Positions 1 through 64,000 of a DNA stretch of 64,000 bases are shown piece by piece. The notes under the pieces were generated by a model. That model had not been told where the DNA came from. It was given only the letters and a program-made list of their open reading frames with translations, and did not search any database. A program made the translations under genes and the position numbers. Position 1 is the stretch's first letter; the number at the start of each line of letters is the position of its first letter. This stretch comes from Pandoraea communis. Its GTDB lineage: Bacteria > Pseudomonadota > Gammaproteobacteria > Burkholderiales > Burkholderiaceae. The stretch is from NCBI RefSeq assembly GCF_902459745.1, contig NZ_CABPSJ010000009.1, positions 124,001 to 188,000 on the forward strand. The letters run 5' to 3'.

Positions 1-620
1 AGCAGATCGCCGTGGCCGACTATCTGGCACGACGCTATCGCGTGGCAGGTGACGTGACGGGCAATCTCGTGCGCGCAGCCTATTCGACGGGCAAGGAAGT
101 CGGCCTCGATCCGCTGCTGCTGCTTGCGGTGATGGCAATCGAATCGGGCTTCAACCCGTATGCCGAGAGCACCGTCGGCGCACAGGGCCTCATGCAGGTC
201 ATGTCGAAGGTGCATCAGGACAAGCTCGAATACTTCGGCGGTCCCGAGGCAGCACTGCATCCGCTCGCGAATATCAAGGTGGGTGCGTTGATCCTGAAGG
301 AATGCATTGCGCGCGGCGGTTCGCTTGCCGGTGGTTTGCGCCTCTACGTTGGTTCGACCAGCGCAGGTGACGGCGGTTATGGCGCCAAGGTGCTTGCCGA
401 GCGCGATCGTCTGCGTGGTGTGACCATGGGCCACAAGGTCTCGCCGAATGCGCCGCAAGCGCCGGTGATCGTCAGTTCGGCTTCGGCCAAGCCGGCCGTG
501 AAGCCGGTCTCGGCGGGCAAGTCGGACGAATCGGCACCTACGCCGGCCGCGTCGACATCGACGGGCAAGGCCGCTGCGGCGGCCAAGCCGCTCGAAGCGG
601 ACGACAGCACCGCTGCCTGA
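1..620 (+). CDS. Lytic transglycosylase, SLT domain (5' end missing)
   Basis: Reading frame is open to the first base (codons Q-I-A precede the GTG at 12), so the gene starts outside the window. The visible part carries an SLT/lysozyme-like fold: the catalytic glutamate lies in AIESGFNP and the following GAQGLMQVM motif is the usual second SLT block. Such enzymes cleave peptidoglycan glycan strands to 1,6-anhydromuropeptides in the periplasm. The last ~60 residues are Ala/Ser/Pro/Lys-rich low complexity. It ends 5' of a bidirectional terminator shared with the convergent aminotransferase gene. The family is clear; the subfamily (MltE/Slt-like) is not. Confidence 0.85.
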   Translation, partial: QIAVADYLARRYRVAGDVTGNLVRAAYSTGKEVGLDPLLLLAVMAIESGFNPYAESTVGAQGLMQVMSKVHQDKLEYFGGPEAALHPLANIKVGALILKECIARGGSLAGGLRLYVGSTSAGDGGYGAKVLAERDRLRGVTMGHKVSPNAPQAPVIVSSASAKPAVKPVSAGKSDESAPTPAASTSTGKAAAAAKPLEADDSTAA

Positions 621-743
621 TCGGCCTGATCGACCTCTCGGATGACCTCGGATGATGCGCCATGGCCGGCGTATCGCCGTCCGGGAAAGTCACCTTCGGC
701 AAGTGCGATGCCTATCTATATAGAGAGGCGATGCGCAGCAAAC

Positions 744-777
744 AAAAAACCCATCGAATCGCTTCGATGGGTTTTTT
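744..777. terminator. Bidirectional intrinsic terminator
   Basis: A perfect 10-bp stem (ACCCATCGAA / TTCGATGGGT, loop TCGC) is flanked by A6 on the left and T6 on the right, so it can work on both strands. It sits between the convergent transglycosylase and aminotransferase genes. Confidence 0.85.
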
Positions 778-825
778 GTTTTCCTGAGGGCGGGGCGCAG
801 TAACGACGGGCATCTGCGCGCATCA

Positions 826-2031
826 TCAACCTGCGGTAAAGACCTTTCCGATCCGGTCCATGGCCTCGTGCAACTGCTCGAGCGACGTGGCATACGACAA
901 ACGGATGTATCGGTGTGGTTCGGCGAAACCGAAGTCCAGTCCTGGCACGAGCACGACGTCTGCCTGCTGAAGCAGCGACTGCGTGAGGCGATCGCTGTCG
1001 GCGGCGTGCGGATGCGATACGCCGGTGCAGTCTGCGTAGACGTAAAACGCACCGTCAGGCATTACGGGCACCTTGAAGCCAAGGCGTTCGAGCGCCGGCA
1101 CGATGTAATCGCGGCGTTTGCGGAACGCTTCCTTGCGGGATTCGTAAATCGCCAGGGTTTCCGGAAGGAAGCAGGCCGTCGCGGCATGTTGCGCCACGGC
1201 AGACGGGCAGATGAACAGATTCTGCGCGAGCTTTTCGAACGTCGGCACCATCGACGGCGGCACGACCAGCCAGCCGAGGCGCCATCCCGTCATGTTGAAG
1301 TACTTCGAGAAGCTGCTCACGACCAGGACATCGTCGCCGAAGGACAGCGCGGTGGTCGGCTTGCCATCGTAGGTGAGGCCCTGATAGATCTCGTCGACCA
1401 GCGTGAAGCCGCCGCGCGCGCGTACCGTCTTCACGATGCGGGACAACGCTTCCGTCTCGATGGATGTGCCTGTCGGGTTCGACGGTGAGGCAAGCAGCAC
1501 CCCCTTCGTTGCCGGCCCCCAATGCGATTCAATGTGCTCGGCCGTGAGCTGGAAGCGGTCTTCCGGGCCCGAGGGGATCAAGACCGGTTTGCCGTCGAAC
1601 GTCGACACGAAATGGCGATTGCACGGATAGCAGGGGTCCGGCATCAGGACTTCATCGTCCACACCAACGAGCGCTGCGCAGGCCAGCACCAGAGCAGCCG
1701 AGGCACCGGCTGTCACGACAATGCGCGACGGATCGACGTCAACACCGTAGTAACTACGGTAATACGCGGCGATGGCTTCGCGCAGGGCGGGAATGCCCAT
1801 GGCGCCCGTGTACTGTGTCCGTCCATCGCGCATGGCCTTCGCCGCCGCCTCGATCACTGCGTCGGGTGCCGTGAAATCCGGTTCGCCGATGCCCATGTGA
1901 ATCACACGATGTCCCGCCTTTTCCCGCAGTGCGGCTTGCTTGGCTAGCTCCATCACGTGGAACGGGGCGATGTTGTCGACACGTTGCGCGAGTTTGAACG
2001 AGGCTGGGGAGAGGTCGAGCGTGCGGTCCAT
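826..2031 (-). CDS. PLP-dependent aminotransferase, class I/II (AspC-like)
   Basis: A fold-type I aminotransferase of 401 aa. Visible family marks are GIGEPDF near the N-terminus, SPSNPTG, DEIYQGL (the Asp that contacts the PLP pyridine nitrogen), the PLP lysine in SSFSKYFNMTGWRLG, and the C-terminal arginine in RYIRLSYA. The start is placed at the ATG at 2031; an upstream in-frame ATG at 2109 would add 26 low-complexity Pro-rich residues. It lies downstream of nusB on the same strand, 158 bp away. Substrate (aspartate, aromatic or alanine/valine type) cannot be read from the sequence. Confidence 0.88.
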   Translation of the reverse strand: MDRTLDLSPASFKLAQRVDNIAPFHVMELAKQAALREKAGHRVIHMGIGEPDFTAPDAVIEAAAKAMRDGRTQYTGAMGIPALREAIAAYYRSYYGVDVDPSRIVVTAGASAALVLACAALVGVDDEVLMPDPCYPCNRHFVSTFDGKPVLIPSGPEDRFQLTAEHIESHWGPATKGVLLASPSNPTGTSIETEALSRIVKTVRARGGFTLVDEIYQGLTYDGKPTTALSFGDDVLVVSSFSKYFNMTGWRLGWLVVPPSMVPTFEKLAQNLFICPSAVAQHAATACFLPETLAIYESRKEAFRKRRDYIVPALERLGFKVPVMPDGAFYVYADCTGVSHPHAADSDRLTQSLLQQADVVLVPGLDFGFAEPHRYIRLSYATSLEQLHEAMDRIGKVFTAG

Positions 2032-2189
2032 GATGTCGGGGGGGCAGGAGCGAGTGGGTAAGGGCAGGCGAGGCTGAAGGGGGCTGGCGGGAAAGGCCGG
2101 GTGGGGCACCTCGGGGCAGGCACCCCACCGTCTGGCTCATCCGGCGGCAGGCCGCTTCGGGCCTCTGGCCCGAAATGCCTTGCCGGGCG

Positions 2190-2642
2190 TCAGGCGCTTT
2201 TACCGCGACCGCCGTTGCGATTGGCGGCAACTTCATCCGGACGCACTTCTGCCGAGAACTTGTCGAGGACACCGTTCACGTAGCGGAAGCCTTCGACACC
2301 GCCGAAGGTCTTGGCCAGCTCGACGGCCTCGTTGATGACCACGCGGTACGGAATGTCCAGGTGGTGAATCAGTTCGTAGGCACCAATGACGAGCACGGCA
2401 TGTTCGACCGGCGACAATTCGGCGGCCGGGCGGTCCAGGTACGGCTGGAGTTGCTGCGACAAGGCGTCCGCTTCCCGGATGCTGCCGTGCAGCAGCGCAT
2501 CCAGGTGAGTACGGTCAGCCTTGTCGTAGCCGGGGGTGGTGCGCAGATGCGCATCGATCTCACCCGCGTGGTCGCGCGAGAGCAGCCATTGATACAACCC
2601 TTGCAGCGCAAATTCGCGCGCGCGGCGGCGAGCACTCTTCAT
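2190..2642 (-). CDS. nusB: Transcription antitermination factor NusB
   Basis: A 150-aa all-helical NusB-type protein: an N-terminal Arg-rich helix ([18 protein letters not shown]), the [12 protein letters not shown] segment, and the conserved [14 protein letters not shown] and FVNGVLDK-like block (here [10 protein letters not shown]). NusB pairs with NusE/S10 at boxA RNA to stop premature termination, mainly in rRNA operons. The ATG overlaps the stop codon of ribH by one base (TAATG), so the pair is translationally coupled, an arrangement common in proteobacteria. Confidence 0.95.
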
Positions 2643-3157
2643 TACCGGTCTTCCTCTTCTTCGTCTTCGTCTTCATCCGATCCGTCGTCGCCACTGAGCA
2701 TGTCGATAGCTTCGAGCAGATTGGCCATTTCCACCGCCACGCGGGCCGCATCGCGGCCCTTTTCGGCGGCACGCACTTCGGCCTGTTCGTCATTTTCGGT
2801 CGTGAGCACCGCGTTGGCGATGGGGATACCGAAATCGAGACCGATGCGCGTAATACCGGCACCGCTTTCGTTCGAGACAAGCTCAAAGTGATACGTCTCG
2901 CCGCGGATCACCGCGCCGAGCGCGATGAGTGCGTCGAACTGGCCGCTCTCGGCCATCTTCTGCAATGCCAGTGGAATTTCCAGTGCGCCGGGCACCGTCA
3001 CGAGCAGCACGTCTTCGCCGTCAACGCCGAGGCGATCGAGTTCAGCCACAGCGGCAGTGCGCAGTGCCGTGCAAACGGCGTCGTTGAATCGTGCTTGCAC
3101 GATGCCCACGCGCAGGCCTTCACCGTCGAGTTCCGGCTGGTATTGTCCGATGTCCAT
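2642..3157 (-). CDS. ribH: 6,7-dimethyl-8-ribityllumazine synthase with acidic tail
   Basis: Catalyses condensation of 5-amino-6-ribitylaminouracil with 3,4-dihydroxy-2-butanone 4-phosphate, the penultimate step to riboflavin. Family marks: RFNDAV near residue 23, VPGALEIP, the [12 protein letters not shown] substrate loop with catalytic His, and the [12 protein letters not shown] block. At 171 aa it is longer than the usual ~155: after the last family helix there is an extension made almost wholly of Asp, Glu, Gly and Ser ([13 protein letters not shown]). Downstream of ribBX (128 bp) and coupled to nusB. Confidence 0.95.
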
Positions 3158-3285
3158 AATGGGCTTCCTCTAAAAAAGTACCGTCCAGGCGGTGCAGCCA
3201 ACGTTGTGCCGACATGCCCGAGACGGGCAATGCTCGGCGAGATGATTCTCTGCCGTTTGCCGGCGGAGAATCGATACGGAAATGC

Positions 3286-4416
3286 TCAGGCGGTGCTGGC
3301 GCCGGGCATCGGTTGGAAACCGGTGACCTCGAGGCCATAACCTGCCATGTTGGGGATCTTGCGCGGGCTCGAGAGCACGCGCATTTTACCGACGCCCAGC
3401 TCGCGCAGGATTTGCGCCCCCACGCCGTGGGTACGGAAGTCCACCGGGCGGCGCTTGGCGCGCGCGGCCTTCTCGGACTCGTCCAGCGCTTCGAACTGGT
3501 TGAACAGGTGATCCGGCGTTTCCACGCAATTGAGCAGCACGACCACGCCCTTGCCTGCCTCGGCAATCGCTTGCATGGCGCCAGCAAGCGTCCAGGAGTG
3601 GGTCGACACGCCGGTTTCGAGCAAGTCGAGCACGGAAAGCGGCTCGTGGACGCGCACAAGTGTCTCGTCAGCCGGCGTGGGCGTACCGCGTACCAGTGCC
3701 AGATGCGGATTGCCGCTCGGCTTGTCACGGTACAGGGTTGCCTGGAAGGTGCCCCAGGCCGTCTGCATTTCGCGCGTGGCGACCGTCTCGATCATCGATT
3801 CGGTGCGGCTGCGGTAATGAATCAGATCGACGATCGTGCCGATCTTGATGTTGTGCTGCTCCGCGAACTCCAGCAACTGCGGCAGGCGCGCCATCGTGCC
3901 GTCGTCGTTCATGATCTCGCAGATCACGGCCGCAGGTGTGAGACCCGCCATTGCCGTCAGATCGCAACCGGCTTCCGTGTGACCCGCGCGCACCAGCACG
4001 CCGCCAGGCTGCGCCATGATCGGGAATACATGGCCGGGCTGCACGATATCTTCGGGACGCGCCTCATGCGCAATGGCCGTCTTCACCGTATGTGCACGAT
4101 CTGCCGCGGAGATGCCGGTGGTGACACCCTCGGCCGCTTCGATCGACAGCGTGAACGCGGTGCCGTACTGCGTGCCGTTGCGGTACGTCATGAGCGGCAG
4201 GTTGAGCTGCTTGCAGCGCGCCTGTGTGAGGGTGAGGCAAATCAGCCCACGGCCGTACTTGGCCATGAAGTTGATGGCTTCGGGCGTCGCGAACTCGGCC
4301 GCCATGACCAGATCGCCCTCGTTTTCACGATCTTCCTCGTCAACGAGGACAACCATGCGGCCGGCCTTCAGCTCGGCAATAATTTCTTCTGTAGTGGCCA
4401 ACGGCATAGCGGACAA
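3286..4416 (-). CDS. ribB: RibBX: DHBP synthase fused to a degenerate GTP cyclohydrolase II-like domain
   Basis: The N-terminal ~205 residues are a 3,4-dihydroxy-2-butanone 4-phosphate synthase: the acidic metal/substrate loop DEEDRENEGDL is at residues 26-36 and RAGHTEAGCDL near 145. This supplies the four-carbon unit used by RibH. The C-terminal ~165 residues resemble GTP cyclohydrolase II (LVRVHEPLSVLD..., FRTHGVGAQILRELG) but the three zinc-binding cysteines of the active enzyme are absent: where C-x10-C-x-C is expected the protein reads VHEPLSVLDLLETGVSTHSW. It therefore fits the RibBX form described in Proteobacteria, where a separate RibA supplies cyclohydrolase activity. No FMN riboswitch was recognised upstream. 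Confidence 0.92.
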   Translation of the reverse strand: MSAMPLATTEEIIAELKAGRMVVLVDEEDRENEGDLVMAAEFATPEAINFMAKYGRGLICLTLTQARCKQLNLPLMTYRNGTQYGTAFTLSIEAAEGVTTGISAADRAHTVKTAIAHEARPEDIVQPGHVFPIMAQPGGVLVRAGHTEAGCDLTAMAGLTPAAVICEIMNDDGTMARLPQLLEFAEQHNIKIGTIVDLIHYRSRTESMIETVATREMQTAWGTFQATLYRDKPSGNPHLALVRGTPTPADETLVRVHEPLSVLDLLETGVSTHSWTLAGAMQAIAEAGKGVVVLLNCVETPDHLFNQFEALDESEKAARAKRRPVDFRTHGVGAQILRELGVGKMRVLSSPRKIPNMAGYGLEVTGFQPMPGASTA

Positions 4417-4612
4417 CGCGGGGGCTGAATTTGGAAAGGCTCTATTCTACGCCAAGCCGGTGCACGGCTGCGGCCGAATCTCGTGCTGTACCCCCCGGAA
4501 AATCGGCCGACGCAGGCAATTTCGGTAGCGTCCGAATCGGATCTCGGAAGAATCGCCTCAAGGAATCGATGGCCAGCTTGTTGCCGGTCGGCAAATTCCA
4601 GATACAAAGGTA

Positions 4613-4641
4613 TTGACCTAAGTAAGCGGCGTCAATATAGT
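4613..4641 (+). promoter_or_regulatory. Sigma70-type promoter of the arsR-like gene
   Basis: TTGACC (4613-4618), a 17-bp spacer and TATAGT (4636-4641) form a near-consensus promoter. The expected start point falls at or one or two bases before the ATG at 4649, so the message would be leaderless or almost so. Confidence 0.65.
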
Positions 4642-4648
4642 TAGGCGC

Positions 4649-4981
4649 ATGGCTAACCAATCCATCCCTCTCGACCGGATCTTTCAGGCGTTGTCCGACC
4701 CCACGCGACGCGCGGTCGTCGAGCGTCTGACGCTTGGCCCCGCCTCGGTGAGTGAACTGGCGCGCCCGTTTTCGATGGCATTACCGTCGTTTTCGCAGCA
4801 CTTGAATGTGCTGGAGGAGAGCGGTCTGGTCGTGTCCCGGAAAAGCGGGCGTGTGCGCACCTATGCGTTGGAAACCGAGACGCTGGCCGGTGCGCAGGAT
4901 TGGCTCCAATTGCAGCGCGACAAGTGGACGCGCCGCCTCGACCAACTCGATAGCTATCTGCTACAGATGACGGAGACATGA
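4649..4981 (+). CDS. ArsR-family winged-helix transcriptional regulator
   Basis: A 110-aa single-domain ArsR/SmtB-type repressor: [14 protein letters not shown] at the N-terminus, then the HTH ([30 protein letters not shown]) and the beta-wing ([12 protein letters not shown]). No cysteine metal-binding pair is present, so it belongs with the non-metal subgroup often paired with SRPBCC proteins. Its stop overlaps the ATG of the next gene (ATGA), and it probably controls this two-gene operon. No SD is seen before the ATG, in line with the promoter position. Confidence 0.9.
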
Positions 4982-5481
4982 GCATGAGCCGTGCGAATCT
5001 TTTCTCGATCGACCCGAAGCTGGATCTGGTGCTTGAGCGTTACGTCGACGTGCCGTGCGAGCGTGTTTGGGCGGCGTGGACAAAGCCCGAGCACATCAAG
5101 AAGTGGTTCACGCCCGCACCGTGGCAGACCGTGGAATGCGAAATCGATCTGCGTCCGGGCGGACTGTTCCGCACGGTGATGCGCTCGCCCGAGGGGCAGC
5201 AGTTCCCCAATGACGGGTGCTATCTGGAGGTCGTCGAGAACTCGCGGCTGGTCTGGACGAATGCCGTCCTGCCGGGCTTTCGTCCGGCTCCTGCGCCCGT
5301 GAAGGAACACGGTGGCTTTCATTTCACTGCGGCCGTATTGATGGAGACGCAAGGTAAGGGCACGCGCTATACCGCCATTGCCATTCATGGTGACGAAGCC
5401 ACGCGTGCGCAGCACGAGGCCATGGGCTTCCATGACGGCTGGGGCAAGGCGCTCGATCAGTTGGTCGACCTGATGAAGTGA
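4978..5481 (+). CDS. SRPBCC / AHSA1-family protein
   Basis: 167 aa with the START-like helix-grip fold of the AHSA1 family: [24 protein letters not shown] at the N-terminus and the C-terminal helix [15 protein letters not shown] are diagnostic. These proteins bind hydrophobic ligands in a deep cavity; the true ligand is rarely known. Overlap by 4 nt with the arsR-like gene is the common ArsR-SRPBCC pairing. A second ATG six bases downstream is an equally good start. Ends 44 bp before a strong terminator. Confidence 0.85.
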
Positions 5482-5525
5482 CGTGCGGGCGATGCGAGGC
5501 ACATGACCTCCACGCCGCCGCATGA

Positions 5526-5559
5526 AAAAAGGGACGCGCCCGACGACGCGTCCCTTTTT
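5526..5559. terminator. Bidirectional intrinsic terminator
   Basis: Stem AAAAGGGACGCG / CGCGTCCCTTTT around a short loop, with A and T runs on the two sides. It separates the rightward SRPBCC gene from the leftward liv operon end. Confidence 0.85.
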
Positions 5560-5604
5560 GCTTTCGACATTCACCGTCGGCGGCTCATGTCGCAGGCAGC
5601 AACA

Positions 5605-6306
5605 TCACGCCCCGAGATAAGCGCGCTTGATGTCGTCGTTCGCGAGCAGGTTGGCGGCTGAGTCGGCAAGCACGACGCGACCGGTTTCGAGCACATAGCC
5701 ACGATCGGCCACATGCAGTGCCTTGTTCGCGTTTTGCTCGACCAGAAACACCGTGACACCTTCTTCGCGGATCGCACGAATGATGTCGAAGATCTGTGCG
5801 ATCACGAGCGGGGCCAGACCGAGCGTCGGCTCGTCGAGCAACAGCAGGCGTGGACGGCTCATCAGTGCCCGCCCGATGGCCAGCATCTGCTGTTCGCCGC
5901 CCGACATCGTGCCGGCGCGTTGCTTGCCGCGCTGTGCGAGTCTCGGAAACAACTTGAAAACGTGGTCCATGCCGGCCTCGATTTCATTCTTGGACGCGAA
6001 GAAGCCGCCCATCTTCAGGTTCTCGATCACGGTCAGACTCGGAAACACCCGGCGCCCTTCCGGTGAAATCGCGAGTCCCATACGCATGATTTCATGGGTG
6101 GGACACGCGGTGATGTCGTTGCCTTCGAACATCACTCGTCCGCTCGATGCGCGCGGGGTGCCGCACACCGTCATCATCAGCGTGGTCTTGCCTGCGCCGT
6201 TACTGCCGATGAGCGTGACGATCTCGCCCTTCTTCACTTCGATCGACACGCCGCAGAGTGCTTCGACGGCCCCGTAGTGGGTATGGATCTTTTCCAGCTT
6301 CAGCAT
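5605..6306 (-). CDS. livF: Branched-chain amino acid ABC transporter ATPase LivF
   Basis: 233-aa ABC ATPase: Walker A GSNGAGKTT near residue 37, LSGGQ variant MSGGEQQ, Walker B LLLLDEPTLGLAP, and the H-loop replaced by the LivF-typical VEQN (VFLVEQNA). It energises uptake of leucine, isoleucine, valine or similar ligands at the inner membrane, pairing with LivG. The ATG at 6306 shares one base with the livG stop (TAATG). Last gene of the operon, followed by the terminator at 5526-5559. Confidence 0.93.
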   Translation of the reverse strand: MLKLEKIHTHYGAVEALCGVSIEVKKGEIVTLIGSNGAGKTTLMMTVCGTPRASSGRVMFEGNDITACPTHEIMRMGLAISPEGRRVFPSLTVIENLKMGGFFASKNEIEAGMDHVFKLFPRLAQRGKQRAGTMSGGEQQMLAIGRALMSRPRLLLLDEPTLGLAPLVIAQIFDIIRAIREEGVTVFLVEQNANKALHVADRGYVLETGRVVLADSAANLLANDDIKRAYLGA

Positions 6307-7073
6307 TATTCCTCCCCGAGGTAGGCCTTGATGACGCGCGGGTCGTTGCGCACCTCGTCGGGCTTGCCGGTCATGATCGGCTTGCCGTGTTCCATCACGA
6401 GAATCCGGTCCGAAACGCCCATCACCAGACTCATGTCGTGTTCGATGAGCAGCACCGAGATGCCGAATTCGTGACGCAGGTTGTCGACGAGTTGTTGCAA
6501 CTCGACTTTCTCCTGCGGGTTCAGGCCGGCGGCCGGTTCGTCGAGCATGAGCAGACGCGGCTCGGTAATCATGCAACGTGCGATTTCGAGACGTCGCTGA
6601 TGTCCGTAAGACAGCGTGCCCGCTTCGCGATTGGCGACGGCGGTCAGGCCCAGGCGGTCGAGCCACCACTTGGCGCGCTCGAGCGCTGTGCGCTCGGCAC
6701 GACGGAACGCCCCCGTCGAGAGCAACCCTTGCAGGAAGCCGCTGTGCACACGCATGTGCTGGGCGACGAGCAGGTTCTCCACGACCGTCAATTGACGGAA
6801 CAGGCGAATGTTCTGGAATGTGCGGACCAGACCGCGCCGGGCCACCATGTGGCTCGGCAGACCGGTGATGTTGTCGCCGTCGAGCATGATCGAACCGCCC
6901 GTGGGGCGATAGAAACCGCCGACGCAATTGAAGACGGTTGTCTTGCCTGCGCCGTTCGGGCCGATGATCGCGAAGACTTCGTTCTTGCGGACGTCGAATT
7001 CGACGCCGTCGACGGCGAGCAGACCGCCGAAGCGCATCTGCAGGCCGGAGAGTTTCAACAGTTCTGCACTCAT
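6306..7073 (-). CDS. livG: Branched-chain amino acid ABC transporter ATPase LivG
   Basis: 255-aa ABC ATPase: Walker [10 protein letters not shown], signature [13 protein letters not shown], Walker [14 protein letters not shown] and H-loop LLIEHDM, all in the order and spacing of LivG. The C-terminal IKAYLGEE tail is typical of the family. The ATG overlaps the livM stop by 4 nt (ATGA). An apparent upstream extension of the frame to 7424 lies inside livM and is ignored. Confidence 0.93.
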
Positions 7074-8344
7074 TGCGGCAACTCCACATGCGGGCGGGTG
7101 GCGGGCAGCAGACCCTGCGGACGCCACATCATCATCAGCACCATCACCAGACCGAAAATCAGCATGCGGTATTCCGCAAAGTCGCGGGCGACTTCGGGCA
7201 GGATCGTGAGCAGGATGGCCGCGAGAATCACGCCGATCTGCGAGCCCATGCCGCCGAGCACCACCACGGCGAGGATGAGTGCCGATTCGATGAACGTGAA
7301 CGATTCGGGCGTGACCAGCCCCTGACGCGCCGCAAAGAACGCCCCGGCGAGACCCGCAAACGACGCCCCCAGCGTGAATGCGGAGAGCTTGATGCGCGTC
7401 GGGTTCAGACCAAGCGAGCGGCACGCGATTTCATCTTCACGCAGGGCTTCCCACGCCCGGCCGATCGGCATGCGAATCAGGCGGCTCGTGACGAACAGCG
7501 TGAAGCCCACCAGTGCAAACGCGAGCAGGTACAAAAAGATCACCATGTGCGAGCCGCTGTAGGGCAGGCCGATCAGCTCATGGAATGTCTTCGCGCCTTC
7601 GACACTCGACGAACGCACCATTTCGAAGCCGAACACGCTGGGTTTCGGAATGCCCGACACGCCGTCCGGACCGCCGGTGAGGCTCGTCAGGTTGTTCAGC
7701 AGCAGACGGATGATCTCACCGAAGCCCAGCGTCACGATAGCGAGATAGTCGCCACGCAGACGCAACACCGGGAAGCCGAGCAGGAAGCCGAACGTGGCCG
7801 ACATGAGGGCGGCGAGCGGCAGGCATTCCCAGAAGGTCAGGCCGAAGTACTGGTTGAGCAGGGCATACGTATAGCCGCCAACCGCGTAGAAGCCGACGTA
7901 GCCCAGATCGAGCAGACCGGCGAAGCCGACAACGATGTTCAGGCCGAGGCCGAGCACGCAGTAGATGAGCGCAAGCGTGGCCACGTCCACCGCGCCGCGC
8001 GAGCCGATGAAGGGCCACACGAGCCCGACGGCGAGCAGCACCCACATCGCAGTCAGTTGTTGACGACGCCCCATGGCAGGCATGGCCGGCAGCTTCACCG
8101 CACGCTTCGAGCGAAGCAACAGGGGCTTGATCAACTGGAACACGAAGACGATGGCCGTGGCGATCCAGACCGGGCGCCAGTGCTGCTCAAGCACGACCTG
8201 ATAGCCTTCGAGCTTCAGTTGCAGGCCCAGGATGGGGGCCGTGAGGACGATCGTCACGAGCGCGGCGATGACCGCACCCTTGAGCGTGTCGCCTGCCGGC
8301 GCGCGGTTGGCGGCGCCGGACTTGAGTGTGAGTTGTTGTGTCAT
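7070..8344 (-). CDS. livM: Branched-chain amino acid ABC transporter permease LivM
   Basis: 424-aa polytopic inner-membrane protein. After a short hydrophilic N-terminus there are at least two extra N-terminal hydrophobic segments, then the LivM core ([33 protein letters not shown]) and the EAA-like loop ([24 protein letters not shown]). The C-terminal [21 protein letters not shown] block is characteristic. It forms the membrane channel with LivH. The long N-terminal part is usual for beta-proteobacterial LivM. Confidence 0.92.
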
Positions 8345-8352
8345 GGTCGACC

Positions 8353-9276
<924 letters not shown>

Positions 9277-9316
9277 GCGGGAAGCCTCGCGACGAGGGGG
9301 CCGAGCGCGAATGCGC

Positions 9317-9342
9317 GCCGCCCGCCGGAGTCGGCGGGCGGC
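9317..9342 (-). promoter_or_regulatory. Intercistronic hairpin between livK and livH
   Basis: Perfect 11-bp GC stem (GCCGCCCGCCG / CGGCGGGCGGC) with a 4-nt loop and no U-run. It is placed where binding-protein transcripts are often partly stopped or protected from 3' decay, which would raise livK mRNA over the permease genes. That role is inferred. Confidence 0.6.
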
Positions 9343-9377
9343 AGGGGTGATTCGCTGGCGGGTAAAGCGTCAGGGAA

Positions 9378-10499
9378 TCAGTTAGCGGCGGTCTTGGTGG
9401 CGTCTTTGTGCCAGGTGAACACCACGAACTTGAACGACTTCAGATCGCCGGCCGCGTCATACGCAACCTTGCCGATCGGCGTGTCGAACGTGTTGGCGTG
9501 GAGGTACTTGGCCACCTTTTCCGAGTCGGTGCTCTTCGCGCCGGCGATGCTCTTGGCGATCAGTTGCACGCCCGTGTAGGCCGGCATCTGGAACGGACCA
9601 TTCGGATCGCGCTTGGCGTTGGCGAAAGCCTTCACCAGTTTGGCGTTGGCCGGATCGGCGGCGAAGTCGGCCGGCAGCGTCACGAGCATGCCTTCCGAGG
9701 ACGGGCCGGCGATGGCCGTCACGTCCTTGTTACCCACACCTTCCGGGCCCATGAACGTGGCCTTCACACCTTGTTCACGCGCCTGACGCAGCAGCAGACC
9801 CATTTCCGGGTGATAGCCGCCGAAGTACACGAAGTCCACGCCTTGCGACTTGAGCTTGGTGATGACAGCCGAGTAGTCCGAGTCGCCGGCGTTGATCCCT
9901 TCGAACAGCACCACCGGGATCTTGGCGGCGTCGAGGTCCTTCTTCACCGAGGTGGCGATGCCCTGGCCGTACGACTGCTTGTCGTGCAGCACGGCAACCT
10001 TCTTCGGCTTGACCTTGTTGATGATGTACTGGGCAGCCGCCGGGCCTTGCTGGTCGTCACGGCCGATGGTGCGGAAGATGAAGTGGCGCTTCTTGCCTTC
10101 GGTCAGCTGCGGGGCAGTCGCCGACGGCGTAATCATCACCACGCCTTCGTTTTCATAGATGTCCGATGCCGGGATCGTCGAACCCGAGCACACGTGACCG
10201 ATCACGTACTTGATCTTCTGGCTGACGATCTTGTTGGCGACGGCGACGGCCTGCTTCGGCTCGCATGCATCGTCCATCATCACGGCTTCCAGCTTGTTAC
10301 CGTTAGCACCGCCTGCCGCATTGATTTCTTCGATGGCGGTCAGCGCGCCGGCCTTGACCATGTCGCCGTATTGGGCAACCGAGCCACTGAACGGGCCGGC
10401 GATGGCGATTTTGACGGTCTCGGCATTGGCGGCCGTTCCAATGAAGGCGAGAGCAGCGGCGACGAACAGGGATTTGTGACGGAACTGCATTGTGGACAT
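9378..10499 (-). CDS. livK: Branched-chain amino acid periplasmic binding protein LivK
   Basis: 373 aa with a clear Sec signal peptide (RHKSLFVAAALAFIGTAANA, cut after ANA). The mature part is a type I periplasmic binding protein: VKIAIAGPFSGSVAQYGDM at the start, the two-cysteine region DDACEPKQAV ... GHVCSGST as in E. coli LivJ/LivK, and TPSATAPQLT. It captures Leu/Ile/Val or related amino acids and feeds LivHMGF. First gene of the operon; the start may be the ATG at 10499 or at 10490. Confidence 0.92.
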   Translation of the reverse strand: MSTMQFRHKSLFVAAALAFIGTAANAETVKIAIAGPFSGSVAQYGDMVKAGALTAIEEINAAGGANGNKLEAVMMDDACEPKQAVAVANKIVSQKIKYVIGHVCSGSTIPASDIYENEGVVMITPSATAPQLTEGKKRHFIFRTIGRDDQQGPAAAQYIINKVKPKKVAVLHDKQSYGQGIATSVKKDLDAAKIPVVLFEGINAGDSDYSAVITKLKSQGVDFVYFGGYHPEMGLLLRQAREQGVKATFMGPEGVGNKDVTAIAGPSSEGMLVTLPADFAADPANAKLVKAFANAKRDPNGPFQMPAYTGVQLIAKSIAGAKSTDSEKVAKYLHANTFDTPIGKVAYDAAGDLKSFKFVVFTWHKDATKTAAN

Positions 10500-10905
10500 C
10501 TCCTTGATTTGTATTTTTTGACTACCCAGGCATGCGGTGGTCTTGATCGACTGCTGAACCTGTCGGTATTTGGATCATTCGCGCCGTTGGCGGCACGAAC
10601 GATGCGCCATAGTAGCGTAATACGCAGCCCAATTGAAACAGGTATCCGGGGTGCCCTCGAAACCCGCATGAATAAAGGCTTTCAAAAGGGTCGGAAGAGA
10701 AAAATAAGAGTCCTCACAGCGATACTCCGTAGTACTACGCAGATAGGAAATCCATTGAAACCGATTCAAATCGATAAATCGGGGCCATGTTGAATCGACT
10801 GCGCGGATTATTGAAAAGGACATTTTGGATACAATCCGCGATTCATTGGAATCCAATCGTGAAGTTTTGCATCCGATGCCGTATATCGATGGATATGCGC
10901 GCCGG
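10500..10905. other. 406-bp gap: liv operon promoter region
   Basis: No coding frame is convincing here. The stretch is AT-richer than its neighbours, as expected for the livK promoter on the minus strand. It holds a perfect 12-bp palindrome (CGTAGTACTACG, 10728-10739), a possible operator 228 bp before livK. No riboswitch or terminator was recognised. Confidence 0.5.
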
Positions 10906-11811
10906 CTACATGGTCAGCGTGTGACGTTGATTGCGCGAGCGCCGGATGAGCGCGAGAAAGGCCGCGAGAATCGGAGAATCGTCGTCTCGCCGGTACATGC
11001 AGTTCAGCTCGATATCCCGCAGGTGCCGGGATGTCAACGGCCGGTACACCACGCCGGGCAGGCGCAGGTTCGCCGCCGACTCCGTCGTCACGCAAACGCC
11101 GAAGCGGCTTGCCACCAGCGCAATCGACGTTACGACGTCCTCCACTTCCTGCTCGACCCGCAGCGTGACGCCCTCGGCACGGAACGCGGCTGCGACTTCC
11201 TCGGCGAGGCCGGGCACCGGCGCGTTCGGATAAAGAATCATCCGCTCGTTGTCGAGATCGGCCAGCGTTAACGAGGCACGCTCGCATAGCGGATGGCCTT
11301 CGTAGAGCGCCACCAGAAACGGCTCCCGATGAATCCAGTCGACGACGAGGTCCGGTTCGTCGGGTATCAGGCGATTGAAGCCGATGGCGATGCGCCGCTC
11401 GCGCAACGCCGCGATCTGCTCTGTCTTCGACAGGTTGTGCAGACCGATCTTCACTTCGGGACGCTCGGTATGAAAGCCCGCCAGCAACCGCGGAATGACA
11501 TCGAGAATGCCCGAACTGAAGATGCCGACATCGAGGCGTCCGATATAGCCTTCGCCCGCAAGGCGAGTCTGCTCTTCCGCACGGCGCGCCAGCGACAGGA
11601 TATTCGGCACCTCGGCGAGCAGCGTCTGCCCGGCGGCGGTCAGTGTGGCGCCCTTGGGGGTGCGCACGAAAAGCGCGGTGCCCAACTGGGCTTCGAGCGC
11701 GTGAATGTGACGGGTGAGCGGCGGCTGCGCCATGTTCAACCGCGCTGCCGCCCGCCCGAAATGGCCTTCCTGCGCGACGGCAAGAAAGTACCGCATCTGC
11801 TTGATGTCCAT
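10906..11811 (-). CDS. LysR-family transcriptional regulator
   Basis: 301 aa. N-terminal LysR HTH: MDIKQMRYFLAVAQEGHFGRAA, then QPPLTRHIHALEAQLGTALFVR. The C-terminal part is a periplasmic-binding-protein-like effector domain of the CatR/CbnR/BenM type (GRLDVGIF, LRERRIAIGFNR, LPGVVYRPL). It is divergent from the tautomerase-hydratase-decarboxylase genes, 150 bp away, and likely controls them with an aromatic breakdown intermediate as inducer. The start at 11811 is chosen because it gives the standard LysR N-terminus; an in-frame ATG lies 21 bases upstream. Confidence 0.88.
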   Translation of the reverse strand: MDIKQMRYFLAVAQEGHFGRAAARLNMAQPPLTRHIHALEAQLGTALFVRTPKGATLTAAGQTLLAEVPNILSLARRAEEQTRLAGEGYIGRLDVGIFSSGILDVIPRLLAGFHTERPEVKIGLHNLSKTEQIAALRERRIAIGFNRLIPDEPDLVVDWIHREPFLVALYEGHPLCERASLTLADLDNERMILYPNAPVPGLAEEVAAAFRAEGVTLRVEQEVEDVVTSIALVASRFGVCVTTESAANLRLPGVVYRPLTSRHLRDIELNCMYRRDDDSPILAAFLALIRRSRNQRHTLTM

Positions 11812-11961
11812 GGAAATCCCGTCCCGGTGCAACGACCGGTGCCGTTGCTCAATACCGAAATGGTATCGGAATCCGGAAATTTGGTATTGGACGGTATCCT
11901 TCCGGGGCGCGCATCATTGGGCCAGAACGCTCTCTATGCCGCATTTTCAGGAGACAGCATC

Positions 11962-12171
11962 ATGCCAATCGTACATATCAATCTGATAGAAGGCCGCGAC
12001 GAAGCCACCGTGAAGGCTTGCGTGAAGGCCGTGGCCCGCACCGTGCATGAAACGCTCGGCGCACCGCTCGAATCGATCCGCGTCTATGCCACACAGGTGC
12101 CGGCCGCGCACTGGGCCGTGGGCGAGCGCACCAAGGACGAGCCGGCGGCGCCGGCCAAGGCAGGCGCGTGA
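11962..12171 (+). CDS. 4-oxalocrotonate tautomerase family protein
   Basis: 69 aa. After removal of the initiator Met the catalytic base Pro1 is exposed ([12 protein letters not shown]). Arg11 and Arg39 of classical 4-OT are both at their expected positions; Phe50 is replaced by Trp (AAHWAVGE). The C-terminus carries a short Ala/Pro/Lys tail. The reaction is 2-hydroxymuconate to 2-oxohex-3-enedioate, which the downstream decarboxylase and hydratase would take further. AGGAGA lies 8 nt before the ATG. The stop overlaps the next ATG (TGATG). Confidence 0.88.
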
Positions 12172-13001
12172 TGACGGTGAGCACGCAACGCGACGCCGCT
12201 ACGCAGGCGCGCCTGCAGCAGGCGGCCGACGCGCTTCTCGAAGCCGAACGCTCGCATCGCTTCATCGCGCCTTTGCGCGACACGTATGCGCCGCTGAGCA
12301 TCGAAGACGCCTATGCCATTCAGCGCATCAACACCGAGCGGCGTCTGGCTGCCGGGCGCCGTATCGTCGGCTGCAAGATCGGCCTGACGTCGGTTGCCGT
12401 GCAGAAGCAGCTTGGCGTTGACCAGCCCGATTTCGGCATGCTGTTCGACGACATGGGCTACGGCGACGGTGAACCGATCCCCGCATCGATCCTCACGCAA
12501 CCGAAGATCGAAGCCGAGATCGCCTTCGTCATCGGCCGGGATCTGCGCGTCGATCACCCGGGCCAGCTCGATGTCATCAACGCCATCGAATATGCGCTGC
12601 CTGCGCTGGAGATCGTCGGTAGCCGTGTGGCCGACTGGAACATCCGCATTACCGACACGATTGCCGATAATGCGTCGTCGTCGGCGTACGTGATCGGCAA
12701 TACGCCGAAGCGGCTCTCCGAATTCGATGTGCGCATGTGCGGCATGGTGATGGAGCGGCGCGGCGAGCCGGTGTCCGTGGGGGCCGGCGCGGCCTGTCTG
12801 GGGAGTCCGATCAACGCCGTGGTGTGGCTGGCTCGGACGATGGCGGCCGTAGGCACGCCGCTCAAGGCCGGCGACCTGGTGCTCTCCGGCGCCCTCGGCC
12901 CGATGGCCGCAGTGACGCCCGGTGACATTTTCGAAACCCGTATCAACGGCCTGGGCTCGGTCCGCGCCGTGTTCGACCCTGCCAGCGAGGCTGCGCGATG
13001 A
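12171..13001 (+). CDS. 2-oxopent-4-enoate hydratase (DmpE/MhpD-type)
   Basis: 276 aa, member of the hydratase/decarboxylase family of meta-cleavage pathways. Visible: GCKIGLTS, the metal-site glutamates in [28 protein letters not shown], and [11 protein letters not shown]. It would hydrate 2-hydroxypenta-2,4-dienoate to 4-hydroxy-2-oxovalerate. Assigned as hydratase rather than decarboxylase because the paralogue next to it fits the decarboxylase better ([25 protein letters not shown]). A GTG three bases upstream is an alternative start. Overlaps the next gene by 4 nt. Confidence 0.8.
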
Positions 13002-13759
13002 GCCACATTCACGACTACGCCAAGTTGCTCGACGACGCGGCGCATTTCGCGCACGAGGTCGAGCAGTTCGATACCGACAATCGTCTGTCGCTCGACGACG
13101 CCTACGCCATTCAGGCCGCATCGCTCGCCCGGCGCGCACAGCGCGGTGAGACGCGCGTTGGTGTGAAGATGGGCTTCACCAGCCGCGCGAAGATGATTCA
13201 GATGGGGCTGTCCGACGTGATCTGGGGACGTCTCACGTCCGGCATGCAGGTCGAAGAGGGCACGTCCATCGACTTCAAGCGCTACGTGCATCCGCGTGTC
13301 GAACCGGAGATCGCCTTCATTCTGAAGAAACCGCTTGAGGGCAACGTCACGGGTCCGCAGGCGCTCGCGGCAGTCGAAGCGATTGCACCGGCCATCGAGA
13401 TCATCGATTCGCGCTACAAGGACTTCAAGTTCACGCTGCCGGAAGTGATTGCGGACAACGCATCGTCGAGCGGCTTCGTGATCGGTGCTTGGCACGATCC
13501 GCATGTCGACTTCTCGAATCTGGGGTTGGCCATGACGATCAACGGCCGTACCGTGCAGGTGGGCTCGACGGCGGCGCTGCTAGGCCATCCGCTGCGCTCG
13601 CTGGTGGCTGCGGCGCGTCTGTCGGCGGCCGCCGGTGAGCCGCTGCAGGCGGGCTGGATCGTGATGGCGGGCGGCGCTACGCCGGCCGAATACATTCAGC
13701 CGGGGCAGTACGTGTCGGTCGAAATGGAGTCGCTCGGTCGCGTGGGCTTCCACGTCTGA
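12998..13759 (+). CDS. 2-oxo-3-hexenedioate (4-oxalocrotonate) decarboxylase
   Basis: 253 aa, paralogous to the preceding hydratase. Features closer to DmpH/NahK-type decarboxylases: [54 protein letters not shown]. It would decarboxylate 2-oxohex-3-enedioate (made by the tautomerase) to the dienoate hydrated by its neighbour; the two proteins usually form a complex. No ring-cleavage dioxygenase, semialdehyde dehydrogenase, aldolase or acetaldehyde dehydrogenase gene is in the neighbourhood. Confidence 0.82.
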
Positions 13760-13808
13760 GCGAGCGCGCGGCAGGCAGCACGAGCCCTTCCGGGCCCGCA
13801 AAGAAGAA

Positions 13809-13838
13809 CGGGGTGCACCAGCCGGTACACCCCGCGTT
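13809..13838 (+). terminator. Terminator after the decarboxylase gene
   Basis: Stem CGGGGTGCACC / GGTACACCCCG (one mismatch) followed by CGTTTTC, in the gap between the convergent decarboxylase and ribD genes. Confidence 0.6.
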
Positions 13839-13870
13839 TTCTGGCTTCTTGCTGTGATCGAAAGGCCGGC

Positions 13871-14968
13871 TCAGTCGCGTTTGAAGCGAGCCATGATGCG
13901 CAGATCGCTTTCGATCATGCGCACGTCCGTGAAGCTGAGGGCGAGCTTGTCGTCGAGCGACGTGAGCGCGGGCAGATTGAACATGCCCTGCGCATCGCCG
14001 ACGATGCAAGGCGCGAGATACGTCAGCAACTCATCCACACAGCGTTCGCGCAGCAACGAGCCATTAAGCTTGTAGCCGGCTTCCACGTGAATTTCGTTGA
14101 GCTGACGCTCCCCTAGCGTGCGCAGCAGTGCAGACAACTCGACCTTGCCGTTCGGATTGGGCAGGTCGAGCACCTCCACACCCAGATCGCGCAGACGCGA
14201 CGCCCGGCCCGGATCGCCGTTCGCACAGACCACGAGTGCGTTGCCGTTCGCAAGGACCTTGGCGGTTGGGGAAATCTCCAGACGGGAGTCGACCACGATG
14301 CGCAGCGGTGCACGCGTGGTCTCGACCTCGCGCACGGTGAGTGCCGGATCGTCTTCGCGCACGGTGCCGATACCGGTGAGAATGGCGCATGCCCGAGCGC
14401 GCCACGCGTGCCCATCGGCGCGCGCCGCCGGGCCGGTGAGCCACTGGCTCACGCCGTTGTTCAGCGCAGTCTTGCCATCGAGGCTCGCGGCCACCTTCAG
14501 ACGTACCCACGGCGTGCCGCGCACCATGCGCGCGACGAAGCCGATGTTCATTTCGCGCGCTTCCTGCTCCAGCAGTCCGCAACGAACTTCAATGCCCGCG
14601 TCGCGCAGCATCGCCAGGCCGCGCCCCGCCACGAGCGGGTTCGGATCTTCCATCGCGGCGATCACGCGTTTCACACCGGCTTCGATAAGCCCCTTCGCAC
14701 AGGGCGGCGTGCGGCCGTAGTGGCTGCACGGCTCGAGCGTGACGTAGGCCGTCGCGCCGCGCAACGACTCGCCGCGCGTGCGTGCGTCTTTCATGGCCTG
14801 CACTTCGGCGTGATCCTGACCGGCGGGCTGCGTGAAACCTTCACCGATGACGCGGCCGTCCTGCACGATCACGCAGCCGACGCGCGGATTCGGCGCCGTG
14901 GTGAACATTCCGCGCTCGGCAAGTGTCAGCGCGCGGCGCATGTAAGCAAAATCCTGTTCGGAAAACAT
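13871..14968 (-). CDS. ribD: Riboflavin biosynthesis deaminase/reductase RibD
   Basis: 365-aa bifunctional enzyme. The N-terminal deaminase has the zinc site H53-A-E55 and PCSHYGRTPPC; the C-terminal reductase has VRLKVAASLDGKTAL, SQWLTG, and the NADPH-binding region (TGIGTVREDDPALTVR, LRIVVDSRLE). It converts the pyrimidine product of GTP cyclohydrolase II in two steps, on the route to the RibH substrate. It is the last gene of a leftward run downstream of lemA and two TPM-domain genes, only 6 bp after the latter. Confidence 0.95.
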   Translation of the reverse strand: MFSEQDFAYMRRALTLAERGMFTTAPNPRVGCVIVQDGRVIGEGFTQPAGQDHAEVQAMKDARTRGESLRGATAYVTLEPCSHYGRTPPCAKGLIEAGVKRVIAAMEDPNPLVAGRGLAMLRDAGIEVRCGLLEQEAREMNIGFVARMVRGTPWVRLKVAASLDGKTALNNGVSQWLTGPAARADGHAWRARACAILTGIGTVREDDPALTVREVETTRAPLRIVVDSRLEISPTAKVLANGNALVVCANGDPGRASRLRDLGVEVLDLPNPNGKVELSALLRTLGERQLNEIHVEAGYKLNGSLLRERCVDELLTYLAPCIVGDAQGMFNLPALTSLDDKLALSFTDVRMIESDLRIMARFKRD

Positions 14969-14974
14969 GAGACG

Positions 14975-15520
14975 TCAGATCATCAGCGGCCGGTCGGTCA
15001 ACGCATTGTCCGGCGCTGCGCCGGCGTGGGCCGGCAGGGATTCGCGCGCAATGCCGCGCAGGGTGTTCAGCGCGTCGAGCACGCTCTGGACATAACGTTC
15101 GTCATGGAATCCCGCACTCATTTCGCTAACCACGGTGTCCCATGTATGGGCAGGCACCCGCGCATGGACGCCTTTGTCGGCGATCAGCTCGATATCGTGA
15201 TCGGCGATGTTGATGTACAGCAGTATGCCCGTGCGCTCGCCCGTATGGGCGATGCCGAGTTGGTGAAACAGTTGAACGGCGCGTTGACGGCACGTGTGGC
15301 CGTGCCACACCGCAGCCAGCGGCATGGCCGCTTCGATGACCAGACGGATCTCGCAGCGGTGTTCGGTTTCCGATTCCCGGATGGTGGCTTCGAGCGTATC
15401 CAGCGCCTTGTCGGGAAAAATCCATCGGGCGTGCGCGCGCCAAGTGCCGAGGTGCCGCAGCCAGCGTGAGATGTCGTGCGGCCTTTGTTGCGCCGTGATC
15501 GGTTCGTGTGTCATCGCCAT
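14975..15520 (-). CDS. TPM-domain protein, cytoplasmic-type
   Basis: 181 aa with a TPM (TLP18.3/Psb32/MOLO-1) fold: RWIFPDKALDTLEATIRESETEHRCEIRLVIE, then RTGILLYINIADHDIELIADKGVHARV. It lacks a signal peptide and lacks the Gly-rich tail of its upstream neighbour, so it is the shorter YgcG-unlike paralogue commonly found in lemA-TPM-TPM operons. Function is unknown. Its ATG shares a base with the stop of the upstream TPM gene (TAATG). Confidence 0.82.
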   Translation of the reverse strand: MAMTHEPITAQQRPHDISRWLRHLGTWRAHARWIFPDKALDTLEATIRESETEHRCEIRLVIEAAMPLAAVWHGHTCRQRAVQLFHQLGIAHTGERTGILLYINIADHDIELIADKGVHARVPAHTWDTVVSEMSAGFHDERYVQSVLDALNTLRGIARESLPAHAGAAPDNALTDRPLMI

Positions 15521-16503
15521 TACCAGTTCCCCGACGAGCCGCCGCCGTCAAATCCGCCACCCCCGCCACCGCCGAAGCCGCCACCACCGCCGCCGCCGAA
15601 GCCACCGCCGTCGTTACGTCCCCAGCCGCCCCCCAGTCCGCCACCGAGGCCGGCGCCGAACCCGCCCGTACCGATGCGTCCGCGTTGGCCGGTGAATACG
15701 CGTGAGCGCGGGTCGTTGGGATCTCCACCCGGCAGTCCCGGACCGCGGAAGCGCCGGCGGCTCTCCATGATGACGACCATCGCAATGATGAAGACGATGA
15801 AGAGCAGCGGCAGGAAATCGGATAGATCTGAGTGCGGAGCGCGTGTCGAGGGGAGATTCGGCGCGGGCAGCGCCTCGTTGTTCATGGCGGCCTGTACCGC
15901 CGCGACGCCCGCCGCCAGCCCGCCGAAGAAGTCGCCGTTGCGGAAATACGGCGCCATCACGTCGCGCAGGATACGCCCGGAGACCGCGTCGGTGAGTGAG
16001 CCTTGCACACCGCGTCCGACTTCGATGCGCATCTTGCGCAGATCGTTCGGATTGTTCTTCGCGATGAGCATGATGACGCCGTCGTCCACTCCCTTGCGGC
16101 CGGCTTTCCAGGCATCCGCCACGCGGATACTGTACTGGTCGATGGTCTCGGGCGCCGTGCTCGGCACCATCAGAATAAAGATCTGACTGCCGCGCTCTTG
16201 CTCGTATTGCGCGAGTTGTGTCTCGAGAGCGTTGCGTTGCTCAGGCGTGAGCGTTCCCGTCAGGTCGGTCACGCGCGCGGTGAGTGCGGGCACGGCCACC
16301 AGCGTTTCTGCGCCGGCCGGCAACGCCAGCCAGCACAGACAGGCCAGCGCCAGTGCCCAGAGGCCCCAAAGCAGGCGCGCCGGTGCCGCGTGTCGTCGAG
16401 CGCCGGCGGCGTTGCCGTGTGCGGCGTTCGTCACCGGATGGCGCGCAGGCAACCCGCCGCCGTCCGGCATGACCGGGGAGAAGACAGCAGAGACGGCAGC
16501 CAT
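15520..16503 (-). CDS. TPM-domain membrane protein, YgcG family
   Basis: 327 aa. An unusually long polar N-terminus (~42 aa) precedes a signal/anchor segment (LLWGLWALALACLCWLALPAGA); the TPM domain follows (VTDLTGTLTPEQRNALETQL, DDGVIMLIAKNN, MRIEVGRGVQG), then a second TM (FLPLLFIVFIIAMVVIM), and a C-terminus with long Gly runs ending in GSSGNW. The TPM domain is predicted to lie in the periplasm. GAGGA lies 8 nt before the ATG. 10 bp downstream of lemA, the usual partner. Confidence 0.85.
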   Translation of the reverse strand: MAAVSAVFSPVMPDGGGLPARHPVTNAAHGNAAGARRHAAPARLLWGLWALALACLCWLALPAGAETLVAVPALTARVTDLTGTLTPEQRNALETQLAQYEQERGSQIFILMVPSTAPETIDQYSIRVADAWKAGRKGVDDGVIMLIAKNNPNDLRKMRIEVGRGVQGSLTDAVSGRILRDVMAPYFRNGDFFGGLAAGVAAVQAAMNNEALPAPNLPSTRAPHSDLSDFLPLLFIVFIIAMVVIMESRRRFRGPGLPGGDPNDPRSRVFTGQRGRIGTGGFGAGLGGGLGGGWGRNDGGGFGGGGGGGFGGGGGGGFDGGGSSGNW

Positions 16504-16513
16504 GACGTGATCC

Positions 16514-17128
16514 TCAGAACTTGACGGTCGGCGCGGTCGAAATGGCCTTCTCGTTTTCCACCGTGAAGTTCGGCTTCGCCGCGTAGCCGAACATCTTGGC
16601 CGTCAGGTTGTTCGGGAACTGACGCACGTACACGTTGTAGTCCTGAACCGCCTGAATGTAGCGATTGCGCGCCACGGTGATGCGGTTTTCCGTGCCTTCG
16701 AGTTGCGACTGCAAGTCGCGGAACAGGCCGTCGGCCTTCAGATTCGGATAGTTCTCCGAGACGGCCATCAGTCGCGAAAGTGCGCCGGACAGTTCCCCTT
16801 GTGCTTGCTGGAATCGCTTGAACGCCTCCGGGTCGTTCAGCGTCTCGGGCGTGACGGTGATGCTTGTGGCCTTGGCACGGGCATTGATCACTTCGGTGAG
16901 CGTCGATTGCTCGTGCGAGGCGTAGCCCTTGACCGTATTCACCAGGTTCGGCACCAGATCGGCGCGGCGCTGGTACTGGTTGACGACCTCGCTCCAGGCG
17001 GCCTTGACGGCTTCATCCTTGACCTGAATCTGGTTGTATCCGCAGGCAGACAGCAAGGACGTGAGCAGTCCCAGTGCGAGCCAGCGAACAAACGACTGAC
17101 GGAGCTTGGTCGGCAGCAGCATTTGCAT
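16514..17128 (-). CDS. lemA: LemA family lipoprotein
   Basis: 204 aa. N-terminal signal with lipobox LLSAC, so probably a lipoprotein. The mature part is the LemA helical domain: WSEVVNQYQRRADLVPNLVNTVKGYASHE, and the C-terminal RNRYIQAVQDYNVYVRQFPNNLTAKMFGY. The role of LemA proteins is unsettled. The start at 17128 gives a proper signal peptide; further upstream frame extension falls inside hemL. First gene before the two TPM genes and ribD. Confidence 0.9.
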   Translation of the reverse strand: MQMLLPTKLRQSFVRWLALGLLTSLLSACGYNQIQVKDEAVKAAWSEVVNQYQRRADLVPNLVNTVKGYASHEQSTLTEVINARAKATSITVTPETLNDPEAFKRFQQAQGELSGALSRLMAVSENYPNLKADGLFRDLQSQLEGTENRITVARNRYIQAVQDYNVYVRQFPNNLTAKMFGYAAKPNFTVENEKAISTAPTVKF

Positions 17129-17238
17129 GGTGTTTCTCCCTGTTGGGGCGGGCGGGACCTGCCCGCAGCCCCGGTTCGATATGTGAGCGAATAAAGTCGG
17201 TGACTCGGTGCCGGTGACGCGCGCGGGATGCGAGACGT

Positions 17239-18543
17239 TCAGGCGACGGCCCGGAAGGCATCGCGGGCGGCGTCGAGCGTGGCGTCGATGATCGTGTCGT
17301 CGTGCGTTGCCGAGACAAAGCCGGCTTCGAAGGCGCTCGGCGCGAGATAGACGCCGCGATCGAGCATCGCGTGGAAAAATTTGTTGAAACGGGCAACGTC
17401 GGACGTCGTGACTTCGGCAAAGCTCTGCGGCACGTTGGCGCGGAAGTACAGGCCGAACATGCCGCCGACGCTGTCGCCCGAGAACGGCACACCGGCTGCC
17501 TGTGCTGCGTCGACGAGCCCGGTGACGAGCTTGGACGTGCGCTTGGCCAGATCCTCGTAGAAGCCCGGCGCCTGAATCAGCTTGAGCGTGGCGAGGCCGG
17601 CGGCGACCGCCAGCGGGTTTCCGGAGAGCGTGCCTGCCTGATAGACGCCGCCCAGCGGCGCGAGGTGCGACATGATGTCGCGCCGGCCGCCGAACGCCGC
17701 AGCGGGCATGCCGCCGCCGATGACCTTGCCAAGGCAGGTGAGGTCGGCCGCAATGCCGTAGAGCGCTTGCGCACCGCCCAGACCGACGCGGAACCCGCAC
17801 ATCACTTCGTCGAAGATCAGCACGGTGCCGTGCGCAGTGCACAGCTCGCGCAGCGTTTGCAGGAAGTGGCGTGAGCCGCGCACGAGATTCATGTTGCCGG
17901 CCACCGGCTCGACGATCACGGCGGCAATCTCACCGCCTTGCCCGGCGAACAGCTCGCGAAGCTGCTCGACGTTGTTGTACTCGAGCACGAGCGTGTCGCG
18001 CGTGACTTCGGGCGGCACGCCGGCCGACGACGGCGCGTTGCGCGTCGAATCGGCGAACGTCAGCAGACCCGAACCGGCCTTGACCAGCAGGCTGTCCGCG
18101 TGACCGTGATAGCAGCCTTCGAATTTGACGATCTTGTTGCGACCCGTAAAGCCGCGCGCCAGGCGCAGCGCGCTCATCGTGGCCTCGGTGCCGGAGGACA
18201 CCAGACGCACCTGTTCGATGGACGGCACGAGACGGCAGATTTCCTCGGCCATCACCACTTCGGCCTCGGTGGGGGCTCCGAAGCTGAAGCCTTGCGACAT
18301 GGCCGTTTGCACGGCAGCCACGACGTCCGGATGCAGGTGGCCGACGATCATCGGACCCCACGAGCCGATGTAGTCGATATAACGGGTGCCTTCGGCGTCC
18401 CACATGTAGGGGCCTTGTGCACGGGCAATGAAGCGGGGGGTACCGCCGACCGAGCGGAAGGCGCGGACCGGCGAGTTCACGCCGCCGGGAATGGTTTGCT
18501 GGGCACGCTCGAAGAGAGCGGCGTTCGTCGTAGTTTCGGACAT
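17239..18543 (-). CDS. hemL: Glutamate-1-semialdehyde 2,1-aminomutase
   Basis: 434-aa PLP enzyme of the C5 pathway that makes 5-aminolevulinate for heme. Marks: [58 protein letters not shown] and the PLP lysine in [17 protein letters not shown]. Length is typical. It precedes lemA by 110 bp and is divergent from the rnk-like gene. Confidence 0.96.
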
Positions 18544-18678
18544 GAATTCGGCTTTTGGAGACGTCTTGATGCGTCGATTCTAGCGGATGGCGGTCAAGTC
18601 CGGGACTTCTCGCCGCGCGGGGCTTCTGTTAGATTGAAGGCCACTCTCTCAACGTCAAGGAAAAACAGGCCCGTCGAC

Positions 18679-19104
18679 ATGTCCACCGTTCACTCCCAAC
18701 GTCCCTCGATCACTGTCTCGACTCTCGACCTCGAACGCCTGGAAGCGCTTATGGCGCAGGCGCCGCGTGCGGCATTGCCGTATGTGGAGGCACTCGAAAC
18801 AGAGCTTGCCCGGGCGAGCGTCGTCGAACCGGAGCAAATCCCGGCCGATGTCGCCACGATGAATTCGGTGGTGCGCTATCGTGATCTCGCCACGCAGCAG
18901 GAGCACCGTGCGACGCTCGTGTACCCGCAGCATCTGGCGAGCACGCAAAGCGGCATTTCGGTACTGGCGCCCGTGGGCAGTGCGCTGCTTGGTCTGCGCG
19001 TCGGCCAGTCGATTCACTGGCAAGTGCCGGGTGGCCACCTGATCGAGCTGGAATTGCTCGGCATCGATTACCAGCCCGAAGCCGCTGGCGAATACCACCG
19101 CTGA
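18679..19104 (+). CDS. rnk: GreA/GreB-like protein, Rnk type (nucleoside diphosphate kinase regulator)
   Basis: 141 aa. The C-terminal half is the FKBP-like GreA/GreB C-terminal domain (MNSVVRYRDLATQQEHRATLVYP, ISVLAPVGSALLGLRVGQSIHWQVPGG, LELLGIDYQPEAAGEYHR), which binds RNA polymerase near the secondary channel. The N-terminal part is a short helix pair, not the long GreA coiled coil, as in Rnk. The symbol is by resemblance. Start at 18679; the region upstream overlaps the hemL promoter. Confidence 0.8.
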   Translation: MSTVHSQRPSITVSTLDLERLEALMAQAPRAALPYVEALETELARASVVEPEQIPADVATMNSVVRYRDLATQQEHRATLVYPQHLASTQSGISVLAPVGSALLGLRVGQSIHWQVPGGHLIELELLGIDYQPEAAGEYHR

Positions 19105-19215
19105 TTTCCCTCTGCGCATCATCACTGGGAGATTCGGATCTCCCGAGTCTCCCAACCCTCCCAGCATCTCCGAAGTTCCTCGCAGTCCCTCCGGCAGTTC
19201 CCACGTTTTCTTATT

Positions 19216-19818
19216 TCAGCGACGCAGCCAGCCGCGCGCGATTGGCCATGCCATCAGGCGGCGATAGATGCCTTCGAGGATGGCCGAGACGATACGGCTC
19301 GTTTCCCGTGCGCTCGCCGTGCGCATGATGAGTGCGGCCGCAATCGACACGACCAGTCCGCCAAGCATGTCGACCGGCCAGTGAACGCCGAGATAAATGC
19401 GTGCCCAGCACACCGGCAGCGCGCAAATCAACAGCAAGCGGCCGAGCAGGCGCGGCGTGCGTGCGGCCATCCCCATCAGGACGAATGCCGACGTGAACAT
19501 GAGCGACGCGTGATTGCTGGGAAATGCGCTGGTGGGGGCATGGGGGAGCAGGTTCGTGCCGACACCGGCGACGAACGGCCGCGGCTCGGCCCAGGCCAGC
19601 CCGATGACGAAGTTGATCAGCAGCACGAGCCCCACGCCCAGCAGACCGTGAACGGCACCTTCGCGGTCACGTCCGCCTGCAAGCCACAGGGTGACCAGCC
19701 CCACCGGGAGCAGGACGATCAGATACTTGGCGAGGAAGACGGCGACGGCCAATTCACCTTCGCTCACATTGGGCGAGGCGTTGATGGCCAGAAAGAGGGC
19801 GCGGTTGAGTGAATCCAT
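19216..19818 (-). CDS. PAP2-family membrane phosphatase (undecaprenyl-diphosphatase, BcrC-like)
   Basis: 200 aa, about five to six TM segments. The three PAP2 motifs are present: a variant first motif ending AWAEPRPF, PSNH (SAFPSNHAS) and ARIYLGVHWPVD. The overall order matches YbjG/BcrC enzymes, which dephosphorylate undecaprenyl pyrophosphate on the outer face of the membrane to recycle the cell-wall carrier. Transcribed away from the mgtA leader. Identity as BcrC-like is from size and context-free motifs only. Confidence 0.8.
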   Translation of the reverse strand: MDSLNRALFLAINASPNVSEGELAVAVFLAKYLIVLLPVGLVTLWLAGGRDREGAVHGLLGVGLVLLINFVIGLAWAEPRPFVAGVGTNLLPHAPTSAFPSNHASLMFTSAFVLMGMAARTPRLLGRLLLICALPVCWARIYLGVHWPVDMLGGLVVSIAAALIMRTASARETSRIVSAILEGIYRRLMAWPIARGWLRR

Positions 19819-20061
19819 GAAGTCCGGGAGGCCAGAGGTGACTGCCGGTGGTCAGCGGCGCTACCGGGCTGCACACGCAGTGCCGGCGCATCGACAGCCG
19901 CCGGCAGGCGGTTTGTGACGAAAACATGACGAATTCTGACTGAGCCGCTTTCCGTTGGAAAGTTGCATTTGTCATCATTTTGTAACGCGTTGAATTGTCA
20001 CTTTTCTTTCGACGCACTTGGGGGTAAGATTGCGCCGTTATAGCTTTCAGGAGGTCCTTCC

Positions 20062-20124
20062 GTGGACAGTGGTTCTAGTGGTAGTTGCCGGTCGACACAG
20101 GTCGACACCATCACCGCGAGTTAG
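20062..20124 (+). CDS. Candidate 20-aa leader peptide of mgtA
   Basis: A GTG-started ORF (peptide MDSGSSGSCRSTQVDTITAS) preceded by a textbook SD, CAGGAGG at 20048-20054, with 7-nt spacing. It is rich in Ser/Thr and holds one Cys; unlike the Pro-rich MgtL of enteric bacteria it has no proline. A GC-rich hairpin followed by TTTTATT lies 77 nt after the stop. The arrangement (strong SD, tiny ORF, terminator-like hairpin, ~600-nt leader before a Mg2+ transporter gene) suggests translation-linked attenuation. No experiment or homologue is known to me. Confidence 0.55.
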   Translation: MDSGSSGSCRSTQVDTITAS

Positions 20125-20201
20125 TCCCCGGGATCTTCCCCGCCGCTGACTCGCATAGTCGGGTTGGCGCGCACCTCTGATGTACGTCTCGATTGCCCTG
20201 T

Positions 20202-20232
20202 CCCCTTGGCCCGCATGCCAAAGGGTTTTATT
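20202..20232 (+). terminator. Terminator-like hairpin in the mgtA leader
   Basis: CCCTTGGC, a 6-nt loop, GCCAAAGGG (one bulged A), then TTTTATT. It lies downstream of the leader peptide and ~430 nt upstream of mgtA, with no gene end next to it, so it would act as an attenuator or as a conditional stop. Confidence 0.55.
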
Positions 20233-20414
20233 GGGTCATACCGATAGCGTCCGTCTTTCGTAGCACGCTCCCTAATTAGCTTTACATCTGCCGTTCGGGC
20301 TGTCCCGCCGTGCGCGTGTGTTCGTTTTCGGGCCGTTTGCCGTTGTGCACCGGTCGCCGGACTCGATCTCATCGCCTGCGCCGGGCGGATTGCCGCGCGG
20401 CCGGGAGATTCATC

Positions 20415-20600
20415 GTGTTCCGTTACTCAATGACCCTTCGCAGCGGTAATCCGCAAGCCCTGATGCTGCCGAGCGAGTGCCTGCATCACTATCACGTCGA
20501 TCCGCATCCGGAAGCCACCGAAACGGTGCGTCCGGGCGCAGGGGCGCGTCTCGGGCAGTGGCTGCGGGCGTTCGTGCGCCGCGAAAAAACGGCGGGCTGA
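20415..20600 (+). CDS. Small protein upstream of mgtA with a Cys/His cluster
   Basis: 61 codons from a GTG with SD GGGAG at 20403-20407 (7-nt spacing). An internal ATG at 20430 is a possible alternative start. The centre holds C22, H24, H25, H27 and H31 (CLHHYHVDPHPE), a composition that could bind a metal ion; the C-terminus is basic (WLRAFVRREKTAG). No TM segment. It ends 68 bp before mgtA on the same strand and so is probably in the same transcript. I do not recognise a family. Confidence 0.5.
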   Translation: MFRYSMTLRSGNPQALMLPSECLHHYHVDPHPEATETVRPGAGARLGQWLRAFVRREKTAG

Positions 20601-20668
20601 GCCTGCCTTACGACTTTCGGGGGCGCAGGCGGTTCACCGGTGCCCCGGACATTTTCAGGATGTATCCG

Positions 20669-23410
20669 ATGCAACAAGCTCTCACGCTCAGCGAGCGACT
20701 GATTGCGGTGCTTGGCGCGCGCCTTGGGCTGCGCTTCTTCCGTCGCCGCGACATGCTCGAAACCCTCGACGCACCAGCGCACGGCCATGAGGCACCGCCG
20801 GGTCTCGTCGACGCCGCCCGCGACGCCGGCCCGGATCTGCTCGCACGGCTGAGCACCACCCGCGACGGGCTGTCCGACGACGAAGCCGCCACCGTGCGGG
20901 CACATGTCGGTGCCAACGAAGTCGAGCACGAAAAGCCGTTGCCCTGGTGGCGGCACCTGTTCAACTGCTACCGCAATCCGTTCAATCTGCTGCTCTCGGC
21001 ACTGGCCGCTGTGTCATTTGCGACCGACGACACCGAGGGAACGATCATCATCGCGTCGATGGTGATCATTTCCACGGTGTTGCGATTTGTGCAGGAAGCG
21101 CGTTCGAACAAGGCTGCGGAGAAGCTCAAAGCGATGGTGAGCACCACGGCCACGGTGCTGCGCCGCGAGGCGCTGGGCGACGGTGGCGCAGAGCCCGACA
21201 ACGTGCGCCGTCTGGGCCGCATGGGCCGCGAAATTCCGTTGGCGGAACTCGTGCCGGGCGACATCGTGTTGCTCGCGGCCGGTGACATGATTCCGGCGGA
21301 TGTACGCATTCTCGCGGCCAAGGACTTGTTCGTCTCGCAATCGGCCCTCACCGGCGAGGCGCTGCCTGTCGAGAAATTTGCGCACGCGTGCGAGTCCGGC
21401 GGGAGCAATCCGCTCGCTTACGACAATCTCGCCTTCATGGGCACGAACGTTGTCAGCGGCTCGGCCACGGCGGTGGTCGTGGCAACCGGTGCGCGCACCT
21501 TCTTCGGCTCGCTCGCGCAGCGCGTCACGGCGCTGCAACCGACGGTCACGTCGTTCCAGCAAGGCGTGAATCGCGTGTCGTGGGTGCTGATCCGCTTCAT
21601 GATGGTCATGACCCCCATCGTGTTGCTCATCAACGGCTTTACCAAGCACGACTGGCTCGAAGCCTCGTTGTTTGCGCTGTCGGTGGCGGTCGGTCTGACA
21701 CCTGAAATGCTGCCGATGATCGTGACGGCTACGCTGGCGAAGGGTGCGGTCGTGCTCTCGCGCAAGAAGGTGATCGTCAAGCGGCTCGATGCGATTCAGA
21801 ACTTCGGCGCGATGGATGTGCTGTGCACGGACAAGACCGGCACGCTCACACAGGACAAGATTTGTCTTGAGCGTCACACCGATGTCTGGGGCCATGGCTC
21901 CGAAGACGTGCTCGAGTACGCCTATCTCAACAGCTTCTACCAGACCGGACTGAAGAACCTGCTCGATGTGGCGGTGCTCGATCATGCGGAGTTGCACCAG
22001 CGTCTGGACGTGGTGAACCGCTACCGCAAGATCGATGAGATTCCGTTCGATTTCCAGCGCCGTCGCATGTCGGTGGTGGTCAGCGAGAACGGTGCGCATC
22101 ACGAGTTGATCTGCAAGGGCGCGGTGGAAGAGGTGATGGCGGTGTGCGACCGTGTGCAGCACGGCGCGAATGTCGAACCGCTGACGCCCGACGTGCTGGC
22201 TCGCCTGCGTCGCGTGACGGCCGATCTGAACGCCGAAGGGCTGCGCGTGGTGGCGGTGGCGACGCGTCATTTGCCGCCCGTGCGCGAGCGCTATGGGGTT
22301 GCGGACGAAAGCGAACTCGTGCTCGTCGGCTACATTGCGTTTCTCGATCCGCCCAAGGAGTCGACGGCGCCCGCGTTGACGGCGCTCGCGGCGGCAGGCG
22401 TCGACGTCAAGGTGCTCACGGGCGATAACGATCTCGTGACGGCGAAGGTCTGCCGCGAGGTCGGCCTGAAGGTGAACGGCTGCGTGTTGGGCGATGACAT
22501 CGAGGCGATGAGCGATGCGGAACTGGCGCAGACCGTCGAGCGTGCCAACGTGTTCGCGAAGCTCACGCCGGCGCACAAGGAACGGCTCGTGCGGATGCTG
22601 CGTGCGAACGGTCATGTGGTGGGCTTCATGGGCGACGGCATCAACGATGCGCCGGCGTTGCGTGCTGCGGATATCGGCATCTCGGTGGATACGGCGGTGG
22701 ACATCGCCAAGGAGGCGGCCGATATGATCCTGCTCGAGAAGAGCCTGATGGTGCTTGAGCAGGGGGTGATCGAAGGGCGTCGCACGTTTGCGAACATGCT
22801 CAAGTACATCAAGATGACGGCCAGCTCGAACTTCGGCAATGTCTTCTCGGTGCTGATTGCGAGTGCGTTCTTGCCGTTCCTGCCGATGCTGCCGTTGCAG
22901 TTGCTCACGCAGAATCTGCTTTACGACCTGTCGCAAACGACGATTCCGTTCGACAACGTCGACGACGAGCAACTGACGCGGCCGCAGCGCTGGAACCCGG
23001 CGGATCTGTCGCGCTTTATGGTGTTCTTCGGCCCGATCAGCTCGATTTTCGACGTGCTGACGTTCCTGGCGATGTGGCACCTGTTCGGCGCGAACAGCGC
23101 CGAGCACCAGACGCTGTTCCAGTCCGGCTGGTTCGTCGAAGGGCTGTTGTCGCAGACGCTGATCGTGCATCTGATCCGCACGCGCCGTATTCCGTTCGTG
23201 CAGAGCCGCGCCGCGTGGCCATTGCTGCTGATGACGGGCGCGGTGATGCTGATCGGCCTGATGCTGCCGATGTCGCCGTTTGCGGACACGTTCAAGATGC
23301 AGGCGCTGCCGCTCGCGTACTTCCCGATGCTCGCCGCCATCCTCCTCGCCTACGCCGTGTTGACGCAGTTGATGAAAGGCATGTTTGCACGACGGTTTGG
23401 GTGGCAGTGA
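20669..23410 (+). CDS. mgtA: Mg2+-importing P-type ATPase (MgtA/MgtB, type IIIB)
   Basis: 913 aa. The phosphorylated Asp is in CTDKTGTLTQD, the TGE loop is SALTGEALPVEK, and the hinge is GDGINDAPALRAADIGISVD. The N-terminal cation ATPase domain includes EHEKPLPWWRHLFNCYRNPFNLLL and the C-terminal TM set ends with the LAYFPMLAAILLAYAVLTQLMK block typical of MgtA. It imports Mg2+ at the inner membrane. The ATG at 20669 has AGGA 8 nt upstream; an ATG 9 bases earlier lacks room for an SD. Long regulated leader upstream, see the entries at 20062-20600. Confidence 0.93.
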   Translation: MQQALTLSERLIAVLGARLGLRFFRRRDMLETLDAPAHGHEAPPGLVDAARDAGPDLLARLSTTRDGLSDDEAATVRAHVGANEVEHEKPLPWWRHLFNCYRNPFNLLLSALAAVSFATDDTEGTIIIASMVIISTVLRFVQEARSNKAAEKLKAMVSTTATVLRREALGDGGAEPDNVRRLGRMGREIPLAELVPGDIVLLAAGDMIPADVRILAAKDLFVSQSALTGEALPVEKFAHACESGGSNPLAYDNLAFMGTNVVSGSATAVVVATGARTFFGSLAQRVTALQPTVTSFQQGVNRVSWVLIRFMMVMTPIVLLINGFTKHDWLEASLFALSVAVGLTPEMLPMIVTATLAKGAVVLSRKKVIVKRLDAIQNFGAMDVLCTDKTGTLTQDKICLERHTDVWGHGSEDVLEYAYLNSFYQTGLKNLLDVAVLDHAELHQRLDVVNRYRKIDEIPFDFQRRRMSVVVSENGAHHELICKGAVEEVMAVCDRVQHGANVEPLTPDVLARLRRVTADLNAEGLRVVAVATRHLPPVRERYGVADESELVLVGYIAFLDPPKESTAPALTALAAAGVDVKVLTGDNDLVTAKVCREVGLKVNGCVLGDDIEAMSDAELAQTVERANVFAKLTPAHKERLVRMLRANGHVVGFMGDGINDAPALRAADIGISVDTAVDIAKEAADMILLEKSLMVLEQGVIEGRRTFANMLKYIKMTASSNFGNVFSVLIASAFLPFLPMLPLQLLTQNLLYDLSQTTIPFDNVDDEQLTRPQRWNPADLSRFMVFFGPISSIFDVLTFLAMWHLFGANSAEHQTLFQSGWFVEGLLSQTLIVHLIRTRRIPFVQSRAAWPLLLMTGAVMLIGLMLPMSPFADTFKMQALPLAYFPMLAAILLAYAVLTQLMKGMFARRFGWQ

Positions 23411-23415
23411 AGTAG

Positions 23416-24627
23416 CTATTGCGGACGGGGCAGGCGAGAGGTGGTTGAGCGCAGTGGGCTTCGGGCGAAGAGGCCAAGTCCCACTGCCGACACGCCCGCA
23501 ACCAGGAACACGAGTTCGATGCTTGTGACGCTTGAGAGCGCTCCACCGGCCAATGGTGCGGTGATCAAAACCAGCAGTTGAAGGCTTCTGCCGGTCGAGG
23601 TCACTGTGCCTAGCGTTTCGCGAGGGCACTCGCGTTGAAACGTCACCATCATCAACATGACACCGAGTCCATACCCGAGCCCGTTGCCGATCCATAGGCA
23701 GAGCATGAGGGGCAACGGTACGGTGACATCCGCGTACACCATGACGGCCGGTATCAAAATCGTTAGCCCGAACAGTGAACAGGATGTTGCGAGCAATGTC
23801 GTTGATTTGCATAGCCTGACGGCGTGCCGGAAGACAAAGGCACCGATCATCGCACCCGCCGCCGTACAGCCGACGATGCTGCCGAAGGTACCGTCCGGAT
23901 AACCGCGCGCCTTCAGGAAGAGGGATAACAGTGCATCGTAAAAACCAAGGATGAACGCTTGGCAAAGCGTCACGATAAACACGCGCCTTAACACGGCGTG
24001 ATCACGCAATATCGAGTGGAATACCGTCCAGAGCGGGCGGGTTCGTTGGGTGGAGTGATGGACGCCGGTGTTGATAGGTGTTCTCGATCCCGACACGAGC
24101 AAGAAACCAGCTACACCAAGCGCTGCGGAAATAGTGAAGCCGGAAAAGCCGGCATAAGCGGTGAAGGCTGCAACGAGAGGCGCAACGAGTTTGGTGATTT
24201 GATCAATGAGCGTTACTCGCCCTGCGTTCGCGGGAAGTGCGTTGTCGTCGAGAAGATGCCGGAAGAGTTGTTGTTCGGCAGGGGCTGGCGCGATGTTGGA
24301 GAGCCCCTTGAGTGCGACGCATGCTAGGAATATGTCGAGCGTCGGTGCTTGCCAGAGCGCGATGGCGGAGAGCACTCTCACGACATAGCTCCAACGCAAG
24401 AGACGCCATGGGCAGACTCTATCTGCATAGGCGCCCAGCCATGGCCCGAATAGTACGCCGGGTAAGCCATACAGCATCATGGCTAAACCGACCGAAACAG
24501 CGTCTGCGTTCCAGCGGAATGCCAGATTCTCGAAGATCAACGTGAAGTCGATCCACAAGATGGCGGCCCCCACGGAACGGGAGGCGAGAAGGCGTGGGTA
24601 GTTTCCGATGTGGGGGGATGGGGTCAC
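23416..24627 (-). CDS. MFS transporter, last gene of the peptide-modification operon
   Basis: 403 aa, about 12 hydrophobic segments, major facilitator type. The loop-2/3 motif is GPWLGAYADRVCPWRLLRWS (the GxxxDRxxRR-type signature in altered form). Such proteins export drugs or small natural products by proton antiport. Its ATG overlaps the stop of the carbamoyltransferase gene by 4 nt (ATGA), so it is part of the SagB-carbamoyltransferase operon and probably exports that product or provides self-protection. GC content is lower than that of the chromosome around it. Confidence 0.82.
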   Translation of the reverse strand: MTPSPHIGNYPRLLASRSVGAAILWIDFTLIFENLAFRWNADAVSVGLAMMLYGLPGVLFGPWLGAYADRVCPWRLLRWSYVVRVLSAIALWQAPTLDIFLACVALKGLSNIAPAPAEQQLFRHLLDDNALPANAGRVTLIDQITKLVAPLVAAFTAYAGFSGFTISAALGVAGFLLVSGSRTPINTGVHHSTQRTRPLWTVFHSILRDHAVLRRVFIVTLCQAFILGFYDALLSLFLKARGYPDGTFGSIVGCTAAGAMIGAFVFRHAVRLCKSTTLLATSCSLFGLTILIPAVMVYADVTVPLPLMLCLWIGNGLGYGLGVMLMMVTFQRECPRETLGTVTSTGRSLQLLVLITAPLAGGALSSVTSIELVFLVAGVSAVGLGLFARSPLRSTTSRLPRPQ

Positions 24628-26210
24628 GACGTCTCTCCAAGTATTTCGGCGGGGCTGTTTTTTCGCATATAGAGCCTATCCTCAATGACAAATCCATCCA
24701 GATGGACCTCGCGCGCATAGTTGGCCAGATCGGAACCTCGGTTGATGAAGTCCGTACCGTTGAAATTCAACGACGTATTACAAAGCACGCCAACGCCGCA
24801 GAGTTTTCGAAATTCGGAAAGAACTGAATGAAGCGCAGCATTTTGCTCATAAGTCACTGTCTGAACTCGCGCAGATCCATCCACATGAGTGATAGCTTGG
24901 AGATGCGGGTTTAGAACCTGATGGAAGAAGAGCATGTAGGGGCTAGATTTGGCCGGGGAAAAATGCTCACCGACCTCCTCTGCACTGCAAACTGGGGCGA
25001 TTGGTCGAAATGACTCTCGCCGCTTTAGTTGATTCAATCGAAGAAGTGTCTGTTTGCTAAATGGGCTCGCCAAAATTGAGCGATTACCAAGTGCGCGCGG
25101 TCCGATTTCCGCGTTTCCTCTCGCCCAACCCAGAATTGCTCCGTCGTGAAGGTACTTTGCTATATCTGCTGGTGTCGCTTTTGTGCAGACAAAATCTCGA
25201 TACTCAATTTCGTCAACCACAAACGGCTGGCCTGAGTACACGGACCAATTGAGTTTCGCTGAGCCAGTGAGCACAAATTGAGCATCTGCTGCGGTGCCTA
25301 TGGCGGAGCCACTATCGTTGGCGCAAGGCGGAACAAAAACGTCAGAAAAAAGCCCCGTGGCGGAGAGGGACGAGTTCCATTCGCAATTTAGCCCGCACCC
25401 TCCGGATATGAGTAAGGGGGACTTTCGCGTAATGCACGGGCTGATACGAGTGATAAAACGCTGAAGAATTGCGTCGGATATCAGGCGAGAAAATCGTTTT
25501 CCTGTTGTAGACGTTACGCCGCAGTTAAACTGAGAGAACGCTCGGAAATCGGATTTCGAGAATTTCGGGATTTTCTCGGGATTCGAGAGTAAAGCGCTGA
25601 CGAGATATTGCTCTTCTTGAGTCGGAGAAAGCTCATCTTCGTAGGCGGCCAACGCCATGAGCTTTCCTGCATCGGACAATCGTATTGCCCCGGGAGAGAG
25701 ATCAAATGATGGGTCCATTAGCCCATAGGCGAACGCATATCTAATACCAGGACCCCACATAACGTCGCACAGAAGACTGATGTTCATCGCATCGTCAATC
25801 TCATAAAAGCGTCCTATATGTCCCTCCCATACCAATGCGTAACACGGAACCCCTTGGGGGAATGGTGATAACGCGTAAGAACAGAGAATGTGAGATCGCT
25901 CATGCGATGAGGAAATTAGTTTGATATGTCGACCAAAAATTTCCACCTGTCTGATTTCCGGGGCTTCAAGTCCTAAGTAGCCGCTGCCAATCTTACGCCT
26001 TGCGCCTCCCCGAATTTCGTCCCAGCCGCTAATTGCAATCGCATCAGGTTGGGCTCGGGAGAATTCAAAGGAATCAATTATGCTAGTGACATCTAATGGA
26101 GAAAAACGAGAAGCGGAATCTTTCTCCGCCTCGTGCGAGAATTTTAGGAATTCATCGCTGACGTAGACCGATGATCCATCGTGCCCCGGTTTAAATGACA
26201 AGATTTTCAA
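24624..26210 (-). CDS. O-carbamoyltransferase, TobZ/NodU/CmcH family
   Basis: 528 aa. The N-terminal Kae1-like part has GHDGSS and the metal-binding His pair in SSHERSHILCSYA; the C-terminal YrdC-like part has SGGCGLNCEWN, CANDSGSAIGTAADA, ARGNAEIGPRALGNRSIL, FRPIAPV and NTSLNFNG. The family makes carbamoyl-adenylate from carbamoyl phosphate and ATP and moves the carbamoyl to a hydroxyl of an antibiotic or Nod factor. Slightly short (~570 usual) and poorly conserved in its first 100 residues, so it may have an unusual acceptor. Overlaps both neighbours by 4 nt; clearly AT-richer than the flanks. Confidence 0.85.
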   Translation of the reverse strand: MKILSFKPGHDGSSVYVSDEFLKFSHEAEKDSASRFSPLDVTSIIDSFEFSRAQPDAIAISGWDEIRGGARRKIGSGYLGLEAPEIRQVEIFGRHIKLISSSHERSHILCSYALSPFPQGVPCYALVWEGHIGRFYEIDDAMNISLLCDVMWGPGIRYAFAYGLMDPSFDLSPGAIRLSDAGKLMALAAYEDELSPTQEEQYLVSALLSNPEKIPKFSKSDFRAFSQFNCGVTSTTGKRFSRLISDAILQRFITRISPCITRKSPLLISGGCGLNCEWNSSLSATGLFSDVFVPPCANDSGSAIGTAADAQFVLTGSAKLNWSVYSGQPFVVDEIEYRDFVCTKATPADIAKYLHDGAILGWARGNAEIGPRALGNRSILASPFSKQTLLRLNQLKRRESFRPIAPVCSAEEVGEHFSPAKSSPYMLFFHQVLNPHLQAITHVDGSARVQTVTYEQNAALHSVLSEFRKLCGVGVLCNTSLNFNGTDFINRGSDLANYAREVHLDGFVIEDRLYMRKNSPAEILGETS

Positions 26211-27265
26211 TGACGCACCTTCTGCTTTTGAAAGTTCTGTAAGGCCGTTAGCGCGTCTTTAGCAACGGCGCCCGTGCCGTAACCCGCCCCGAGAAAGAAG
26301 AGCGTCGATTCGGTCACTCCGTCGACCTGAAGCAGCGAGTTCGCCTCAGCGTCTACAAAATATCCTGTGGGCCATGACTGGATTCCCTGGGCGGCGGAGA
26401 CTAGTTGAAACGTCTGGATCAGACATCCCACGTCCATTAGTGCGACACGGTACGCTCTTGAGTGGGGGTATTTCCACCAGAGTTTATCGAAGCGTGACGT
26501 GATGAATACCCCATAAGACAGGCCGTCTGCGACTGTCTGATTGCAGAGAACGTGACATATATTCTCCCTGCTGGGTGCTTCAGATATATAGGAGAGTTCG
26601 TGCCGTATTGATCGATAGTGATACGTTCCCGGGCGTAGCCCGGTCACGTTGAACGCAATCAAATATGGTTCGCTTGCCTGCATTGACCCACCTGATGGCG
26701 AGGTCCTACGGTACCCGATCGGCATCAATCCGGCTTCTTCGAGGTCTGAGCGGGAACCGCCGTGAATTGCGCCAAATGTTGCCCAGAGTGAATTCGCGAC
26801 CTCTTGCAATGAGATTGCTTTGCCATCGAATGCGCGGCAAGTTGCTCGTTGCATCAGCGCCGTGCCGAGATCACAGGTGTTTATCGTCTGGGGCGGCGGT
26901 AAAGGGGTGATGGGTCCGGGGCGAATGATCTCGACGGGAGGGATGGAGTTCGCGAGCGATGTGCAATGCTCAATGTAGCCGAGGTACGGAACTTCCTCAG
27001 CGGGGACGTCCGTCCGTGGAACTTGAGTTCCAACATGAAAAATCCTCGATAAGCAGTCCCATCCCCAATCGGCGGGGTCGCCTTGCGTAAGCAAGCCTGC
27101 TTCTGCTAGATCTTTGTCCACCCCCATTTCACTTTTGGGAGTTCCCCTAAGAAGTTCGAGAAGTCTTGCGATATGATCTGGGTCGATTTCGTATTGTTTA
27201 TGTTGCAGGTAATTCCAAAGAATTAATTTTCCATTCAGTATCTTAAGAAATGCTGTGGGGGTCAT
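26207..27265 (-). CDS. SagB/ThcOx-type FMN-dependent dehydrogenase
   Basis: 352 aa. An N-terminal ~125-residue part of the SagB kind (LILWNYLQHKQYEIDPDH, WDCLSRIFHVGTQ) is followed by the nitroreductase-fold FMN domain: QRATCRAFDGKAISL, RRTSPSGGSMQASEPYLIAF, GLRPGTYHYRS, FDKLWWKYPHSRAYRVALMDVG and LFFLGAGYG. SagB enzymes oxidise azolines to azoles in thiazole/oxazole-modified peptides, working with a YcaO cyclodehydratase; no YcaO gene is present here, so the substrate is different or the partner is elsewhere. First enzyme gene of the operon, 58 bp after the candidate precursor peptide gene. Confidence 0.83.
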   Translation of the reverse strand: MTPTAFLKILNGKLILWNYLQHKQYEIDPDHIARLLELLRGTPKSEMGVDKDLAEAGLLTQGDPADWGWDCLSRIFHVGTQVPRTDVPAEEVPYLGYIEHCTSLANSIPPVEIIRPGPITPLPPPQTINTCDLGTALMQRATCRAFDGKAISLQEVANSLWATFGAIHGGSRSDLEEAGLMPIGYRRTSPSGGSMQASEPYLIAFNVTGLRPGTYHYRSIRHELSYISEAPSRENICHVLCNQTVADGLSYGVFITSRFDKLWWKYPHSRAYRVALMDVGCLIQTFQLVSAAQGIQSWPTGYFVDAEANSLLQVDGVTESTLFFLGAGYGTGAVAKDALTALQNFQKQKVRH

Positions 27266-27280
27266 TGTTTCTCACTAATG

Positions 27281-27309
27281 GGCGCTCAGGGTCAGTGACT
27301 CCGAGCGCC
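27281..27309 (-). promoter_or_regulatory. Hairpin between precursor peptide and SagB genes
   Basis: Outer stem GGCGCTC / GAGCGCC (7 bp) and inner stem GTCA / TGAC form a strong imperfect hairpin. No U-run follows on the minus strand, so it is better read as an mRNA-stabilising or partial-termination element that would favour the peptide message over the enzyme messages, a common layout in RiPP operons. Confidence 0.55.
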
Positions 27310-27323
27310 AAGTTGCGTAGTAA

Positions 27324-27413
27324 TTAATTGCTGGACATCGGGCTCGTGTGAGGCGTGTTATATGCGTCGTTCGACTGGTTGGATAAGGATGATTCGATCT
27401 TGACTTGCTTCAT
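27324..27413 (-). CDS. Candidate RiPP precursor peptide, 29 aa
   Basis: A 29-aa ORF starting MKQVKIESSLSNQSNDAYNT and ending PHTSPMSSN. It has a good SD (AGGAGA, 6 nt before the ATG) and is on the strand of the SagB-carbamoyltransferase-MFS operon, directly upstream. Basic/hydrophobic residues (KQVKI) head the peptide; the rest is Ser/Thr/Asn/His/Pro-rich with one Tyr and no Cys. That gives many hydroxyl groups for an O-carbamoyltransferase but no thiols. It resembles no precursor class I know. Evidence is position, SD, hairpin and composition, not homology. Confidence 0.6.
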   Translation of the reverse strand: MKQVKIESSLSNQSNDAYNTPHTSPMSSN

Positions 27414-27935
27414 GGAATTTCTCCTGTTGAAAAGCTTGTGGCTCGTTTGTTTCTTGCCCGGAGGGCGCTCGAATAATCGTTCCATTTTCTTTTAATGTCT
27501 TTTGGATTTTGTCAGTAGTATTTGGACTACGATATAACTAAAGTGTGATGAATGAATATATTCGGCTATTTGGGAAAATTCAGTCGGGCGCGAGGTCCGT
27601 GGTGAATGATCTGAAGTGGTTTCGGGATAGTCTGACCTTTGGCGCGCGGCAAAGCGCGAGCGACGCTCGGTGTTACTCACGCGCTAGAAGGCGTGGCCCA
27701 CAACCAGATAGAGGGGAGCTTTCATACGGGGTCACGGACTTCGCTGGCGATGCCTTGAACCCCTGAGCTTCAAGGAAGTGTTCATTTCGCCGGGGCTTGT
27801 ATGGATCGCGAAAATCGGACGTCGCGTCGCCGGGGATGGTTTTTGATTACGTGCGAGACGGGACTCCACCACGTGGATCACGGCGGCGAGCGTGCCGCCA
27901 CCGGTCGTCATGACATCAATGATTTACCTAGCCTG
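27414..27935. other. 522-bp gap: operon promoter region and non-coding DNA
   Basis: The first ~130 bp (27414-27545) are AT-rich and must carry the leftward promoter of the peptide operon; a small inverted repeat GTAGT-6-ACTAC (27515-27530) lies there. The remainder has ordinary GC and short frames on both strands without SD or family resemblance, probably the decayed boundary of the inserted operon. Nothing else is recognised. Confidence 0.45.
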
Positions 27936-28439
27936 TCAATCATCAACCCAGGTCCCTGACGGCCGGTCGAAGTGCTGGCTGCGGGGCGCGAAGACGTCGC
28001 TGGCATCGTCCAGTTCGAGTGTCACGTCGAGCGCACCATCGTTGTCGCGTTTAGCGCTTCCCAACGGATCGTTGCAGCATAGCCACAGCGACACGTCCGA
28101 GGGCATCCCATCGACGCGGAATGACTTGTGCTTGCCGATGAGAAACGGCTGCCCGTCCTTGCCGAATCGTCCGATCAATTGCCCCATCAGCGCGTCGGGG
28201 CCGTGATACGGATACCCGTCATCGCCCGAGACATTGTGCAGATACGTTGCGCCGGAATTCGGCGTGCGCCCGTCGGCGTCGCGGCGTCCGAACTTGCGGT
28301 CGTCCGTACGCGTGCACCATTCGCCCGACGCCCGCAGGATCACTTTCGGTGCAGACTGTGCACCGATCCTGTATCCCGTGTCCTGCCAGCCTTCCGAGGC
28401 GTACACCTTCATGCGCTTGTTGATGCGATCTGTCGTCAT
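27936..28439 (-). CDS. LecA/PA-IL-like lectin-domain protein
   Basis: 167 aa, no signal peptide. The layout resembles the calcium-dependent galactose lectin PA-IL (LecA): an early beta strand with a Trp-Gly turn (VYASEGWQDTGYRIG), YPYHGPDALMGQLIGRFG in place of the LecA Ca-loop region, and CNDPLGSAKRDNDGALDVTLELD matching the D-x-x-x-T/S-x-x-N-N/D calcium and sugar loop. The ATG at 28439 follows GGAG by 6 nt and is preferred over the ATG at 28451. It lies 72 bp downstream of a small HTH gene that may control it. Similarity is moderate and the sugar ligand is unknown. Confidence 0.6.
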   Translation of the reverse strand: MTTDRINKRMKVYASEGWQDTGYRIGAQSAPKVILRASGEWCTRTDDRKFGRRDADGRTPNSGATYLHNVSGDDGYPYHGPDALMGQLIGRFGKDGQPFLIGKHKSFRVDGMPSDVSLWLCCNDPLGSAKRDNDGALDVTLELDDASDVFAPRSQHFDRPSGTWVDD

Positions 28440-28511
28440 GACACGCTCCATCGTTGACGGGGGGCCGAGAACGGATTGGCGGGTGCTGGTGCTTCGTTAC
28501 GCAAAGTGCAG

Positions 28512-29039
28512 TCAGTTCGAGTGTAGACGCACCGCTTCGCTGCCTGAAGCGTAACTGCGGAGTCCCGCCTCCAAACGGCGTTTCGGCGAGACGGCGATGC
28601 CCAACTCCGCATACAACTCGTCGAGGGCCTCGCGCGTGCCGACGAGCAATGCTGTGGTTTGCCCGCTGATGTCGGTGACAACGCTCACGAGCGTTTTTCC
28701 CTGACACGTTTCGCGCGCCGCGACGAACTGCGTCGACGTCAGCGCGGCGAGTGTGGCGAAGCGCTCCGCCTGCACCAGGCCGTTGATCTGGAACACCGGC
28801 TGCGCGGCACCGGTGGCGCGCGGCGCGAGCCGTACGTGAGTGCCGTCGCTGTAGGTCCCGAGCGCCGCGAACAGTTTTTCCCGGCCTTGCGGTCCCAGCG
28901 CACAGTGATCGCCATGTACCCAGCGCGAAATCGTGTTGCCGGTGATGCCGGTCGCGTAAGCGAGCCGGGCCAACGTGATTCCCGAGAGCTTGATGAGCAG
29001 ACGGGCGACGGTGCGGTGACGCTGTTCGATGTCATCCAT
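28512..29039 (-). CDS. XRE/lambda-repressor-like HTH regulator
   Basis: 175 aa. N-terminal HTH: LLIKLSGITLARLAYATGITGNTISRWVHGD, the recognition helix region being GNTISRWVHG. The remaining ~100 residues form a domain I do not recognise (LVSVVTDISGQTTALLVGTREALDELYAELG). The start at 29039 has AGGA upstream; an upstream in-frame extension to 29201 is low complexity. Directly upstream of the lectin gene on the same strand, so an operon or local regulator is likely. Confidence 0.68.
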   Translation of the reverse strand: MDDIEQRHRTVARLLIKLSGITLARLAYATGITGNTISRWVHGDHCALGPQGREKLFAALGTYSDGTHVRLAPRATGAAQPVFQINGLVQAERFATLAALTSTQFVAARETCQGKTLVSVVTDISGQTTALLVGTREALDELYAELGIAVSPKRRLEAGLRSYASGSEAVRLHSN

Positions 29040-29107
29040 AACGGGTGTCCTGTCGTAAGGGCATTCAGGCGACGTGCTTGGCGCGCGGTGACGGAGCGTG
29101 TGCGGAG

Positions 29108-29989
29108 TCAGAACGCCATCGTCACTTCGAGTTGGGTGTCGATCTCTCTGCGAAGCGCGGGCGTGCAAGGCATGAGGGGCCGGCGAACCGTTTCCGGACA
29201 CAGCCCCAGTGAAGCGAGTGCGGCTTTGATCGCCACTGGGTTCGGCTCGGAAAACAGCCGGCGAATGAGCGGCTTCATCCCGTTGAAGAGCGTCGTCGCG
29301 TGGGCCATGTCGCCCTCACGCACGTAGCGGAACAGCTTCAGATAGAGGTCGGGCCGAACGTGAGCCGCCGCCGAGATGCATCCGACGGCGCCCGCTTGCA
29401 GGGCAGGCAGCAACTGCATGTCGTCGCCGCACAGCACGCGCATGGTGACCTGCGACGGCAAATGCAGGAGCGGATGCGCGTCGCATTCCTTGATTGCCGC
29501 GAACGCGTCGTGCGACGCCAGCTCACGGATCGTCTCCACCCCAAGTGTCACCCCGGTGCGCAGCGGCACGTTATAGAGCACGAGCGGTTTGCGCGTGCCC
29601 GCCGCCAGCGTTCGGTAGTGCCAGAGAATGCCCTCCTGCGACGGGCGCAGATAGTACGGCGGAGGCACGAGATATCCGGCAAGCGGCAGGTCTTCGATGT
29701 TGCGAATTTGCTGCGCGGCGTTGGCCGTATCGGCCGCGCCGACACCGGCCACCACCGGCGCATGTCCGTGCGCGAGATGGCAAGCCGTCTCGACGAGCCA
29801 GCGGCGCTCGTCGTCGTCCAGCAATGTGCCTTCGCCCGTCGTGCCGGCCACGACCAGGCCGTTCACTCCCGCAGCAAGGTAGTAGTCGACCAGACGCGCG
29901 AAGGCGTTGCGATCGATCTGAGCGCCATTGGCGCCGGTCATGGGCGTGACGAGTGGAATCCACACGCCTTCGAAGATGGCTGTGTTCAT
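29108..29989 (-). CDS. DapA/N-acetylneuraminate lyase-family aldolase
   Basis: 293-aa TIM-barrel Schiff-base aldolase family: GVWIPLVTPM at the start, GLVVAGTTGEGTLLDDDE (the substrate-carboxylate TTGE motif), the catalytic Tyr in LVLYNVPLRTG, and the Schiff-base Lys in AAIKECDAH. Length matches 4-hydroxy-tetrahydrodipicolinate synthase, but many paralogues act on other 2-oxo acids and no lysine-pathway gene is adjacent. No SD is evident before the ATG at 29989. Gene symbol withheld. Confidence 0.8.
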   Translation of the reverse strand: MNTAIFEGVWIPLVTPMTGANGAQIDRNAFARLVDYYLAAGVNGLVVAGTTGEGTLLDDDERRWLVETACHLAHGHAPVVAGVGAADTANAAQQIRNIEDLPLAGYLVPPPYYLRPSQEGILWHYRTLAAGTRKPLVLYNVPLRTGVTLGVETIRELASHDAFAAIKECDAHPLLHLPSQVTMRVLCGDDMQLLPALQAGAVGCISAAAHVRPDLYLKLFRYVREGDMAHATTLFNGMKPLIRRLFSEPNPVAIKAALASLGLCPETVRRPLMPCTPALRREIDTQLEVTMAF

Positions 29990-30054
29990 ATCAGGGGAGC
30001 AGGGTTGTGCGCAGAGCGAGAGACGCATCGAAGCGACGCCGGAATGTCGGTGGC

Positions 30055-30537
30055 TTAGGCCGCAGCGCGCAGACGCAACGCGCCGAACTCGGCTTCCGGT
30101 AACGATTGCATGACGACGTGCATGGCCCGTGAGGCTTCGATGCGCGGCAACGCAATCGACACCACGGCCGCGGTATCGCGCCGGATCGGACGAATCGTCT
30201 CGACGCGCCATGGCAGCGGCAGACTCATCGCCAACGTGATGGCAAGCGTCGAGACGGCAGCGCGGCTGAGCGTGATGTCGAGCGTTGCGTCGAGGCGAAC
30301 GCGAGGGGTGTGTCGATTGCGTTGCCGCGGTGTTGCGAAAACGTCGGTCGGGGGGAGGGTTTGCGTGCTCGCCGGCGTGGCGGCGATGGCAGTGCCGGTG
30401 GCGGTGGCCGACGCGCGCGCCGCAGGGGCGGGCGTTGTGCCGTAGGCGTGGAAAGCGTCGGCCGGCGTGGCGTTCGCACCAGGAGGTTCGAGTCTGGCGC
30501 GCTGAGCGATGGTAGGCATGGCAACGTGTCGATTCAC
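30055..30537 (-). CDS. Hypothetical small protein, possible ACT-like domain
   Basis: 160 codons from a GTG (or 154 from the ATG at 30519). The first ~75 residues are Ala/Pro/Thr-rich low complexity. The C-terminal ~85 residues alternate as strand-helix-strand-strand-helix-strand (RLDATLDITL; SRAAVSTLAITLAMSL; WRVETIRPIRRD; TAAVVSIALP; EASRAMHVVMQSLPE; FGALRLRA), the beta-alpha-beta-beta-alpha-beta order of ACT and other ferredoxin-like domains. That is a pattern reading, not a homology call. The gene is cut off from edd by a strong terminator. Confidence 0.45.
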   Translation of the reverse strand: MNRHVAMPTIAQRARLEPPGANATPADAFHAYGTTPAPAARASATATGTAIAATPASTQTLPPTDVFATPRQRNRHTPRVRLDATLDITLSRAAVSTLAITLAMSLPLPWRVETIRPIRRDTAAVVSIALPRIEASRAMHVVMQSLPEAEFGALRLRAAA

Positions 30538-30576
30538 GACAAGAGTGACAACGGGGCCAGTCTAGGGAGGCGCAGA

Positions 30577-30605
30577 TAAAAACGGCGTCAAGATTTTGAC
30601 GCCGT
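30577..30605 (-). terminator. Intrinsic terminator of edd
   Basis: Perfect 10-bp stem ACGGCGTCAA / TTGACGCCGT with a 4-nt loop, followed on the minus strand by a run of five T. It lies 40 bp after the edd stop codon. Confidence 0.88.
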
Positions 30606-30644
30606 ACAGACAAGGGGCAGAGGTGCGTGCGGCGGCGCTACGCC

Positions 30645-32492
30645 TCAGCGCTGCGACGGATATTGCGCGTCGTTAAACAGCACGCATGCGCCGTGCGGTG
30701 CGGTGCCGACATTGTCGCGGAAGAGCCGGAACACATTGCGCCACGGGTCGAATGGCCGTTGCGGCATGGGCTCCGGCGTGCGAGCGGCGAGCGTGGCGTC
30801 GTCGACTTCGCAATGCAGCAGGTTCTTTTCACAGTCGATGGTGATGATGTCGCCGTCCTGCACGCGTGCGAGCATGCCGCCTTGCTCCGCTTCGGGCGAG
30901 AGATGGATGGCCGCCGGCACTTTGCCCGATGCTCCCGACATTCGCCCGTCAGTCACAAGCGCCACATGGTGGCCTTCGTCCTGAAGCAGACCGAGCATCG
31001 GCATGAGCTTGTGCAACTCGGGCATACCGTTCGCGCGCGGCCCCTGGAAGCGCACCACGACGATGACGTCGCGCGTCAATTCGCCCGCCTTGAACGCGGC
31101 CTGTGCCGATTCCTGATCGGAGAACACGCGCGCCGGGGCGCGCACCGTCTGATGTTCCGGTTTGACGGCAGACGACTTGATGACCGCGCGTCCCAGATTG
31201 CCCTCGAGCATGCGCAACCCGCCTTCGCGGGCGAAGGGCCGGGATGCCGGACGCACGATGGTCTCGTCGAGGCTGTCGCTGGGGGCGTCGTGCCACGAGA
31301 GCACGTCGTCGTGCAGAAGCGCTTCCTGCGTATACGCGCGCAGACCGTGTCCCATGACCGTGGTCACGTCGTTGTGCAGGAAGCCGGCGTCGAGCAGTTC
31401 GCGAATGAGGAAATTCAGGCCGCCAGCGGCGTGGAACTGATTCACATCGGCCTTGCCGCTCGGATAGACATGAGCGAGCAACGGCGTGACGTCCGACAAA
31501 TCGGCGAAGTCCTGCCAGTCGAGCAGAATGCCGCCCGCATGGGCCATGGCGACAAGGTGCAGCGTATGGTTGGTCGAACCGCCCGTGGCGAGCAAACCGA
31601 CAACGCCGTTGATGAACGCGCGTTCATCGAGAATGTGAGACGTATTGATGCCCGACTTCGCCAGCGCCACGGCGCGTGCGGTCGCCGCTTGTGTGAGCGC
31701 ATGACGCAGCGGCGTGTGCGGATTGACGAACGACGCGCCCGGCAGATGCAGCCCCATGAACTCCATGAGCATCTGATTGCTGTTGGCCGTGCCGTAGAAC
31801 GTGCAGGTGCCTTCCGTGTGATACGCGGCCAGTTCGGCGTCGAGCAGCGCCGCGCGCGTGATGCGGCCGGCGGCGTATTCCTGCCGGATGCGCGACTTCT
31901 CGTCGTTGGGCAACCCCGAGGGCATCGGGCCGGCCGGGGCGAACACGGCGGGCAAATGACCGAACGCCTGCGCGGCGATCACGAGCCCCGGCACGATCTT
32001 GTCACACACACCGAGGAACATCGCGGCATCGAACATCTGGTGCGAGAGCGCAATGACCGAGGCCATGGCGATCACGTCGCGCGAGAACAGCGAGAGCTCC
32101 ATCCCGGCGTACCCCTGCGTCACGCCATCGCACATCGCGGGCACGCCGCCGGCCACCTGCGCGCTCGCGCCGTGGGCCCGTGCAGCGGACTTGATGATGT
32201 CGGGGAACTCGGCGAACGGTGCATGCGCCGAAAGCATATCGTTGTAAGCGGTGACGATGCCGATGTTGGGTGTGCGCTCGGCGCGGATCTTGAGACGGTC
32301 GTCGGCGGGGGCGGCTGCCAGCGCGTGCGCGAGGTTGGCACACCCCAGCGTCTCGCGCCCGGGTTGCCCCTGCGTGGCGCGGGCGACGCCTTCCAGATAA
32401 GCCTGACGAGACGACCGGCTGCGCTCGATGAGGCGCTCGGTCACGCGTTCTACCACCGGATGCAGCGACACGTTGTGCGAAGACTGAGTCAT
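30645..32492 (-). CDS. edd: Phosphogluconate dehydratase (Entner-Doudoroff)
   Basis: 615 aa, IlvD/Edd family. It dehydrates 6-phosphogluconate to 2-keto-3-deoxy-6-phosphogluconate using a 4Fe-4S cluster. Visible: RTPNIGIVTAYNDMLSAHAPF, the cluster cysteines in VPAMCDGVTQG and FLGVCDKIVPG, GTCTFYGTANSNQM (third Cys), LATGGSTNHTLHL and the C-terminal VTDGRMSGASGKVPAAIH. The start at 32492 gives the standard N-terminus. Divergent from zwf with a HexR operator in the 259-bp gap. No eda gene is in this cluster. Confidence 0.95.
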   Translation of the reverse strand: MTQSSHNVSLHPVVERVTERLIERSRSSRQAYLEGVARATQGQPGRETLGCANLAHALAAAPADDRLKIRAERTPNIGIVTAYNDMLSAHAPFAEFPDIIKSAARAHGASAQVAGGVPAMCDGVTQGYAGMELSLFSRDVIAMASVIALSHQMFDAAMFLGVCDKIVPGLVIAAQAFGHLPAVFAPAGPMPSGLPNDEKSRIRQEYAAGRITRAALLDAELAAYHTEGTCTFYGTANSNQMLMEFMGLHLPGASFVNPHTPLRHALTQAATARAVALAKSGINTSHILDERAFINGVVGLLATGGSTNHTLHLVAMAHAGGILLDWQDFADLSDVTPLLAHVYPSGKADVNQFHAAGGLNFLIRELLDAGFLHNDVTTVMGHGLRAYTQEALLHDDVLSWHDAPSDSLDETIVRPASRPFAREGGLRMLEGNLGRAVIKSSAVKPEHQTVRAPARVFSDQESAQAAFKAGELTRDVIVVVRFQGPRANGMPELHKLMPMLGLLQDEGHHVALVTDGRMSGASGKVPAAIHLSPEAEQGGMLARVQDGDIITIDCEKNLLHCEVDDATLAARTPEPMPQRPFDPWRNVFRLFRDNVGTAPHGACVLFNDAQYPSQR

Positions 32493-32648
32493 GGTGATTC
32501 CGTGACGTTGTGGGGCGTCCGATGCGGGGCGGCGCAACCGGCGCGTTAGACGCCTGCGACACCGTTCGCATGCCGGCTCGACGTGATGCCCTGTCCTAAA
32601 TCATCGGCGGATGATGTAGTCAAAGCACGAGATTTTGTTGATTCGAAG

Positions 32649-32663
32649 TGTAGTTAAACTACA
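32649..32663. promoter_or_regulatory. HexR operator
   Basis: TGTAGTTAAACTACA matches the known HexR consensus TGTARTWWWAYTACA at all positions and is an almost perfect palindrome. It lies between the divergent edd and zwf genes, 88 bp before zwf. A weaker partial copy (TGTAGT then CAAAGCACG) is at 32615-32629, nearer edd. The regulator is encoded in the same cluster, as the C-terminal half of glk-hexR. HexR releases DNA on binding KDPG. Confidence 0.85.
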
Positions 32664-32751
32664 ATGCAGTGTCAAAGTTGCGCTTCTTCAGTGACATCCG
32701 ACCGTCTGCCAAGTTCGGTCGTCGTCAGGTCGCACGGAGTCCACGCTCGCT

Positions 32752-34227
32752 ATGAACACGCCTTCACCCTATACCTTTGTGTTGTTCGGCGCCACCGGCG
32801 ATTTGTCGCTGCGCAAAGTGCTGCCGGCACTATTCCGGGCGTTCCGCACGGGCCAGTTGGGCTCGGACGCCGCCACCGATACCGGCCACATTCTGGCCAT
32901 TTCCCGCAAGCCGATGGATGCCGCTTCGTACCGTGCGTGGTGTGAGGCGCATGTGCGCGAGCACATCAAGGCCGACGTGTGGGACGAGGACGCCTGGAAG
33001 CGCTTTCTCGCCACCATCGACTATATGCCGCTCGATCTCGGCCGCGAGGAGAAGTTCGGTGCGCTGGCCGAGCGTCTGACACAGCGCAGGGGCGTGCGCA
33101 TCTTCTATCTGGCGACCGGTCCCTCGTTATTCATCCCTATTTGCGAAGGGCTGCGTAGCGCCGGGCTCAACGAAAACGGCCGCATCGTGCTGGAGAAACC
33201 GCTGGGGCATGACCTGGCCTCGTCGGTGGCGATCAACGACGCCGTGGGCGCCATCTTCCGTGAAGACCAGATCTATCGTATCGACCACTACCTTGGGAAA
33301 GAGGCCGTGCAGAACCTGCTGGCGCTGCGCTTCGGCAATGCCATCTTCGAGCCCTTGTGGCGGCGCGAGTTGATCGAGAGCATTCAGATCACGATTGCCG
33401 AGGCCATCGGTGTCGAGGGGCGCGGTGAGTTCTACGAACAGACCGGCGCGCTGCGCGATATGGTGCAGAACCACTTGCTGCAACTGCTGGCCATCGTGGC
33501 GATGGAGCCGCCGCTGTCGATGGATGCCGACGCCGTGCGTGACGAGAAGCTGCGCGTATTGCGTTCGCTGCGCCCGCTTAACGACGAAACGGTCGCCCGC
33601 AATGTGGTGCGCGGCCAGTACGGTGGCGGTGCCATCGACAAGTCTGCGGTGCCGGCCTATGCCGACGAGCCGGGGGTGCCGGCCGACAGCCAGACCGAGA
33701 CGTTTGTCGCCCTGAAAGCCGAGATCGACAACTGGCGCTGGGCGGGCGTGCCGTTCTTCCTGCGCACCGGCAAGCGACTCGGCGAGCGCGTGGCCGAGAT
33801 CGTCGTCAACTATCGCGCGACGCCGTATCCGCTGTTGGGCGAGGCCACGGCGCACCCTGGCGCCAATCGTCTCGTGATCCGCCTTCAGCCGAACGAATCC
33901 ATCCGCCTTTACTGTCTGGCGAAGCAACCGGGCGAGGGGATGAATCTGCAATCGGTCCACCTCGATCTGGCGTTCGACCAGTTCTTCAAGGGACACAGGA
34001 TGGATGCCTACGAGCGTTTGCTGCTCGACGTCATCAACGGCCGTCTTGCGCTCTTCGTCCGGCGAGACGAGCAGGAGCAGGCGTGGCGCTGGGTCGCGCC
34101 GATCCAGGCATATTGGTCGCGTCAGCACAAGGGGCCGAAGCGCTACGCCGCCGGAACGTGGGGGCCGCCGGCCGCGAGTGCGCTACTGGCGCAGTACGGC
34201 GCGAGCTGGGTCGAGGAAGATATTTGA
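32752..34227 (+). CDS. zwf: Glucose-6-phosphate 1-dehydrogenase
   Basis: 491 aa. NAD(P) fingerprint FGATGDLSLRKVLPAL at the N-terminus, the substrate and catalytic motif RIDHYLGKEAVQN, and PFFLRTGKRLGERVAEIVV. It oxidises glucose 6-phosphate to 6-phosphoglucono-lactone, feeding Edd or the pentose route. First gene of the rightward zwf-pgl-glk/hexR run, under the HexR operator. Size is typical. Confidence 0.96.
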   Translation: MNTPSPYTFVLFGATGDLSLRKVLPALFRAFRTGQLGSDAATDTGHILAISRKPMDAASYRAWCEAHVREHIKADVWDEDAWKRFLATIDYMPLDLGREEKFGALAERLTQRRGVRIFYLATGPSLFIPICEGLRSAGLNENGRIVLEKPLGHDLASSVAINDAVGAIFREDQIYRIDHYLGKEAVQNLLALRFGNAIFEPLWRRELIESIQITIAEAIGVEGRGEFYEQTGALRDMVQNHLLQLLAIVAMEPPLSMDADAVRDEKLRVLRSLRPLNDETVARNVVRGQYGGGAIDKSAVPAYADEPGVPADSQTETFVALKAEIDNWRWAGVPFFLRTGKRLGERVAEIVVNYRATPYPLLGEATAHPGANRLVIRLQPNESIRLYCLAKQPGEGMNLQSVHLDLAFDQFFKGHRMDAYERLLLDVINGRLALFVRRDEQEQAWRWVAPIQAYWSRQHKGPKRYAAGTWGPPAASALLAQYGASWVEEDI

Positions 34228-34303
34228 GACGGATCGCCGGGCGGGGCACGGTCATCGTTCGGCGCGGCCAGTCCGCAGCCAAGGACACCGGAGGCAGACA
34301 CAC

Positions 34304-34981
34304 ATGATTCACTGGCGCATATTCCCTACACGTGAAGCCCAGGCGCTGGCTCTGGCCAATGCCGTTGCCGCACGGCTCGACGAAGCGCTGACCATTCGTC
34401 CGCGCGCGCTGTTGGCCGTGTCGGGCGGCACAAGTCCCAAGGCATTTCTCTCGCAATTGGCGCGGTTGCCCGTGGCGTGGAGAGACATTGCCATCACCCT
34501 CGTCGACGACCGCTGGGTGCCGCCTGTGCATGCCGATAGCAATGCGCGTCTGGTCGCCGAGACACTGCTGCCCGGCGTAACGGGCGCGCAATGGTTGCCG
34601 CTTGTCGACACGGCGACCGATGCCGCGCTGCAAGTGCAAACCCTCAACGACACCTGGACGCATGGCGTGCCGCAAGTGTGCGTGCTCGGCATGGGCGAGG
34701 ACGGGCATACGGCATCGCTTTTCGCCGACGCACCGCAATGGCGCGAGGCGATTACCACTCACCGCAAGTTCGTCCTCGTACAGCCGCAGCACGCGCCGCA
34801 TCTGCGCGTGTCGTGGTCGCTCACGGCACTGGCGGCTTGCGAGCGCCTCATTCTGCAGATTCAGGGCGCCGCCAAACGCGAAGTGCTGGAAGCCGCGCAA
34901 ACCGAGGAACAGGACAACGCCATCTCCCGGCTGATTCACAGAGAAGGAGTCAAGATCGATGTCTTCTGGAGTGAGGAATAA
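34304..34981 (+). CDS. pgl: 6-phosphogluconolactonase
   Basis: 225 aa, DevB/SOL type. Marks: [32 protein letters not shown] and [15 protein letters not shown]. It hydrolyses the lactone made by Zwf. GGAGG lies 10 nt before the ATG. Its 3' end overlaps the 5' end of the glk-hexR frame by 23 nt if the first ATG there is used. Confidence 0.94.
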
Positions 34982-36839
34982 TTCGCCGCACATGAGCGGT
35001 CCGCGACTGCTGGCCGACATCGGCGGCACCAACGCCCGTTTCGCACTGGAAATTGCACCCGGCGATCTCGTCGAGATCCGGGACTATGCCTGCGACGACT
35101 ATCCCGGTGTTCCCGAAGTCATCCGCGCCTATCTCGACGAGGCCGATCATGCCGAGCCGGTGCTGCACGCGGCGATTGCCATCGCCAATCCCATCGAAGG
35201 CGATGAGATTCGCATGACAAATCGCGACTGGCACTTCTCGATCGAGGCGACGCGCCGCGTGCTGGGCTTCGAGACATTGCTGGTCGTCAACGATTTCACT
35301 GCGCTCGCCATGGCGCTGCCTTACCTGTCGGATACGCAGAAGCGGCAGGTGGGCGCGGGCGAGCCGCAGCCCAACGGCGTCATTGGCCTGCTCGGCCCGG
35401 GGACTGGCGTTGGCGTGTCCGGCCTTATTCCGGCGGGCGATCGCTGGATTGCGCTCGGCAGTGAGGGCGGCCACACGACCTTCGCCCCGGCGGACGAGCG
35501 CGAAATCGATGTGTTGCGCTATGCATGGCAGCACTTCCCGCATGTCTCGTTCGAACGGCTGGTTGCCGGGCCCGGCATGGCGCTGGTCTATCAGGCGTTG
35601 GCCCGGCGTGAAGGGCGTGAAGGGCGTGAAGTGGAGCCGCTGGAGACACCCGCCATCGTGAAGCTCGCGCAAGGAGGCGATGCGCTCGCGCGTGAGACGG
35701 TCGACTGCTTCTGTGCGATGCTCGGCACGCTCGCAGGCAACGTCGCCGTTACGTTAGGCGCGGTTGGCGGCGTGTATCTGGGCGGCGGCGTGATCCCGAA
35801 GCTCGGCACGCTGTTCGAGAACTCGCCGTTTCGCCAGCGCTTCGAGGCGAAGGGCCGTTTCGAAGGCTATTTGAAGAAGATTCCGACGTACGTCATTACG
35901 GCCGATCACCCGGCGTTTCTCGGCACTTCCGCCATGCTTGCCGAGCAACTCGGCACGCATGCGGCGGGGGCGGGTGGATTGATCGACCGTCTGCATCGGT
36001 TGCGCGACCGGCTGAGTCCAGCCGAACAGCGTGTCGCGGAACTCACGCTCAGGCAGCCGCGCGCATTGCTCGCGGAGCCGGTATCGGAAATCGCCCGTCT
36101 GGCACGAGTGAGTCAGCCCACCGTCATCCGCTTTTGCCGCAAGCTCGGCTGCCAGGGTCTGTCTGACTTCAAGCTCAAACTCGCGAGTGCGTTGACCGGC
36201 ACGCTGCCGGTGCGTCACGGACAGGTGCATGTGGGCGACTCGGCGGCGGAGTTCAGTGCAAAGGTGCTCGACAACACCGTGTCGTCGATTCTCCAGATGC
36301 GCGAGCATCTGGACGCACGCACGGTCGAGGCGGCCGTCACGCTGCTCGACGGCGCGCACCGCATCGAGTTCTATGGGCTCGGCAATTCCGGCGTGATTGC
36401 GCAGGACGCCCACTACAAGTTCTTCCGTTTCGGCATGCCGACCATCGCTTATGGCGATCCGTATCTGTTGCAGGCGTCGGCGGGGTTGCTCGGAGACGGT
36501 GACGTGGTGGTCGCGATTTCCGCATCGGGGCGCTCGGCGGACCTGAACCGTGCCGTCGACATCGCCGTGGCACGCGGCGCGAAGGTGATTGCGCTCACCG
36601 CGCGCAACTCGCCGCTCGCGCGCAAGGCGACACTTGTCCTGCCAAACGACCACGTCGAGACGATGGGGGCGCATGTGACGATGATCGCGCGGATTCTGCA
36701 TCTCGCGGCCATCGACGTGCTGGCGGTCGGCGTTGCGATACGCCGCGCCGGGCCGGGGGCGGAGACGGCGGGCGAGGGCGCGCTCGACTGGCTGAGGCAT
36801 GGCAGCGCTCAGGATTCGGACACGCCGGCGGTTGCCTGA
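34959..36839 (+). CDS. glk: Glucokinase fused to HexR-type (RpiR) regulator
   Basis: 626 aa in two parts. Residues ~12-335 are a bacterial glucokinase ([14 protein letters not shown] phosphate loop, [40 protein letters not shown]). From ~340 it is an RpiR-family regulator: HTH ([26 protein letters not shown]) and a C-terminal SIS sugar-phosphate domain ([46 protein letters not shown]). One protein therefore phosphorylates glucose and represses the genes that use the product; such fusions are known in Burkholderia. The ATG at 34959 or the one at 34992 may be used. A 9-nt triplicate repeat lies inside the kinase part. Confidence 0.93.
35605..35631 (+). repeat. Three tandem copies of a 9-nt unit in glk-hexR
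   Basis: GGCGTGAAG repeated three times without error; it encodes (G/R-)R-E-G units near residue 220 of the glucokinase part. Gain or loss of a copy would keep the frame. Confidence 0.9.
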
Positions 36840-36951
36840 ACGCCGTTCGGGTTTCGGGCGATCCAGGCGGCAAATCGAATGGCCACGGCGGACACCGTGG
36901 CCATTCGTGCATGAAGCGGCTTGCGAAACACCGTACCGCAGCCTTGGCGGC

Positions 36952-36985
36952 TTGATATTAATTAACATGTTCAGCATAATGCTGA
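36952..36985 (+). promoter_or_regulatory. marR promoter with overlapping palindromic operator
   Basis: TTGATA (36952-36957), 17-bp spacer, CATAAT (36975-36980). A perfect 15-bp palindrome TCAGCATAATGCTGA (36971-36985) covers the -10 box. The start point would fall near the ATG at 36989, so the mRNA is probably leaderless. The palindrome is a likely autoregulatory MarR site. Confidence 0.65.
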
Positions 36986-36988
36986 CGT

Positions 36989-37570
36989 ATGAAAGTGTCC
37001 GATTCCGCCCAACGTTTCGGCTTTCTCGTGGCAGACGTCCAGCGTCTGTTCGGGCGCCGCTTAGAACAGTTTGCGCGACGCACGCTACCGATGACGCGTG
37101 CCCAATGCCGCCTGCTTATCTACCTCGCCGACAATCGCGGCGTGAGTCGGACAGTGTTGGGCGACATTCTCGAAACCCCGCCGCAGATGCTCGCCCGCAT
37201 GCTCGATCGCATGGAAGAGGCGGGCTGGGTACGCCGCCGTCCTGACGCGCGAGACCCTCGTATCGAACGTCTGTTTATCACACGCGCGGCTGTCGAGCAG
37301 TTGCAGGTTGCCCGCGCACTCTCCGACAAAGTGCGCAATGAGGCGCTTCATGGCCTGACGGCCTTCGAGACGGTGCAGCTCACGCAATTGCTGCAAAAGG
37401 TGCGCCGCAATCTCATGAACGTCGTGCCGACGCCGCTCGATACCGTGGTGCCGGCGACGCTGCGTCACGACCAGACCGCGTGCGAGCGCGATGACGGTAG
37501 CACGGAGTCCGATCCCATCGAAGGCCCGGGCGGCCGTCTGTCGGAATGCGCCGACTTGCACCCGCAGTAG
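36989..37570 (+). CDS. MarR-family transcriptional regulator
   Basis: 193 aa. Winged-helix core: [64 protein letters not shown], with the usual DxRxxR wing. The ~45-residue C-terminal tail is polar and of low complexity ([16 protein letters not shown]), longer than in most MarR proteins. No ligand can be assigned. No SD upstream; see the promoter entry. Followed 46 bp later by dodecin. Confidence 0.88.
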
Positions 37571-37616
37571 CACACGCCTAGCATGGGAAGTCTCCAAACC
37601 AACCCCGGAGACTGTC

Positions 37617-37826
37617 ATGACGAATCACGTGTACAAGCAGATCGAGCTGACCGGCTCGTCGCCCAAGTCCATCGACGATGCCGTCAAATGCGCCATCGAG
37701 CGCGCGAGCAAGACGCTGCGCAATCTGAACTGGTTCGAAATCATCGAGACACGCGGCCATATCGAGGACGGCAAGGTCGCTCACTGGCAGGTCACGCTCA
37801 AGGTCGGCGTGCGGCTCGAAGACTGA
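37617..37826 (+). CDS. Dodecin (flavin-storage protein)
   Basis: 69 aa, dodecin fold: [38 protein letters not shown], with the flavin-stacking Trp in LNWFEI, and [13 protein letters not shown]. Dodecins form hollow 12-mers that bind FMN, FAD or riboflavin and protect them from light. GGAG lies 7 nt before the ATG. Confidence 0.93.
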
Positions 37827-37989
37827 CGCAGGCATCGTTTCCAGCGACTGTCGGCGTCCCTTGCTACCCGCGTCGTGCGGCGCCTCGTCCCCGAGGCTCC
37901 GCATGACGCAGGGGCCCCGCGGACGTCATACAGTCGTGTCACAATAGGCGCATACTCGACATCATGAAAAAGACAGAAGAGGTTTGCGC

Positions 37990-39489
37990 ATGTCCGAACA
38001 AGAACCGGTTCATGCCACCCGATCGATCGCAGATCCGGTGGAAGCCGTCGCCTACCTGAAGACGATTTACGATGCCAACACGGCGTATCTTCGCGCCGCT
38101 TTCGAACGATTTTCCACGCAGAAAGATCAGTCGCGGCGGGTGAGCGCGCATTACCCGTTCATTCGCATCACCACGGAAGACATCACCCAACTGGACAAGC
38201 GCTTGTCCTATGGCTTTGTGTCCGGCCCCGGCAGTTATCAGACGACGGTCACGCGGCCGGATCTGTTCGAGAGCTACTACATCGAGCAACTCCGGCGTCT
38301 GGCCCACAATCACGGCGTGGCGTTTGAAGTCGGCGTCTCAGACGAGCCGATTCCCGTGCACTTCGCCTATCAGGACGGCGTGTACCTCGAAGGCGATCTC
38401 GATCAGACGCACTTGCGTGCCATGCGCACGGTCTTCGACGTGCCCGACCTCGCCACGATGGATGACAGTATCGTGAACGGCACGCGCGATCCGCTGCCTG
38501 ACGAGATCCTGCCGCTTGCGTTGTTCACTGCGCCGCGCGTCGACTATTCGCTGCATCGTCTGCGTCATTACACGGCGACGTCGCCCGAGCATTTTCAGAA
38601 CTACGTGCTCTTCACGAATTACCAGTTCTATATCGACGAGTTCGTCGAACTGGGCCGGGAACTGATGAGCGCAACGGACGATGCTGCAACGCGCGAGTAC
38701 CGCAGCCAGTACACGGCATTCGTGGAGCCGGGCAACGTCACGCACTGGAATCAGAATATCGACGCGCGCGACTCGCAGGGCACGCCGCCACCGCGTTTGC
38801 CGCAAATGCCGGCGTATCACCTCGTGCGCCCGGACAACACCGGTATCACGATGGTGAACATCGGCGTGGGACCGTCCAACGCGAAGACCATCACCGATCA
38901 CATTGCCGTGCTGCGCCCGCATGCGTGGGTCATGCTGGGGCACTGCGCCGGGCTGCGTAACTCGCAGCGTCTGGGCGACTACTGCCTCGCGCACGGCTAC
39001 GTGCGTGAGGATCACGTGCTCGACGACGATCTGCCGCTGTGGGTGCCGGTGCCGCCGCTGGCAGAGGTGCAGGTCGCGCTCGAGCGTGCGGTGGCCGACG
39101 TCACGCAACTCGACGACTTCGAACTCAAGCGCGTGATGCGCACGGGCACGGTGGTCACGGTCGACAATCGCAACTGGGAGTTGCGCGATCACCGCGAGCC
39201 GGTGCAGCGCATGAGCCAGAGCCGTGCGATTGCGCTCGACATGGAAAGCGCGACCATCGCGGCGAACGGTTTTCGTTTCCGGGTGCCGTACGGCACGCTG
39301 CTGTGCGTGAGCGACAAGCCGCTGCATGGCGAGCTGAAGTTGCCCGGCATGGCGGACCGTTTCTATCGCGAGCGCGTCGATCAGCATTTGAAGATCGGTG
39401 TGAAGGCGATGGAACTGTTGCGCGATAACGGTCTGGATCGTCTGCACAGTCGCAAGCTGCGCAGTTTCAACGAGGTCGCGTTCCAGTAA
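37990..39489 (+). CDS. amn: AMP nucleosidase
   Basis: 499 aa; E. coli Amn is 484. An N-terminal AMP-nucleosidase-specific domain (AVAYLKTIYDANTAYLRAAFERF, YGFVSGPGSYQTTVTRPDLF) precedes a phosphorylase-type PNP/UDP domain with MVNIGVGPSNAKTITDHIAVLRPHAWVMLGHCAGLR, DMESATIAANGFRF and LLCVSDKPLHGELKLP. It splits AMP into adenine and ribose 5-phosphate, controlling adenylate pool size. ATG at 37990 chosen; a TTG six bases earlier is less likely. Confidence 0.94.
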   Translation: MSEQEPVHATRSIADPVEAVAYLKTIYDANTAYLRAAFERFSTQKDQSRRVSAHYPFIRITTEDITQLDKRLSYGFVSGPGSYQTTVTRPDLFESYYIEQLRRLAHNHGVAFEVGVSDEPIPVHFAYQDGVYLEGDLDQTHLRAMRTVFDVPDLATMDDSIVNGTRDPLPDEILPLALFTAPRVDYSLHRLRHYTATSPEHFQNYVLFTNYQFYIDEFVELGRELMSATDDAATREYRSQYTAFVEPGNVTHWNQNIDARDSQGTPPPRLPQMPAYHLVRPDNTGITMVNIGVGPSNAKTITDHIAVLRPHAWVMLGHCAGLRNSQRLGDYCLAHGYVREDHVLDDDLPLWVPVPPLAEVQVALERAVADVTQLDDFELKRVMRTGTVVTVDNRNWELRDHREPVQRMSQSRAIALDMESATIAANGFRFRVPYGTLLCVSDKPLHGELKLPGMADRFYRERVDQHLKIGVKAMELLRDNGLDRLHSRKLRSFNEVAFQ

Positions 39490-39668
39490 CGCGGCCCGGC
39501 GGCCGCGACGTTTCGACGACCGAAACTTGCCGCAATCCCCCTCGCGCCCCGTGTCACGGGGCCTTGCAGCCCGTGCGTGCACGCGGTTGCCTCCGGTAGC
39601 ACAATGCCCGCACACACCGGCCGCAAGTTGCGCGCCGGTGTTCTCGTTTCCCGTCACCAAGGATCATC

Positions 39669-41045
39669 GTGGAGCTAGTCAACCACGTCGTGCCATGGGC
39701 AGCGCACGACACTCGCCTTCTGCTGTCCTGTCTCGTCGGCCTAGTGGCCATCATCGTCTTCATCAGCGCTCTCAAGCTGTCGCCGTTTCTGTCGATCCTG
39801 ATCGGCACGTTCATCGCCGGTCTCGGCGCGGGATTGCCGCTCGACGCGGTGGCCGGCGCGTTCAGCAAGGGGGCGGGCGGCCTGCTGGGTGACGCCGGCA
39901 TGATCATCGCGCTGGGGGCCATGCTCGGGGCGTTGATGGCCGACACCGGGGCGGCCGACCGGATCGTGACGGTTCTGCTCACGTTCGCGAAGGGATCGGC
40001 GCTACCGTGGACGATGGCGCTGGTCGCGATGATCATCGGCTTGCCGCTGTTCTTCGAAGTGGGTCTGGTGATGATGGTCCCGATCATCTTCGTGATGGCG
40101 CGCCGGGCCAATACGCCAATCCTTCGCGTGGCGATTCCGGCACTCGCGGGCATGACCACGCTGCACGCGCTGGTGCCGCCGCACCCAGGGCCGCTGATTG
40201 CCGTCTCGGCGTTGCACGCGGATCTGGGCATGACGATGGGACTCGGCCTGCTCATCGCCATTCCTGCGGTGATTCTGGCGGGTCCGCTGTATGGCATGTG
40301 GCTCGCGCCGCGTTTGCATGTCGAAGCGCCACAGCAACTGGGCGAGCTGTTCACCAAGCGCGATGACGATGTAGCGCCACCGCCCTTTGCGGCGGCGCTG
40401 TTGGTGATTCTGTTGCCGGTCGTGCTGATGCTGGGGCGCACGCTGGCGAAGATCACGCTGACGCCCGAGACACCGTTGTTCGACGCGCTCAATTTTCTGG
40501 GCGAGCCGATCATTGCGCTGGCACTGACGGTTGTCGTCGCTATCGTCGTGCTGGGTTGGAGCCGTGGATTGCCACGCGCCCGGGTGGGCGAGACGCTGCG
40601 CCGCGCCCTGCCGCCGATTGCCGGGCTGCTGCTCACGATCGGGGCAGGTGGCGGCTTGAAGCAGGCGCTGGTGACAGCGGGCATTGCCACGACCATCGGC
40701 AAGGTAGCCGTCGGCACGCATATGCCACTCATTCTGCTGGCCTGGCTGATTGCCGTGGCGTTGCGTCAGGCGACGGGATCGGCAACGGTGGCGACCACTA
40801 CCACGGCGGGTATCGTCGCGCCGTTGGTGATGCATCTGCCGCCGGTGCAAGGCTCGCTCATCGCGCTGGCGATCGGGGCGGGATCGGTGTTCTTCTGCCA
40901 CGTCAACGACGCCGGCTTCTGGATGGTGCGCGAATACTTCGGACTCAAGCTGAAGGAGACGCTGTGGGTCTGGTCGGTATTGCAGACCATCGTGTCTGTC
41001 GTGGGGTTGGCGATGACGCTGTTGCTCTGGCAGGTCTTCGTCTGA
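39669..41045 (+). CDS. Gluconate:H+ symporter, GntP family
   Basis: 458 aa, about 12-14 hydrophobic segments, GntP family: KLSPFLSILIGTFIAGLGAGLPL, the ALVPPHPGPLIAVSALHADLGMTMGLGL substrate loop, LRQATGSATVATTTTAGI and FCHVNDAGFWMVREYFGL. It would import gluconate or a related sugar acid, which fits the Entner-Doudoroff cluster a few kb upstream. GTG start with AAGGA 7 nt upstream. Followed by a strong terminator. Confidence 0.92.
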   Translation: MELVNHVVPWAAHDTRLLLSCLVGLVAIIVFISALKLSPFLSILIGTFIAGLGAGLPLDAVAGAFSKGAGGLLGDAGMIIALGAMLGALMADTGAADRIVTVLLTFAKGSALPWTMALVAMIIGLPLFFEVGLVMMVPIIFVMARRANTPILRVAIPALAGMTTLHALVPPHPGPLIAVSALHADLGMTMGLGLLIAIPAVILAGPLYGMWLAPRLHVEAPQQLGELFTKRDDDVAPPPFAAALLVILLPVVLMLGRTLAKITLTPETPLFDALNFLGEPIIALALTVVVAIVVLGWSRGLPRARVGETLRRALPPIAGLLLTIGAGGGLKQALVTAGIATTIGKVAVGTHMPLILLAWLIAVALRQATGSATVATTTTAGIVAPLVMHLPPVQGSLIALAIGAGSVFFCHVNDAGFWMVREYFGLKLKETLWVWSVLQTIVSVVGLAMTLLLWQVFV

Positions 41046-41074
41046 CAGGATCGACCTGATTTGCCGCATGGCAT

Positions 41075-41113
41075 GAAAAAAGCGCGCAGACCTTTCGGTC
41101 GCGCGCTTTTTTT
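41075..41113. terminator. Bidirectional intrinsic terminator
   Basis: AAAAAAGCGCGC, a 15-nt interior that itself pairs (GACC / GGTC), GCGCGCTTTTTTT. It separates the gluconate permease gene from the convergent yegD-like gene. Confidence 0.88.
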
Positions 41114-41154
41114 CACCATCGCCAGACGGCGCTGGAGCCAGCGGGGGGAGAGGC

Positions 41155-42408
41155 TCAGGAAAACACGCGTTTGGCGTGAATGCCCAGACCCAGCGCCACG
41201 CTGGCGAGACGATCGCCGAAGACCGGCGTGGCTTTCGGGAAGGCCGCGCACATCGCGCTGGACAGGCAGCGAAGCCCGGTGGAGCCGCCCGTGAAATAGA
41301 GGGCATCGACATCCTCGGCGCGCAATCCCGCCAGCGCAGCCGTGTGCACGGCGCCTGCGGCGATGCTCGCGATTTCGTCGCTGACCGCTTCGATCAGTCC
41401 CGCTTCCGAGAACGCAATGGCCAACTCGCGTTCGATCAGGGACAGGTCGATGCACGTCTCACCGCCCGATGACACCTCGATCTTCGCGTCTTCGGCATGA
41501 CCGACGAGCGCATGCCCGAGGCGTTGCTCCACCGTTCGCATGAGGCGTCGGTGATGCGCCGGATCGGCGTACAGATGCGCCGTAAGCGCGAGTTCGCCAA
41601 CGCGCTTGGGCGTGTAGACGGTATTGATGAGATGCCACGTCGCCAGATCGAAATAGATCCGGTTGGGCACTTCCTTACCGTCCGGGCCGAGCGCTTTGTA
41701 GCCGAGTTCGCGCAGGATCGTGGCCAGCTCGATGCGCCGGTCGAAGTCGGTGCCGGCGATGTGTACGCCATGGTGAGCGAGCACGTCGCCCTTGCGCTCC
41801 AGATGGCGAGCGCGCTCCGGTCCGACGCGAACGAGCGAGAAGTCCGACGTCCCGCCGCCGATGTCGACGACAAGGACTTGCTGCTCGCTGGTCAGGCGCG
41901 ACTCGTAATCGAATGCGGCCGCAATCGGCTCGAACTGGAACTGGACGTCCTGGAATCCCACGTCGCGCGCGCTTTGTTCGAGCGAGCGCTGCGCTGCGGC
42001 GTCGGCGCGCGGGTCGTCGTCGACGAAGAACACCGGGCGGCCCATGACCACCTGGCGCAGATCGCCGCCGTCGGTCTTGAGCGCGTGTGTGCGCAGATGG
42101 CGCAGGAATGTGGCGATGATATCGATGTAGCGCATCGCCGAGCCGTTGCCGAGATCGGTGGTGCTTTCGATCAGGGATGAGCCCAGCAGGCTTTTGAGCG
42201 AGCGCATCAGGCGCCCGTCGTAGCCATCGACATAATCGGAGACGGCTTGACGGCCGAATGAGGCACGGCCGCCTTCGTCGGCGTTGAAAAATACGGCGGT
42301 CGGCAGCGTGCCGTAGCCGGCTTCCAGTTCGACCAGACGCATGGTCGCGCCGTCTTGCACGGCGACGGCGGAATTCGAAGTGCCGAAATCGATGGCGCAA
42401 AAACTCAT
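41155..42408 (-). CDS. yegD: Hsp70-family ATPase, YegD-like
   Basis: 417 aa, only the actin-fold ATPase domain of Hsp70: phosphate loop 1 AIDFGTSNSAVAV, phosphate loop 2 VVDIGGGTSDFSLVRVG, adenosine loop YFTGGSTGLRCL. No substrate-binding domain and no C-terminal lid, as in E. coli YegD. The role is unknown; nothing in the neighbourhood points to a partner. Convergent with the gluconate permease gene. Confidence 0.88.
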   Translation of the reverse strand: MSFCAIDFGTSNSAVAVQDGATMRLVELEAGYGTLPTAVFFNADEGGRASFGRQAVSDYVDGYDGRLMRSLKSLLGSSLIESTTDLGNGSAMRYIDIIATFLRHLRTHALKTDGGDLRQVVMGRPVFFVDDDPRADAAAQRSLEQSARDVGFQDVQFQFEPIAAAFDYESRLTSEQQVLVVDIGGGTSDFSLVRVGPERARHLERKGDVLAHHGVHIAGTDFDRRIELATILRELGYKALGPDGKEVPNRIYFDLATWHLINTVYTPKRVGELALTAHLYADPAHHRRLMRTVEQRLGHALVGHAEDAKIEVSSGGETCIDLSLIERELAIAFSEAGLIEAVSDEIASIAAGAVHTAALAGLRAEDVDALYFTGGSTGLRCLSSAMCAAFPKATPVFGDRLASVALGLGIHAKRVFS

Positions 42409-42508
42409 GGCGTTTGCGGCCCACGCAGGCGAGCCGTAAAAGGTCGGCAGTGTAGCACGGCCGGGTGGACGGCCGGGTGAACCTGTCGGGACCGCCCGTG
42501 CGCGGCGG

Positions 42509-43897
42509 TCATCCGCGGGTCGATTTTGCGTCCGGCTGGGCGGACGGCAATGTGCGCAGGCTGCTCACCACGGCGGCTACCGCCGCGAACGCGGCGGCGA
42601 GGTACAGCGACGCCCGGGTGCCGAAGCCTTCCGGCGAAACGCTGAAAACGAGGGCGACGAGCGCGGCACCGGTCGTCTGTCCGGTCAGGCGTGCCGTGCC
42701 CAGCATGCCGCTGGCGCCGCCGCTGCGATGGGGCGGGGCGGACATGATCATCGCGTAATTGTTGGGCGACTGGAAGAGGCCGAAGCCGAAACCGCACAGC
42801 GCCATGCGCCAGACGATATCGATCGGATGCGGATGTGCGGGTAACAGGGCGAGCGCGAGCAGGCCGAGTGCGAGCGCGGCCAGACCGATTCCGCCCAGCA
42901 GGCCTGGCTTGTAGTACTCGAGCAGACGTCCGGCCAGCGGCGCGACGACAACGATGGTGAGCGGCCACGCGGTCATCAGCAAGCCGGTCTGAACGTGATC
43001 GAAGCCGAGGGTGTCCTGAAGGAAAAAGGGCAGTGAGACGAATGCGAGCATTTGCGCGCAGAACGACGCCATCGAGGTGCAGATCGACAGCCCGAAAATC
43101 GGGATGCGCAGCAGGTCGACGGGGAGCAGCGGGACGGGTTGGGTGCGTTGGCGTCGCACGAAGACCGTGCCGATGGCGATGGCGGCAACCAGTTCGACGG
43201 CCACGAGCCAATATTCTTGCCCGTGCCCGAAAGCGTCGATGCCGGAGATGAGCAACCCGAAGGTGAGCGCGCTCAACACGGCGCCGGCCCAATCGAACGG
43301 ATGCGAGGCGCGGGCGGTGTCGGGCAGCGAGCGCACGGCGATGGCTAAGGCGATGATGCCGAGCGGCACATTGATGGCGAAGAGCCACGGCCAGTGCGCG
43401 ATGGACAGCACCCCGGCGGCAATCGTCGGACCCGCGGCGGACGACACCGCCACGATGAGCGAGTTGAGCGCGACCCCGCGCCCGAGCCAGCGCGCCGGGT
43501 AGATGGCTTTCACGAGTGCGGTGTTCACGCTCATGATGCCGGCCGCACCGAAGCCTTGCGCCACGCGTGCGAACGTGAGCGTGACGAGTGAGTCCGAGAG
43601 GGCGCAGGCCAGCGAGGCGAGCGTGAAGAGTGCCAGGCCGACGGTGTAGACGCGGCGATAGCCCACGATCTCGCCCAACGCGGCAAGCGGCAGCAGTGAG
43701 ATGGTAATGGCGAGCTGGTAGGCGTTGACGATCCAGATCGACGTGGCCGGACTCGCGTTCAGATCGCGTGCGATGGTGGGCAGCGCGACGTTCGCAATGG
43801 CGCTGTCGAGCACCGAGAGCGAGATGGCGAGCATGACGGTTGCAATGGCCCAGAGCCGGGCGGGCATGGGCATGCCGTCAGTGAGTGTGTCGGACAT
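42509..43897 (-). CDS. MFS drug exporter, DHA2 (14-TM) family
   Basis: 462 aa from the ATG at 43897; the frame is open upstream to 44008. Fourteen hydrophobic segments are visible. DHA2 signatures: LDSAIANVALPTIARDLNAS in the first TM (motif D1), GEIVGYRRVYTVGLALFT (motif A), RVAQGFGAAGIMSVNTALV (motif B) and NSLIVAVSSAAGPTIAAG (antiporter motif C). Such pumps export toxic organic compounds by H+ exchange. It lies between the yegD-like gene and the P450 gene on the same strand; the substrate is unknown. Confidence 0.87.
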   Translation of the reverse strand: MSDTLTDGMPMPARLWAIATVMLAISLSVLDSAIANVALPTIARDLNASPATSIWIVNAYQLAITISLLPLAALGEIVGYRRVYTVGLALFTLASLACALSDSLVTLTFARVAQGFGAAGIMSVNTALVKAIYPARWLGRGVALNSLIVAVSSAAGPTIAAGVLSIAHWPWLFAINVPLGIIALAIAVRSLPDTARASHPFDWAGAVLSALTFGLLISGIDAFGHGQEYWLVAVELVAAIAIGTVFVRRQRTQPVPLLPVDLLRIPIFGLSICTSMASFCAQMLAFVSLPFFLQDTLGFDHVQTGLLMTAWPLTIVVVAPLAGRLLEYYKPGLLGGIGLAALALGLLALALLPAHPHPIDIVWRMALCGFGFGLFQSPNNYAMIMSAPPHRSGGASGMLGTARLTGQTTGAALVALVFSVSPEGFGTRASLYLAAAFAAVAAVVSSLRTLPSAQPDAKSTRG

Positions 43898-44110
43898 GAG
43901 AGCAGCGGAAGTCGAAACGGTCGCGCGTCCGGACGTCGTGACGCCGATGCGCGAAAGGAAACCGCCATCCTGCCCGAAATCCCGGAATGGAGCCGTATCG
44001 TCGCGCAAAGCCTTGTGTTTACAGGGGCTTCAGGCGGTCAAGCTTGTTTTGTCTGGTGGAATTTATGTTCCATCAAATAAAACTAAAGCCGATCAGGCGA
44101 AAGGCGTGTG

Positions 44111-45337
44111 TCACGACGACGGGCCGTCCTCGTGAAAACGCGCGATGCGAACATTGCCGAGCGGGTGATAGGCGATGCCGTTGGCGATCGACACGAGATC
44201 GACATCGCTGTCGAGCATCGTTTGTACGCCGACGGCTGCGATCGTACTGGCAGGCGAGCGTCCGGGGCATGTGTGCGTGCCGTGTCCGAAGGTCCACGCG
44301 GGGCTTTCAGGCGAGGCAACGGCAGATCCTGCGGCAAGCACGACGAGTATCGAGTCGTCGCGCGCCAGCGTCCGCTCACCGACGATGGCACTCGCGTGCA
44401 GGAAACGCCGGGTGTTCTGCACCGGTGGATCGAGCCGGATGACGTCGCCGACAGCCGCGGTGGCGACACGCAGATTGGCCGGAAGCGCTATGCGGGCGGC
44501 GTCGGCCGGCGGTATTGGCAACGTGTGCCGCGCAAGCCTGCGCAAACTGTTGGCCACGAGTCCCGCGCAGGCGTCGTGCGTTTGCGTGAAGAGGCCGGCG
44601 ATATTCGCCGTGAGAACGCCATAGTCGACGGCGTCGTCGCGTGCGGCATGCCGGGCGGTGTCGTGCAACCAGGTGTTCGAGCCGGCGTGGTGCTCGAGCC
44701 AGCGTATCGCACGGCCTCGCATCGTTGTGGCGGCGCTATGTCCGCGCGCCAACACGTCGGCACACGGCGAGGGCTTCGCTGATTCGGCCATGGCGGCGAC
44801 CAGCTTTCGGACGTCGTCATAAACGTCCGCCCACTGCGGGGAAGGAACACCGAGCCAGGCGGCGAGTGCGTAAATCGGCTGACGAAAGACGAAGTCGTCG
44901 AGGCGGGCGGGGAGGGCTTCGCCGCACACGAGGTAGGCGTCCGAGCAGGCGGCCTGGCTCGCCTCTCGCAGTGCGGCGAGCGTGGCGTGATCGGCGTGTA
45001 GCGCGGCGAGGCGTGTCTTCAACCACGGTTTCATTGCGGCATGCGCGACCCCGTCGTTCATGCGGACGAGCGCACCGAACCAGTCGCCGGCGGCACCGTC
45101 GGCCAAGGCTGCGGGCACCGTGGCTCCGTCAGGCCGAACGCCGCAGGCGGGGTGACCGAGCACTGCCGCCAATGCTTGCGGCCCGGCGGCGACCCACATG
45201 CCCAGCGAGGCGTCGAAGTCGAACGGACGCTGCTGCGCGAGCGACTCGTAGTATGGGTACGGATTCGGGTGGACGACCGCAGCCAACGCATTGGCCGGAG
45301 GCGGTACGGTAGCGACATCGACGTTGGCAGCGAACAT
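44111..45337 (-). CDS. Cytochrome P450 with variant K-helix motif
   Basis: 408 aa, soluble bacterial class I P450. The heme loop is FGHGTHTCPGRS, carrying the Cys ligand; the I-helix stretch is NIAGLFTQTHDACAGL. The K-helix E-x-x-R pair is changed to D-x-x-R (GDVIRLDPPVQNTRRF), a rare substitution of a near-invariant Glu. The I-helix also lacks the usual acid-Thr pair in its standard form. No ferredoxin or reductase gene is adjacent. Divergent from an HTH regulator gene. The substrate is unknown. Confidence 0.87.
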   Translation of the reverse strand: MFAANVDVATVPPPANALAAVVHPNPYPYYESLAQQRPFDFDASLGMWVAAGPQALAAVLGHPACGVRPDGATVPAALADGAAGDWFGALVRMNDGVAHAAMKPWLKTRLAALHADHATLAALREASQAACSDAYLVCGEALPARLDDFVFRQPIYALAAWLGVPSPQWADVYDDVRKLVAAMAESAKPSPCADVLARGHSAATTMRGRAIRWLEHHAGSNTWLHDTARHAARDDAVDYGVLTANIAGLFTQTHDACAGLVANSLRRLARHTLPIPPADAARIALPANLRVATAAVGDVIRLDPPVQNTRRFLHASAIVGERTLARDDSILVVLAAGSAVASPESPAWTFGHGTHTCPGRSPASTIAAVGVQTMLDSDVDLVSIANGIAYHPLGNVRIARFHEDGPSS

Positions 45338-45475
45338 GGCAGGGCGTCTCTACGGAAGGTCTCGACGGCGCCTATCTTCAGGCGTGATCGGTCCGACATG
45401 CTTCATGACGCACTGAAGTGTCGATCGCATTCGCGGGCCTATACTGCGGCTCATGTGCTTTACGGGAGTCTGTCT

Positions 45476-46180
45476 GTGGACATCGCAAGAGATCATGCCC
45501 CCGGCGTCAGTTCGCTGGCGGCGCTGCTCGCGGACGCGGGCCGCATGACCATGCTCTGGGCGTTGATGGATGGTTCGGCTCGCCCGGCGGGAGAACTGGC
45601 GTTGATCGCCGGGCTTTCCCCCTCCAGCGCCAGCGGGCATCTGGCGCGTCTTGTGGATGGCGGCGTGCTTGCGCAAGAAGCGCGCGGACGGCACCGATAT
45701 TTCCGGATCGCTACGCCGGAGACGGCGGCCGCCATCGAAGCCCTGGCCAGCGCCGTGTTGGCAACGAGAGAGCTGCGCCCGCGTGCGGTGCCGGTCAGCC
45801 GTGCCACACCCGTCCCGCTACGTCACGCGCGCACTTGTTACGACCATCTTGCCGGAGAGATCGCCGTAGCGCTCTTCGAGCGGATGCGAGCGCACCGCTG
45901 GCTTCGAATCGACGGCAGCGATGTTGCGCTGACCGATGCGGGCACCACGGGCCTTACGGCCCTTGGCGTCGACGTGACTTCCGCCCGTGCCCGCCGCCGG
46001 CGTTTCGCCTGCACCTGCCCCGATTGGAGCGAGCGCAAACCGCATCTCGGCGGCGCACTGGGCGCGGCATTGCTCGGCACATGCCTTCAAGCCAAGTGGC
46101 TCGAACCTACGCGTGAGCCGCGCGTATTGCGTGTCACGCCGCTGGGTGAACGCCAGCTATCGGCCATCGCGCGGTCTTGA
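45476..46180 (+). CDS. ArsR-type winged-helix regulator (P450 neighbour)
   Basis: 234 aa from a GTG with GGGAG 7 nt upstream. N-terminal winged helix: LADAGRMTMLWALMDGSARPAGELALIAGLSPSSASGHLARLVDGGVLAQEARGRHRYFRIATPE, an ArsR-like domain. The C-terminal half (ARTCYDHLAGEIAVALFERM, and C-T-C-P-D-W near the end) is the extension seen in the longer ArsR-like regulators, with Cys residues of unknown role. Divergent from the P450 gene by 138 bp and probably controlling it. Confidence 0.82.
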   Translation: MDIARDHAPGVSSLAALLADAGRMTMLWALMDGSARPAGELALIAGLSPSSASGHLARLVDGGVLAQEARGRHRYFRIATPETAAAIEALASAVLATRELRPRAVPVSRATPVPLRHARTCYDHLAGEIAVALFERMRAHRWLRIDGSDVALTDAGTTGLTALGVDVTSARARRRRFACTCPDWSERKPHLGGALGAALLGTCLQAKWLEPTREPRVLRVTPLGERQLSAIARS

Positions 46181-46244
46181 CCCGTCACGACACGAATCCA
46201 GACGCGCGTGCGACTCAGGGGATGATGAGTCCCCTGTGCGGGGC

Positions 46245-46790
46245 TTACTTGGCCAATTCGGCGTCGATGGCAGCCACGAGACGCGGATCGTCGGCCTTTA
46301 CGTCCGGCGAGAAGCGGGCCACGACCTGACCGTTACGGCCGATCAGGAACTTCTCGAAGTTCCACAGCACATCGGCGGGGTTCTCCCGCTCGACACCAAA
46401 TCCTTTCAGACGCTCACGGAACGGGCCTTCGCCAATGGCCTCGGGTTGTGCCGCGACGAGCGCCGTGTAGAGCGGGTGGCGATCGTCGCCCAACGCTGAG
46501 AGCTTCGCGAACAGCGGGAACGTGACGTTGTATTGCGTCGTGCAGAAATCGAGGATTTCGGCGTCGGTACCCGGCTCCTGACCTTTGAAATTGTTCGCGG
46601 GGAAGGCCAGTACTTCGAGGCCGGCGGCGCGTTTCTCTTCGTACAGACGCTCGAGGCCTTCGTATTGCGGCGTCAGGCCGCACTTCGACGCAACGTTGAC
46701 GACCAGACGCACTTTGCCGGCGTAATCGCCCAGCGTTGCGGTGGCGCCGTCATTGCGATTGACGGCAATGGTTTCGATGTTCGTGCTCAT
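46245..46790 (-). CDS. Glutathione peroxidase family protein
   Basis: 181 aa, thioredoxin-fold peroxidase: the peroxidatic Cys is C37 in NVASKCGLTPQYEGLE, the catalytic Trp is in WNFEKFL, and a second Cys (EILDFCTTQY) may be the resolving residue. The usual FPCNQF block is FPANNF here, so the tetrad Gln position carries Asn. It reduces hydroperoxides, probably with thioredoxin or glutathione. AGGA lies just before the ATG at 46790. Confidence 0.9.
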   Translation of the reverse strand: MSTNIETIAVNRNDGATATLGDYAGKVRLVVNVASKCGLTPQYEGLERLYEEKRAAGLEVLAFPANNFKGQEPGTDAEILDFCTTQYNVTFPLFAKLSALGDDRHPLYTALVAAQPEAIGEGPFRERLKGFGVERENPADVLWNFEKFLIGRNGQVVARFSPDVKADDPRLVAAIDAELAK

Positions 46791-47076
46791 GGGAATTTCC
46801 TGTCTTTGATAGGTCAGGCGAGTGTAGCGCAAGCCCGTGACGCGCGCCGAGGGCGGCAACGCGTCGATGCATAGTCACATCAGGTAGATCTCGCGTGCGC
46901 AGTCCAAAAGGGCGCGTCGATTCGCTACGACCTGCAAGCGGGCTCGGGCTTCGTGTCGCACACGGGTATCGTGCGCGTGCAGCAGCGTTTCTGATTGCCT
47001 GGCACGTTCGGACAGTGCACAGTGCCGGCGGTCGCAGTCATTGACAGGGCTGCGACCGCCGTGAAAGTATCGCGCA

Positions 47077-49239
47077 GTGCCCACCGTTCCCCCCAATTCT
47101 TGTCCGATGTCTTCTCCTTCGTCGTCCCCCGGCACGTTGACTTTCGCGCAGGCGGTTGCGCTGGCGCAATCGCATTGGCAGGCGGGGCAGGCCCCGCAGG
47201 CAGAGGTGTTGTGCCGACGCGTGCTGGAAGTGTCGCCCGAGCATCCCGACGCGCACTATCTGCTGGGCCTGATGGCGCATGCCTATGGCAAGCCTGCCAT
47301 GGCCATCGACCATCTTCGGGTGACTTGCCGGACACCGGATGCGCCTGCGTCCAGTTGGTCGGATCTCGCCGAGATGTGCCGACAGGCGGGGCGTCTCGAC
47401 GAGGCGCTGGCGGCGGCTCGCCGGGCCGTCGAGGTCGATCCGGCGTTCGTTGCCGGATGGAACAACCTGGGAATCGTGTTGCAGGAGACCGGGCAACTCG
47501 AAGAGAGTCTGACATGTCTCACGCGCGTGAGCGAACTGATGCCGGCGTCGGCGGACGCCCAGAACAATCTCGGCAATACCGCGCGTCTGATGGGGCGTCT
47601 GGCCGCCGCCGAGACACACTATCGCCGCGCCCTTGAGTGCGATCCGGAGCGTGCCGACGCGCACAGTAATCTGGCGTCGCTGCTCAGTGCGCAACAGCGC
47701 TTTGCCGAGGCGGAGACGCTGGCGCGCCGCGCCATTGAGCTGGCGCCGCAGTTTGTCGACGCCTACCGCAATCTCGCCAACGTCGAACTCGCGCGAGGCA
47801 ACGTGGCGGCGGCATTGCAGACCGTTGAGGTAATGTCGGCGTTTGCGCCGAAGCATCCTTCGACGCTCGTGGCGCGTGCGCGAATTCTGCGTCTCGTCGG
47901 GCGACTGGACGAAGCGCTGGCGAATGCCCGTGAAGCACTCGTGCTCCTGCCCGAGAGCGCCGATGCGCGGGCAGCGCTCAGCATTGTCGAGGCGGACATC
48001 GCTGCGCGCGAGGCAACGGGCGCCGCTCAGCCCTCCATCGCCAGCCTCCCACCGAACAATGTGCCCGAGTCGCCGGACTTCACCGCCATTTACGAAGCGG
48101 TCGTGGCGCGCGTGCAGGCACAGGACTACGAGCGGGCCGAGGCGATGCTCCGTGACGTCGTGGCGACGGACGCCGCTCCCATGTCCCTGTGGCGACTGCT
48201 CGCGGTCGTGCTGCGTGCGCAGGGAAAGGCACGGGAAGGGCGGGACTTGCTCGATAGGCTCGCACGTCAGGTGCCCGGTGATCTGTCGAACCGCTTCGAC
48301 CTCGCCGAAGCGTTGCTCTTGCTGGGAGACTTCGAGCGCGGCTGGCGTGAGTATCGCTATCGCTACAGCCTTGAACATACCCAGTCCATCGAGCGCAAGG
48401 TCCAACGCCCGCGATGGGACGGTCGTCCGATTCCCGGCCAGACGCTCCTCATTCACGACGAGCAGGGCTTTGGCGACACATTCCAGTTCATGCGTATGGC
48501 CCGTTGGGCACGCGAGCGCAGTCAGGCGCGCGTGATCTTCGAGGTCAATCCCGAGACGTTGTCGATTGCAAAACGTATGTGGGGCGATGACGATATCGTC
48601 GCTCGCGGGACGTTGCCGGTGACGTTCGATCAGCATTGCGAACTGATGAGCTTGCCAATGGCAATGGGCCTGACGCTTGCCGATCTGCCCGGCGACGTGG
48701 CTTATCTCAGCCCCGATGCACAGCGCGTTGCCCATTGGCGCGAAAGGCTCGCAGACGTGCCGAGACCGTGGGTCGCCATGGTGTGGGCCGGACGCCCGGA
48801 GCACGCCAACGACAGCAATCGTTCCATGCCGCTCGAGCAACTCGCCCCGCTGGGCGCGAGCGGGGCGACGTTCCTGTCGATTCAGAAGGGGCCGGCATCG
48901 GCGCAGGCAAATACGCCGCCCGACGGCATGTCGATAATGCCGTTGAGCGATGAAATTCGTGATTTTGAGGACACCGCCGCGATTCTGCATCTCGCCGATT
49001 TGCTGATTTCGGTCGATTCCTCGCCGGTACATCTGGCGGGAGGGATGGGGCGTGCGGTGTGGGTGCTGCTGCCGTTCGTGCCCGATTGGCGCTGGCTGCT
49101 CGATCGGGACGATACGCCTTGGTACCCCGGCATGCGCTTGTTCCGTCAGGAGGCGCGTGCGCAATGGGCGCCTGTCGTCGAGCGCATGGCGCAGGCGCTC
49201 AAGCAGTTCGTGGCCGAGTGGCGCGATGACGCGGCTTGA
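47077..49239 (+). CDS. TPR protein with C-terminal glycosyltransferase-like domain
   Basis: 720 aa from a GTG; an ATG at 47107 is a possible alternative. Residues ~20-310 are successive tetratricopeptide repeats (e.g. WNNLGIVLQETGQLEESL, AQNNLGNTARLMGRLAAAE, AHSNLASLLSAQQRFAEAE). A second helical repeat part spans ~330-420. The last ~280 residues (LLIHDEQGFGDTFQFMRMARW, DLLISVDSSPVHLAGGMGRAVWVLLPFVPDWRWLL) resemble the GT-B-like domain found at the end of many TPR proteins labelled O-GlcNAc-transferase-like or GT9-like. Acceptor and activity are unknown. Overlaps the next gene by 14 nt. Confidence 0.8.
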   Translation: MPTVPPNSCPMSSPSSSPGTLTFAQAVALAQSHWQAGQAPQAEVLCRRVLEVSPEHPDAHYLLGLMAHAYGKPAMAIDHLRVTCRTPDAPASSWSDLAEMCRQAGRLDEALAAARRAVEVDPAFVAGWNNLGIVLQETGQLEESLTCLTRVSELMPASADAQNNLGNTARLMGRLAAAETHYRRALECDPERADAHSNLASLLSAQQRFAEAETLARRAIELAPQFVDAYRNLANVELARGNVAAALQTVEVMSAFAPKHPSTLVARARILRLVGRLDEALANAREALVLLPESADARAALSIVEADIAAREATGAAQPSIASLPPNNVPESPDFTAIYEAVVARVQAQDYERAEAMLRDVVATDAAPMSLWRLLAVVLRAQGKAREGRDLLDRLARQVPGDLSNRFDLAEALLLLGDFERGWREYRYRYSLEHTQSIERKVQRPRWDGRPIPGQTLLIHDEQGFGDTFQFMRMARWARERSQARVIFEVNPETLSIAKRMWGDDDIVARGTLPVTFDQHCELMSLPMAMGLTLADLPGDVAYLSPDAQRVAHWRERLADVPRPWVAMVWAGRPEHANDSNRSMPLEQLAPLGASGATFLSIQKGPASAQANTPPDGMSIMPLSDEIRDFEDTAAILHLADLLISVDSSPVHLAGGMGRAVWVLLPFVPDWRWLLDRDDTPWYPGMRLFRQEARAQWAPVVERMAQALKQFVAEWRDDAA

Positions 49240-50107
49240 TCGAGGCGGTGACGGGCGAGGCGCCGGATCGTGGCGCGTTCTGCTCTGCGGGAGCGTGCTG
49301 GGGCTGGCGTTGCTGGCTTCCGGCTGCGCCAGTCTGGATCGCGACGCGCACGCCGAGTCGCTTGCCAACCCCGCCGGACTGCAACGGGAAGTGCTCGCGG
49401 CCGGCGACTTCCGCCTTACCGTGTTCTCGCGCATCAACCGCACCGATAAACCACTGCGCATCTACATCGAAGGCGACGGTCTTGCCTGGGTCTCGCGCTC
49501 GGAGCCGTCGCTCGATCCGACACCAGTCGCCGCGACCGGTTTGGCGCTTGCTGCGGCTGACCCATCGGCCAATGTCGCCTATCTGGCACGGCCCTGCCAG
49601 TTCACTCCGATGCCGGACAATCCCCGCTGCCAGGTCGCGTACTGGACCGGCAAGCGCTTCGCGCCCGAAGTTGTCGATGCGATGGACGCCGCCATAGGGC
49701 AGTTGGCGGCGCGTGTGCCGGGGCAGCCTGTGGAGCTTGTCGGCTATTCGGGCGGCGGCGCCATTGCCGTGCTAGTGGCGGCCCGCCGGCACGACATCGC
49801 CACCCTGCGCACGGTGGCGGGCAATCTCGACGTCGAGTATGTCAATCGATTGCACCGGGTCTCGCCGATGCCCGCGTCGCGCAATCCCATCGATGTCGCG
49901 CGGCAGGTTGCCGGCATTGCGCAGATCCATTACAGCGGTACGCAGGATGCGGTCGTGCCGCCGGAGGTTGCGCGCCGCTTTGCGTCGGCCGCAGGCGGGA
50001 CGTGCGTGAAGACGCGCGTTGTGAGCGGCCTGGCCCACGACGGCGATTGGGCGCAGCGATGGCGCGAGTTGCTCGCGCAAACGCCGGTTTGCGACGGCCA
50101 TCGGTAA
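49226..50107 (+). CDS. Alpha/beta-hydrolase lipoprotein
   Basis: 293 aa. N-terminal signal with lipobox LLASGC, so a lipoprotein in the cell envelope. The hydrolase core has GYSGGGAIAVLVAARR (nucleophile Ser), a downstream Asp region (HYSGTQDAVVPPEVARRF) and a late His in VSGLAHDGDW. Substrate unknown. The start overlaps the upstream TPR gene, in keeping with co-expression. Confidence 0.8.
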   Translation: MTRLDRGGDGRGAGSWRVLLCGSVLGLALLASGCASLDRDAHAESLANPAGLQREVLAAGDFRLTVFSRINRTDKPLRIYIEGDGLAWVSRSEPSLDPTPVAATGLALAAADPSANVAYLARPCQFTPMPDNPRCQVAYWTGKRFAPEVVDAMDAAIGQLAARVPGQPVELVGYSGGGAIAVLVAARRHDIATLRTVAGNLDVEYVNRLHRVSPMPASRNPIDVARQVAGIAQIHYSGTQDAVVPPEVARRFASAAGGTCVKTRVVSGLAHDGDWAQRWRELLAQTPVCDGHR

Positions 50108-50146
50108 CGGCGCGATGAGGTGGCGAGGGTGGCGAGAGGGACCTCG

Positions 50147-51010
50147 TCAGCTTTCCCGCACCAATGCGGCAATCGCTTGCACGAGCGTGACCTCGCCGCG
50201 TAGCGTATGTTGGCCACCGTCGCGAAACCGGAAGTCATCGTTATTAAAGCCGTCCAGCATTTGAATGCGCGCCGCCGGGTTGCGCATGCCCTGCGCACGG
50301 AACAGCGGGTCCCAACCGGCCCGCGGCACGGCCTCGGCACGAACGTCTCGAGCCAGCGCACGGGCGAGTGCTGCCGCAATGTCGTCGGGCGAGTAGCGAT
50401 CCGGTCCTTCGATTTCCCAGATGCGTTCGTCGGTGAAATGCTCCTGCATGGCGCGCGCGGCGAAATGACCGACGTCGCTCGTCGAGACCATCGGAATTGT
50501 CCGATCCACCGGTTGCAGATAACTCGGTAACTCGCCGCGCTCGCGTGCGGGCGCGATGTCCCATGCGAAGTTCTCCATTAGCCAGGCGGGGCGCAGGAAC
50601 GTTACCGGCAACGAGAGCGACACCATCGCCGTCTCGAACATGTGCAGTGCCGTGAGCAGGCTGGGAGATTCGCAATCCGCGCCGATGCTCGAGAGGCAGA
50701 CCACGCGCTTTGGTCGCGTAGTCGCCAGCGCTTGGCGGATGGCGTCGATCAGATGCCGCGCGTGCGAGAAGTCCGGCTCGGGGTCGGCGTTCGGTGGAAG
50801 CATGACGAATACCGCTTCGCTGTTGCGAAAGGCATTCATGAGCGCACCGACGTCGCCGTTTTCGGCAACCGCGATTTCACTGCCGAGTGTTGCCCATCGA
50901 CTGGATTTGACCGGGTCCTGAACGACAGCCCGCAGTGGCAGACCTGCCGTGAGCAGATCGTGCCCGATGACGCCGCCAACTCGCCCCGTGATGCCCATTA
51001 CGGTGTACAT
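50147..51010 (-). CDS. NmrA-family NAD(P)-binding protein
   Basis: 287 aa, atypical short-chain dehydrogenase fold: the dinucleotide fingerprint is in the first residues (VMGITGRVGGVIGHDLL), followed by RAVVQDP, LPPNADPEPDF, VVCLSSIGADCES and LRPAWLMENFAWD. NmrA-type proteins act as NADPH sensors or reductases. AGGAG lies 6 nt before the ATG at 51010. It lies downstream of the FAD monooxygenase gene on the same strand. Confidence 0.85.
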   Translation of the reverse strand: MYTVMGITGRVGGVIGHDLLTAGLPLRAVVQDPVKSSRWATLGSEIAVAENGDVGALMNAFRNSEAVFVMLPPNADPEPDFSHARHLIDAIRQALATTRPKRVVCLSSIGADCESPSLLTALHMFETAMVSLSLPVTFLRPAWLMENFAWDIAPARERGELPSYLQPVDRTIPMVSTSDVGHFAARAMQEHFTDERIWEIEGPDRYSPDDIAAALARALARDVRAEAVPRAGWDPLFRAQGMRNPAARIQMLDGFNNDDFRFRDGGQHTLRGEVTLVQAIAALVRES

Positions 51011-51067
51011 GGTCACTCCTCGCGCGCAGTAACGTTGCCGTAAAAGTAACACGGGAGAGGCGCCGTC

Positions 51068-52405
51068 TCATAAATGGATGGCGTCGACATCGGGTTGCAC
51101 AGGCGCGTTCGGCAGGGGGCGACGGGCATTGAGCAGCGCGGCCCCTGCGTCGGCCAGCCGAACGGCTTCGCGCGCGCGCTCGCACATGTCGCGCTCGTAC
51201 GCGGCGATGGCTTGCGTCAACGTGCTGCGTCCTAGTGCCACGGCGCGCAGATGTTCGGCCAGTCGCACGGCGTCGCGCAGTGCCGTGTTCGCGCCGAGTC
51301 CGCCCGCGGGACTCATCGTGTGCACGGCATCTCCCAGGCCGGTGATCCCGTCGACCTGCCATGGCAGTGGGGTGGTGGTGCTGCGCACGGACATCGTACG
51401 GATAGTGTCGGGAACCGCGTGCGCAAACAGTGAACGCAGGTGCGGATGCCAGGACTCGGTAAGCGCCTCGATGCGGGCGAGCGGGGCGGGGCCGTGCAAC
51501 TCGTCGTTTGCGCTCGGGGTGCTCAGCAGCTTTTGCGACGGGCCGATGAATGCCCAGTAGAGGTAATCGGATACCGGAGACAGTGGCATCCGGTCGGGGG
51601 CGATGGCGGATGCGGAGGGGGTGTTGCCACCGGGTTGGCGGCGAAACAGCATGGCTTCGATGACGACGGCGAAGCCGTCTGCAAATACCACGGTGCTGCC
51701 TTCCATCACCGTGGCTTCGCCGTGGCCGTCCATCAGTACGAGCAGGGCCGTGGATAGCGGTGTCAGGCCGTAGCAGCAGACATTGCCGGTGTCGCGCGGT
51801 GTCATGCCCGGCAGCACGTATTCGCGCACGCGGGAGTGGCTTCCATCGGCCGCAACGACGAGGCCCGGTGCGCTGCACGATCCGTCTTCGAAGTGGGCGA
51901 TGCGACAGCCGTCGTCCGTGGTCGTCGTACGCGAAAACGACTTGCCGAAGTGCACGCGATCGAGAATGCCGTCCAGCAGAATCTCGCGAAGCGTCTGCCG
52001 ATGCAGACTGAGGTCGCCGGGGATACCCTCCGGCGGCGCCGTTCGGCGAGCGGCGGCAGAGGGGGCGCTGCGCAGACGCGTAGTGGCGTCGGTATCGGTG
52101 TGCGCATCGTGCCAGCTCGGTGGCAGGACGACGTTGGCGTCGTCGAGTTGCGGCGTGACGAAGCGCCCGCCGGTACGTGCCACGGCGGCACGCTGGCGCA
52201 CCCGTTCGACTTGGCCATCGGGCAGGCATTGGGTGAGGGCGTCGAGGCCGTCGGCGTCGATGCGCAGGCGATAGCCCTGGAAACGGGCTGCGGGCGCGTC
52301 GTCGCGTTCGTAGACGTCGAACGAAATCCCCGCGCGGCGGAGCCCCTGAGCGAGGCACAGGCCACCCAGACCCGCGCCGATGATGGTGACATGCAAGGCA
52401 GACAT
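51068..52405 (-). CDS. FAD-dependent monooxygenase (PHBH fold)
   Basis: 445 aa. N-terminal FAD fingerprint VTIIGAGLGGLCLAQGLRRAGISFDVYERD; the conserved DG motif is in VVAADGSHSRVREYVLPG and the second FAD motif in GITGLGDAVHTMSPAGGLGANTALRDAV. It belongs to the group A aromatic/tetracycline-like hydroxylases. Divergent from an AraC regulator gene with an inverted repeat in the 117-bp gap, and followed by the NmrA gene, so the three probably form one inducible system. Confidence 0.87.
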   Translation of the reverse strand: MSALHVTIIGAGLGGLCLAQGLRRAGISFDVYERDDAPAARFQGYRLRIDADGLDALTQCLPDGQVERVRQRAAVARTGGRFVTPQLDDANVVLPPSWHDAHTDTDATTRLRSAPSAAARRTAPPEGIPGDLSLHRQTLREILLDGILDRVHFGKSFSRTTTTDDGCRIAHFEDGSCSAPGLVVAADGSHSRVREYVLPGMTPRDTGNVCCYGLTPLSTALLVLMDGHGEATVMEGSTVVFADGFAVVIEAMLFRRQPGGNTPSASAIAPDRMPLSPVSDYLYWAFIGPSQKLLSTPSANDELHGPAPLARIEALTESWHPHLRSLFAHAVPDTIRTMSVRSTTTPLPWQVDGITGLGDAVHTMSPAGGLGANTALRDAVRLAEHLRAVALGRSTLTQAIAAYERDMCERAREAVRLADAGAALLNARRPLPNAPVQPDVDAIHL

Positions 52406-52482
52406 GATTTCGAATGAGCCGCCCGGAGGCAGCTGGCAGTGGTACTTCGCTCATTGTCTGCGCGCTGTTTGTTGACCTGATA

Positions 52483-52507
52483 ACATTGTTTGGTCATAAA
52501 ACAATGT
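52483..52507. promoter_or_regulatory. Inverted repeat between monooxygenase and AraC genes
   Basis: ACATTGTTT, 7-nt spacer, AAACAATGT: a perfect 9+9 dyad, 15 bp before the AraC start codon. A further CATTGT half-site lies at 52452-52457. A likely operator for the AraC regulator or for both divergent promoters. Confidence 0.6.
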
Positions 52508-52522
52508 AAATCGGACAAAGCG

Positions 52523-53428
52523 ATGAGCCTCGATACGCGGAAGCCCCAACCCGATGCACCTCTGATGTCGCTTGCCGAGTCGCCGTTCGCCAAATATCGG
52601 CCGAATGACCGGCCCGACGGCCCGCCGGTGTGGGCGTTTGGCGGGCACGAACACGATCGCAGTCTGTTCCGGATCGGGACGCGCGAGCTGGACTGGCATT
52701 CCCATGTGCGCGGTCAGCTGTTTTGCATCCACTCGGGTCTGGTGCATGTCCATACGCCGTTTGGCGCGTGGGTGTTGCCCCCTTATCGAGCGGGGTGGAT
52801 TCCGCCGGAAGTCACGCATCGTGTGTCGCTCACCGGCGTGGTCAGTGGATGGATCGTGCTCGTCGCGCCCTACGCGGCGACGGCGTTGCCGTCGGCACCT
52901 TGTGTGGTGGGGGTATCGGAGTTGCTGGAGGCGCTGGTCAAGCGGGCGGTGTCGTGGGCGTTGCGCGACGTATTGACGGAAGACGAGATGCGGCTCGCGC
53001 AGGTGCTGGTCGACGAGATTCAGCGCGCGCCGGCAGAGCCGCTCGGTTTGCCAATGCCGACCGACGCACGTGTGCTGCGCGTGGCTCGCGCTGTGCTCGA
53101 CGATCTGGGCGGACATACGTCGCTCGAGGCGATGGCGCAGCGCGCAGGCGTTTCGTCGCGCACCGCCAGAAGGCTTTTCGTCGCGGAGACGGGAATGGGT
53201 TTCACCCAGTGGCGGCAGCAGGCGAGACTGGTGAGCGCCCTTGACCGGCTGGCCAAGGGGGAACCGGTCGGCACGATCGCCGATTCGCTCGGGTACTCCA
53301 CGCCCAGCAACTTTATCGCCATGTTCCGTCGCGCGTTCGGCAAGTCGCCGGGACGTTATTTTCGGCAGGTGGGGCCGCTCAAACATCTGCACGAGGCGGA
53401 TGAGGCGGATCGGGCGGAGATGGCATGA
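52523..53428 (+). CDS. AraC-family regulator with N-terminal cupin
   Basis: 301 aa. An N-terminal cupin-like sensor ([46 protein letters not shown]) and a C-terminal double HTH ([71 protein letters not shown]). The histidines in the cupin (WHSH, THRV) are typical of the RmlC-like AraC sensors. An in-frame ATG 33 bases upstream is less likely, as it would put the dyad inside the gene. Probably activates the divergent FAD monooxygenase operon. Overlaps the next gene by 4 nt. Confidence 0.86.
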
Positions 53429-54546
53429 GCGCGCCGCATACGGGTTCGCCGCGAAGCGTTGACACGCTGGTTATCGGCGGCGGGCAGTCAGCGTTGGCGA
53501 CGGCATATTTCCTGCGTCGCTGGCAGGTCGACTACGTGGTTCTGGACGATCAGACCTCTGCCGGGGGCGCGTGGCAGCGCGCGTGGCCGTCGCTGCAACT
53601 CTTTTCCCCCGCGCAATGGAGTTCGCTGCCGGGGTGGCCGATGCCGGGTGGTGAGCGGCACTATCCGACGCGCGACGAAGTCGTGACGTACCTGCGCGCG
53701 TACGAGGCGCGTTATGGGGTGCCGGTGCAACGCCCTGTGAAGGTCACAGCGGTTCTCGCGCAAAGCGACGGGCTGAGGGTGCAGACCGACAGCGGCGATT
53801 GGCTGGCGCGCACGGTGATCAGCGCGACGGGATCGTGGCGATCGCCGTATGTGCCGGCATATGAGGGACATGCATCGTTCCGCGGCCGTCAGATGCACTC
53901 GGCCGACTATCGCGGCGCGCATGAGTTGCAGGGGTTGCGAGTGCTGGTGGTTGGCGGAGGGAATTCAGGGGCGCAGATTTACGCTGAGGTGTCGCGCGTG
54001 AGCGAGGCAACCTGGGTCACGCTCGCGCCGCCGTCCTACTTACCGGACGACGTAGACGGCCGCATACTTTTCGAGCGAGCTACGGCGCGCTGGCAGGCCG
54101 CTCAGCGAGGCTTGCCCGATCCGTATCCGGACAACGGGCTCGGGCATATCGTGATGGTGCCGCCGGTGTTGGCGGCCCGCGCGCGAGGTGACTTGCATGC
54201 GGTACGTCCGTTCGCGCGGTTCGTCGAAGACGGCGTGATGTGGCCGGACGGCACGCAGTCGCGGGTCGATGTCGTTATCTGGTGCACGGGTTTTCGTCCG
54301 GCGCTGGCACATTTGGATGCGCTGCGGATCACGGAAGCCGACGGACGGATTCGCGTGTCGGGCACGCGTGCCGTCGCGCAGCCCCGGTTGTGGCTCGTCG
54401 GATACGGGGAGTGGACGGGATACGCCTCGGCGACGCTGATCGGCGTGACACGCAGCGCCCGCGCGACAGCCCAGGAAGTCGTGGCGTTCCTCGGCGAGCG
54501 AGAGGCGGAGACTATGCAGAATCGAAAGAGTGGGGAGGCGGGATAG
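53425..54546 (+). CDS. FMO/ArsO-like flavin monooxygenase or oxidoreductase
   Basis: 373 aa with two dinucleotide folds: FAD fingerprint [19 protein letters not shown] and NADPH fingerprint [19 protein letters not shown], then WCTGFRPAL near the C-terminus. The order and length match small flavin-containing monooxygenases such as ArsO. No arsenic gene is adjacent, so the substrate is open. ATGA overlap with the AraC gene upstream. Last intact gene before the degraded mobile region. Confidence 0.85.
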
Positions 54547-54743
54547 AACGGGCTTATACGGTCTTGTTACGAGACGAGCCCTTGTATCGTAGGGCGACGT
54601 CGGTGCTTACTTGGCTGCGGAATTCAGTACGAAGTACCGAGGTGGCAGCGTGCGTTGCGGAGCGTGTGAGGGCTGGTGTTCGTGAGTTTCGGTGTACACG
54701 GTGCAGGCGCAGCCGGTTGACTTGGCAACGGCGAAATCGCTGC

Positions 54744-55073
54744 AAACGGGAACGCATCAACGCCGCGTGTGAGGCGGTGCTAGCCACGTTGAAAGCGCCA
54801 TACCCACCCAGCGAGGTGGGCACGTGGGAGCGGCAACGTCAAGAAGCACGGGCCTTCGCCGATGAGGCGTCTGCGCCGACACCGTTGCTCATCGTGATCG
54901 CGCAGGCAGCCGGACGGACGGTAGCGGCGTTGGCTGCGATGGTGCAGCAGCGCGCGAGCGCCTGGGAGGCGGCAGCAGGCGAGGTGATTGGCACGCGCAT
55001 CTCGCTAACGGCGCAGATCGAGGCGGCGACCAGTACGGATGAAGTGCAGGCGGTGGTGTGGCCGTCCACATAG
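54744..55073 (+). pseudogene. Phage tail-fibre assembly protein, C-terminal fragment
   Basis: An open stretch of ~110 codons beginning KRERINAACEAVLATLKAPY and containing WERQRQEARAFADEASAPTPLL, IAQAAGRTVAALAAMVQQ and IGTRISLTAQIEAA. This matches my memory of the C-terminal domain of phage tail-fibre assembly or DUF4376-type proteins (RDRINA...YPxxEVxxWxKQxxEA...). The N-terminal two thirds are absent: upstream sequence to 54547 has no start or related frame. A lone prophage remnant followed by its own terminator. Confidence 0.6.
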
Positions 55074-55106
55074 GCAAACGGAACGTAACGACCGAAACAC
55101 GACAAC

Positions 55107-55131
55107 AACGGCCGCCACGAGCGGCTGTTTT
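55107..55131 (+). terminator. Terminator after the phage fragment
   Basis: AAC-G-GCCGC, loop CACGA, GCGGC-T-GTTTT: a short GC stem with flanking A/T pairing and a T run, 34 bp after the phage fragment stop codon. Confidence 0.6.
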
Positions 55132-55581
55132 GATGTGAGGGGGACATGGCTTGCCTGAGTTTGCCGCAGGTGGTGGCGTCGTGTCGAGCATCTCCGCAGC
55201 CATCGCCAACGCGTTCGCTTTCGCCGTGAAGCCTGCCGGCCCGCAAAGGCTTCAGTATCAAGAAAACTCCACTTTTTAGCTCGTCGGCCTTTGGCGGAGT
55301 GTGGGAGATTGCCGACAGATGTCGAGTTTCGGCGGGTATTCAAACAAAAGCCCCTCTTCTTCAAAGGATCGTTGTTCGCCTTCCTCATATTTTGGCGGCA
55401 TGAGTGGGCAGGTGTGTGCTGGGCGACAATGCGCCGGGGCACGAGAGACTGCTCATATATTTCTCTCAATTTATAGGGCAGGTCACTCATGAATAAGAAT
55501 CGGTTCCGCAAAGTCCTCTGCATCATCGGGCGGGAAAAACTCGCCACCAATCAAAGCACTACTCCGGGAGGGCGGAACCCT
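55132..55581. other. 450-bp gap without a supported gene
   Basis: One frame from about 55142 to 55280 reads like a protein tail (EFAAGGGVVSSISAAIANAF then QRLQYQENSTF) but has no start or SD; it may be another phage remnant. The rest is AT-richer and presumably holds the promoter of the esterase gene. No repeat or RNA was recognised. Confidence 0.35.
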
Positions 55582-56718
55582 ATGCAGATCCGCCACGCCG
55601 TCACCCTTGCCTTCTTGCTCGCTCCGGTCGGCGTCATGGCGCAGGCACAAGGCCAGGTAGCGAAGACCCCCTGGACGACCATTGAGCCGGGTGGCGAAAC
55701 CTCCTGCGCGACAGGAACGCCTTATGCCTTCCATGTGAAGCCGGGCGAAGGCGCGGACGCCGCAAAGCTCATGATCTTTCTCAGTGGCGGCGGCGCCTGC
55801 TGGACGGGCGAGCAATGCGACCCCAGCTCGGCGGTTTACATTCCCTTCGCGCGTCCTCAGCCAAACGAACCGCGCTGGCGGAGCGAATACATGGGTCGCC
55901 TTGGACTCTCTGAACGGGTTGATCCAAGCGACCCGCGCGACTGGCGGGGCGTCTTCGACCTCGGCAACCCGAAAAACCCGGTTGCCAAATGGACGCAGGT
56001 CTATGCCTCCTATTGCACGGGCGACGTATACCTCGGCAATCGCGATGTGACCTACAAGACGGCGGACGGCCGGGAGGTGGCGATGCGCCACCGGGGCCGT
56101 GCAAATGTGGAATCGGTGCTCAGTTGGGTCTATAAGAACGTGAAGAAACCCGAGCGCATCGTCGTCGCCGGGTCGAGCGCGGGCGCCATTGGCGCGCCGA
56201 TCTATGCGGCGGAAGTCGCGGATCAATATCCGGACGTTGAGATTACCGCCGTCTCGGACGGCGCGGGCGGCTATCGGTCCCCGAAGATTGCGGAATTGAT
56301 CCAGAACTGGGGCTTCTGGGATGGCGCGCCCGAATGGACGGGCGGCGTCGATCGCGGGAGCGCGACGTTCGAAGACCTCGGCCGCGCGGCGGTGAGACAC
56401 GCGCCGCGTCTACGCGTCGTCGAACTCGACACCGCCTATGACCAGGCGCAGGAAAGGTTCCAGAAGGCCTTCGGCACTCCCTCCAGGCTTTACCCGCTGC
56501 TGCTGCAGAACCGTGCGGAACAGGCCAAAGGGATCCCCGGCTTCGCGGGCTTTACGAGCCGGGGCAAGGAGCACACGCAGCTCCTTTTCGACCGTTTCTA
56601 TACCAATGAAGAGGAAGGCGTCCGCGTAGTGGACTGGTTCCGCGACGTGACGGAAGGCCGCAAGGTCAAAAGCGTCACTTGCGGCAAACCGGAGTCCTGC
56701 GACAAGGAACCGAAATAG
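55582..56718 (+). CDS. Secreted pectinacetylesterase/Notum-family hydrolase
   Basis: 378 aa with a Sec signal peptide (MQIRHAVTLAFLLAPVGVMAQA). The alpha/beta-hydrolase core has LMIFLSGGGACWTGEQC (oxyanion Gly-rich turn), YCTGDVYLGNRD, the nucleophile in VVAGSSAGAIGAP, and a late Asp/His region (SDGAGGYRS, GKEHTQLL). These are hallmarks of the pectin acetylesterase/Notum family, which removes acyl groups from carbohydrates or proteins outside the cytoplasm. GGAGG lies ~9 nt before the ATG at 55582; an upstream in-frame ATG at 55489 would hide the signal peptide. It lies among mobile-element debris and its codon use differs slightly from its neighbours, so transfer is likely. Confidence 0.78.
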   Translation: MQIRHAVTLAFLLAPVGVMAQAQGQVAKTPWTTIEPGGETSCATGTPYAFHVKPGEGADAAKLMIFLSGGGACWTGEQCDPSSAVYIPFARPQPNEPRWRSEYMGRLGLSERVDPSDPRDWRGVFDLGNPKNPVAKWTQVYASYCTGDVYLGNRDVTYKTADGREVAMRHRGRANVESVLSWVYKNVKKPERIVVAGSSAGAIGAPIYAAEVADQYPDVEITAVSDGAGGYRSPKIAELIQNWGFWDGAPEWTGGVDRGSATFEDLGRAAVRHAPRLRVVELDTAYDQAQERFQKAFGTPSRLYPLLLQNRAEQAKGIPGFAGFTSRGKEHTQLLFDRFYTNEEEGVRVVDWFRDVTEGRKVKSVTCGKPESCDKEPK

Positions 56719-56836
56719 GATTCTTCTGGTTCGGACAAGACTGTAACTCTGGCAACATTTCTGCCGCGGTGCCCGGCTGGCTACCCGCAAAACACATGCG
56801 TCACTGGTGGTTATTACACGTGACACAGCATGTTGA

Positions 56837-56855
56837 GGCCGGGAAACCGGCCTTT
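56837..56855 (+). terminator. Terminator-like stem before the group II intron relic
   Basis: GGCCGG, loop GAAA, CCGGCC then TTT. A compact perfect stem with a GNRA loop, 118 bp after the esterase stop and 4 bp before the intron 5' end. Confidence 0.6.
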
Positions 56856-56859
56856 GTGA

Positions 56860-57160
56860 GTGCGCCCAGCATGGGCGCACTCCTGCGGGCGGAAGTCCCG
56901 CCATAAGTTGGTCACGGCGAATGAAGCGAAGTGCAACTGCATGAGGGCGACCGAGTGCGGGGAGGAAGCGCGGAGCGTAAATCGCGAACTGATGGACAAG
57001 AACCGTATAGAAGGCGCTGCTGAGTGGGGCGCGGGCATGCAACCGCGAAGCTCAGGTGACCAAGGCGAAGCGGCGTAAATGCGGCGGTTGTGCGATGAAG
57101 GAGCGCGCTCTTACTTGGGGAGATCTCGCCTCGACGTCTCCGCCACAGATGTTTAAAGGG
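56860..57160 (+). mobile_element. Group II intron relic (5' RNA domains only)
   Basis: Starts with GTGCG, the group II 5' consensus (GUGYG), and at once folds into GTGCGCCC-AGCAT-GGGCGCAC. It continues with blocks I recognise from domain I of bacterial introns (GCGGGCGGAAGTCCCGCC; GAAGCGAAGTGCAACTGCA; GAGGAAGCGCGGAGCGTAAA; CAAGAACCGTATAGAAGGCG) and a later block (ATGAAGGAGCGCGCTCTTAC). No reverse transcriptase/maturase frame and no domain V or VI is seen, so the element is dead. The 5' end directly follows a terminator-type stem, the preferred target of IIC introns. The right border is approximate. Confidence 0.6.
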
Positions 57161-57176
57161 CTCCCCGCAAGGGATT

Positions 57177-57213
57177 AATGCCGTTCAATTTAGCCGCTGA
57201 ACGGCATTTTTAT
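57177..57213 (+). terminator. Intrinsic terminator
   Basis: Perfect 11-bp stem AATGCCGTTCA / TGAACGGCATT with a 10-nt loop, followed by TTTTAT. No intact gene precedes it; it may have belonged to the lost part of the element. Confidence 0.8.
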
Positions 57214-57299
57214 ATCTGAGGGCTAATGGTCGAAAGCGGCGCTGGGGCATCGTCGGTAAGGTGACGCTCCATGCTTGGAGAACACCTCACCAGTCTCGT

Positions 57300-57445
57300 T
57301 GGAATGTCTGAACCGGCCGACTATGGCCATCTATCGGTCGACTTCAATCGATGAGGTTGTGCATGACCTAGGGCTGATCCTGTCACCTTCCGACTCGGCA
57401 TGTTTGAGCAAGAGCGCTGTCACGCAAGCACGCCAGCGTTGCGGC
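57300..57445 (+). pseudogene. IS4-family transposase N-terminal fragment
   Basis: The frame reads MAIYRSTSIDEVVHDLGLIL, then SAVTQARQRCG, which fits the N-terminal domain of IS4-family transposases (M-A-L-x-R-x-x-S-I-x-E-V-V ... S-A-V-x-Q-A-R-Q-R-L-G). The frame stops making sense after this; no DDE domain and no terminal inverted repeats are seen. Confidence 0.55.
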
Positions 57446-57616
57446 CATACGAGCATGAAGGGGGGGCGCTGTGCCGACTGTGACGCATCTGGCGCGATAT
57501 AAGTCTGCATGTCATGAAATCCATGCAAGACGCGAAACCTTGCGCGGACTGATGGGGTGGCATTACGCCAGAATTACGCCAAACAACCGGGAAAGCCTTG
57601 CGCGATATAGATCTTG

Positions 57617-57701
57617 TGGTGCCCAGGGCCGGAATCGAACCGGCACGCCTTGCGGCGGGGGATTTTGAGTCCCCTGCGTCTACCAATTTCACCACCTGGG
57701 C
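57617..57701 (-). tRNA. tRNA-Leu (anticodon CAA)
   Basis: The reverse complement starts GCCCAGGTGGTGAAATTGG and ends with an encoded CCA. Acceptor stem GCCCAGG / CCTGGGC, anticodon stem GGGGA / TCCCC with loop CTCAAAA (anticodon CAA, 57665-57667), long leucine-type variable arm CGCCGCAAGGCG, T-arm GCCGG-TTCGATT-CCGGC. Its 3' end faces the degraded mobile region. Confidence 0.97.
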
Positions 57702-57821
57702 GGGTGTGCGTTCACCGAATAGTGTCGCAGCGTGATTCGTACGAGGAACCCGAGGGCTCACCGGACGAAGGCGAGATTATGACCGAAATTTCTCCCGGCC
57801 ACAAGCCCGCCTCGCCGGGAT

Positions 57822-58706
57822 TTAGTGAACTTGCTGCTGCCCCTCCAGAACGCGCAGCAGCGACGAGGTGTCGTCACGGCCCCAGCCGTTCTCCATCAAC
57901 ACGGACAACTGCCTCTTCACCAGTGTCAGCGCGGGCAGCGATAGCCCCGCGTCAGCCACTGCATCCAGAATCATCGAGAAATCCTTGTCGTGCAGACGTG
58001 CCTCGATCCCCGCCACAAAATCCCGATGCGCCATCTTGGGGCCCATCATGTCGAGCATTCGACTGCCCGCCAGTCCGTTCGAAATCGCCTCGATGACCTT
58101 GTCCTGATCCACGCCGTTACGCGCTGCGAACAGCATCGCTTCCGCAATGCCCTGGATATTGATCACCTGAACGATCTGGTTGCAGGCCTTTGCCACCTGG
58201 CCCGCCCCAACGTCTCCCACATGCGTGATCGTCGTGCCCAGGACCGACAGCAGCGGCTTGACCTTGTCGAAGACGTCGCCCGATGCCCCGACCATGATCG
58301 ACAGCGATGCGTCTGCCGCCCGGGACGGCCCGCCTGACACGGGCGCATCCACGAACTGGATCTCGTGGCGCGCCAGACGCGCCGCCATGCGCCGCGTCGC
58401 CTCCGCCGAAATCGTGCTGTGATCAATGCAGATCGTGCCCGGACGCGCCTCAAGCACCACACCCTGCGCGCCGAGCAGTACCTCTTCCACGTCTTGCGTT
58501 GTCGTCACGTTGGTGACGACAAAGTCGGCCTGTGCTGCCGCCTGCGCGGGCGTGGCGAACACCTTCGCCCCTTGCTCGACGAAAGGCGCGGCGGCCTCGG
58601 GCCGGCGTGCATACAAGTGCAATCGATGTCCCGCAGCCATCAGATGACGAACCATCTGACCCCCCATCGCGCCTAGCCCGATAAACGCTACGGTGTATGT
58701 CGCCAT
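57822..58706 (-). CDS. NAD(P)-dependent 3-hydroxyisobutyrate dehydrogenase-family enzyme (GarR-like)
   Basis: 294 aa, beta-hydroxyacid dehydrogenase family: dinucleotide motif FIGLGAMGGQMVRHLMAAGH, substrate-binding FVDAPVSGGPSRAADASL, and the catalytic Lys in GQVAKACNQIVQ. It would reduce tartronate semialdehyde or a related 2/3-hydroxy acid semialdehyde. The start at 58706 gives the standard N-terminus; an ATG 21 bases upstream is possible but would overlap the upstream gene. Directly downstream of a binding-protein gene (7 bp), suggesting one operon. Confidence 0.86.
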   Translation of the reverse strand: MATYTVAFIGLGAMGGQMVRHLMAAGHRLHLYARRPEAAAPFVEQGAKVFATPAQAAAQADFVVTNVTTTQDVEEVLLGAQGVVLEARPGTICIDHSTISAEATRRMAARLARHEIQFVDAPVSGGPSRAADASLSIMVGASGDVFDKVKPLLSVLGTTITHVGDVGAGQVAKACNQIVQVINIQGIAEAMLFAARNGVDQDKVIEAISNGLAGSRMLDMMGPKMAHRDFVAGIEARLHDKDFSMILDAVADAGLSLPALTLVKRQLSVLMENGWGRDDTSSLLRVLEGQQQVH

Positions 58707-58713
58707 GCCGCGA

Positions 58714-59883
58714 TCAGTCCGAGACATAGACGAACTTGCCGTTCTTGATCTGACCCATCACGCCGGCGCGCTGATCCAGCCCCACGTGATCCTGCGGGCT
58801 CAGATTCATGATGCCGTTCGGAATCGCAAGATTGTGCGTGGACTCAAGGGCGTCTCGAAGCGCCGCGCGGAATGCCGGGGTGCCCGGCGCCGCCACCTTC
58901 ACGGCGCGCGGCACGGCATCGTTGAGCAGATCCCATACGCCATAGGCGTCGGCGGCGAACTGCGTGACAGTGTCGGCGCCGTACTTCGTCTCGTACTTCT
59001 TCGTGAAGGCCAACGCTGCCGTGCGCGCCGGATGCCCGGCCGGCAACGTCTTGGCGACAACGCCCGGCTGCGTCGGGAACAGCGTGCCTTCCACATCCTT
59101 GCCGCCCACGCGCACGAAGTCGTAGGTTGCGATGCCGTGTGTCTGATAGATCTTCCCGGTGTAGCCGCGCTCCTGCAACGTGCGCTGTGGCAGTGCGGCC
59201 GGGGTGCCCGATCCGGCAACCAGAATGGCGTCAGGCTTGCTCGACATCAGCTTCAGAACCTGGCCCGTGACGCTCGTGTCCGTCCGGTTGAAGCGCTCCT
59301 GAGCTACGACCTTCAGCTTGCGCAGTTCGGCAAACTTCGAGAATTCCTTCCACCAGCTCTCGCCGTACGCGTCGGCGAAGCCGATAAAGCCCACCGTCTT
59401 GATGCCGTGGTTCGCCATGTAGCGCGTCATCACATCGGCCATGGCGGAATCGTTCGCCGCCATCTTGAACGCCCAGCGGCGCTTGGCATCCTGTGGCTCC
59501 ACGGCCACGGCTGATCCGATCAACGTGATCATCGGCGTCTGCGCCTCCGAAATCGGATCGAGCATGGCCAGCGCACTCGGCGTGATATTCGGGCCGACGA
59601 TCACGTCGACCTTGTTTTCGCTAATGAGCTTGCGCGCGTTCTTCACGGCCGTGCCGGGGTCGGAGCCGTCGTCGAGAAAGAGGTAGTGCGCCTTCTGCCC
59701 GCCGATCTGGGCAGGCCAAAGCTGCATGGCGTTCTTGCTGGCAATGCCGATGGCGGCCGCCGGGCCGGTCGACGAAAGATCGATGCCGACGGTGATGTCG
59801 GCGTGGGCCGCCGATACAACACCGGTCAGGGTCATGGCAAGCAGCACGCCCGACAAACGGATGCCGCGAAGAGGTGAGCGCAT
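58714..59883 (-). CDS. ABC transporter substrate-binding protein, Leu/Ile/Val type
   Basis: 389 aa, Sec signal peptide (SGVLLAMTLTGVVSAAHA, cut after AHA). The mature part is a type I periplasmic binding protein: DITVGIDLSSTGPAAAIG, VDVIVGPNITPSALAML, VGFIGFADAYGESWWKEF and FAADAYGVWDLLNDAV. No permease or ATPase gene is adjacent, so it is an orphan or works with a distant transporter. The ligand may relate to the GarR-like enzyme next to it. AAGGAGA lies 5 nt before the ATG. Confidence 0.88.
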   Translation of the reverse strand: MRSPLRGIRLSGVLLAMTLTGVVSAAHADITVGIDLSSTGPAAAIGIASKNAMQLWPAQIGGQKAHYLFLDDGSDPGTAVKNARKLISENKVDVIVGPNITPSALAMLDPISEAQTPMITLIGSAVAVEPQDAKRRWAFKMAANDSAMADVMTRYMANHGIKTVGFIGFADAYGESWWKEFSKFAELRKLKVVAQERFNRTDTSVTGQVLKLMSSKPDAILVAGSGTPAALPQRTLQERGYTGKIYQTHGIATYDFVRVGGKDVEGTLFPTQPGVVAKTLPAGHPARTAALAFTKKYETKYGADTVTQFAADAYGVWDLLNDAVPRAVKVAAPGTPAFRAALRDALESTHNLAIPNGIMNLSPQDHVGLDQRAGVMGQIKNGKFVYVSD

Positions 59884-60163
59884 GGGGTCTCCTTTTGAGC
59901 GAATCGCGTAAGCATACCGCACAGGTTGAGTTAGGCCAGCGAAGAAAAATAGTGTCCGGCTCACCGCGCCTGACGGCACCGCGCAGAGAGCGCACGCAGG
60001 GGATTTCCCGATTCGCGCGTGGCCGCGTCAGGCCGGGAACGCACCGGCACAGGCCCGGTCTTTGCCTGCGTGTCGCCGTGGAGCGCGCGTCGTTAGCGGA
60101 CATCGCCCGAGACGGCGTTTCGCGGAGGCGCATCCCCCTGGAAATTCGATGGAGTTTTTCAAG

Positions 60164-60656
60164 TATGACGTTCTTTTCCCGTGCCCCTGTCTCGTCCCAA
60201 CTCGTGAGCCTGAGTGAAACCGTGGCGGCACGTTGCAGCCCGAGTGCACGAAACAATCAAGGTCGCGTCACAATGGGTTCGTTCCGGCAGCTTTTCAAGG
60301 CGATCAAGAATCTCAATATGCGCTCGTTCTCCGCGTCCGATAACACGCCGGAAACGCAGTTCCGATACGCCTACATCTGCTCGACGCTGCACGACCTCAG
60401 AGCGACGCACCTTCACCATCCGCAAAAGCGGGCCAAGGTCGAGAGCATCCAGCAGGCATTCAACGAGGTGATGCGGGGAGACCCGGGCAAACGCCCCGCA
60501 AACCGAGCGGGGGCGCCGGTGACTCACTATTTGAGAGGGCTCAGAGAAGATGCGCGCGTCAATTTCGCGGCGGAATTCGATGGCGTTCACCGCGCCGAAA
60601 GGGCTCGCCAGCATGGGCGGCCGCTTTGCGGCGCGTCAAGACTTCAAAGCTCGTAA
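60164..60656 (+). CDS. Hypothetical protein
   Basis: 163 aa from the ATG at 60164, or 127 aa from 60273 (AAGG upstream). Third-position GC is high across the frame, which supports coding. Segments: SFRQLFKAIKNLNMRSF, then QFRYAYICSTLHDLRATHLHHPQKRAKVESIQQAF (helical, basic), and a polar C-terminus. No signal peptide or TM segment. I recognise no family. It is convergent with the cysB-like gene and its last 13 bases overlap that gene's 3' end. Confidence 0.5.
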
Positions 60657-61585
60657 CTCTCGTGTTCGCCGCGCAGTGCCTGCTCGACCAGCTTGCGGGT
60701 CAGAATCGGCGACAGTAGTTCAACCATCGTGAAGACGTATCCGCGCAGATAGGCACCCTGTTTCAGCGCGACGCGAGTCACGTTCGTGCCGAACAGATGC
60801 CCCACATGGATGGCCCGGAGATTGCGGTCGCGCTCCGGGTCGAATGCCACCCCCGCCAGAATCCCCACACCCAGCCCCAGCTCCACATACGTCTTGATGA
60901 CGTCCGCGTCGATAGCTTCGAGCACGATGTCCGGCTGTATATGACGCAGTGCGAACGCCTGATCGATCTTGGCGCGTCCGGCGAACTGCGGATCATAGGT
61001 AATCAGGGGGTACTTCGCCAGATCCTCGATGCCGACGGACGGCAATTGCAATAGCGGATGATCCGGCGGCACCACGGCCACGTGCTGCCACTGATAACAA
61101 GGCAGCGATACCAGATCCTTATAGCCGGCGATCGCCTCGGTCGCGATGGCCAGATCGGCCTGATCGTGCAACACCATCTCAGCAATCTGCGTCGGGCTGC
61201 CCTGCAGGATCGAGAGGCGAACCTTCGGGAAACGCTTCTTGAATTCGGCCACCGCATGCGGCAGCGAATACCGGGCCTGCGTGTGCGTCGTGGCAATCGT
61301 CAGGCTGCCCTGATCCTGCGCAGCGTAATCCTTGCCGATCCGCTTGAGGCTTTCCACCTCTAGAAGGATTCGTTCGACGGACTCGAAGATGATGCGCCCG
61401 GGCTCCGTCAAATTACGGATGCGCTTGCCATGCCGGGCAAAGATGTCGACACCAAGCTCTTCTTCCAGCTCGATGATGGCCTTGGAGACGCCTGGTTGGG
61501 AGGTAAATAGCGCCTTGGCGGCTTCCGTCAGGTTGAAATTCTGACGAACGGCCTCGCGCACAAAACGGAACTGGTGCAAGTTCAT
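60644..61585 (-). CDS. cysB: CysB-type LysR regulator of sulfur assimilation
   Basis: 313 aa, LysR family of the CysB/Cbl group: MNLHQFRFVREAVRQNFNLTEAAKALFTSQPGVSKAIIELEEELG, then TIATTHTQARYSLPHAVAEFKKRFP, the conserved Thr/Gln sulfate/acetylserine-site region of CysB (THTQARY; QGSPTQIAEMV). It activates sulfate-assimilation genes with O- or N-acetylserine as inducer. Divergent from the TSUP-cysH-cysD run. The intergenic region is markedly AT-rich, as expected for CysB sites. The ATG at 61585 gives the canonical N-terminus. Confidence 0.9.
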   Translation of the reverse strand: MNLHQFRFVREAVRQNFNLTEAAKALFTSQPGVSKAIIELEEELGVDIFARHGKRIRNLTEPGRIIFESVERILLEVESLKRIGKDYAAQDQGSLTIATTHTQARYSLPHAVAEFKKRFPKVRLSILQGSPTQIAEMVLHDQADLAIATEAIAGYKDLVSLPCYQWQHVAVVPPDHPLLQLPSVGIEDLAKYPLITYDPQFAGRAKIDQAFALRHIQPDIVLEAIDADVIKTYVELGLGVGILAGVAFDPERDRNLRAIHVGHLFGTNVTRVALKQGAYLRGYVFTMVELLSPILTRKLVEQALRGEHESYEL

Positions 61586-61718
61586 TTGTATAACTTTAGA
61601 AAATATACAAACAATTTTTAATTCGTTTGAAGTATATAGCGTTTTCATTACAGTGGGTGCCACTGTTTCGATAACGTTATTCCCGTCAGGCATTTAGCAC
61701 CCATCAGGAGCGTCGTAC

Positions 61719-62495
61719 ATGTCGCTGTGGCTCGAACCCCTTTCCGGATTTGGCGTCGGCCTGCTGGTCGGCCTGACCGGTGTAGGCGGGGGCTCGCTGA
61801 TGACGCCGCTGCTCACGCTCTTGCTTGGCTACGCCGCCCCGGTCGCCGTGGGCACGGATCTGGCGTTTGCCGCGGTTACCAAGAGCTTCGGCACGGTCGC
61901 GCACCGTTCGCACGGGCACGTGAAGTGGCACATCGTGCGCCGGCTCACGCTCGGCGCGCTGCCGGCGGCGCTGGTGACGATTCTCTTCCTGAAACGGCTG
62001 GGTGGCATCGACGATGCGGCGCTGCATGTCATCAAGCTGACGATTGCCGCTTCTGTCCTGCTCACCGTGCTCTCCCTGCTGTTCCGCGCGAAGCTGCTGG
62101 CCGTGTTGCGCGCGCACCCGAACTGGCAGTTGACGGGCCGCCCGCAAGCGGTCGCCACCGTGATGGTGGGCGCGCTGATCGGCGGGCTCGTGACGATTTC
62201 CTCGATTGGCGCCGGTGCCGTTGGCGCCACGCTGATCCTGATGTTGTACCCGCAATTGGAACCGGCCGAAGTCGCCGGTACCGATATTGCCTACGCCGTG
62301 CCGCTGACCGCCATTGCCGCACTGGGCCATATCTGGCTCGATACAGTGCACTGGGCACTGCTCGGTAGTCTGCTGATCGGCTCGCTGCCCGGGATCTGGC
62401 TGGGCGCAAAGCTTACCCGTCATCTGCCCGAGCGCATTGTGCGCGGGGCCTTGGCGGCAACGCTTACGCTCGCGGCAGTGAAGCTGGTCGGCTGA
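61719..62495 (+). CDS. TSUP (TauE/SafE) family sulfite/sulfonate exporter
   Basis: 258 aa, about seven to eight TM segments. TSUP motifs: GFGVGLLVGLTGVGGGSLMTPLLTLLLG and the second copy TVMVGALIGGLVTISSIGAGAVGATLILMLY. In cys clusters such proteins are thought to move sulfite or other sulfur oxyanions. It is the first gene of the rightward cys run, 31 bp before cysH, and divergent from the cysB-like gene. Confidence 0.87.
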   Translation: MSLWLEPLSGFGVGLLVGLTGVGGGSLMTPLLTLLLGYAAPVAVGTDLAFAAVTKSFGTVAHRSHGHVKWHIVRRLTLGALPAALVTILFLKRLGGIDDAALHVIKLTIAASVLLTVLSLLFRAKLLAVLRAHPNWQLTGRPQAVATVMVGALIGGLVTISSIGAGAVGATLILMLYPQLEPAEVAGTDIAYAVPLTAIAALGHIWLDTVHWALLGSLLIGSLPGIWLGAKLTRHLPERIVRGALAATLTLAAVKLVG

Positions 62496-62526
62496 CACCC
62501 CCTACAGACAATAAGGAGTTCGCGAA

Positions 62527-63318
62527 ATGCGAAACGAATCCCGCTGGGAACCCACCCCGGCCGCCGTGCCGTCGAATGCGACCGATGCCGAGCATCAGGA
62601 CATGGCGCTGCTCGACGAAATGGAAGCGGTGCTGGCCGAGCGCCTGGCACGCATTGCGGGTTCGCATCGCAACGTGAAGTTTGCCAGCAGCCTGGCCGCC
62701 GAAGACATGCTCATCACGCACGTGATTCTGCGACAGCAACTGCCGATCACGGTCTTCACGCTCAACACCGGTCGCTTGCATGCGGAGACACTGGGCATGA
62801 TCGACCGGATCAAATCGCGCTACGGTTACGACGTTGTGCAGTATGCACCGCAGGCGGATGCCGTCGAGCAATACGTGACCGAGCATGGCGCGAACGCCTT
62901 CTACGAGAGCGTGGATCTTCGCAAGGCGTGCTGCCAGATTCGCAAGGTCGAACCGCTCGGCCGCGCGCTCGCCGACGCCGACGCCTGGCTCACCGGCCAG
63001 CGCCGCGAGCAGTCGGTCACACGCGAAGAACTGGCGTTCGCCGAACAAGATGACGCCCGCGGTATCGCCAAGTACAACCCGCTCTTCGACTGGACGCAAG
63101 CGCAGGTGTGGGCGTACCTGACAGCTCGCGACGTCCCGGTCAATCCGCTGCACGCGCGCGGCTACCCGAGCATCGGCTGCGAGCCGTGTACCCGCGCCAT
63201 CCGCCCGGGCGAAGACAGCCGGGCAGGGCGCTGGTGGTGGGAGTCGCGCGACAGCAAGGAATGTGGTCTGCACGCCGGCAACCTGAGCAAGATCCCCGTC
63301 TCGGTGAAGTCGAACTGA
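62527..63318 (+). CDS. cysH: Assimilatory adenylylsulfate (APS) reductase
   Basis: 263 aa. PAPS-reductase fold with FASSLAAEDMLITH (PP-loop) and TLNTGRLHAET; the 4Fe-4S cluster pairs are CC in LRKACCQIRK and CxxC in GCEPCTRAI, which mark the APS-using type rather than the cluster-free PAPS type. The C-terminal redox Cys is in SKECGLHAGN. It reduces APS to sulfite with thioredoxin. AAGGAG lies upstream of the ATG. Followed by cysD after 131 bp. Confidence 0.95.
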   Translation: MRNESRWEPTPAAVPSNATDAEHQDMALLDEMEAVLAERLARIAGSHRNVKFASSLAAEDMLITHVILRQQLPITVFTLNTGRLHAETLGMIDRIKSRYGYDVVQYAPQADAVEQYVTEHGANAFYESVDLRKACCQIRKVEPLGRALADADAWLTGQRREQSVTREELAFAEQDDARGIAKYNPLFDWTQAQVWAYLTARDVPVNPLHARGYPSIGCEPCTRAIRPGEDSRAGRWWWESRDSKECGLHAGNLSKIPVSVKSN

Positions 63319-63449
63319 GTGCCGCGGGCAAAGCGCCCGCGCGTCACGCGGATCATGCGATCAGGCAAAGACATATGACGATGCGACGCCCCTGAGTGGC
63401 GGCACATCGTGGCAATTCGAATCTCGGAATCGTTAAGGAAGGGAACACT

Positions 63450-64000
63450 ATGGGTGCGATGCACGAAGTCGCGCAGGCCAATGGCTCGCGAATGGATCAT
63501 CTGGACTGGCTCGAAGCCGAATCGATGTACATCCTGCGCGAGGTCGTGGCGGAGTGCCGCAAGCCCGCGCTGTTGTTTTCGGGCGGGAAGGACTCGGTCG
63601 TGGTGCTGCATTTGGCGCTCAAGGCGTTCGGCCTTGGCCCGAACCGCAAGACGGTGCTGCCGTTCCCGCTGGTGCACATCGACACCGGCCACAACTATCC
63701 GGAAGTGATTGAATTCCGCGACCGTCACGCCAAGGCTCTGGGGGCCGAACTGATCGTGGGGCACGTGGAAGACTCGATCCGCCGCGGCACGGTTCGTCTG
63801 CGTCGAGAGACCGATTCGCGCAACGCAGCCCAGGCCGTGACACTGCTCGAAACGATCGCCGAGCACGGCTTCGACGCCATGATCGGCGGCGCTCGCCGCG
63901 ACGAAGAGAAGGCGCGTGCAAAAGAGCGCATCTTCTCGTTCCGTGACGAATTCGGTCAGTGGGACCCGAAGGCGCAGCGCCCCGAACTGTGGCACCTGTT
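63450..64000 (+). CDS. cysD: Sulfate adenylyltransferase subunit 2 (3' end missing)
   Basis: The frame is open to the last base of the window (183 codons visible of about 300). SD AAGGAAGGG precedes the ATG. Marks of CysD: HLDWLEAESMYILREV, the PP-loop LLFSGGKDSVVVLHLALKAF, FPLVHIDTGHNYPEVIEFRD and GGARRDEEKARAKERIFSFRD. With CysN it makes APS from sulfate and ATP, the substrate of the upstream CysH. Confidence 0.95.
   Translation, partial: MGAMHEVAQANGSRMDHLDWLEAESMYILREVVAECRKPALLFSGGKDSVVVLHLALKAFGLGPNRKTVLPFPLVHIDTGHNYPEVIEFRDRHAKALGAELIVGHVEDSIRRGTVRLRRETDSRNAAQAVTLLETIAEHGFDAMIGGARRDEEKARAKERIFSFRDEFGQWDPKAQRPELWHL

Follow-up and report, generated by a model that had tools for sequence, protein, structure and literature searches.

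A conserved short peptide precedes a SagB-like dehydrogenase with exchangeable partner enzymes in a putative, apparently undescribed RiPP family of Pandoraea and Pseudomonas

A four-gene locus in a 64,000-nucleotide stretch of the Pandoraea communis genome (hereafter, the window) raises the question of whether a 29-codon open reading frame ahead of a SagB-like dehydrogenase gene encodes the substrate of the enzymes that follow it. All four genes lie on the minus strand, in the order peptide (27324..27413, with its ATG at 27413 and its stop at 27324), SagB/ThcOx-type FMN dehydrogenase (26207..27265; 352 aa), NodU/TobZ-type carbamoyltransferase (24624..26210; 528 aa, TTG start) and MFS transporter (23416..24627; 403 aa, GTG start). 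In agreement with a preliminary description of this DNA, a Shine-Dalgarno sequence (AGGAG, 27421..27425, minus strand) stands 7 nt ahead of the peptide ATG, and 4-nt overlaps join sagB to the carbamoyltransferase gene (26207-26210) and the latter to the MFS gene (24624-24627). The operon is also, as described there, AT-richer than its surroundings (G+C of 0.531 versus 0.634 in the flanks), a bias present in nine of the ten loci measured, the exception being the copy in genome G005 (L022). A sigma-70 scan of positions 23300-28000 returned 0 promoters (mean of 3.2 in shuffles), and a PHROGs search of the two genes upstream gave no match.

The window peptide starts with MKQVKIE and continues with ...LSNQSNDAYNTPHTSPMSSN; a family search with this sequence matched no family. 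Shine-Dalgarno-bearing ORFs were first surveyed upstream of SagB homologues with any sequence accepted. A short ORF stands at the same site in five other Pandoraea copies with an intact sagB, in a proteobacterial MAG and in four Pseudomonas, and the disrupted seventh Pandoraea copy (G007) also keeps one ahead of sagB, bearing out for the surveyed loci of this type the earlier expectation that related operons would share a conserved short ORF. Additional Pseudomonas carbamoyltransferase loci yielded more such peptides, which we term type A. The motif S-N-D/N-A-Y is common to all of them, as exemplified by MKQVKIESSLSNQSNDAYNTPHTSPMSSN (window), MKLIQLEPTLSNQSNDAYNTPHTAPMKAN (P. eparura), MRRIFLEPSLSHQSNDAYKRLIQPAPPLSR (MAG) and MRKANLQTRLTALSNNAYNILITPAKSESKLVS (Pseudomonas), and residues L10, S14, N15, A17 and Y18 are invariant in all 16 distinct type-A sequences (17 loci). 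Six of the seven Pandoraea peptides share LSNQSNDAYNTPHT unchanged, and the C-terminal tail varies in both length and sequence. Five Pandoraea peptide genes gave a pN of 0.175 and a pS of 0.810, and dN/dS in four other peptide groups was 0.32, 0.05, 0.28 and 0.17 (the four long Pseudomonas type-A peptides being compared without gaps over their first 55 codons), indicating that selection acts on the amino-acid sequence of the peptide. Judged by conservation and purifying selection, the window peptide is thus real and more than a chance ORF.

A contig scan of the genomes kept 80 of 96 relatives, and the carbamoyltransferase adjoins SagB in eight of these 80 (in one case truncated at the end of a contig). 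The remaining relatives mostly combine SagB with an AurF-like protein (PF11583) and an MFS transporter, and have a different short peptide before SagB, such as MKAITLEANKIANLAFLVAPKAR (type B); in four loci SagB is accompanied solely by MFS, and the peptides resemble MKTVILESKELAAFSLIGMPK (type C). After removal of duplicates (L027-L029, equal to L018, L019 and L021, and L164-L165, equal to L039 and L033), peptides were present in 89 loci, comprising 17 of type A, 67 of type B, many of which are closely related and not independent, four of type C and an atypical one in Pandoraea (G015), where the start of a 91-aa downstream ORF resembles the AurF-like protein. Peptide type and partner enzymes correspond throughout: all 17 type-A peptides occur with the carbamoyltransferase, all 67 type-B peptides with the AurF-like protein and MFS, and all four type-C peptides with MFS only. 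A TPR-methyltransferase is added in four Pseudomonas type-A loci (L031, L032, L166 and L169), and a B- or C-type peptide also stands in front in G189, G341, G398 and G365, Pseudomonas genomes that were drawn separately. The sole family locus in which no peptide was found, L093, has a sagB cut short, followed by AurF and MFS genes. On a SagB tree comprising 18 of the 67 type-B rows and 9 of 17 plus 4 type-A rows, the type labels require 6 changes, the minimum possible; the branch of all B rows is weakly supported (83/66), and that of A plus A' rows has support of 88/78.

The 89 loci encode 64 distinct peptides of 21 to 58 aa, all with a hydrophobic residue at position 6 and E or Q at position 7, and 60 of the 64 with I or V at position 4. 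The search rule required an ATG, a Shine-Dalgarno sequence and K, R, N, Q or M at position 2, so that conservation of position 2 is partly circular; the L023 peptide came from a sequence-blind listing of upstream ORFs and that of L173 from the Pseudomonas carbamoyltransferase survey. As a control, the same rule gave no candidate in seven of nine more distant SagB loci, a rough figure since the SagB start was mostly estimated in these loci, and the ORFs found in the other two (L130 and L134) are unlike the peptides of the family. The peptides of types B, C and G015 align without gaps, with L or M (B), F (C) or W (G015) at position 14 and P20 in 32 of 44 distinct B peptides, in all three distinct C peptides and in G015, and four extra residues in type A place Tyr18 at position 14 of B and C. 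Conservation therefore suggests a shared leader before differing cores and, on this split, the locus has the makeup of a RiPP, namely a short encoded precursor with leader and core adjoining its enzymes. Taken together, these data point to swappable tailoring enzymes in a real, conserved and apparently undescribed RiPP family.

The SagB protein matches Nitroreductase PF00881 above cut-off and the SagB model TIGR03605 with 103.9 bits (cut-off 78.4). Its AlphaFold model has the nitroreductase fold, with structure matches including ThcOx, BmdC and McbC, and K265-Y266 (26468-26473, minus strand), within the nitroreductase domain (26264..26920, minus strand; about residues 116-334), align with the KY of McbC and ThcOx, which together with TIGR03605 places the protein among SagB/ThcOx FMN dehydrogenases. 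The N-terminal domain (residues 1-61; 27083..27265, minus strand) is predicted to adopt an RRE-like fold, with structure matches that we take to be CteB and McbB; for this domain, Pfam gave nothing credible and a PDB sequence search gave weak matches only, to coiled-coil constructs and others. The carbamoyltransferase matches both Carbam_trans_N/C families (PF02543, 82 bits versus 24; PF16861, 175.6 versus 27), it aligns over its C-terminal half with novobiocin carbamoyltransferase (structure 9s2t, presumably NovN), GdmN and TobZ, and the motifs SHExSH and GPRALGxRSI are invariant in 10 aligned members. The last protein matches MFS_1 (PF07690) above cut-off and is presumed to be an exporter.

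SagB (at least 57% identical) and the carbamoyltransferase are both carried by the same seven of 32 Pandoraea genomes, the copies being disrupted in G007 and split across contig ends in G028. For Pseudomonas, the carbamoyltransferase (E up to 1e-90) was detected in 10 of 398 genomes, seven of which have the peptide; among those seven, the sagB frames of L167 and L168 look interrupted and sagB is deleted in L173. The other three (L170-L172) have the carbamoyltransferase without SagB and without the peptide motif, and such relatives working elsewhere argue against tying the enzyme to peptides alone. In a phylum-wide draw of 398 genomes, the SagB profile found 21 matches at 1e-25. Five of these fall within the family, namely that of the window genome and four from Pseudomonas (one of the five interrupted); another, L112/L130, neighbours the family but lacks such a peptide, and those remaining are more distant. 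SagB and MFS genes were also seen preceding nik genes in Priestia, an arrangement that might hint at a metallophore, and LDxNGxC peptides at SagB and MFS loci were noted on two plasmids.

The locus is missing as one block (23414..27934, unstranded) from its nearest relative. In G005, which is 97% identical in a neighbouring gene, window positions 19027-23413 and 27935-36000 sit 79 nt apart, and the other two genomes examined, G022 and G017, also lack the operon there, with homology resuming at 28462 and 28458, respectively. G005 holds its own divergent type-A operon on another contig, with a SagB 57% identical to that of the window. Besides the four genes, the block includes about 0.5 kb of upstream DNA, an extent suggesting that these genes are sufficient. 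Type-B loci in Pseudomonas are mostly found at one chromosomal site, and we hence propose mobility for type A only. As a whole, the locus is best explained as a mobile, self-contained RiPP cassette of ~4.5 kb, missing from relatives, with the 29-residue peptide as its precursor, and we consider this explanation probable.

Between the peptide stop and the sagB start, the window contains a hairpin of 12 pairs (27281..27309, minus strand) with a fold z of -4.53, matched in stability by 0 of 200 shuffles. Across 82 loci, many of which are closely related, the peptide-sagB gap has a z below -1 in 78 and never exceeds 0 (the count excludes L023, L093 and L102, and folding was confined to gaps of at least 35 nt, which set aside four loci). 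No terminator was scored at the window hairpin. Since it lacks a T tract, it more likely tunes how much precursor transcript is made relative to enzyme transcript than ends transcription.

Both enzyme types have precedents among RiPP pathways. PMC12636437 describes a YcaO-free Pseudomonas RiPP in which Z-dehydroPhe is formed by the nitroreductase domain of PflD, so that a SagB-like domain acts there, as proposed here, on a RiPP precursor, and by analogy PflD is the nearest characterised case in kind for the SagB reaction. The PflD/PosD proteins described there, from the pfl and pos RiPP clusters, are MNIO-fused and have a long NHLP leader and a HEXXH partner, whereas the window SagB, with a single Pfam domain in its 352 aa, has a predicted RRE-like domain in place of an MNIO fusion, and precursors in its family have 21 to 58 aa. 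L132, the best SagB-profile match in the draw of 398 genomes after the family itself and L112, is a PosD-like fusion adjoining an Os17-family NHLP precursor; long branches make the placement of PosD among the tree outgroups unsure, and we hence regard PosD only as a relative. ThcOx (PDB 5lq4), McbC (6gos) and BmdC (7ly4) share the fold of the window SagB, ThcOx and McbC its KY residues, and ThcOx and BmdC an RRE or RRE-like domain (predicted in the window protein). Unlike these enzymes, which work on azolines, the window SagB has no cyclodehydratase beside it, and type B has no conserved Cys/Ser/Thr position. The FMN domain also resembles TIGR04511, "putative peptide maturation dehydrogenase" (E 5.2e-35), but the protein scores 121 bits against a cut-off of 240.

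For the carbamoyltransferase, the available sections of PMC13174530 describe StdF, a NodU-like enzyme of the std cluster that modifies Lys of a RiPP precursor and that, as here, is accompanied by an MFS permease; they present StdF as fused to an S8/S53 peptidase and as lying beside a YcaO-TfuA pair and an MNIO. CgnI is the carbamoyltransferase of the crocagin RiPP pathway, which resembles the present case in its core Tyr and, as proposed here, in its carbamoylated product, but whose core is built by CgnB/C/E, with no SagB reported in the available sections (PMC10070186); no CgnB, CgnE or CgnC gene is visible among the four genes of the window block. The earlier statement that the locus fits no known RiPP class hence stands for its gene content as searched, but not for its enzyme types taken singly, given CgnI, StdF and PflD. 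Among the matches listed in the open-access PMC literature, no paper dealt with a peptide, SagB and carbamoyltransferase locus, nor with a peptide, SagB and AurF locus or four of the peptide strings.

From these elements we infer the chemistry, and with it export and any bioactivity, as follows. The N-terminal MK-x-I/V-x-hydrophobic-E/Q would be the leader, bound by the RRE-like domain of SagB, and the FMN domain would take two hydrogens from the core (-2 Da). The peptide is very probably the substrate of SagB. The occurrence of L/M, F or W at position 14, with Tyr18 of type A aligned there, leads us to propose desaturation of that residue; the best candidate site in the window would be Tyr18 in S-N-D/N-A-Y, by C-alpha/C-beta desaturation, an assignment that we make tentatively. 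The carbamoyltransferase, with carbamoyl phosphate and ATP, would place a carbamoyl group (+43 Da) on the hydroxyl of invariant Ser14 or Tyr18, the best candidate acceptors, although an amine exposed by leader removal is also possible; that the peptide or a fragment of it is carbamoylated we consider reasonably likely. A housekeeping protease may then trim the product before its export by the MFS protein. The RiPP reading of the preliminary description is partly supported, by the conserved ORF, the predicted RRE-like domain and the single block missing from relatives; the azoline chemistry that it had associated with SagB is weakened.

That chemistry would require SagB to oxidise azolines as in TOMM/LAP pathways, with a YcaO cyclodehydratase supplied from elsewhere in the genome. 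SagB family membership, the Ser and Thr of type-A cores and the one YcaO of the window genome (G000), on another contig, are in its favour, yet the block itself has no YcaO gene, five of the six operon-bearing Pandoraea genomes (G007 left out) gave no PF02624 match at E 0.001, and 20 of the 44 distinct type-B peptides, in contrast to type A, have no Ser, Thr or Cys after position 10. Azoline oxidation fits poorly with the latter two results, for which we rejected it as the main reading of SagB and hold it to be very unlikely. It is highly improbable that the short ORF is instead a regulatory leader peptide (attenuator) for enzymes making a non-peptide metabolite. Such a role would suit the stable hairpin ahead of sagB, were it not for its missing T tract and terminator, and it agrees poorly with conservation at the amino-acid rather than the codon level, with a peptide free of single-amino-acid runs whose type tracks the tailoring enzyme, with the predicted RRE-like domain on SagB and with a block in which no other biosynthetic gene was seen. 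A regulatory uORF was likewise rejected through the codon-level conservation analysis.

Two further alternatives keep the peptide as a substrate of SagB or as a scaffold. In one, the carbamoyltransferase acts elsewhere, on a small molecule or a late-released fragment (e.g., its N-terminal amine) rather than on a hydroxyl of the intact precursor, as might be expected from the close relatives in L170-L172 that have neither peptide nor SagB, from the Lys amine that StdF is described as carbamoylating and from crocagin, where the available account draws the CgnI step after leader removal and leaves its timing open. The co-occurrence of carbamoyltransferase and sagB in the same seven Pandoraea genomes, the 4-nt overlap of their genes and the invariance of S14 and Y18 oppose this alternative, and we consider it unlikely. 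PQQ and mycofactocin are small molecules that are built on a peptide carrier and then cut off. The window peptide could similarly, or in the manner of crocagin, be the carrier of a small molecule made from one or two core residues, cut off and exported by MFS; this is rather unlikely, as the block shows neither a protease nor an additional cyclising enzyme and LSNQSNDAYNTPHT is so strictly kept in Pandoraea, even though type A has just five invariant residues, the tail varies and the transporter is an MFS protein and not a peptide ABC exporter.

Returning to the preferred reading of a peptide oxidised by SagB, it is conceivable, though we would not go so far as to call it probable, that the family represents an undescribed RiPP class in which an RRE-fused SagB, with no YcaO or MNIO, desaturates a single large hydrophobic residue, be it Tyr, Leu/Met, Phe or Trp, of a precursor of 21-58 residues and is joined by exchangeable second enzymes: an O-carbamoyltransferase with or without a methyltransferase in type A, partly spread as a mobile block, an AurF-like oxygenase in type B, widespread in Pseudomonas, and none in type C. 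If so, type A would yield a peptide bearing an O-carbamoyl group and a dehydrotyrosine. Type C is the simplest arrangement (peptide, SagB and MFS) and makes the stand-alone SagB reaction testable with a single peptide and its enzyme. Annotation may easily miss ORFs of 21 to 58 codons, a possible reason why a peptide product made by many Pseudomonas has been overlooked so far.

The operon carried by Pandoraea genome G007 (positions 7502-15477 of locus L023) is a disrupted copy, in which sagB is interrupted internally and the carbamoyltransferase and MFS genes match in parts only, while the peptide ORF is intact. Upstream of the block formed in the window by the operon and its 5' flank lie two further genes (27936-28451 and 28512-29201), neither of which could be placed in a family with confidence; the search returned one weak HTH match, below the cut-off. 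The first of these genes is also found in G005, the genome nearest to that of the window, and is absent from the corresponding site of G022 and G017. Judging by sequence alone, two other Pandoraea genomes, G016 and G022, carry what looks like a TOMM-type locus with YcaO, SagB and an ABC transporter (L025 and L026).

In Pseudomonas lactis DSM 29167, a locus with peptide, SagB and carbamoyltransferase genes (type A) and one combining peptide and SagB with AurF-like and MFS genes (type B) are present on a single contig of the same genome (loci L101 and L039). Near relatives of the window carbamoyltransferase occur without SagB and without the peptide motif at three Pseudomonas loci (L170, L171 and L172), and the L170 gene adjoins what appears to be a second carbamoyltransferase. 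At a separate Pseudomonas locus (L132, 3571-7555), an NHLP precursor of the Os17 family is encoded together with a fusion of MNIO and nitroreductase, a gene make-up resembling that of the pos/pfl RiPP clusters.

Short ORFs also precede SagB and MFS genes on plasmids of the alphaproteobacterium Maritalea (L175, ORF at 5786-5863) and the actinomycete Streptomyces (L176, ORF at 3391-3492), the latter locus containing additional radical SAM and methyltransferase genes. The two ORFs have similar C-terminal ends (...FVLDVNGVC in Maritalea and ...TMLDLNGNC in Streptomyces), and these loci possibly constitute a further branch of SagB and MFS peptide loci. On a Priestia plasmid, a SagB and MFS locus with a short ORF ahead (L177, 4704-7225) is followed, across a gap, by the nickel ABC importer genes nikA-C, an arrangement that hints at a metallophore in this lineage.
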